Assembly: GCA_946626535.1 (NCBI GenBank) | Contig: CAMOUK010000016.1 | Location: 1 to 27,502, forward strand | DNA length: 27,502 nucleotides | Direction: 5' to 3' | Source of the DNA: an uncultured Caryophanales bacterium | GTDB lineage: Bacteria; Bacillota_I; Bacilli_A; Acholeplasmatales; Anaeroplasmataceae | Part shown: piece after piece, positions 1 to 27,502 of the stretch | Position numbering within the stretch: position 1 is the stretch's first letter | Layout: each line of letters starts with the position of its first letter | Translations under genes and position numbers: made by a program | The notes under the pieces: model-generated | Told to the model about the DNA's origin: nothing | Database searches by the model: none | Seen by the model: the letters and a program-made list of their open reading frames with translations, nothing else

Positions 1-62
1 TCTTAATATCTGAAAATTTATTTATTTTCATCTATTGACATATTACCGGTATGCTTTATTTA

Positions 63-1562
63 TTAATCTTCATGTATTAAAGTTAATCTTACTGCTTTAT
101 GCCAATTATGTATTTTTTTACTTCTTAATTCCTTATCCATTGATGGTTTAAATATTTTTTCAATTTCCTTATTATTTTTAATATCATCTATACTTTTCCA
201 ATAGCCTGTTTGAAGTCCTGCTAAGTAGGCAGCGCCTAAAGCTGTAACCTCTACAACCTTCGGTCTTATAACCTCAGCATTTAAGATATCAGCTTCAAAT
301 TGCATTAAAAAATCATTCTTACATGCTCCACCATCAACCTTTAATGATTTAATATCGATATTTAAATCATTTTCCATAGCCTTTAATACATCATAAACCT
401 GATAAGCTATACCTTCCAGTGTCGCTCTAATAATATGCTCCTTCGTAGTGGCTCTTGTAATACCAGTAATTATACCTCTTGCCTCTCCATCCCAATATGG
501 AGCACCAAGGCCAGTAAAGGCTGGAACTACATATACTCCACCAGTATCTTCTACCTTTAAGGCATATTCTTCTGTTTGAGCCCGACTCTTAACAAATCTT
601 AATTCATCTCTAAGCCATTTAACAGCCGCACCACCTATAAATACTGAACCCTCTAAAATATAATCAGGTCTCTTATCACCATATGAAGCAGCAAGTGTTG
701 TTAGAAGACCATGTTTTGATCTTAAAGGCTTATCTCCAGTATTCATAAGCATAAAACAGCCTGTTCCAAAGGTATTTTTAATATCGCCCTTTTCAACACA
801 TAATTGACCAAATAGTGCACCCTGCTGGTCACCAACAATACCAGTAATAGGAATAACAGCTCCAAGCTTTGATTGCTTAGTATAGCCATATAGATAGCTT
901 GATGGATGAACCTCTGGTAGCATTTCTAAAGGTATTCCAAATAGATCTAAAAGCTCATTATCCCATTTTAAATCATGAATATTAAACAAAAGTGTTCTTG
1001 AGGCATTGGTATAATCTGTTGCGAAAACCTCACCATCTGTTAAATGCCAAAGTAGATAAGTATCTACAGTACCAAAACATAGCTCACCATTTAAAGCTTT
1101 TTGTCTTGCGCCTTCTACATTATCTAAAATCCATTTAATTTTAGATGCACTAAAATATGGGTCTAGCCTTAGGCCTGTTTTTTCATATACCTTATCATCT
1201 AAGGTTTTATCCTCAAGTAAGCCCTTAATATATTTTTCAGTTCTTCTACATTGCCATACTATAGCGTTATAGATAGGCTTACCAGTCTTTTTATCCCAAA
1301 CAATAGTTGTTTCTCTTTGATTTGTTATACCAATAGAATCAATATCATTTAGTGATAATCCTGCTCTTGTAATAGCTGAATAAATACTTCCCATTTGGCT
1401 AGATAATATTTCTAATGGATCATGCTCAACCCAGCCTAAATTAGGATAAATTTGGCTAAATTCCTCCTGAGACATTCCCTTTATTTCACCCTTAGAATCA
1501 AATATTATGGCTCTAGATGAGGTAGTACCCTGATCTAGGGCTAAAATATATTTCTTACTCAT
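63..1562 (-). CDS. glpK: Glycerol kinase
   Basis: Phosphorylates glycerol to sn-glycerol 3-phosphate with ATP in the cytoplasm. The FGGY-family N-terminal signature [13 protein letters not shown] is at the start, followed by GITNQRETT, the [10 protein letters not shown] region, [15 protein letters not shown] and the C-terminal nucleotide-binding VDGGACKND. The 499 residues match the usual family length. The frame stays open 13 codons further upstream, but the start was set at ATG 1562 because GGAAAGGA lies just before it and the protein then begins [11 protein letters not shown] as in homologues. That ribosome binding site sits inside the last codons of the DUF1667 gene; one base separates that gene's stop from this start, so translation is probably coupled. 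It is the last gene of the operon. No glycerol facilitator gene is visible in the window. Residue 327 is one of only three CGG codons seen here. Confidence 0.97.
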
Positions 1563-1563
1563 T

Positions 1564-1923
1564 TTAAATCCTTTCCACATCGCGTGTAGCAACAACATCA
1601 ACGCCTGTGTTTAATACATTTTTAATAACAACATCACCAATATTTATAGGTGCTTCTATCTTGGTTTGCTTTAATAACTTAAGGCATTCAAAGATTAATT
1701 CCTTTGGTATAGCTTCCTTAGTTTTAACTGATAATACATTTTCCTTTCCATTTATTACATAAACAGATGAGGTAACCATTCTTTTTGGATGAAGTATTTC
1801 ATTAATTCCATAGGTTTCTCCTCTTTTACATGTATTACCTGTAACCTTTATATTATTTAAATCACTATCATCTACAGTTAGATGACAGCCCATTGGACAA
1901 TTTATACATATTAATTCTTTCAT
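1564..1923 (-). CDS. DUF1667 cysteine-rich redox protein (G3P oxidation operon)
   Basis: Small protein of 119 residues with Cys 6, 9, 13 and 32 (CxxCxxxC followed by a fourth Cys in GNTCKRG). This arrangement resembles an N-terminal iron-sulfur site of molybdopterin oxidoreductases and is typical of DUF1667. In many Firmicutes DUF1667 genes sit beside a GlpA-like dehydrogenase and an NAD(P)/FAD oxidoreductase, exactly as here, so it is probably an electron-transfer subunit or partner for glycerol-3-phosphate oxidation. That role is inferred from context. It starts three bases after the upstream gene ends and its own 3-prime end carries the glpK ribosome binding site. Confidence 0.9.
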
Positions 1924-1926
1924 AAG

Positions 1927-3183
1927 CTAGTCCCTCAAATATACCTTTATATTTTTAGCATTTCTAAGCTTTTCAACCTGTTTTGTATCAAGATTTATAT
2001 TTTCCATCTCACCAGGTGTAACAACCTGTTTAGGTTTTGAATATATAACCTCATCATCACAAGCTACCTCAAGCTTAATCTTCTTATAAACATTATTAAC
2101 TCTTAATTTAAAATTAAGTGGCTCATAATTATTATTTTTAATGATAGCCTCTGGAACTACATATCTTACCTTACCATCAGTTTCTATAGTAGTTGATTCT
2201 AATCTCTTCTTATCCTTATTATTTAGATATTCAACCACCTTTTTTCCAGCCTCCATAGCCTCCTTAGAAACATAATCAACTAAATCGTGAACATGAAGCA
2301 CATTACCACATTCAAAGATACCATCTACTGATGTCATTAAATTATCATCAACTATAGCACCTCTTGTTATATTTGATATTTTAACATCCGCACCACGAGC
2401 TAGCTCATTTTCCGGAAGTAGACCAACTGAAAGTAATAATGTATCACATTTAATTTCAAAGGCTGTATCCATAATTGGATTTAGCTTTTCATCAACCTTA
2501 GCAACCTTAACAGCCTCAACTCTCTTATCACCTTTAATTTCTACTACTGTATGGCTAAATAAAAGTGGAATATCAAAATCATTTAAGCATTGAACAATAT
2601 TTCTATTTAAGCCACTTGAATAAGGCATAAGCTCTATTACTGCCTTAACCTTAGCGCCCTCAAATATCATTCTTCTTGCCATAATTAAGCCTATATCACC
2701 AGATCCTAAAATAACTACTTCTTTACCTGGCATCAAGCCATCTATATTAACTAGCTTTTGGGCAGTACCTGCGCTATAAATGCCTGCACATCTAGAACCA
2801 GCAATATTAATAGCTCCTCTTGGGCGCTCCCTACAGCCACAAGAAAGGATTATAGCCTCTGCCTTTATAAGCATTAGGCCTTCAGATGATAAAGCCTTAA
2901 TTTCTTTATCCTTAGTTATTTCAATAACTGTAGTATTTAGCATGTATTTAATATTTCTTTTTTTAACCTCTTCAATAAATCTAGAGGCATATTCAGGACC
3001 AGTTAGCTCCTCGTTGAAGGTATGAAGTCCAAAGCCATTGTGGATACATTGATTTAAAATACCACCAAGCTTATCTTCTCTTTCAAGAATTAAAATATCC
3101 TTTTCACCAGAATCATAAGCACTCATCGCAGCCGCAAGACCAGCAGGTCCTCCACCAATAATTACTACCTTATAATTAAGCAT
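1927..3183 (-). CDS. NAD(P)/FAD-dependent oxidoreductase, G3P-dehydrogenase operon
   Basis: Flavoprotein of 418 residues of the pyridine nucleotide-disulfide oxidoreductase type. An N-terminal FAD-binding GGGPAG motif is at residues 10-15, a CGCRERPRGA segment follows, and a second dinucleotide-binding motif (VVILGSGDIGLIMARR) lies near residue 160. Near the C-terminal end of the Rossmann part is an FAD-contacting GIFECGNVLHVHD segment. The last roughly 90 residues form an extra domain seen in the family found next to GlpA-like dehydrogenases. It probably passes electrons from the dehydrogenase encoded just upstream to NAD(P) or another carrier; the acceptor cannot be read from sequence. Its ATG overlaps the preceding stop by eight bases, so the two are likely made together. 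Confidence 0.92.
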   Translation of the reverse strand: MLNYKVVIIGGGPAGLAAAMSAYDSGEKDILILEREDKLGGILNQCIHNGFGLHTFNEELTGPEYASRFIEEVKKRNIKYMLNTTVIEITKDKEIKALSSEGLMLIKAEAIILSCGCRERPRGAINIAGSRCAGIYSAGTAQKLVNIDGLMPGKEVVILGSGDIGLIMARRMIFEGAKVKAVIELMPYSSGLNRNIVQCLNDFDIPLLFSHTVVEIKGDKRVEAVKVAKVDEKLNPIMDTAFEIKCDTLLLSVGLLPENELARGADVKISNITRGAIVDDNLMTSVDGIFECGNVLHVHDLVDYVSKEAMEAGKKVVEYLNNKDKKRLESTTIETDGKVRYVVPEAIIKNNNYEPLNFKLRVNNVYKKIKLEVACDDEVIYSKPKQVVTPGEMENINLDTKQVEKLRNAKNIKVYLRD

Positions 3184-4615
3184 TGTCCTTTAACCTCCCC
3201 TCAATAAGCTCAGAGCCCTTGCCCTTTTTATTTATTTCATCAATAGAAACATTTAATTCTTTAGCTAATATTTCCATAATCTTTGGTGTACAAAAGCCCA
3301 TCTGACATCTTCCCATACCAGCTCTAACTCTTCTTTTTACACCATCTAAATCCTTAGCGCCTGGATTTCTTCTTATAGCCTCAACTATTTCAGCCTCACT
3401 TACAACCTCACATCTACAGATAACATGACCATATAAAGGATTACTCTTTATTGCTTCAAATAGCTCATCATCATTCATCTTAGAAATATGCTTAATGGAT
3501 AATCTATTTGGATTATAATTATTCTTTTCCTTTAAGCCTAAATAATCCTTAATATCATCTGCCGCTTTTTTAGCTATGGCAGGCGATGATGCAAGGCCTG
3601 GAGATTCTATACCAATTAAATTATATAGGCCATCGACATCAGAAGAAAATTCAACGACAAATTCTCCATTTTCCTCATGAGCTCTAATACCGCTAAATTG
3701 AGTTATTATTCCACCCTTAGGTAAGTTAGGAACTGACTTTAAGGCCTTATCCCAGACCTCCTTTAAGCCCTCATAAGTTGTATCGACATTATCCTTATCT
3801 AAAACATCTAAAGCTGTTGGACCTACAATAATATTTTTATGGGTAGTTGGAGAAACTAAAATACCCTTACCCATCTTTGTGGGTAGCTGGAATAATGTCT
3901 TTTCACAAATATATAAATATTCCTTATCAAGTAATACATATTCTCCCTTTCTTGGGATAATATGATATTTCTTATTTGATAGCATATTATTAATTTCATC
4001 GCTATGGCAGCCAGCCGCATTAACTAATACCTTTGCCTCATATTTAGAATTATCATCACATTCGATAATAAATTTATTATTTTCCCTTTTAATATTTATT
4101 ACCTTTTTATTAAATTCATATTTAACACCATTAGCACAAGCATTTTCTGCCATTGCGATACACATCTCATATGGTGATACAATACCAGATGTTTTAGCAT
4201 ATAAGCCCTCTACTACTTTCTTTGAAACATTAGGCTCCATTCTTCTAATTTCATCACCAGATAGTATTTCTACACATTCAACACCATTTTTGTTCGCTCT
4301 ATCTAATAATTCAACAAGTGTATCATGACCAGATTCATCAAAAGATAAAACAAAGGCACCATTATTAACATAAGGAAAATCTAATTCCTTAGCTAATGCT
4401 GGATACATTTTAGCACCTAATACATTATATTTAGCTTTTAATGAGCCTGGTTTAGCATCAAAGCCAGCGTGAACTATACCAGAATTAGCTTTAGTTGTTC
4501 CACAAGAAACATCATTTTCTTTTTCTAAAACTAAAATATTGGCATTATATTTAGATAAAAATCTAGCAATTGAAGATCCAATAATACCAGAACCAATAAT
4601 TATAATATCGTACAT
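3176..4615 (-). CDS. GlpA-like FAD-dependent glycerol-3-phosphate dehydrogenase with C-terminal [2Fe-2S]-type domain
   Basis: DAO-family flavoprotein of 479 residues, first gene of the glycerol operon. GSGIIGSS at residues 8-15 binds FAD; the early stretch CGTTKANSGIVHAGFDAKPGS is typical of this GlpA/L-2-hydroxyglutarate-oxidase-like family. The C-terminal part is a BFD-like iron-sulfur domain with Cys 400, 402, 437 and 442 (CxC, 34 residues, C, 4 residues, C). It most likely oxidises glycerol 3-phosphate to dihydroxyacetone phosphate together with the two redox proteins encoded downstream. An L-2-hydroxyglutarate oxidase activity cannot be excluded from the protein alone, but the operon ending in glpK favours glycerol 3-phosphate. 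A GAGGAG ribosome binding site precedes ATG 4615. Confidence 0.92.
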   Translation of the reverse strand: MYDIIIIGSGIIGSSIARFLSKYNANILVLEKENDVSCGTTKANSGIVHAGFDAKPGSLKAKYNVLGAKMYPALAKELDFPYVNNGAFVLSFDESGHDTLVELLDRANKNGVECVEILSGDEIRRMEPNVSKKVVEGLYAKTSGIVSPYEMCIAMAENACANGVKYEFNKKVINIKRENNKFIIECDDNSKYEAKVLVNAAGCHSDEINNMLSNKKYHIIPRKGEYVLLDKEYLYICEKTLFQLPTKMGKGILVSPTTHKNIIVGPTALDVLDKDNVDTTYEGLKEVWDKALKSVPNLPKGGIITQFSGIRAHEENGEFVVEFSSDVDGLYNLIGIESPGLASSPAIAKKAADDIKDYLGLKEKNNYNPNRLSIKHISKMNDDELFEAIKSNPLYGHVICRCEVVSEAEIVEAIRRNPGAKDLDGVKRRVRAGMGRCQMGFCTPKIMEILAKELNVSIDEINKKGKGSELIEGRLKDNA

Positions 4616-4665
4616 AATAAACTCCTCATTATTAAATTTTTGATAGTTTGACTCTCATTAGTTCT

Positions 4666-4674
4666 ATTATAACA
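4666..4674 (-). promoter_or_regulatory. Promoter of the glycerol operon (extended -10)
   Basis: On the minus strand TGTTATAAT gives a perfect -10 with the extended TG element, about 50 bases before ATG 4615. The -35 position (TTTAAA, 4689-4694, 17-base spacing) is poor and lies in the last codons of the RhuM-like gene. No terminator separates that gene from the operon, so some read-through is possible. Confidence 0.6.
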
Positions 4675-4681
4675 CTAGTTT

Positions 4682-5908
4682 TTAATATTTTAAATCCTTT
4701 AAAATATATTCTTTTTTAATATCTTCTAATTTTGTTATAACCATTTTAACTTTACCGATATTATTAAACGAATTATCTAATAAATAGACATATTCATCAG
4801 CAATAATATATCTACCGTGTAATGAAGATGAGTTTATTATTTTAATATTATCTTTAACTTCACATTTATTTAAATAAGAATTTATTGAAGTTATTATTGT
4901 TATACTAATCTTAATATCTTCAAGCATAGATAAAAGAAATTTATCCGCGTAATTATCGATTATCATTAATTCATTTTTCGCCAAGAAAAATATTTTTCTA
5001 ATAAACGAATATGCCTCTACTATTTGTCCTTCAAAAAGTAATTTATCGTTATTAAAATAAATAGTATTTTCAATATTATTTATTCTCTTTTTTACATCAT
5101 CCATATCAGCTTCTAAATTTAATATATTGGATTGATATGCAATGATTCTGTCTTTATTAATTGAATATCCATAGAATAAATAATTCTTAATTACATTTGT
5201 AGCCCATTTTCTAAATTCAGTACCACGTCTAGATTTAACCCTATACCCTACAGCTATAATAACATCAAAATTATAATAAATGGTTGGCTTACTATTGCCA
5301 GTAAGTCGCATTTTTTGCGAATTACTCGCCTGTTCAACTTCATTTTCAGCAAAAATATTATTAATATGTTTTAAAATTGTTTTATAATCACGTTCAAAAA
5401 TTAATCCAATTTCTTCTGCATCTAACCATATAGTGTTTTCCTGTGGAGAAACATTTACATCAAGACAAAATTCACCATCTCTGAATTGGACAATTTCATA
5501 ATTTTTGGCTTCACTAAGCCATTTTCCTTCATTTTCCAATTGTACATAATCAATAAATAGTTTTTCAACCCAAGCCTTAAAAACTGTAGTTATTTCAGGA
5601 TTACATTTATATCCGACAGCTAAAATAATAACTAAATTATAATGTTTAATTTTACGATTTACTGACCTATAGCCCTCTGTTTGAACTACCGAGAAATCCT
5701 TGGTAATTGGACCTATAAAAGCATTATTAATAGACAAAGATGGTGTTATATTTTTAATGTGCAAACCTATATTGTCACTTGAAACACCTAATAAAACTGC
5801 CATATCCTTTTGACTCAACCATATAATTTTACTATTATAATCAACCTTAACATCTAAAGTGATATCTCCTTCCTTAAAAGTTTCTACTACATAATCTTCA
5901 TTAATCAT
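4682..5908 (-). CDS. Double RhuM-like protein with C-terminal PLD-like domain
   Basis: Protein of 408 residues. Residues about 139-258 match the RhuM family, with GEFCLDVNVSPQENTIWLD at the start and the hallmark DVIIAVGYRVKSRRGTEFRKWA near the end. Residues about 12-122 are a second, more diverged copy of the same unit (DITLDVKVDYNSKIIWLSQ, then LVIILAVGYKCNPEITTVFKAW), so the protein holds a tandem duplication. A helical linker (about 255-285) leads to a C-terminal domain with FEGQIVEAYSFI, LMIIDNYAD and SSLHGRYIIADEYVYLLDNS, like the PLD-like domain that ends many RhuM and ORF6N proteins. GGAGGG precedes the ATG. RhuM proteins are scattered, often on mobile or defence-associated DNA, and their biochemical role is not settled. 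Here the gene stands alone between housekeeping units. A nucleic-acid-binding or defence role is inference only. Confidence 0.85.
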   Translation of the reverse strand: MINEDYVVETFKEGDITLDVKVDYNSKIIWLSQKDMAVLLGVSSDNIGLHIKNITPSLSINNAFIGPITKDFSVVQTEGYRSVNRKIKHYNLVIILAVGYKCNPEITTVFKAWVEKLFIDYVQLENEGKWLSEAKNYEIVQFRDGEFCLDVNVSPQENTIWLDAEEIGLIFERDYKTILKHINNIFAENEVEQASNSQKMRLTGNSKPTIYYNFDVIIAVGYRVKSRRGTEFRKWATNVIKNYLFYGYSINKDRIIAYQSNILNLEADMDDVKKRINNIENTIYFNNDKLLFEGQIVEAYSFIRKIFFLAKNELMIIDNYADKFLLSMLEDIKISITIITSINSYLNKCEVKDNIKIINSSSLHGRYIIADEYVYLLDNSFNNIGKVKMVITKLEDIKKEYILKDLKY

Positions 5909-5988
5909 TTTTTCCCTCCAGTTTTTTATAAAAATATAATTAATTTGATGAATTAAACTTATTTTTTTATTACTTTTTTATCAAATAA

Positions 5989-6021
5989 AAAGGCTTCCTG
6001 CTTTTTTAGCAAGAAGCCTTT
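5989..6021 (-). terminator. Intrinsic terminator after tcdA
   Basis: A 9-base perfect stem (AAAGGCTTC with GAAGCCTTT) plus an inner TGC/GCA pair. On the minus strand it is followed by TTTTATTTG, and on the plus strand by ATTTTTTTATTT. It ends transcription coming from tcdA before the RhuM-like gene. Confidence 0.85.
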
Positions 6022-6080
6022 ATTTTTTTATTTAGTTGTAATTCAAATAATATTATTTTTATCATACAACTTCCTTATAC

Positions 6081-6779
6081 TTATTCTTTAATTAAATCCT
6101 TAATAACCTCAGATGCAATTATATAGCCTGCAACAGGTGGAACAAATGAAATTGAAGCAGGAATTACCTTACCATTTTCAACTATTTCTTCTACTGGCTT
6201 TTTAGGCTCTTCAATAGAATAACAAACCTTTAGCTTTTTAACTCCTCTTTTTCTAAGCTCATATCTCATAACTCTAGCTAAAGGGCATATTGTAGTTTTA
6301 TTAATATCAGTTATTCTAATATCTAATGGATTTAATTTATTACCCATACCCATACATGAAATAATAGGTATATTTAATTCATAACATCTTTTAACAATAT
6401 CAATTTTCGCACTAATTGTATCAATACAATCTATAACATAATCATATTTAGAAAAATCAATATCATTATTATCAGGTAGATAAAACATATTTAGCTTAGT
6501 AATATTAATATCCTTACATATTGATTTTACTCTAGCCTCTGCCACATCCAACTTAGGCATACCTATAACCTCTGATGTTGCGATTAACTGCCTATTAATA
6601 TTTGATTTTGCAACCTTATCAGCATCAACAATAGTTATATTTAAAATGCCTGATCTAGCCAAAGCCTCTAAACAGGCACCACCAACACCACCAACACCAA
6701 ACAATATGACATTTGACTTATTTAGTTTTTCTAGCTTTTCTTTTCCTATTAAAAGCTCTGTTCTTACAAATTCTTCCAT
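6081..6779 (-). CDS. tcdA: TcdA: tRNA threonylcarbamoyladenosine dehydratase (ThiF/E1-like)
   Basis: Cyclises t6A37 to ct6A37 in ANN-decoding tRNAs by an ATP-dependent dehydration. The opening RTELLIGKEKLEKL, the nucleotide-binding GVGGVG at residues 28-33, the E1-type DADKVAKSNINRQL and the later CMGMGNKLNPLDI segment identify the CsdL/TcdA branch of the ThiF superfamily rather than MoeB or ThiF. Its 232 residues fit this short branch. A GGAG site precedes the ATG. It lies downstream of the glycosyltransferase operon, with only a modest hairpin between, and is followed by a strong terminator. Confidence 0.93.
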   Translation of the reverse strand: MEEFVRTELLIGKEKLEKLNKSNVILFGVGGVGGACLEALARSGILNITIVDADKVAKSNINRQLIATSEVIGMPKLDVAEARVKSICKDINITKLNMFYLPDNNDIDFSKYDYVIDCIDTISAKIDIVKRCYELNIPIISCMGMGNKLNPLDIRITDINKTTICPLARVMRYELRKRGVKKLKVCYSIEEPKKPVEEIVENGKVIPASISFVPPVAGYIIASEVIKDLIKE

Positions 6780-6792
6780 AATAACTCCAAAA

Positions 6793-6814
6793 GGTCAAGC
6801 CTTTAAGCTTGACC
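6793..6814 (-). terminator. Hairpin, probable weak terminator after the GT8-PlsC fusion
   Basis: Perfect 8-base stem (GGTCAAGC with GCTTGACC) and a six-base loop, immediately after the stop codon of the upstream gene. Only four T residues follow on the minus strand before the tcdA ribosome binding site, so termination is probably partial. Confidence 0.6.
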
Positions 6815-6815
6815 A

Positions 6816-8564
6816 TTATTCTTTATATTCTAGAGGGATTTTGTAGAAATCTTCATAGATTTCCTTCCAAACTCTCGCATTTTCTTCCATCATATAATCA
6901 ATATTTTCATTTAGCTTCTTACCCTCAACTGGATAAATAGGCTTTGCGATATTAATTGTATAGGCTTGAATTGGATATCCATCAACACCAACCTTATCTG
7001 TATCTTCCATTGTAATAAAGATTGGAAGTACAGGTACGTTCATTCTTGCAGCAAATTGGAAGCCACCACGCTTTAATGGCTTTGGCTTTCTATAATTCCA
7101 CCACATAGATTGTTCTGGATAGATTAAAATGAAATCACCATCTGATAGGATAGTTTTTACTGCTCTCATCAATTCTACCATTGTCTTTTCATTTGAAGAA
7201 AGTGGTAATGTATAGCAGTTACGCATTAGCTTACCATAGAAGCCTGGGAAGCTTGTGTAATTACCTTCTTTTATAATTCTATACATTCTTCTTTTCTTTT
7301 GACCTGATTTTTGATATGCAATCTCAGCAGCGAATGAATCAAATGCGTTAAAGTGATTCATTGTGATAATCGCACCAGAATTTAAGTTTTGGAAGTTTTC
7401 AACTCCCTTAACATCCTTAATAATTAAATCACCGTTCTTTAAAATTTTCTTTAAGAACTTTCCTGCAATTTTATATGCAAAGTGAGTTTTAATCTTAGAA
7501 GATAGTTTCTTTCTTAAATAATCTACCTCACCTGGCATAATAGTTCTTGAAGGTGGATCTATTTCAACATCCTGGTCGAAACGTTTTTCCATTTCAAACT
7601 CTGATATTTTCTTTAAAACTTCAATTCTAGATTTATCCTTAGTAATTAAATTTAAATAGTTATCTGGTCTATCAATTTCAGATTTAACTAAATCATTAAT
7701 AGATACTAATACATTTAAATCCTTCTGTTTTTGTTCTTCTGTATAATTATCTAAAATATCTTTAATTTCTTGATAATCTTCAGTTTGTTCAGCATATTTC
7801 CAGAAGTAGCTTCCTAGCTTACAATCTGCAAAATGCCATGGCTTAATAGCCATATCATAGTGGATAATCTTTAAATCCTTTTCTTCAACTGGTAAGTTTA
7901 GGAATGTTTGAGCATTCCAAGCTAAATCCAAAAATAAAATTCTCTTGTTACATAATAAATTGATATAGTCCTCATCTTGAGTAACTACAAATTTATAAAA
8001 TGATACTGAATCAATAAATTGACTTAAGAATTTTTCTTCTCTAAATAGTTTTGTGTTAATTAAAATAACACCAGCATTAATTGCTTCATTTCTTGATACG
8101 CCAAGTACCTTTTCAACATATTGACCATAAAGATCAACTTGAACAAAGGCTTGTTCACGCGCACCAGCGATTAAGTTATTTCCTAATTCATGATTATATA
8201 AATTAGCTATATCATCTAATACAATTGTATCACCATCAAGATAAATTGCCTTATTAAATTGAGGGAATTTATCAGCGATAAAGAATCTATAATATGTAGT
8301 TAAATTATAATAATCTCTTGCGAAAAGCTTCTCTTTAATTTCAGCAAGCTCGGCAGAAACATCATCAAATATAATAGAAACATTTTCCTTTTCTAATCTT
8401 TTTGATTTAGCAATAGTTTCTGGCTTAACATCTGTATGAAGAATATGAACCTCATATTTATATTCATCACTTGTATGATCTATTAATGACTTTAATGATA
8501 CATTAATATATTTTACATATTTATCATCTGTTAAATAAAATATAGGAATAACCTTTTCACTCAT
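6816..8564 (-). CDS. GT8 glycosyltransferase fused to a PlsC-type acyltransferase
   Basis: Two-domain protein of 582 residues. Residues 1-about 285 are a GT8 retaining glycosyltransferase with the metal/nucleotide-sugar motif DGD at 110-112, DxNAGVILINT-like acceptor segment, and the C-terminal IIHYDMAIKPW motif of the family. After a charged linker, residues about 385-575 form a lysophosphatidic-acid-acyltransferase-like (PlsC) domain with the catalytic H404-x4-D409 in NHFNAFD and the substrate motif YPEQSMWW around Glu 484. No signal peptide is seen; the PlsC half is expected to sit on the inner membrane face. It would be suited to adding a sugar and an acyl chain to the same lipid-linked molecule, but donor and acceptor are unknown. 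Its GT8 half is a close paralogue of the next gene upstream. AGAGGTG precedes the ATG. It is the last gene of the four-gene operon. Confidence 0.9.
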   Translation of the reverse strand: MSEKVIPIFYLTDDKYVKYINVSLKSLIDHTSDEYKYEVHILHTDVKPETIAKSKRLEKENVSIIFDDVSAELAEIKEKLFARDYYNLTTYYRFFIADKFPQFNKAIYLDGDTIVLDDIANLYNHELGNNLIAGAREQAFVQVDLYGQYVEKVLGVSRNEAINAGVILINTKLFREEKFLSQFIDSVSFYKFVVTQDEDYINLLCNKRILFLDLAWNAQTFLNLPVEEKDLKIIHYDMAIKPWHFADCKLGSYFWKYAEQTEDYQEIKDILDNYTEEQKQKDLNVLVSINDLVKSEIDRPDNYLNLITKDKSRIEVLKKISEFEMEKRFDQDVEIDPPSRTIMPGEVDYLRKKLSSKIKTHFAYKIAGKFLKKILKNGDLIIKDVKGVENFQNLNSGAIITMNHFNAFDSFAAEIAYQKSGQKKRRMYRIIKEGNYTSFPGFYGKLMRNCYTLPLSSNEKTMVELMRAVKTILSDGDFILIYPEQSMWWNYRKPKPLKRGGFQFAARMNVPVLPIFITMEDTDKVGVDGYPIQAYTINIAKPIYPVEGKKLNENIDYMMEENARVWKEIYEDFYKIPLEYKE

Positions 8565-8577
8565 TTTAAAACACCTC

Positions 8578-9555
8578 TTACTTGTTTAAAGCTCTTGCCT
8601 TATTATAAGCATATCTATTTCTAGATGCATTCTTTAATTTCATTTTATAATAATTATCTGGTCTTTCAATTTCAGATAATGCTAACTTTTCCAGTGAATC
8701 GAATACACCTAAAGCCTTTTGGCGCTTTTCTTCAGTAAAGCTCTCTAAACCTTGTTTTAATTCATCATAATATTCTGTTTGCTCAGCATAGAACCAGAAA
8801 TAATTGAATAGCTTACAATCCTTAAATGTCCAAGGTTTAATTGCCATATCGTAGTGAATGATTTTCATATCTTGTTCTTCAACAACTAAATCCATAAATG
8901 TTTGAGTATTCCATCCATCATCGATGAATTTAATTCTTCCGTTACATAAAACATTTAGATAATCCTCATCTTGAGTAACAACAAACTTATATTCGCCTAA
9001 AAGCTTAATAAATTTAGCAAGGATTTCTTCCTTTCTAAATGCATATGTATCCATTAGCATTACACCAGCATTAATTGTTTCATATCTAGAGATACCTAAT
9101 ACCTTATCGATATATGTACCATATAAATCTGATTGAACGAATGCTTGTTCATGAGCACCACCGATAATATTATCGCCTAAATCAATATCATATAGCTTTG
9201 CGATATCATCTAATACAACTGTATCACCATCAATATAGATAACCTTATCAAATTGAGGGAACATATCAGCAATAAAGAATCTATAATATGTTGTTAGATT
9301 ATAATAATCTCTTGCGAAAAGCTTTTCTTTAATCTTTTCGAATCTTTCAGTAACATCATCAAATTCAATCTTAACATAAGAAGTTTCTAATCTTCTTGTG
9401 ATTTCCATTGTCTTTTCTGTAATATCTGTATTCAAAATATGAATTTCATAATCATTGTCTGCAGATGCGTTAGCAACGATTGATTTGATACAAACGTTGA
9501 TATATTTCATATAGTTATCATCGCAAATAAAGAATATTGGAACTATTTTTCTCAT
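8578..9555 (-). CDS. GT8 family glycosyltransferase
   Basis: Protein of 325 residues, almost wholly a GT8 domain: DGD at residues 109-111, ETINAGVMLMDT, VTQDEDYLNVLCN, and IIHYDMAIKPW near the end of the catalytic part. Long stretches are identical or nearly so to the N-terminal half of the fusion protein downstream (for example the shared KEKLFARDYYNLTTYYRF), so the two arose by tandem duplication and one gained or lost the PlsC part. GT8 enzymes move a hexose, often glucose or galactose, from a UDP-sugar to a glycan or lipid acceptor with retention; the specific sugar cannot be told. ATG is preceded by AAGGAGA and overlaps the previous stop as ATGA. It ends 13 bases before the fusion gene. 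Confidence 0.9.
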   Translation of the reverse strand: MRKIVPIFFICDDNYMKYINVCIKSIVANASADNDYEIHILNTDITEKTMEITRRLETSYVKIEFDDVTERFEKIKEKLFARDYYNLTTYYRFFIADMFPQFDKVIYIDGDTVVLDDIAKLYDIDLGDNIIGGAHEQAFVQSDLYGTYIDKVLGISRYETINAGVMLMDTYAFRKEEILAKFIKLLGEYKFVVTQDEDYLNVLCNGRIKFIDDGWNTQTFMDLVVEEQDMKIIHYDMAIKPWTFKDCKLFNYFWFYAEQTEYYDELKQGLESFTEEKRQKALGVFDSLEKLALSEIERPDNYYKMKLKNASRNRYAYNKARALNK

Positions 9556-10388
9556 TTTTTAATCTCCTTATTATATTTATTTTTTAGATAAATATATTCT
9601 TCATATATATCGTCAAAACAATAATACTTAAATACCTTATGAACTCTACTAACCTTCCACTGCTTAATATTATCTGTATGTGGGTAAGGTAGCCAGAATA
9701 ATCTCTTTGAGAAATGTCTTACAACAGTATGCTTATGTAAGAACTTTTGGTCATTAAACTTTTGAGGAAGCATCTTTTTTCTTGTTACTGATCTCATTAA
9801 TGCACTTTGGTCAGCAAAGATTAGCTTCTTTTTCTTTAATATTGCTCTACATTTTTCAAATAGCTTAGTTTCCTTAGCCTTAGCCAAATTAAATAATATT
9901 ACACCAGCATTCATATAATTTGGTTGAACTAGATATTTACCATAATGATCTCTTGCGCAAGCAAATTCATATTCGGTAACATCTTGGTTATATAAAAGTT
10001 CAATGTCTCTATTAAACATGATATCAACATCTAAATATAAGAATTTATCTGGCATACCATCGACTAAATCAGCAAATAATCTAATTAATGTATATGGTGA
10101 GCAATATGCACCTTCGTTAGGGCAGCCCTTAAATTCTCTTAAATAAATATCAGTAACATCAACCTTAGTTATCTTATTTTCAGGATGATACTGTTTAACA
10201 ACACTATCAAGATAATTAATTAAGCCATCAGAAATAGGCTTATAATTTTCCTTTAGATAGCTAACATCCATAGTATATATATAAATGTTATATGGACCTT
10301 GATATTTACTTCTTTTAAATATTGAAAGCATACATGTCAATATTCCATCGAACACATATTCATTTCCACAAAATAATAAATTAATCAT
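9552..10388 (-). CDS. GT8-like glycosyltransferase (divergent)
   Basis: Protein of 278 residues with a GT8 fold pattern: a DVD motif at residues 120-122 in KFLYLDVDIMF, an acceptor-side MNAGVILFNLA segment, FADQSALMR in place of the DEDYLN motif, and a C-terminal basic tail. It is much less like the two neighbouring GT8 genes than they are like each other, so it likely uses a different sugar or acceptor. The C-terminal HFSKRLFWLPYPH takes the place of the usual HxxGxxKPW. It overlaps the upstream acyltransferase gene by eight bases and the downstream GT8 gene by four, and is the only gene besides the Nudix gene to end in TGA. Confidence 0.85.
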   Translation of the reverse strand: MINLLFCGNEYVFDGILTCMLSIFKRSKYQGPYNIYIYTMDVSYLKENYKPISDGLINYLDSVVKQYHPENKITKVDVTDIYLREFKGCPNEGAYCSPYTLIRLFADLVDGMPDKFLYLDVDIMFNRDIELLYNQDVTEYEFACARDHYGKYLVQPNYMNAGVILFNLAKAKETKLFEKCRAILKKKKLIFADQSALMRSVTRKKMLPQKFNDQKFLHKHTVVRHFSKRLFWLPYPHTDNIKQWKVSRVHKVFKYYCFDDIYEEYIYLKNKYNKEIKK

Positions 10389-11160
10389 TTTCCTTTTCCT
10401 TATAGATATATTTTATATATTCAATATCATTTTCCTTTGATCTTAATACCATTTGGTTATAAACCTTATCTCTAAGGTTTTGTCTTGCTTCCTTCATTGA
10501 TAAGCCATCATCTGCGAAGAATGGACCATCAACATATGTAACCATCTTTGGTTTACCATTTTTTCTTTTCTTATAAACGTTAGTCATCGCAAATGTTGGT
10601 ACATTATATGATATAGGATAACTAAAGCTCATATTTGTAAATGGTCTAATCTTTGTATAGAAAGGCCAAATGTGAGCCTCAGGATAAATAAATACAACAT
10701 GTTTTTGTTTTATTCTTTTTTCTATACACTTATTAAAATTCTTCATGGCTTTAGCATTTCCTGGAAGTGGAATAGCTCCAAGTGATGGAGTTATTTTTCC
10801 AATAACCTTAATTGATACATTATTTGGATGAACAATTAAGTAGGCATCCTTTGGAAATACAACCATTGATGGATTAAAGGCATCTGCCATATTATGAGTA
10901 TGATTGCCATAAACGAAATAGCCTTGCTTCTTATATGGCTTCAATACTTTTTTATTTATGATTTTATGCTTTAAAGCACACTTCATATAAAGGTAAGCAA
11001 TTGGTGTTGCAACTATGCGGTACCAAAAGAACTTTGAAATTACCTTTAATGGATTTTTATGTAAGTATTTATATTTTTCATCTATAGGCTTAGCAACTAT
11101 ATTGTCGCCAGCAAACTCATCATTTAATTCATCACTATAATAAATAATTTTTTGTTCCAT
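10381..11160 (-). CDS. PlsC-type (1-acylglycerol-3-phosphate-like) acyltransferase
   Basis: Protein of 259 residues from ATG 11160. The frame is open to 11220, but the promoter TTGACT-16-TAAAAT lies inside that extension, so translation must begin downstream of it. GGGATTGGTG is the nearest purine-rich stretch before the chosen start. Acyltransferase motifs are GNHTHNMAD (His 87, Asp 93: spacing H-x5-D rather than the classic H-x4-D) and FIYPEAHIWP (Glu 161). An aliphatic stretch near residue 50 may bind the membrane. It would transfer an acyl chain to a lipid or glycolipid, and as first gene of the operon it is coupled to the glycosyltransferases. Its role could be general phosphatidic-acid synthesis, but the neighbours favour a glycolipid or acylated glycan. 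Confidence 0.85.
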   Translation of the reverse strand: MEQKIIYYSDELNDEFAGDNIVAKPIDEKYKYLHKNPLKVISKFFWYRIVATPIAYLYMKCALKHKIINKKVLKPYKKQGYFVYGNHTHNMADAFNPSMVVFPKDAYLIVHPNNVSIKVIGKITPSLGAIPLPGNAKAMKNFNKCIEKRIKQKHVVFIYPEAHIWPFYTKIRPFTNMSFSYPISYNVPTFAMTNVYKKRKNGKPKMVTYVDGPFFADDGLSMKEARQNLRDKVYNQMVLRSKENDIEYIKYIYKEKEND

Positions 11161-11183
11161 GGCGTTCACCAATCCCATTGTAA

Positions 11184-11211
11184 ATTTTATAACAAAATTA
11201 TTTATAGTCAA
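11184..11211 (-). promoter_or_regulatory. Promoter of the acyltransferase/GT8 operon
   Basis: On the minus strand TTGACT (11206-11211), a 16-base spacer and TAAAAT (11184-11189). Transcription should begin near 11177, leaving a leader of less than 20 bases before ATG 11160. This rules out the longer reading frame that starts at 11220. Confidence 0.65.
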
Positions 11212-11231
11212 CAGCTCCAATTATAAACTTA

Positions 11232-11280
11232 ATTCTACTAATATTAGAGCGTTTTTTAACAACTCTCATAATAGTAGAGT
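11232..11280. repeat. Pair of inverted 18-base operator-like repeats
   Basis: CTCTCATAATAGTAGAGT (11263-11280, plus strand) and CTCTAATATTAGTAGAAT (11232-11249, read on the minus strand) match at 15 of 18 positions and face each other with 13 bases between. The 11263 copy also has 5-base inverted ends (ACTCT/AGAGT) when read from 11262. They sit between the divergent promoters of the XRE regulator and the glycosyltransferase operon, where such a regulator would be expected to bind. The match is seen directly; operator function is inferred. Confidence 0.55.
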
Positions 11281-11315
11281 TGGCGTAACTAAGCCTTTTT
11301 TTTCTCTATTTTGTG

Positions 11316-11324
11316 TGTTATAAT
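11316..11324 (+). promoter_or_regulatory. Extended -10 promoter of the XRE regulator, leaderless start
   Basis: TGTTATAAT is a perfect extended -10. Its end lies six bases before ATG 11331, so the predicted transcription start coincides with the start codon. No ribosome binding site precedes that ATG. No good -35 is seen (a T-run at 11296-11301). Confidence 0.65.
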
Positions 11325-11330
11325 ACAGTT

Positions 11331-11924
11331 ATGGAAGATTTAAAACTTATTATAGCTCAGAACCTAGTAGAGTTAAGAAAAAGGAAAAAATATACTCAAC
11401 AGGACCTTGCAAACATCCTAGGATACTCAGATAAATCTATATCAAAATGGGAGAAAGGAGACTCTTTACCAGATATAGAAATACTTACTAAAATTTGTAA
11501 TCTGTACAATGTAACCCTAGACTATTTAATTCATGAAGGTCACTATGAGGAGAAAAAACAATATGTAGTTAATACCTACGAAAGACGAAATAAGATAGTA
11601 ATTGTCGGTCTTATAACCTCTTTAATTTGGCTTATTGCCATAATTATTCTTGCTTATTCAATGACATTTACAAATTCTAAGCAGCCTCAATGGATGGCAT
11701 GTGTATGGGCTGTTCCTGCAACCTTTATTGTATTATTAGTATTCAATTCCCTATGGGGTAGAAAAAAATGGAAATATCCAATAATCGCTTTGCTTATCTG
11801 GACAGCCATCGCTTCTATCTATTTACAGGTATTAGTAATAACAAATCAAAACGTATGGCCACTGTTCTTCATTGGTATTCCACTTCAAATAGCTGTAGTG
11901 CTGTGGAGTCAAATTAAGCATTAG
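11331..11924 (+). CDS. Membrane-tethered XRE-family transcriptional regulator
   Basis: Protein of 197 residues. Residues 6-66 form an HTH_3 domain (LRKRKKYTQQDLANILGYSDKSISKWEKG, then LPDIEILTKICNLYNVTLDYL). After a charged linker come about four hydrophobic segments (roughly 88-111, 121-142, 150-170 and 175-193), so it is a DNA-binding protein anchored in the membrane. The frame is open from GTG 11313, but that extension contains the -10 hexamer, so ATG 11331 is chosen; the mRNA is then probably leaderless. It is divergent from the acyltransferase/GT8 operon across a region with two facing repeats, which suggests it controls itself and that operon, perhaps in response to the state of the membrane. 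A terminator follows directly. Confidence 0.88.
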   Translation: MEDLKLIIAQNLVELRKRKKYTQQDLANILGYSDKSISKWEKGDSLPDIEILTKICNLYNVTLDYLIHEGHYEEKKQYVVNTYERRNKIVIVGLITSLIWLIAIIILAYSMTFTNSKQPQWMACVWAVPATFIVLLVFNSLWGRKKWKYPIIALLIWTAIASIYLQVLVITNQNVWPLFFIGIPLQIAVVLWSQIKH

Positions 11925-11928
11925 AAAA

Positions 11929-11953
11929 AGCTCTTGTAAAAGAGCTCTTTTTT
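11929..11953. terminator. Bidirectional terminator
   Basis: Stem AGCTCTT/AAGAGCT with a GTAA tetraloop. The plus strand continues CTTTTTT after the XRE gene; the minus strand continues TTTTTCTAA after the small gene at 11952-12293, whose stop codon lies at the edge of the T-tract. Confidence 0.8.
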
Positions 11954-12293
11954 ATAGATAGCTTAATACCTGTCTTACTGCCTTTTTACGTACTACTTCT
12001 CTTTTTTCTTCATTTATTATAATTGGTTCAATATTGTTATCTTTTAAATAATCAACTAGAGCATTATGATCATCTAAATCAATAATTACCTTTTCATAAT
12101 TATATTTAGAGATCATAACCTTCGCATAGTTTAAAGCTTTGGTTGAATCTAAATAATAAGAAGAAAAATTATCTAAAGTATATTTTTTCAGCATTTTTTT
12201 AATTAGAGGATTATTCATACTGGCAAATGTATTATTCTTATAGATGTAATCTATAAACATTTCCTGACCTAAGATTAATATTCTTTTTTTCAT
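11952..12293 (-). CDS. Hypothetical protein, 113 residues
   Basis: Not recognised. ATG 12293 (MKKRILILGQEMFIDYIY) is chosen over the in-frame GTG at 12302 because GAGGTG stands six bases before this ATG and the GTG lies inside that site. The protein is basic, has no signal peptide or membrane segment, and alternates hydrophobic strands (ILILG, KVIIDLD, IEPIIIN) with helices, which suggests a small alpha/beta fold. The tail RKKAVRQVLSYL is a basic helix. It is convergent with the XRE gene and divergent from the DUF1836 gene, with its own promoter and a 17-base dyad just after the -10, so its expression is probably controlled. Confidence 0.7.
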   Translation of the reverse strand: MKKRILILGQEMFIDYIYKNNTFASMNNPLIKKMLKKYTLDNFSSYYLDSTKALNYAKVMISKYNYEKVIIDLDDHNALVDYLKDNNIEPIIINEEKREVVRKKAVRQVLSYL

Positions 12294-12325
12294 AATTAGC
12301 ACCTCAACTTTCTCTATTATATCAT

Positions 12326-12342
12326 CTAGTTTACAAAACTAG
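12326..12342. repeat. 17-base dyad between promoter and start, possible operator
   Basis: CTAGTTTACAAAACTAG is a perfect 7-base inverted repeat around ACA. It abuts the -10 of the minus-strand promoter and covers the predicted transcription start of the small gene at 11952-12293, a usual place for a repressor site. Confidence 0.5.
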
Positions 12343-12369
12343 TTTATACTAAGTTTTAAAATATGTCAA
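12343..12369 (-). promoter_or_regulatory. Promoter of the small hypothetical gene
   Basis: On the minus strand a consensus TTGACA (12364-12369), a short 15-base spacer and TATAAA (12343-12348). An alternative -10 (TAAACT) gives 17-base spacing. Confidence 0.55.
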
Positions 12370-12387
12370 TAGTTTTTTAAAATTTTA

Positions 12388-12416
12388 TTGTGCTTTTTGC
12401 AATATTATGATAAAAT
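12388..12416 (+). promoter_or_regulatory. Promoter of the DUF1836 gene
   Basis: TTGTGC (12388-12393), 17 bases, TAAAAT (12411-12416), about 24 bases before ATG 12440. GAGGTGG follows as ribosome binding site. Confidence 0.6.
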
Positions 12417-12439
12417 GTTTGTAGATTGAGGTGGTAGTA

Positions 12440-13033
12440 ATGGATAATATTAAAAAGACATTAGAAGATTGGTTAAATGAGCTTAATAATTTCTCTTTTA
12501 AGAAATACGAGGAATTACCAGATATCGATTTATATATGGATCAGGTAGTTAATTTCTTAGAAAAGCAAATCAAAATATTCCAAACATCATCACTTGATAA
12601 GCAAATTACCTCTTCTATGATTAATAACTATGTAAAGGGTGAGGTAGTTGCCGCACCAATTGCTAAAAAGTACAATAAGGAGCATTTAGCTTCTATTGAG
12701 GAGGTTATTACCTTAAAACAGGTATTATCTATAGCCGAAGTAAAACAAATACTAAATACAAGATATAATGATGAAGCTGTAAAGGGTGATATCTTTAATG
12801 CCTTCAATGACTTACAAACAGAAAAGATTTCTTCTATTGTATCTGAGGCATTTAAGCATTTAAATGATATCGATGATAACGACACTAAGGCATTAATAGA
12901 TTTAGCACTTGATTTTGCCTTATCCGCAACAGCTTATATTAATATTTCTAAAAAGATATTATTCTTAATTAGAGTGTATGAACAATTAAATTCTAGTAAG
13001 GAAGAAAAGAAAGATAAAAAAGATGAAGCTTAA
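12440..13033 (+). CDS. DUF1836 domain protein
   Basis: Protein of 197 residues. Residues about 25-105 match DUF1836 (LPDIDLYMDQVVNFLEKQ, then ITSSMINNYVKGEVVAAPIAKKYNKEHLA), a helix-rich module found in Firmicutes that resembles a winged or MerR-like DNA-binding domain. The rest is helical and ends in a lysine-rich tail. Its role is not known; a regulator is likely from the fold. ATG 12440 is chosen because GAGGTGG lies just upstream; the in-frame GTG 12431 is part of that site. It overlaps the convergent ricA gene by four bases, and the last codons form the stem of a shared terminator. Confidence 0.88.
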   Translation: MDNIKKTLEDWLNELNNFSFKKYEELPDIDLYMDQVVNFLEKQIKIFQTSSLDKQITSSMINNYVKGEVVAAPIAKKYNKEHLASIEEVITLKQVLSIAEVKQILNTRYNDEAVKGDIFNAFNDLQTEKISSIVSEAFKHLNDIDDNDTKALIDLALDFALSATAYINISKKILFLIRVYEQLNSSKEEKKDKKDEA

Positions 13034-13047
13034 TTAATAGCTTCATC
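13022..13047. terminator. Bidirectional terminator built into the ends of two convergent genes
   Basis: A 9-base perfect stem (GATGAAGCT/AGCTTCATC) with an eight-base loop that contains both stop codons. The plus strand goes on TAATTTTTTTT, the minus strand TTTTTTATC. Confidence 0.9.
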
Positions 13048-13359
13048 TAATTTTTTTTCTAAATAATATTTTAAATCCTCAAGTTTGTTATTAATTAATT
13101 CAACAAGCTCAATATATTCTTCTACAAAGGGAAGGGCTAAAAGCTCCTCCTTTATTTTTTTATATTCCTCTTCATAGATTTTTAATTGATTTAATTGTTT
13201 AAATTCCTTAGCGTTAACAATTTGTTTTTGTTTATTAATTAATAAATCAATTTTTTCATTAATAACCTTATTATTCTTGATATAAGGCTCTAGCTCATGA
13301 AGTCTTTTAACTTCCTCTAGGTTAGAAAAATAGTTCTTTAAATCATCTATTTTATTCAA
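13030..13359 (-). CDS. ricA: Ric complex protein, YlbF/YmcA family (RicA-like)
   Basis: All-helical protein of 109 residues with the heptad-like pattern of the YlbF/YmcA family. In Bacillus, RicA (YmcA), RicF and RicT act together with RNase Y in mRNA maturation, and ymcA lies directly after miaB as this gene does; that placement is the main reason for choosing RicA over RicF. It contains no cysteine, whereas the Bacillus Ric complex binds iron-sulfur clusters through cysteines, and it is shorter than Bacillus YmcA. It starts with TTG, which AGGTGA precedes by five bases, and overlaps the miaB stop by eight bases. Confidence 0.8.
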   Translation of the reverse strand: MNKIDDLKNYFSNLEEVKRLHELEPYIKNNKVINEKIDLLINKQKQIVNAKEFKQLNQLKIYEEEYKKIKEELLALPFVEEYIELVELINNKLEDLKYYLEKKLDEAIN

Positions 13360-14806
13360 CTAGATCACCTATCATAAACCAAGTATTAGCCTTAGTTATC
13401 TTAACATTAACAAATTTACCCACAAGTGATAAATCATCAGATTTAAAGTGAGTAAGCTTATTATTTGGTGAATAGCCACTCATCATACCCTCACCATTTT
13501 TAGCTGGGCCTTCAACTAATACCTCTACAGTTCTACCAACAAATCTTTCATGGCCCTTTAGGTAGCCTTCATTTGTGGCATCACATAGTTCATTAAACCA
13601 TACATGCTTTTCTTCTAGGCTTATTGGATCTGGCATAACTGCGGCAGGTGTACCCTCTCTTGGTGAATAGATAAATGTATAAGCACCCTCAAAGCCAGCT
13701 TCCTTAACTAAGCTAATTGTATCTAAAAACTCCTCTCTAGTTTCACCAGGATAGCCTACGATGATATCTGTTGTTATAGAGATATCTGGAATAAGCTCAT
13801 GAAGTCTTTTAATCTTTTCTAGATATTCAGCCCTAGTATATTTTCTATTCATTATCTTTAATACTCTATCATTTCCAGATTGAACAGGGAAATGTAGATG
13901 TGGCATAACTGACTTACAATTTGCCATAGCCTGCATAGCCTTTTCATCCATATCTCTTGGATGTGGAGATGTAAATCTTACTCTATTGATACCAGTCTTA
14001 TCAATATCAACTAATAAATCACCAAAGGTATAGCTTCCATCACCTAAATCCTTACCATAGGCATTAACATTTTGGCCAAGTAAAGTAATTTCTTTATAGC
14101 CTTGAGCTACTAATTCATTTACCTCAGCTAAAATATTTTCCTTAGCTCTAGATCTTTCCTTACCTCTAGTATATGGAACTATACAATATGTACAGAATTC
14201 ATCACAGCCATACATAATATGTACCCAAGCCTTAAATTTAGATTCTCTAGCCTTTGGAGCACATTCTAAGATATTACCTTCATTAGATAATACCTCAACT
14301 ATAGTTTCTTTTGTAGCGTATGCTTCATAGATTAGCTTAGGTAGATTTTCTCTATTGTGAGTACCAAATATAATATCTACAAATTCATATGAATTAATTA
14401 GCTTATTTGTAGCCTTTTCCTCCTGAGGCATACAGCCACAAATACCTATTAGCATATCCGGGTTATTTCTCTTTCTCCCCTTTAATTGACCAAGTACACC
14501 CCAAATACGCTGTTCAGCATTTTCTCTAACTGCGCAGGTATTTAATAATACTATATCAGCCTTTAAAGGATCATCAGCTAAAGTATAGCCAATATTTTCT
14601 AATATACCAGCCATAATTTCTGAATCTGCCATATTACCTTGGCAGCCATAGGTATAAATATAATAAAATCTATTCTTACCTAAATCCTTATATTTTTCTT
14701 CAACATTATATACAACTGTTTGAGTAGGCATGTTTTTCCTTTGTTTAGCTTGTTTTAAAGAAGGTAAAAACATCTCCTCAATTCTCTTATCAATATCTTT
14801 TTTCAT
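13352..14806 (-). CDS. miaB: MiaB: tRNA-2-methylthio-N6-isopentenyladenosine synthase
   Basis: Radical-SAM methylthiotransferase of 484 residues that converts i6A37 to ms2i6A37 in tRNAs reading UNN codons. The N-terminal UPF0004 domain holds Cys 55 (TYGCQGNMADSE), Cys 91 (NTCAVREN) and Cys 125 (GICGCMPQEE) for one cluster; the radical-SAM CxxxCxxC is Cys 201, 205 and 208 (GCDEFCTYC). A TRAM domain ends the protein (about residues 420-484). The N-terminal extension of roughly 40 residues is usual in Bacillus-type MiaB. TAGGAGT precedes the ATG. It follows ymdB by 11 bases and overlaps ricA by eight. Confidence 0.97.
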   Translation of the reverse strand: MKKDIDKRIEEMFLPSLKQAKQRKNMPTQTVVYNVEEKYKDLGKNRFYYIYTYGCQGNMADSEIMAGILENIGYTLADDPLKADIVLLNTCAVRENAEQRIWGVLGQLKGRKRNNPDMLIGICGCMPQEEKATNKLINSYEFVDIIFGTHNRENLPKLIYEAYATKETIVEVLSNEGNILECAPKARESKFKAWVHIMYGCDEFCTYCIVPYTRGKERSRAKENILAEVNELVAQGYKEITLLGQNVNAYGKDLGDGSYTFGDLLVDIDKTGINRVRFTSPHPRDMDEKAMQAMANCKSVMPHLHFPVQSGNDRVLKIMNRKYTRAEYLEKIKRLHELIPDISITTDIIVGYPGETREEFLDTISLVKEAGFEGAYTFIYSPREGTPAAVMPDPISLEEKHVWFNELCDATNEGYLKGHERFVGRTVEVLVEGPAKNGEGMMSGYSPNNKLTHFKSDDLSLVGKFVNVKITKANTWFMIGDLVE

Positions 14807-14817
14807 AAATAATACTC

Positions 14818-15582
14818 CTAATCTAGCTTAACTTCCTTAGAAAATCTAGTGATTTTATTAGTAGTTCCTAAATCTAAGATTGCTCCATTAATAATGTATT
14901 TATTACTATCAGCAACCTTTAATCTGTCGAATACACCAGTTCTAAATCTTTCGATAACTCCGACCATATCATCACCTAATATAGATTCTTTAACACCACA
15001 CATACCTAAATCTGTGATATAGCAGGTATTATTATAAACCTGCTCATCAGCAGTTTGAACATGGGTGTGTGTTCCAACTACCGCATCAACCTTACCACTA
15101 AAATCATAGAAGAAGGCTTCCTTTTCACTAGTAGCCTCACCGTGGAAGTCAACAATAATATAATCTGCCTTAATTTCTTCTAAAGCCTTGTCCATTGTTT
15201 TAAATGGACAATCAAGGCTAGTATTCATGAAGGTTCTTCCCATCATATTTACTAGGCATACTATTTTATCATTATATTTGATATATTGATAGCCCCTACC
15301 AAAAGTTGTTGGTAAATTTAGAGGTCTTACAATTGTAGCCTCATCGATATATTCTTTAATTTCTGATTTAGAGAAAGTATGATTTCCCATAGACATACAT
15401 GCTATGCCTAAGGATTTTAAAGCCTTATAATGCTTTTGTGATAAGCCCTTACCACTTGTTACATTCTCAGCATTTACTAAAACCATATTAATTTTATTTT
15501 CCTTTTTGATATCATCTAAGCATTTAGCTAAAACATCTATTGTTTTTTCTCCAACGATATCACCTAAATATAAAATTCTCAT
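14818..15582 (-). CDS. ymdB: YmdB-type metallophosphoesterase (TIGR00282)
   Basis: Calcineurin-like phosphoesterase of 254 residues with the whole metal-binding set: Asp 8 (LGDIVG), Glu 39/Asn 40 (NAEN), Asn 67 (GNHTF), His 147 (DFHGEATSEK), and His 172 and 174 (GTHTHVQTAD). Bacillus YmdB cleaves 2-prime,3-prime-cyclic nucleotides and affects RNase Y-linked gene expression and biofilm formation; the gene follows rny there too. AAAGGAG precedes the ATG. A terminator lies between rny and this gene, so it is probably made from read-through or a promoter not clearly seen. Confidence 0.95.
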   Translation of the reverse strand: MRILYLGDIVGEKTIDVLAKCLDDIKKENKINMVLVNAENVTSGKGLSQKHYKALKSLGIACMSMGNHTFSKSEIKEYIDEATIVRPLNLPTTFGRGYQYIKYNDKIVCLVNMMGRTFMNTSLDCPFKTMDKALEEIKADYIIVDFHGEATSEKEAFFYDFSGKVDAVVGTHTHVQTADEQVYNNTCYITDLGMCGVKESILGDDMVGVIERFRTGVFDRLKVADSNKYIINGAILDLGTTNKITRFSKEVKLD

Positions 15583-15603
15583 GACTTTCTCCTTTGATTT
15601 AAA

Positions 15604-15627
15604 AAGAGTGATATTAAAATCACTCTT
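15604..15627 (-). terminator. Terminator between rny and ymdB
   Basis: Stem AAGAGTGAT/ATCACTCTT with a six-base loop, followed on the minus strand by TTTTTAAATC. It lies five bases after the rny stop and only about 20 bases before the ymdB start, so it may set the ratio between rny and the downstream genes. Confidence 0.75.
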
Positions 15628-15632
15628 AATTA

Positions 15633-17213
15633 TTATTTTGCAACCTCTACAGCTCTTGTTTCTCTTACTACTGTTACCTTAATAGTACCAGGATAAGAAA
15701 GCTTGTTTTCGATTTCTTCTTTAATCTGTCTTGCGATTGAGAATGTAGATACATCATCAACCTCTTCAGGGTTAACGATAACTCTAACCTCTCTACCTGC
15801 TTGAACAGCAAATGAAGATTGAACACCCTTAATGCTATTAGAGATAGCTTCTAGATTTTCTAATCTCTTAGCATAATTTTCTAATGAATCACTTCTAGCA
15901 CCAGGTCTTGCAGATGATAATGCATCAGCTGCAGCAACTAGTACAGCGATAACTGTTTTTGGTGGAACATCCTCATGGTGAGATGCGATAGCATCAACAA
16001 CCTCTTTAGGTTCATGATACTTATTTGCAATTTCAACACCAATTTCAACGTGTGAACCTTCAATTTCGTGGTCGACAGCCTTTCCAATATCGTGGAATAA
16101 GCCAGCACGTCTAGCTAATATTTCATTTTCACCAATTTCAGCAGCTAGCTTACCTGCTAGCATTGCTGTTTCAATTGAATGCTGTAATACATTTTGACCA
16201 TAGCTTGTTCTAAAATGTAATCTACCTAATAATTTAATTAGATCTGGATGAACCTTACCGATACCAGTCTTAAATACTGCATCCTCACCCATTTCACGAA
16301 TTGACATTTCAACTTCGTTTCTACATTTTTCAACGACAGCCTCAATTCTTGCTGGATGGATTCTACCATCAGATACTAATACCTCTAATGCTTTTCTAGC
16401 TATTTCTCTTCTTACTGGATCAAAGCCTGACAGAACGATAGCCTCAGGTGTATCATCAATAATTAAATCTACACCAGTTAATGATTCAATTGTTCTAATG
16501 TTTCTACCTTCTCTACCGATAATTCTACCCTTCATTTCCTCTGCTGGAAGTGATACTGTAGAAACTGTAGTTTCAGAAACTGCATCTCCAGAATATTTTT
16601 GAATAGCTACAGCTAAAATATCTCTTGCCTTTGATGAAGCGATATCCTTAGCTTTTTCTTCTTCATCCTTAATAAAACTAGCAATTTCAAGCTTCATAGA
16701 TTCCTTAACGTTTTCCATGATGATAGCTTTAGCTTGTTCTCTATTTAAACCACTAATCTCAACAAGCTTTTGCTCCTGCTTCTTTAAAATTGCTTCAACC
16801 TTAATATTTTGTTGTTCTAATTCTGCTTTCTTTTCATCTATTTTAGATTCTTTCGCACTTAGCATATCCTCACGACGATCAAGGTTAGATGAACGTCTAT
16901 CTAATGAATCTTCACGTTGATTTAGTTTATTTTCTAATTCAACTACAACGCTCTTTCTTTCCTTAATATCAAGGTCAGCTTCCTTTTTTAATTCAGCAAT
17001 TTCACTCTTAGCATCAGAAATTAATTCCTTCTTTTTCTTTTCTGCCTCAGAATTTGCTGCATTTAAAATTTTTTCTGCTTCTTCCTTCACCTTTGATAAA
17101 GACTTTTCACGTGTTTTAAAACGAATAAAATATCCTAGTGCGAGACCAACAACAAGACACAAAACAATAAGGCAAATCCACACTCCTGTGGGAACAGCCA
17201 ATATAATTTGCAT
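15633..17213 (-). CDS. rny: Ribonuclease Y
   Basis: Membrane-anchored endoribonuclease of 526 residues that starts mRNA decay. Order: an N-terminal membrane segment (about residues 8-28), a long charged coiled coil (about 35-200), a KH domain with [15 protein letters not shown] (about 225-290) and an HD domain whose [12 protein letters not shown] carries the metal-binding His-Asp. Length and order match the family. GGGAGGAAAC precedes the ATG and a near-consensus promoter lies about 65 bases upstream. It heads the block that goes on to ymdB, miaB and ricA, all linked to RNA processing in Bacillus. Confidence 0.98.
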
Positions 17214-17277
17214 AAGTTTCCTCCCGCTTATATTAACATAAATTTTATACTTTTTTTATAAAACCTATCTCTTTTAA

Positions 17278-17306
17278 ATTATACTTTCTTTAAGGAAATA
17301 AGTCAA
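17278..17306 (-). promoter_or_regulatory. Sigma-A-type promoter of rny
   Basis: On the minus strand TTGACT (17301-17306), exactly 17 bases, TATAAT (17278-17283). It gives a leader of about 60 bases. Confidence 0.85.
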
Positions 17307-17396
17307 ACCAAAAACCCTATTTAAAACTAATAAAGTTCCAGATTTATTAATAAATTATTAATATAATAAAAAATTAATGCAATCCACCCTAATATT

Positions 17397-17405
17397 TGAT
17401 ATAAT
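17397..17405 (+). promoter_or_regulatory. Extended -10 promoter of the membrane protein gene
   Basis: TGATATAAT on the plus strand, 25 bases before ATG 17430. No convincing -35; the extended TG element may compensate. Confidence 0.6.
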
Positions 17406-17429
17406 TAGAAACAGTAGTGAGGTGTTTTT

Positions 17430-18131
17430 ATGAAAAAAGAGAATAATACAACACAAAAGAAAAAATTACCTTTTGGTAGAAATATATTTACATTCGTATT
17501 TGGTATAGTAGTAATTCTAATATTAACCTGTATAATTTATACAATTACTAGCTACACTACTACCTATAATAAAAATAAATTTACTCCATTTACTGATGAA
17601 GCAGTAGGTAAGGCTTATGAATCAAGCTCATATAAGCTTGACGATGTAACAAGAACAAACTTCAAAAACTTTAATGATTTTGGTGTAGTACTAACTTGTA
17701 CATCATATGACGAGGATGAAAATACAGGTGCTACTATTAAGGCATCTTATAAGGTAGCCCTATATAAGTATGAAAATACAAGAGATATCAAAAATGGTAC
17801 AGTTGATGTAATGATCTGTATGGGTGCGGATTGGATTAACTTCTTAAAATATCCAACATCAACTTCTATAAGAACATTAGAATTTAATTCATCTGAAGAG
17901 GTTGCAAAGCAAGCTTCACCTACTTATTCAAGAACATTTAGCTTCTCAGGACTTGTAGATTTCCCAGCTAAGGCAAATACATGGCCTATTCCTATTACAG
18001 TTGATTGCCCAAATATCTATTTATATTTAAGCTATCAATATCAAGAAAATGGTAAAACATTAACTAAGAGCTATGTATTACAATATAGCTACTATGATTT
18101 AATTCCACAATCTGGTGGTATCATAAAGTAA
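17430..18131 (+). CDS. Hypothetical single-pass membrane protein with extracellular domain
   Basis: Not recognised. Of 233 residues, the first 16 are polar and positive, residues about 19-41 (IFTFVFGIVVILILTCIIYTI) span the membrane, and the rest is a polar, Thr/Ser/Tyr-rich domain expected outside the cell (positive-inside rule). The outer part alternates short beta-like strands and has three cysteines. No lipobox or peptidase motif is seen. GAGGTG precedes the ATG. It is monocistronic, divergent from rny and ended by a bidirectional terminator. Confidence 0.75.
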   Translation: MKKENNTTQKKKLPFGRNIFTFVFGIVVILILTCIIYTITSYTTTYNKNKFTPFTDEAVGKAYESSSYKLDDVTRTNFKNFNDFGVVLTCTSYDEDENTGATIKASYKVALYKYENTRDIKNGTVDVMICMGADWINFLKYPTSTSIRTLEFNSSEEVAKQASPTYSRTFSFSGLVDFPAKANTWPIPITVDCPNIYLYLSYQYQENGKTLTKSYVLQYSYYDLIPQSGGIIK

Positions 18132-18134
18132 AAA

Positions 18135-18156
18135 AAGAGCTTCAATCGAAGCTCTT
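18135..18156. terminator. Bidirectional terminator
   Basis: Stem AAGAGCTTC/GAAGCTCTT with an AATC loop. T-tracts follow on both strands (ATTTTTTT on plus, TTTTTTTAC on minus), serving the membrane protein gene and the convergent gene at 18167-18901. Confidence 0.9.
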
Positions 18157-18166
18157 ATTTTTTTAT

Positions 18167-18901
18167 TTAAAAGTTTTCAGCATTGATATGGAAGTTTGAA
18201 TTATCAAATACTTCCTTTTCATCAGCAAGTGATGTTAATAAAACTGAAGCTGCATAAACACTAATTGGATTTGAAAAATCTACACCAACAATTGCGTTAT
18301 ATGCCTTTTCAACAACTACCTCTTTGCCTTCTTCCTTTTCATCTAAATCAAAGAAGTTATAAGCCATAAAGCCCTTTAAGGCATCACAATATGCTTTAAA
18401 GTTTAAGAATATTGTAATGTCATTTTTCTTTGCTAGCTTATCAAGCTTTGAATCTAGCTTATATACTAGCTCTCTAACATTAGTGATATCTTCATTAAAT
18501 GCCTTAAAATAGAATTTAACATCTTCATTTTCCATTTCAACAAAATTAGTTTTATTTTCAAGCATATTATTATAATCTTTTCTTAATGCCTCATAGCCTT
18601 CCCATCTATTTTGTGGAATGCCTTTTTTATTTTTATCGAAATCATCTAATACCTTACCGATAAAATAGTGATTTACTCCACCGATAATTTCTAGCTTGAA
18701 GCTTTTAATTATTTTCATTAAATCATTTACATAATCCTTATCGATAATAGCCTCAACTATAATTTCATTTGTTAAACCTAAAGGTAAGCTTTGAGTATAT
18801 TCAAATGGTGTTTTTGCCATTGAAACAAATCCTCTTTGCATACCTCTTTTATTTAACTTTTTCGCTCTAGCCTCAAATTGGCTTAATGTTATCTCTTCCA
18901 T
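18167..18901 (-). CDS. Hypothetical cytoplasmic protein downstream of engB
   Basis: Not recognised. Protein of 244 residues, acidic and helix-rich, without signal peptide or membrane segment. It begins MEEITLSQFEARAKKLNKRG and has a conserved-looking IIGGVNHYFIGKVLDDFDKN near residue 73 and a single cysteine. It starts one base after the engB stop, so it is co-translated with that GTPase; a link with ribosome assembly is possible only on that ground. The ribosome binding site is weak (AAGAG). Confidence 0.75.
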   Translation of the reverse strand: MEEITLSQFEARAKKLNKRGMQRGFVSMAKTPFEYTQSLPLGLTNEIIVEAIIDKDYVNDLMKIIKSFKLEIIGGVNHYFIGKVLDDFDKNKKGIPQNRWEGYEALRKDYNNMLENKTNFVEMENEDVKFYFKAFNEDITNVRELVYKLDSKLDKLAKKNDITIFLNFKAYCDALKGFMAYNFFDLDEKEEGKEVVVEKAYNAIVGVDFSNPISVYAASVLLTSLADEKEVFDNSNFHINAENF

Positions 18902-18902
18902 A

Positions 18903-19490
18903 CTACTCTTGATTAACCCTTTCTATTACATCTAAGGTATCTTTAATACCTATTTTCTTTAGTACTGATGTTTCTATTATTTCATCCTCATCAGCCTTTT
19001 CTAAGGCTTCGATAATCATCTTTTTATTTTTTGCCTTTTCATTATTACTTAGCTTATCTGCCTTAGTTAATATAATGGTTGTAGGAACACCATAATATTT
19101 TAAAAATTGATACATCGCTATATCATCATTTGATGGCTTATGTCTAAAATCGATAAGTAGGAAAGCCATCTTTAATTCTTCTCTTTTTTTAATATATGTT
19201 TCAATCATTTTAGCAAATGATGCCTTTATTGATTTTGAAACATTTGCGTATCCATAGCCTGGAACATCTACAAAATAAAAATCATCATTGATTAAGAAAA
19301 TATTTAAGGTTTGAGTTTTACCTGGATTTGATGATGTTCTCGCTAATGATTTTCTATTTACAAGCATATTGATAAATGAAGATTTACCAACATTAGATCT
19401 TCCGCAAAAAACAAATTCATTTTTTCCATCTACAGGTAAATTATCTCTATTTACCGCAGAAATAACAAATTCAGCCTTTTTTATCTCCAA
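18903..19490 (-). CDS. engB: EngB/YsxC ribosome biogenesis GTPase
   Basis: TrmE-Era-EngA-EngB-type GTPase needed for 50S subunit assembly. Motifs: G1 GRSNVGKSS, G2 region TRTSSNPGKTQT, G3 VDVPGYG, G4 TKADK. Length of 195 residues is typical. No ATG start exists; two TTG codons are possible. TTG 19490 (then EIKKAEFVISAVNRD, as homologues begin) stands nine bases after AAGGA, while TTG 19499 abuts that site with no spacing, so 19490 is chosen. The ribosome binding site overlaps the stop codon of the PHP gene. Confidence 0.93.
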   Translation of the reverse strand: MEIKKAEFVISAVNRDNLPVDGKNEFVFCGRSNVGKSSFINMLVNRKSLARTSSNPGKTQTLNIFLINDDFYFVDVPGYGYANVSKSIKASFAKMIETYIKKREELKMAFLLIDFRHKPSNDDIAMYQFLKYYGVPTTIILTKADKLSNNEKAKNKKMIIEALEKADEDEIIETSVLKKIGIKDTLDVIERVNQE

Positions 19491-19505
19491 TTTAATCAAT
19501 CCTTC

Positions 19506-20321
19506 CTAATTAAAATTTAAAAGCTTTTTAATAGGTAAAAATTCTTCTTCAGTTAATGTTGAATAGCCAATATCACCATGATCGCCATAAACACCTTCAC
19601 CCTCACCATGACAATCGCTACCTGCTGAAATTAATAAATTATATTTTTTAGCATATTTTCTAAGCTTTTCTTCATCATTTTTAGGTGATGGATATTTTAC
19701 CTCCATAGCATCAAAGCCATAGCTTAATATCTCATCTAAGTATTCTTCCTTATATAAGCAAGGATGAGCTAAAATAACTACACAGTTATTTTCTCTTGCT
19801 AGCTTTATACCATCAGGTACACTCATCTTTGTTGATGGTATATAAGCCTTAGAATCATTAGCTATATATTTTTTAGCCTCTAATACATCCATATTATTGT
19901 ATTTAGCGATATTGCGCATCATATTAGCTCTTGTGATTATCTCATGAGTTAATAGCTCATCTAAATTAATATTTAAGCCATATATCTCATGAATCTTATT
20001 CATCATTAAAATAGCTCTTTGTCTTCTTTTTTCTTTAAAATCGATAGAGAAATCTAACATTCCCTTTGGAACTATATTATCCTTAAAAAGACATACGATA
20101 TGAATAGACTGATCCTTAAAGGTCGTTGAAAGCTCCATACCCTTAATTACCTTTACTGGATAGTCTTTAGCAATTTCTACTATTTCATCACAGCCAAAAA
20201 CTGAATCATGGTCAGTTAAGGCAAAAACATCAACATGATTTCTAATAGCTCTTTCAACAAGCTCTTTAGATGAATATTTACCATCAGAATGATTTGTATG
20301 ATTATGCAAATCTATCTTCAT
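19506..20321 (-). CDS. PHP-domain phosphoesterase (RNase AM/YciV-TrpH-like)
   Basis: Protein of 271 residues with the PHP metal-binding set: DLHNHTNHSDG at the start, LTDHDSV near 37, GMELS near 62, HIVCLF, ILAHP near 177 and SAGSDCHGEG near 233. This pattern belongs to the YciV/TrpH group, whose best-known member is a 5-prime to 3-prime exonuclease that trims RNA and also dephosphorylates 3-prime,5-prime-bisphosphonucleotides. Either activity is possible here. It overlaps the Nudix gene by four bases (ATGA) and is followed by engB within 16 bases. Confidence 0.9.
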   Translation of the reverse strand: MKIDLHNHTNHSDGKYSSKELVERAIRNHVDVFALTDHDSVFGCDEIVEIAKDYPVKVIKGMELSTTFKDQSIHIVCLFKDNIVPKGMLDFSIDFKEKRRQRAILMMNKIHEIYGLNINLDELLTHEIITRANMMRNIAKYNNMDVLEAKKYIANDSKAYIPSTKMSVPDGIKLARENNCVVILAHPCLYKEEYLDEILSYGFDAMEVKYPSPKNDEEKLRKYAKKYNLLISAGSDCHGEGEGVYGDHGDIGYSTLTEEEFLPIKKLLNFN

Positions 20322-20743
20322 TTTTTCATTGCCTCTAGCATATAATCTATTTCGATTAAAATGTTTTTCATCTCTTGATATTTTAATAGGCTTAAGGCAG
20401 CCTCAATTGGATATTTCTTTACAGATAATATCTCATTTTTATTTTCGATATTAAATTCCTCATCCTTATATTTAGCCACAAAGTATACAACTTCCTTTAT
20501 AGCTGTTTCACTAACCTTATATCTGATAGTTCTTTTCAAGTTTGGAATAAATTCTAAATTGGTTATTCCAGTTTCTTCTCTAATCTCTCTTCTTGCGGTC
20601 TCTAAATCTGTTTCATCGCCCTCCTGGTGTCCCTTTGGAAAGCCATATGAGCCTGTAACCTCCATTACTAAGGCATACTGTCTTACTCCATTTTCCTCAG
20701 TAAATAATACAGCGCCACAAGAATGCTCCTGTTTGTATTTCAT
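20318..20743 (-). CDS. Nudix hydrolase (Ap4A hydrolase-like)
   Basis: Short protein of 141 residues with a complete Nudix box, G-x5-E-x7-REIREETGI, at about residues 38-60, preceded by GSYGFPKGH as in dinucleoside tetraphosphatases. Homologues of this type split Ap4A into ATP and AMP or act on other nucleoside diphosphate derivatives; substrate choice cannot be read here. Two ATG codons lie two codons apart; the second (20743) is nine bases from GAGG, the first (20749) only three, so the second is preferred with little effect on the protein. First gene of the Nudix-PHP-engB-unknown operon. Confidence 0.9.
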   Translation of the reverse strand: MKYKQEHSCGAVLFTEENGVRQYALVMEVTGSYGFPKGHQEGDETDLETARREIREETGITNLEFIPNLKRTIRYKVSETAIKEVVYFVAKYKDEEFNIENKNEILSVKKYPIEAALSLLKYQEMKNILIEIDYMLEAMKK

Positions 20744-20769
20744 TTTCATTTGCCTCGATTTCTTCCCAT

Positions 20770-20793
20770 TGAAAAGTCACATATAACTTTTCA
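20770..20793. repeat. 8-base inverted repeat in the leader of the Nudix operon
   Basis: TGAAAAGT (20770-20777) and ACTTTTCA (20786-20793) form a perfect stem with an eight-base loop just upstream of the Nudix ribosome binding site. It lacks a following T-tract and so could be an operator or a leader hairpin. Confidence 0.45.
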
Positions 20794-20808
20794 CTTTACT
20801 CGTTTAAA

Positions 20809-20817
20809 AGTATAACA
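20809..20817 (-). promoter_or_regulatory. Extended -10 promoter of the Nudix operon
   Basis: TGTTATACT on the minus strand (hexamer 20809-20814), giving a leader of about 55-60 bases. It lies directly after the terminator at 20822-20850. No clear -35. Confidence 0.5.
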
Positions 20818-20821
20818 TAAA

Positions 20822-20850
20822 AAGGCCTCAATTAAAAGGAAAAAGGCCTT
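20822..20850 (-). terminator. Second terminator after the tRNA gene
   Basis: Stem AAGGCCT/AGGCCTT with a 15-base loop, followed on the minus strand by TTTATG so that five T residues end the hairpin. It backs up the terminator at 20880-20900. Confidence 0.7.
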
Positions 20851-20879
20851 AAAAATTAAATTACTTATTAAAGAAAAAA

Positions 20880-20900
20880 GATTGATAAAAAATATCAATC
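20880..20900 (-). terminator. Terminator of the tRNA gene
   Basis: Perfect 8-base stem (GATTGATA/TATCAATC) with a five-base loop, followed on the minus strand by TTTTTTCTTT, 15 bases after the encoded CCA end. Confidence 0.85.
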
Positions 20901-20914
20901 AAATCTAATTAATC

Positions 20915-20988
20915 TGGTGTACCCAACGGGGTTCAAACCCGTGACTTCGGCGTCGGAGGCCAACATTTTATCACTAAACTATGGGCAC
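20915..20988 (-). tRNA. tRNA with anticodon CCG (tRNA-Arg by the standard code)
   Basis: Full cloverleaf of 74 bases with CCA encoded. Acceptor GTGCCCA pairs with TGGGTAC; D stem GTTT/AAAT with loop AGTGATA; anticodon stem TTGGC/GCCGA with loop CTCCGAC, anticodon CCG; variable loop of four bases (AGTC); T stem ACGGG/CCCGT with loop TTTGAAC; discriminator A. Aligned with ordinary tRNAs, position 19 is A instead of G and position 56 is U instead of C, which keeps a Watson-Crick pair at the D/T-loop contact. CCG reads CGG, Arg in the standard code. The 7-base D loop and 4-base variable loop are more like a tRNA-Gly body than a usual bacterial tRNA-Arg, so the charging identity is less certain than the tRNA call. 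It has its own promoter and two terminators. Confidence 0.92.
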
Positions 20989-21005
20989 ATCTATTGCACT
21001 TATAA

Positions 21006-21034
21006 ATTATATATTTTAATAACAAAAAGTGCAA
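21006..21034 (-). promoter_or_regulatory. Promoter of the tRNA(CCG) gene
   Basis: On the minus strand TTGCAC (21029-21034), exactly 17 bases, TATAAT (21006-21011), with transcription expected about ten bases before the mature 5-prime end. An 8-base inverted repeat, AAGTGCAA (21027-21034) and TTGCACTT (20994-21001), brackets the promoter. Confidence 0.75.
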
Positions 21035-21040
21035 CAAAAA

Positions 21041-21060
21041 GCCTAAGAATATTCTTAAGC
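21041..21060 (-). terminator. Terminator overlapping the end of the lipoprotein gene
   Basis: GCTTAAGA/TCTTAGGC hairpin with one mismatch and a four-base loop, overlapping the stop codon and followed on the minus strand by TTTTTG. Confidence 0.65.
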
Positions 21061-22122
21061 TTTATTTTCTTTTTTATAAAAAATGTAGAAGTCTTCTATT
21101 TTTGCTGTAAAATGCTTGTCATAATCTATATTTTTATCTTCACCTAAATAGAATATTTTGTCATATACTTGTTCATTAATTACCCACTTATAAATTGGAT
21201 CTTGATTTGCTCTATATGAATATTTAGTACTATACATCATTTCAGAATGTAATATTGTTCCTTCTATATTAACTACTTCGATATGAAGGCTGCATCTTAC
21301 ATAATCCTCATCATCGATTATAATATCGTAATTAAATAACAAGTTATTTGAAAAATCTATACCTTCCTTATAATATAAAACACCATATTCAGGCCTTTGA
21401 GAATAAATAAGCTCACCTTTTATATTATCTTGAGATAAATAATCACTTAAATATATGTCATATTTAATTTTATTATCTTCATAATAATATTCTATATTGC
21501 CTTTATGGTTTTTATATTCAAAGCTAGTTGATAATTTATCATTTTCATAGTTATAATCCATTGGTTCTTTTTTTAATAGCACATCATCAAATAAATAATT
21601 CATGCCTGTCCAATCTAAATCTAGATCTAGATTTTCTTTTGTTATTTCTGTCGGTAAAAAACCTAAATTGTAATCTGATGAACCAATAGTATCAATAATT
21701 TCTTCATCCTTATCTATATTTGTGTTGTAATAAAAATATTTATATGTATTATCATCACATTTACCTATTGCAACATAGCATAAAAAATCAAAATAATCCC
21801 TTTGAATATTATAGCCACCATTTTCTCCCGCAAATGAGCTAAGTGCCTTAGTTACATTATCTTGGTTAATAAATTCAGTACTAAATTTTGTGTGCCAATT
21901 TGGAGTAAGCCCTAACCCATCTTCTTCAACATACTTATTAATATAGCCCCTAAATTCTACCCCAGTAATTATAAAATCTTTTACATTGTATTTTTCCTTA
22001 ACAGCATCTAATATAACATTCTCATCATATTTAACCATATTAGGATGAACTACTTTTCCCGGACACGAAGTTAAAAAAGCTATTAATATTAAAATTGATA
22101 AAAAAGAAAAAAGCCTCTTCAT
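21055..22122 (-). CDS. Lipoprotein of unknown function, 355 residues
   Basis: Exported lipoprotein: a basic, hydrophobic signal peptide ends in the lipobox LTSC (Cys 20). The mature part is rich in Tyr, Asp and Asn, with beta-strand-like repeats (NIEYYYEDNKIKYDIYLSDY) and no recognised domain. It has neither the DxHT nor the SFSC motifs of the S41-like neighbours. GAGG stands seven bases before the ATG, and an extended -10 promoter plus upstream terminator make it a separate unit. Confidence 0.8.
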   Translation of the reverse strand: MKRLFSFLSILILIAFLTSCPGKVVHPNMVKYDENVILDAVKEKYNVKDFIITGVEFRGYINKYVEEDGLGLTPNWHTKFSTEFINQDNVTKALSSFAGENGGYNIQRDYFDFLCYVAIGKCDDNTYKYFYYNTNIDKDEEIIDTIGSSDYNLGFLPTEITKENLDLDLDWTGMNYLFDDVLLKKEPMDYNYENDKLSTSFEYKNHKGNIEYYYEDNKIKYDIYLSDYLSQDNIKGELIYSQRPEYGVLYYKEGIDFSNNLLFNYDIIIDDEDYVRCSLHIEVVNIEGTILHSEMMYSTKYSYRANQDPIYKWVINEQVYDKIFYLGEDKNIDYDKHFTAKIEDFYIFYKKENKA

Positions 22123-22148
22123 ATTATCGCCTCATATACTCTTTTATT

Positions 22149-22157
22149 ATTATATCA
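22149..22157 (-). promoter_or_regulatory. Extended -10 promoter of the 355-residue lipoprotein gene
   Basis: TGATATAAT on the minus strand, about 30 bases before ATG 22122. No clear -35; the upstream terminator T-tract occupies that position. Confidence 0.55.
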
Positions 22158-22176
22158 TTATTCAAGATTAAAAAAA

Positions 22177-22200
22177 AAGCTTCAGAATTAACTGAAGCTT
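22177..22200 (-). terminator. Strong terminator after the S41-like fragment
   Basis: Stem AAGCTTCAG/CTGAAGCTT with a six-base loop. The minus strand continues with nine T residues; the plus strand with AGTTTTTT. Confidence 0.9.
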
Positions 22201-22209
22201 AGTTTTTTA

Positions 22210-22272
22210 TTAAGCGAATAATTGATTGATAGCATTTGCTACATATTCTAAATCATAGAAATTAGAATAATC
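22210..22272 (-). pseudogene. C-terminal remnant of an S41-like lipoprotein gene
   Basis: The minus strand reads DYSNFYDLEYVANAINQLFA and a TAA stop, with an in-frame stop just upstream and no start or ribosome binding site. It lines up with the last residues of the intact neighbour (YHNFYDMEELLKAVKKLFP): Y-NFYD-E, then A and LF coincide. It begins seven bases after that neighbour's stop and runs into a good terminator, so it looks like the surviving 3-prime end of a tandem copy. Confidence 0.7.
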
Positions 22273-22278
22273 CTATAA

Positions 22279-24561
22279 TTATACTTGGGTTGGAAATAGC
22301 TTTTTAACAGCCTTTAATAATTCTTCCATATCGTAGAAGTTATGATAATACATTGTATAAGCTACTGACTTACCATCCTCTACACCTACAATAGTCTTCT
22401 TTTCTTCGTTATATGTGATTAGATGGTATTGGCTTGACATAACATAGTTCATACCATTAGATAAAACTAAGTTGCCTACGATACATTCTCCTCCACCACT
22501 ATTTACACCAATAGTCTTAACGTGGCTGAATTGTGAGCCAATAAATGGGAAGGCATTACCGCATGAGAATGATCCAAAGCTTGTTAGAAGAATAAAATTA
22601 AAATCATTTCCATAACAGTCCTTATCATCATATACTCCATCCTTATTTGAATCTACATGATAGACAGTTTTTGCAATTTCGTTAGTTATATCATTTTGAT
22701 AATATAATGTAGCACTATTATCCTTTGACATTAAAGCTAAAAGCTTACCCATTATATAAACGTAGCCTCCACTATTTTGTGATACGTCTATAATTACATT
22801 TTTAACCTTTACATCTGCACCTTCAACAGTGGTTGTATGCCGTTTAATAGCATTTAGCTGCTTAATAAAGAAGAAATATGAATCCTCAGTAGCAAGCTTA
22901 TCATCTGACTTTCTTTGTCCATTGCTATCATAAGCATTTTCTGAAGCATCAAAGCTATCAAAATAATAATATGCAGTTGTGCCATCTGCAGAATAAAGAA
23001 TTGCTTGTTTCATATTATCTTCTGTATATCCAGCCTTAGTTAAAACAGATTTTCTATATTCTGATAAGCTCTTATCTAATACAGTTCTTTCTTCTACTAG
23101 CTTACTAACAGTAGCTGGTTCAAGACCCCTACCACCATTAGTTTCACACCATGGTGTTGTGCTTAAATTAAACTTAGCAGTGTGCTGATCTTGTAGAATA
23201 AATGCTGCAAGTGAATATGCCTTACCTCTTACTACTGAATTATCACTAATCATATCATCATATATTCCATATGAATTAAAATAATACTTCATAGAAGAAA
23301 TATGTCTAACCTTACTTAAGCCATAGAAATTATTGAATGCGAAAGTAAATTCTGAACGGCTATTTTTTCTTACATACATAGGCATTAGAGGATTTTGGGA
23401 AGAATCCTTTTCTAAATAATGGTCCTCAATATATTTAGTCATTTCACCCATGACATTAAAGTTATCCTCAGCGCCTTCTGTTTTATACATTTCTATATTA
23501 GTTAAATTTTCATATTCATTATATTCATAAATATTCGTATAGTTGTAGAAATATTTATGATTTGTATAATTTTGTAAAGCGACATTTAAAAGTGATACTG
23601 GATAATAATTAATGCCATTTTCCTTAACAGCTTGGAAATCAGTATCCTTATAAGTTAAAATGTTCTTCTTTAAATTTTCAGGCTTAATTGTAGAAGTTTC
23701 AGCTTTATTTTCGAAGGTAATTGAATATTTTGATGTATCTACTGCATTCTTATAAATTTCTTCAAATGAACCTTCAATTAATATTTCTTGTTCAGCTGGG
23801 TCAATTTTTACAAATGTCTCTAGCTTATTTCCTACTGTAATACTCCAAACACTATTACCATCAAGCTCTTCAACCTTAGATACAGCATTAGCATTTAATA
23901 GGTTCTTATTATATAGCTTAGCCATTTCATCTAAAGACATATATGGAACTAGATTTTCACCTTCAACAAATTTAACATTATACTTGCCTAGCTGATATTC
24001 GGCCTTATCAAGTGTAATATCATAATATTTTGAAGTTGGAGCATAAGCAAATGCCTTATAAGCATCTATTTCCTTTGAAACTAGCTTAGCTTCTCTAATA
24101 GCGTTCTTTTCAGGCTTTAGCTCAGCCTCCATCATAGAGCCATCATCAAATGTAAATGTAAAAACAGTTTTTCCTTCAACTACACTTGCAGATATATCTT
24201 CAACTTCCTTGGCAGATGCCTTAACATCTAAGCATTCATCACCAACATACCAGAAGCCATCTTCACCAACATATGGTGTTAAGCCATCTTCACCATCACT
24301 ACCATTTAAGGTTGTTAAATCCATTAATACACGATATGTATCTTCCTTGGAATACTTCCATTTTAATTGTGAATTTTCAACAACTAAAACTACCTCATCG
24401 CCTTTTATTGAATTAACCCACTCCTCATAGGTACCTTCAAAGCCCTTTTCTTTAGCAAGCTCATAGATAGCTTGATTTCCATCAGGCTTAGTTGAATTAG
24501 AGCAGGCTAAAAGTGAAAAGCCAGCTAAAAATATAAATGCAAAACTAAATATTTTTTTCAT
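22279..24561 (-). CDS. S41-like protease lipoprotein with EF-hand-type loop
   Basis: Lipoprotein of 760 residues. Signal peptide with lipobox LLAC (Cys 20). Residues about 32-54 (YELAKEKGFEGTYEEWVNSIKG) and 88-110 (GSDGEDG, TPYVGEDGFWYVGDE) are the glycine/acid-rich linkers common in Firmicutes surface proteins. The C-terminal half resembles peptidase S41: DQHT (family DxHT), NVIIDVSQNSGG, and TSFGSFSCGNAFP with Ser 666 as likely nucleophile. Between the last two lies a 12-residue calcium-type loop (637-648, D-x-N-x-D-G-x-x-D-x-x-D). Substrate unknown; it acts outside the membrane. GGAGG precedes the ATG. Residue 574 is encoded by CGG. It shares its S41 motifs with the gene at 25238-27316. 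Confidence 0.85.
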   Translation of the reverse strand: MKKIFSFAFIFLAGFSLLACSNSTKPDGNQAIYELAKEKGFEGTYEEWVNSIKGDEVVLVVENSQLKWKYSKEDTYRVLMDLTTLNGSDGEDGLTPYVGEDGFWYVGDECLDVKASAKEVEDISASVVEGKTVFTFTFDDGSMMEAELKPEKNAIREAKLVSKEIDAYKAFAYAPTSKYYDITLDKAEYQLGKYNVKFVEGENLVPYMSLDEMAKLYNKNLLNANAVSKVEELDGNSVWSITVGNKLETFVKIDPAEQEILIEGSFEEIYKNAVDTSKYSITFENKAETSTIKPENLKKNILTYKDTDFQAVKENGINYYPVSLLNVALQNYTNHKYFYNYTNIYEYNEYENLTNIEMYKTEGAEDNFNVMGEMTKYIEDHYLEKDSSQNPLMPMYVRKNSRSEFTFAFNNFYGLSKVRHISSMKYYFNSYGIYDDMISDNSVVRGKAYSLAAFILQDQHTAKFNLSTTPWCETNGGRGLEPATVSKLVEERTVLDKSLSEYRKSVLTKAGYTEDNMKQAILYSADGTTAYYYFDSFDASENAYDSNGQRKSDDKLATEDSYFFFIKQLNAIKRHTTTVEGADVKVKNVIIDVSQNSGGYVYIMGKLLALMSKDNSATLYYQNDITNEIAKTVYHVDSNKDGVYDDKDCYGNDFNFILLTSFGSFSCGNAFPFIGSQFSHVKTIGVNSGGGECIVGNLVLSNGMNYVMSSQYHLITYNEEKKTIVGVEDGKSVAYTMYYHNFYDMEELLKAVKKLFPTQV

Positions 24562-24582
24562 AAATCAACCTCCAAATAATTA

Positions 24583-24618
24583 AAAAAATGCGCAACTAAA
24601 ATAAGTCACGCATTTTTT
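24583..24618 (-). terminator. Terminator between the small lipoprotein and the S41-like gene
   Basis: A 10-base stem (AAAAAATGCG/CGCATTTTTT) just after the small lipoprotein stop, its T-rich arm completing the terminator on the minus strand. No clear promoter follows before ATG 24561, so read-through is likely. Confidence 0.75.
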
Positions 24619-24623
24619 CGTTA

Positions 24624-25187
24624 CTACACCAAAATATATGAATTTATTTTAGCATCCATATCAGCATTTAATCCCTTAGTCCAATTTACAGTACCAGTAG
24701 AGATTGCGATATAAACCTTTTTAGCGTTAGCATATCTAACATTACCGCTTAAGAAATCTTCTAATCTATCTTTTAAAATTCCAGCATTTACACTAACAGA
24801 TGTACCGTTTTCCTTTTCTACTACGAAAACGAAATTAATTTTATCAACAGCTACAGTACCACTAAAGCCTAATGATGCATTAGCGCCATAAGTCATTTCT
24901 TTCTTATCTACTACAGTTTCATTACCATAGTTAAATGTACAGCCTAGATTATCATTCATAATATCAATTCTAATCTTACCATCTGCAATAAATGTTAAAT
25001 ATGTAGAAGCTTGTTGGCTAGATCCGCCGCTTCCACCAGTGCCTTCTCCAGTGCCACCTTGACCTTCACCAGATGGAGTTGAGCCTCCGCCTGCTGTATT
25101 ACCATTTGAATTATCACATGATACTAAAGCAAAAGCACCAATAATAAATGCTAGAGCCAAACCAAAAAATTTTAATACTTTTTTCAT
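24624..25187 (-). CDS. Small lipoprotein with glycine-rich linker
   Basis: Lipoprotein of 187 residues. Signal peptide and lipobox LVSC (Cys 24), then a Gly/Ser/Thr-rich linker (about 29-57) and a beta-rich domain of about 125 residues with no recognised motif. The domain's YLTFIADGKIRIDI start and alternating strands suggest a small beta-sandwich. AAGGAGG precedes the ATG. It lies between the two S41-like lipoprotein genes, 50 bases after one, and may be co-expressed with them; a link to their function is only positional. Confidence 0.8.
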   Translation of the reverse strand: MKKVLKFFGLALAFIIGAFALVSCDNSNGNTAGGGSTPSGEGQGGTGEGTGGSGGSSQQASTYLTFIADGKIRIDIMNDNLGCTFNYGNETVVDKKEMTYGANASLGFSGTVAVDKINFVFVVEKENGTSVSVNAGILKDRLEDFLSGNVRYANAKKVYIAISTGTVNWTKGLNADMDAKINSYILV

Positions 25188-25237
25188 CTTTTTTCCTCCT
25201 TGTTTTTATATATTAATATACTTCTGTATAGTAATAC

Positions 25238-27316
25238 CTATTTTTTAATTAATGTTACAATCTTATCAAAATCATATAAATCAGCTTCAGCAATCTCAAT
25301 ATCTACTGGAACACCATTTTCATTATCTAAATAATTTGATTCACTCTTATAAACGATATTATAGATACCTGACATTACAAATGCTGAACCACATGCATCA
25401 CTACATCTAAATACTGGGCATGTACCACCAGCACCCTTTTGTCCTAATAGCTTAACATTAGTTCCCTTTAGAACTGTTGGTAGGGCATTTGCACAGCTAA
25501 ATGAGTATTTAGATGTTAATACAAAGAAATTATATTTATTAGCTAAGGTTGTTAAATCTGGGTCTCCATTTAATCTTGTCTCATAATGGAATTCGATAAC
25601 CTGACCACTAAATGAATCCTTTAAGCACATAGTTGGATCTGGTGTAGTAATACCTGCGATAAATGGAACAATATTTAATAATCCTCCAGTATTAGCAGTT
25701 ACATCTAATACTACATTTTTAATGCTTGTATTATTAGCTATCTCATTTAGTGCTGAGCATACGACACCTAAGCCATTATACCGGTTACCATCTGCATAAT
25801 CTCTTGGTGACTCAGTATATGAGCTCATTCCTGAAAGTAAGCCAAATGAGCTAAATTTATCAAATGATATAAAGGCTGTATCTCCAACTATAACAAGTGG
25901 ATCTGCCCCATGCTTTTCAAATCTTTTACCCATCAAGGCGCCTGTTCCTGAAATAATATCTTTATTCTTTTGGGATTCATATTTTTCTCTATAGCCTGTA
26001 AGTAGATATGATGAAGGCTCACCATAAACTGATAGACAGTTTATAGCTGTATGAGCATCATTTAAATCCTGCTGTAAGGCTTTTGTTAATGCTTCACCAT
26101 AAGTTACTAATGATTTAGACTTTAAATCATTTTTAACGCCTTTAGCTGCAAAGAATGCATCAAATGATTCAATACCCTTTGCTTCCTTAACACCATAAAA
26201 ATAATCAAATGTTAAGCATAGTAAGCCATAATTATAATCTGTAACCTCTTGAGTTCTTTCTTGAAGACCAAATCTAGTTTTATCTAAATTAATTCTTAAA
26301 GAATGTACTAGTGGTGTACCATCATCAACCTTTGTAGCACTTAAATCTACATCATAGGCTTCAAGTATCAATTGATTATTTTCCTTTTTATATTTAAATA
26401 ATCTTTTACCTTCTGAATAATTAAATTCAACCTTGGCTTCTACCTCTTGATTACTAGTTTTATCAAAGACTAATAATTTACCAGTACCATCATTATATAA
26501 AACTATAGCTGAATAAATACCATCTTTTGCTACTGTTTGGAAACGATAAGCCTCATTTGACTTAGGCTCTACTTTAGCAAATAATGCATTATATTCAATT
26601 TGACCATTGCTATATTTTGAATAATATAGGAAGCCTGCCTCGCCTGAATAGCATAAAGATGTATATTCAGCAGAAGTAAATTTATCAGTGTCCTGATAAA
26701 AATCCTTACCATTATAGGTATAGCTATTATTTAAAGCTGATAGCATAGTATTACATAAAAATTCAAATGGAGCATAAAATTTTCCACCCTGTTCATATAT
26801 ATTAATACTATATTTATCTAAGCTAATCTTTTTAGCTTGTCCTTCTACTGCAATTTTAGTCTTATTACTTTCTCTTAAATAGATAGTAGCATCTAAGGCT
26901 AAATCAGGACCAAGGCCATTATTACTTTTAGCAAAAGTAGTCATATTGTTAATATTTTTAAATTCAATAGAATTATCTAACGCATTGAATTTAGCATATG
27001 AGTTAGGCTTATCAGGATTTTGGAAGGTAATTGTCTTACCATCTACATTAGGTAATCCACTACTATACATATTACCTGTAGTCTCAAAAAACTGAACGAT
27101 ATTAACATAAGGAACATCTCCCTTATTCTTCGCATGATAAGTAGCTAAATCAACTCCGTTGGTTGTATCAGAAAAATAAAACTTAGATGTTTTATTATAT
27201 TCACTAATGGTATCGCCACCTACAAAACCACTAGAACTACCACCATTGGAATTATTACATGAGACTAAAACTACTAATAGTGAAAAAAACGGAAGCAACT
27301 TCAATAATTTTTTCAT
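25238..27316 (-). CDS. S41-like protease lipoprotein
   Basis: Lipoprotein of 692 residues with signal peptide and lipobox LVSC (Cys 20), followed by a short Asn/Gly/Ser linker. The N-terminal half is beta-rich and not recognised (its KFYAPFEFLCNTMLSAL resembles a copper-amine-oxidase-N-like unit only loosely). The C-terminal half has S41 features: DYFYGVKEAKGIESFDAF, DAHT, NVVLDVTANTGG and TSKYSFSCANALP with Ser 607 as likely nucleophile, then LLGQKGAGGTCPVF. The same motifs occur in the 760-residue neighbour, so they are paralogues, but this one lacks the calcium-type loop. AGGAGG precedes the ATG. Residue 512 is encoded by CGG. Confidence 0.85.
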   Translation of the reverse strand: MKKLLKLLPFFSLLVVLVSCNNSNGGSSSGFVGGDTISEYNKTSKFYFSDTTNGVDLATYHAKNKGDVPYVNIVQFFETTGNMYSSGLPNVDGKTITFQNPDKPNSYAKFNALDNSIEFKNINNMTTFAKSNNGLGPDLALDATIYLRESNKTKIAVEGQAKKISLDKYSINIYEQGGKFYAPFEFLCNTMLSALNNSYTYNGKDFYQDTDKFTSAEYTSLCYSGEAGFLYYSKYSNGQIEYNALFAKVEPKSNEAYRFQTVAKDGIYSAIVLYNDGTGKLLVFDKTSNQEVEAKVEFNYSEGKRLFKYKKENNQLILEAYDVDLSATKVDDGTPLVHSLRINLDKTRFGLQERTQEVTDYNYGLLCLTFDYFYGVKEAKGIESFDAFFAAKGVKNDLKSKSLVTYGEALTKALQQDLNDAHTAINCLSVYGEPSSYLLTGYREKYESQKNKDIISGTGALMGKRFEKHGADPLVIVGDTAFISFDKFSSFGLLSGMSSYTESPRDYADGNRYNGLGVVCSALNEIANNTSIKNVVLDVTANTGGLLNIVPFIAGITTPDPTMCLKDSFSGQVIEFHYETRLNGDPDLTTLANKYNFFVLTSKYSFSCANALPTVLKGTNVKLLGQKGAGGTCPVFRCSDACGSAFVMSGIYNIVYKSESNYLDNENGVPVDIEIAEADLYDFDKIVTLIKK

Positions 27317-27450
27317 TTTTTGTCCTCCTAAAGTGTCAGTAAATGAATATTAAGTTTTTGTATAACCGCATCGAATATATTTTATTTTAACTTAAAAATA
27401 AAAAAAAAGCAACTGAACGCCACTCAGATTAAATTCTAACAAATAAATAA

Positions 27451-27501
27451 AAGGGGCTGTGAAAAAACCTAACTTTTAAAAATTGGGGTTTCACAACCCT
27501 T
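27451..27501 (-). terminator. Large hairpin terminator of a gene beyond the right edge
   Basis: Long imperfect stem: AAGGG, then TGTGAAA and ACC, pair with GGT, TTTCACA and CCCTT. The minus strand continues TTTATTTATTTG. It most likely ends a minus-strand gene that lies outside the window. The remaining bases 27317-27450 upstream of the lipoprotein gene show no gene and no promoter I can place with confidence. Confidence 0.65.
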
Positions 27502-27502
27502 T

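What the first reader, a model, noticed from the sequence alone, without database searches (positions are those of the whole stretch)
6816..11924. Acyltransferase/GT8 cassette with a divergent membrane-bound regulator
Four overlapping or closely spaced genes encode a PlsC-type acyltransferase, a divergent GT8 enzyme, a GT8 enzyme and a GT8-PlsC fusion. A membrane-tethered XRE regulator is divergent from them. GT8 and PlsC motifs are plain in the sequence. Two sugar-adding and acyl-adding activities fused in one chain, plus separate versions of each, suggest a dedicated pathway for an acylated glycolipid or lipid-linked glycan, possibly adjusted in response to the membrane by the regulator. I know of no named system with this exact make-up.
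Basis: partly seen in the sequence, partly recalled or inferred. Interest (0 to 1): 0.75.

Follow-up and report, generated by a model that had tools for sequence, protein, structure and literature searches.

The report
Membrane-regulated GT8–PlsC glycolipid operon
A conserved set of sugar-adding and fatty-acid-adding enzyme genes, found in many uncultured gut bacteria, shares a DNA switch with a membrane-bound regulator that in other bacteria also sits beside a fatty-acid-binding protein gene, which suggests an undescribed lipid pathway and its control.

Summary
In detail: four enzyme genes and the divergent membrane XRE gene are where stated. PlsC-like, divergent GT8 and GT8-PlsC fusion, in that order, are a conserved unit (71 of 80 related loci); a natural triple fusion exists. 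The free GT8 is a local duplicate.

New: the XRE-cassette gap holds two degenerate copies of a palindrome, TCTACTnnnAGTAGA, 30 bp apart; it is exact in that gap in six related genomes. It also precedes the cassette in some Clostridia and an Erysipelotrichaceae MAG without adjacent XRE. There, all eight other exact sites lie beside a DegV (FakB-type) gene, seven also beside an XRE-4TM homologue. In wider sampling 31 of 43 classified sites lie beside XRE, DegV, HlyIII or cassette genes, against 1 of 25 control sites.

Best reading: a four-TM XRE regulator controls synthesis of an acylated glycolipid, perhaps as activator. Regulation is supported by comparison; product is inferred. Against: 0 of 29 DegV genes in the window's order have the site; 54 of 69 cassettes lack it; XRE is adjacent and divergent in only 4 of 80 loci.

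The parts
10381..11220 (-). PLSC: divergent PlsC-fold acyltransferase, first gene of the cassette (likely start ATG 11160)
9552..10388 (-). GT8d: divergent GT8 glycosyltransferase, core gene
   Evidence: PF01501 53.6 bits; DxD in 71 of 71; contiguous with PLSC and FUS in 71 of 80 loci
8578..9555 (-). GT8b: free GT8, local duplicate of the fusion's GT8 domain
   Evidence: PF01501 151.3 bits; 62% identical to FUS N-terminus; clade of four with window FUS_N and the free GT8s of G126/G089, support 100/98
6816..8564 (-). FUS: GT8-PlsC two-domain fusion, core gene
11313..11924 (+). XRE-4TM: membrane-tethered HTH regulator (likely ATG 11331)
   Evidence: HTH_3 56.5 bits; hydrophobic segments; recognition-helix stretch YSDKxxSxWE invariant in 22 aligned homologues
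11264..11278 (.). Operator site 1, TCTCATAATAGTAGA (2 mismatches to TCTACTnnnAGTAGA)
   Evidence: exact counterparts in relatives
11234..11248 (.). Operator site 2, TCTACTAATATTAGA (1 mismatch), 30 bp from site 1; these two are the only places in the window with 2 mismatches or fewer
   Evidence: a 30-bp pair also in G089, G126, G004
11184..11211 (-). Predicted sigma-70 promoter of the cassette (TTGACT-N16-TAAAAT, start about 11176)
   Evidence: consensus script; operator centres at -95 and -65
12431..13033 (+). DUF1836 gene, neighbour of uncertain relevance
   Evidence: PF08876 98.2 bits; neighbour in L016, L018, L028 and others; HlyIII genes neighbour DUF1836 per PMC3146951 (passages)

Best explanation
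The cassette is a lipid-modification operon. GT8d and the GT8 domain of FUS add hexose units from nucleotide sugars to a membrane lipid acceptor. The PlsC domain of FUS, and perhaps the divergent PLSC, then acylate the product, giving an acylated glycolipid. A membrane-tethered XRE regulator with about four TM segments binds tandem TCTACTnnnAGTAGA-type sites upstream of the cassette promoter (about -95 and -65 in the window) and next to its own divergent gene, so that transcription follows the state of the membrane; the upstream position favours activation. In some Clostridia and Erysipelotrichales the same site type also precedes DegV/FakB-family and HlyIII genes, tying the regulator to fatty-acid supply. 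Shown here: gene order, domains, site conservation and site-gene association. Inferred: binding by this XRE, activation, sensed signal, enzyme activities, acceptor and product.
For: Cassette conserved as a unit: 71 of 80 loci; triple fusion P0101; no other ORF family in more than 12 of 80 loci. Exact operator in the XRE-cassette gap of G001, G003, G004, G085, G126, G089 and G384 (L175). Operator within 450 bp upstream of PLSC at 1 mismatch or fewer in 12 of 69 loci, against 10 of 1420 random windows of the same loci. In 12 genomes of such loci, 8 of 8 non-cassette exact sites lie beside DegV, 7 of them also beside XRE-4TM. In wider sampling 31 of 43 classified sites lie beside XRE, DegV, HlyIII or cassette genes, against 1 of 25 control sites (Fisher 2e-8); 28 of 40 without the two centre genomes. 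Full-length XRE-4TM in 4 of 4 operator-positive genomes against 2 of 20 operator-negative ones. A DegV-XRE-GT8-PlsC-like run in one locus, L213. Folds: GT8 domain like WbbM/LgtC, PLSC like PlsC/GPAT/PatA. EG[TS]R is absent in 80 of 80 FUS and 71 of 71 PLSC homologues; that its Arg contacts the acceptor phosphate in PlsC is recalled.
Against: No biochemical or lipid data. In six Acholeplasmatales genomes 0 of 29 examined DegV upstream regions have the site at 2 mismatches or fewer, so the DegV link is not seen in the window's nearest sampled kin. 54 of 69 cassette loci have no such site upstream of PLSC. XRE is adjacent and divergent in only 4 of 80 loci. Within the window's order, G002, G087 and G110 have the cassette fusion but no exact site at all, and no XRE shows in the flanks held for G002, G087, G118 and G080. 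The window's own sites are imperfect. Exact sites without a regulon gene: 2 of 8 (L114, L116) and 12 of 43. L213 itself, and the XRE loci L212 and L229, have no site at 2 mismatches or fewer. PLSC lacks HX4D in 71 of 71 and could be inactive. Promoter positions are consensus guesses, unclear for L118, L047 and L060, and -74 for L023.
Confidence: 0.55

Rival explanations
1. The XRE only regulates itself; its operator next to the cassette is a by-product of being divergent, and the cassette is not its target.
For: Autoregulation is common for XRE proteins (recalled); XRE is adjacent and divergent in only 4 of 80 cassette loci.
Against: An exact site precedes the cassette where the XRE-4TM gene lies on another contig (G155, G160, G161, G163), and the site's distance to the top-scoring predicted cassette promoter is -95 to -97 in five Acholeplasmatales loci counting the window.
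Confidence: 0.1
2. The XRE is a repressor of the cassette rather than an activator, relieved by a membrane or fatty-acid signal.
For: Many characterised XRE regulators repress (recalled); promoter calls on the XRE side are ambiguous and some place a site inside the core promoter.
Against: On the cassette side sites sit about 65-119 bp upstream of predicted starts in the loci with a clear call, away from the core promoter.
Confidence: 0.3
3. The cassette decorates a lipid-linked glycan, lipoteichoic acid or a lipoglycan (capsule-like surface polymer) rather than making a membrane glycolipid.
For: The nearest GT8 structures are surface-polysaccharide or LPS enzymes, WbbM and LgtC (roles recalled).
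Against: No further gene family recurs beside the cassette in more than 12 of 80 loci, so no polymerase, flippase or transporter travels with it (flanks are cut by contig ends in many loci). Two acyltransferase domains and the DegV link elsewhere point to lipids.
Confidence: 0.25
4. A de novo route: GT8 enzymes glycosylate a small polyol (such as glycerol) and the two PlsC-type domains then add both acyl chains.
For: Two GT8 and two PlsC-type proteins or domains in the core unit balance; loss of EG[TS]R in both acyltransferases.
Against: No precedent known to me; PLSC lacks HX4D.
Confidence: 0.1

Closest known systems
PatA (mycobacterial PIM acyltransferase)
   Different: Stand-alone enzyme for PIM mannose (recalled); 6-8% identical over the aligned part
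PlsC/AGPAT (1-acylglycerol-3-phosphate acyltransferase)
   Different: EG[TS]R missing in all 80 FUS and 71 PLSC homologues checked; NCBIfam TIGR00530 cut-off not reached
LgtC / WbbM GT8 galactosyltransferases
   Same: GT8 fold and DxD
   Different: No acyltransferase partner domain; act on surface polysaccharide or LPS (recalled)
Acholeplasma laidlawii acylated glucolipids (MAMGlcDAG/MADGlcDAG; recalled)
   Same: Acylated glycoglycerolipids in a related order
   Different: Known glucosyltransferases there are GT4 (recalled); no link to this cassette tested
FabT / FapR fatty-acid regulons (recalled)
   Same: Lipid-gene regulation in Gram-positive bacteria
   Different: Soluble MarR/DeoR-type regulators with other operators; here an XRE HTH fused to about four TM segments
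HlyIII-DegV and HlyIII-DUF1836 gene neighbourhoods (PMC3146951)
   Same: DegV-HlyIII linkage noted from STRING (passages read)
   Different: No XRE, operator or PlsC in the passages read; glycosyltransferases are named there only as marginal to medium-score links

Membership tests
GT8 (PF01501) | Curated Pfam score and DxD motif | tested here: met
   FUS 125.1, GT8b 151.3, GT8d 53.6 bits against 24.3; DxD in 80 of 80 FUS and 71 of 71 GT8d
PlsC/AGPAT acyltransferase | PF01553 curated score | tested here: met
   FUS 50.8, PLSC 23.0 against 23 bits; PLSC only just
PlsC/AGPAT acyltransferase | NH-x4-D catalytic motif, fusion | tested here: met
   79 of 80 FUS homologues
PlsC/AGPAT acyltransferase | NH-x4-D catalytic motif, stand-alone PLSC | tested here: not met
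   0 of 71; NHT-x4-[DE], one residue longer, in 71 of 71
PlsC/AGPAT acyltransferase | EG[TS]R acceptor-phosphate motif (role recalled) | tested here: not met
   0 of 80 FUS, 0 of 71 PLSC; PEQSxWWNY in 80 of 80 and PEAHIWP in 71 of 71 instead
PlsC/AGPAT acyltransferase | Acyltransferase fold, FUS C-terminal domain | tested here: inconclusive
   The structure lists of the whole FUS model are filled by its GT8 domain; the domain was not folded alone
1-acylglycerol-3-phosphate O-acyltransferase TIGR00530 | NCBIfam cut-off 102.95 bits | tested here: not met
   FUS 37.6, PLSC 18.7 bits
LPS 3-alpha-galactosyltransferase NF011718 | NCBIfam cut-off 461 bits | tested here: not met
   GT8b 62.1, GT8d 24.1 bits
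XRE/HTH_3 regulators | PF01381 curated score | tested here: met
   56.5 against 23 bits
RstR repressors NF041951 | NCBIfam cut-off 80 bits | tested here: not met
   62.1 bits
DegV family (regulon genes in other genomes) | PF02645 curated score | tested here: met
   7 of 7 DegV proteins scanned, 189-233 bits against 27
FakB1 NF038249 (regulon genes) | NCBIfam cut-off 350 bits | tested here: not met
   79-143 bits in 4 of 4 DegV proteins scanned; fatty-acid binding is inferred from the DegV family
PatA-like sugar acyltransferases | Acylates a sugar hydroxyl | not testable with these tools
   fold similarity of PLSC only

The most novel reading that the evidence does not exclude
A previously undescribed lipid-homeostasis regulon of gut Bacillota and Mycoplasmatota: a membrane-embedded XRE sensor reads bilayer or fatty-acid state, switches on FakB-type fatty-acid use and a GT8-PlsC assembly line through one operator (TCTACTnnnAGTAGA), and so makes a new class of acylated glycolipid. 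In the window's lineage the regulator has become dedicated to the glycolipid branch.
Probability: 0.45. Interest if true: 0.8.

Novelty: new variant of a known kind. Interest (0 to 1): 0.6.

Why it matters
Gut Bacillota glycolipids are immunologically and physiologically relevant (recalled), yet many of their biosynthetic genes are unknown. A conserved GT8-PlsC unit plus a defined operator and regulator gives a testable gene set for a lipid class, and a candidate membrane-tethered transcription factor that couples fatty-acid supply to lipid make-up.

Tried and rejected
Own genome: none is held, so the window's other operator sites and DegV genes could not be checked.

Conserved flanking genes: apart from the three core genes no ORF family recurs in more than 12 of 80 loci (many flanks are cut by contig ends). 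One of the two 12-locus families looks like an antisense ORF over PLSC (L004 3626-4564, minus).

DegV link in the window's order: sought and not found, 0 of 29 at 2 mismatches or fewer. One search listed 38 match rows and gave 30 loci; L255 gave no DegV BLAST hit and was dropped, and L233 had only a short upstream stretch.

Fusion unique to this genome: rejected.

GT8b as a core fourth enzyme: rejected. It groups with the free GT8s of G126/G089, and the window's FUS N-terminus is sister to these three.

Strict consensus promoter TTGACA-N15-19-TATAAT in the window: none.

PDB sequence search with the PLSC profile: nothing at E 1 or below. With the FUS C-terminal piece: only two unrelated weak hits, E about 0.25. 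No PlsC-type chain shows in the listed structure matches of the FUS model, which its GT8 domain fills.

Papers: ten searches of the held library. Searches returned no paper. Searches listed 7, 3, 1 and 2 papers; passages were read only of PMC3146951 and PMC8406281, and of the rest I saw title and start of abstract only. None of what I saw describes this system.

L143 was counted as XRE-adjacent, but its regulator looks like a LexA/CI-type repressor (sequence, my reading); without it the count is 30 of 43 (Fisher 4e-8).
Full report

HOW CONSERVED. The fusion has 3520 homologues at E 0.001 or below among 8000 scored candidates; the 120 listed carry both domains. In 71 of 80, PLSC-GT8d-FUS lie contiguous in that order. 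The nine others are L007, L014, L016, L018, L028, L029, L037, L062 and L075 (the last close to a contig end). Named carriers include Roseburia faecis, Anaeroplasma bactoclasticum, many Lachnospiraceae, Oscillospiraceae and Ruminococcus MAGs, an Erysipelotrichaceae MAG and two Treponema MAGs. The distribution is patchy: in the family of G005 (Roseburia) 4 of 200 genomes match at E 1e-100 or below, of which one is the centre itself and one matches only in the PlsC half. In the order of G001 (Anaeroplasma) 11 of 150 genomes have a near-full-length fusion, four of them already known to me. P0101 (875 aa) is a natural GT8d-GT8-PlsC triple fusion: 63% to GT8d over its residues 1-274, 64% to the FUS C-terminus over 592-863. 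At least six relatives have the fusion as two adjacent genes (G126, G089, G056, G100, G102, G071). Fusion and separation both argue that the activities work together.

WHERE THE WINDOW COMES FROM. G126 and G089, drawn from the order of Anaeroplasma in this collection, are closest among the genomes compared: GT8d 76-79%, GT8b 70-71%, PLSC 67-71%, XRE 65-66%, DUF1836 89-91% over short pieces. So the window is probably from an uncultured relative of Acholeplasmatales (inference).

THE EXTRA GT8. Window FUS N-terminus, GT8b and the free GT8s of G126 and G089 form a clade (100/98); GT8b groups with the free GT8s (99/93). GT8b keeps part of the fusion's linker (its match to FUS runs to FUS residue 313). 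So GT8b most likely arose by a local duplication in this lineage (inference).

ACTIVE SITES. DxD is present in 80 of 80 FUS and 71 of 71 GT8d. NH-x4-D is present in 79 of 80 FUS. PLSC has NHT-x4-[DE], one residue longer than canonical, in 71 of 71. EG[TS]R is missing in all; instead PEQSxWWNY (80 of 80) and PEAHIWP (71 of 71). From PlsC enzymology (recalled), that Arg contacts the acceptor phosphate, so a neutral, sugar-bearing acceptor is plausible. This is inference.

THE OPERATOR. Between XRE and PLSC lies a 19-nt inverted repeat, 84% complementary (11231-11249 / 11263-11281). Each arm is a degenerate copy of TCTACTnnnAGTAGA, with centres 30 bp apart: one mismatch at 11234, two at 11264; no other place in the window comes within 2 mismatches. 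Exact copies sit in the XRE-cassette gap of G001, G003, G004, G085, G126 and G089. Of 12 genomes scanned 7 have an exact match, 8 distinct sites in all: six in that gap and two elsewhere without a regulon gene. The tool's reversed-pattern control also rings once in 5 of the 12 genomes, so single exact sites alone prove little; it is their place that counts. The 30-bp second site recurs at 1-2 mismatches in G089, G126 and G004. A further genome, G384 (L175), has the exact site between divergent XRE and a distant PLSC-GT8d. By the top-scoring predicted cassette promoter, site centres lie at -95 to -97 in five Acholeplasmatales loci counting the window (with a second site at -65 to -67 in two), at -101/-71 in L115 (or -96/-66 by a lower-scoring call), and at -104 to -119 in seven Clostridial loci, four of which look alike; L023 gives -74, and L118, L047 and L060 are unclear. 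An upstream position fits activation, but these promoters are consensus guesses.

BEYOND LINKAGE. Within 450 bp upstream of PLSC, 12 of 69 loci have the site at 1 mismatch or fewer and 15 of 69 at 2 or fewer; random windows from the same loci give 10 and 24 of 1420. In 12 genomes taken from such loci, 8 have exact sites, 13 in all. Five are at the cassette (expected from the selection). The other eight all lie beside a DegV gene, seven also beside an XRE-4TM homologue 34-38% identical, six with HlyIII next (Pfam checks on some). In six of the seven the site lies between the end of XRE and the start of DegV; in L132 it lies between the two divergent genes. In 247 genomes of one family and one order, chosen only through the centres G160 and G155, there are 51 distinct exact TTCTACTnnnAGTAGA sites, and 43 had a locus to classify. 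By BLAST, 31 of 43 lie beside XRE (19), DegV (18) or cassette (4) genes within 400 bp, or HlyIII (4) within 1500 bp; 30 of 43 without the doubtful L143, 28 of 40 without the two centre genomes. A palindrome of like composition, searched in the order only, gives 1 of 25 classified sites (26 distinct). Fisher: 2e-8; within the order alone 21 of 30 against 1 of 25, 3e-7. Full-length XRE-4TM is found in 4 of 4 operator-positive genomes and 2 of 20 operator-negative ones that I chose from the loci at hand. One of those two (G423, L213) has DegV, XRE-4TM, a GT8 38% identical to the FUS N-terminus and a partial ORF 39% identical to the linker and start of the FUS PlsC half (no Pfam match by itself), in a row, though without an operator at 2 mismatches or fewer. 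The XRE stretch YSDKxxSxWE is invariant in 22 aligned homologues, with one more K nearly so, as expected if all read one operator. That helix occurs in other XRE proteins too (recalled), so other regulators could share the site.

AGAINST. In six Acholeplasmatales genomes none of 29 examined DegV genes has the site at 2 mismatches or fewer upstream. So in the window's lineage the regulator looks dedicated to the cassette, and the fatty-acid link is borrowed from distant relatives. XRE is adjacent and divergent in only 4 of 80 loci, 54 of 69 cassettes lack the site, and even within the order some cassette genomes lack both (G002, G087). Signal, binding and product are untested.

LITERATURE. Ten searches of the held open-access library showed no description of the GT8-PlsC cassette or this regulon in what I saw. 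The nearest is PMC3146951 (passages read): some bacterial hemolysin III genes neighbour DegV or DUF1836 genes. DUF1836 also neighbours the XRE in the window and in several relatives. Subscription papers are not covered, so 'not in print' is not claimed.

VERDICT. Real, conserved, unnamed operon (confidence about 0.95). XRE-operator control of the cassette in this lineage about 0.85. Acylated-glycolipid product about 0.55.

Noticed in passing
window 63-4615: Glycerol-type operon: FGGY carbohydrate kinase, DUF1667, pyridine-nucleotide oxidoreductase, and DAO/BFD-like [2Fe-2S] oxidoreductase (probably anaerobic glycerol-3-phosphate oxidation, inferred), same strand as the cassette.
   Followed up: partly
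window 4682-5908: RhuM-family protein with two RhuM matches; 22.9 bits, below cut-off, to a VPA1262-type domain at its C-terminus.
   Followed up: no
window 6081-6779: TcdA-like ThiF-family gene 36 bp downstream of FUS on the same strand; possibly co-transcribed, but not part of the conserved unit.
   Followed up: partly
window 11952-12302: 116-aa protein without Pfam or NCBIfam match, tail-to-tail with XRE, recurring beside DUF1836 in relatives with XRE (L113, L115) or without it (L018, L082, L087).
   Followed up: partly
window 12431-13033: DUF1836 (HTH clan per PMC3146951) neighbour; that paper notes HlyIII-DUF1836 linkage, and HlyIII follows DegV beside the XRE-4TM site elsewhere.
   Followed up: partly
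L139 2-1348 and L229 1571-2743: Other neighbours of XRE-4TM homologues: an AMP-binding acyl-CoA ligase-like gene (L139, with the operator) and a GT4 glycosyltransferase with 44.7 bits, below cut-off, to alpha-monoglucosyl-DAG synthase (L229, no site).
   Followed up: partly
window 22279-24561 and 25238-27316: Two large proteins with weak S41 peptidase domains.
   Followed up: no
window 17430-18131, 18167-18901, 21055-22122, 24624-25187: Predicted genes without any Pfam match at E 0.001.
   Followed up: no
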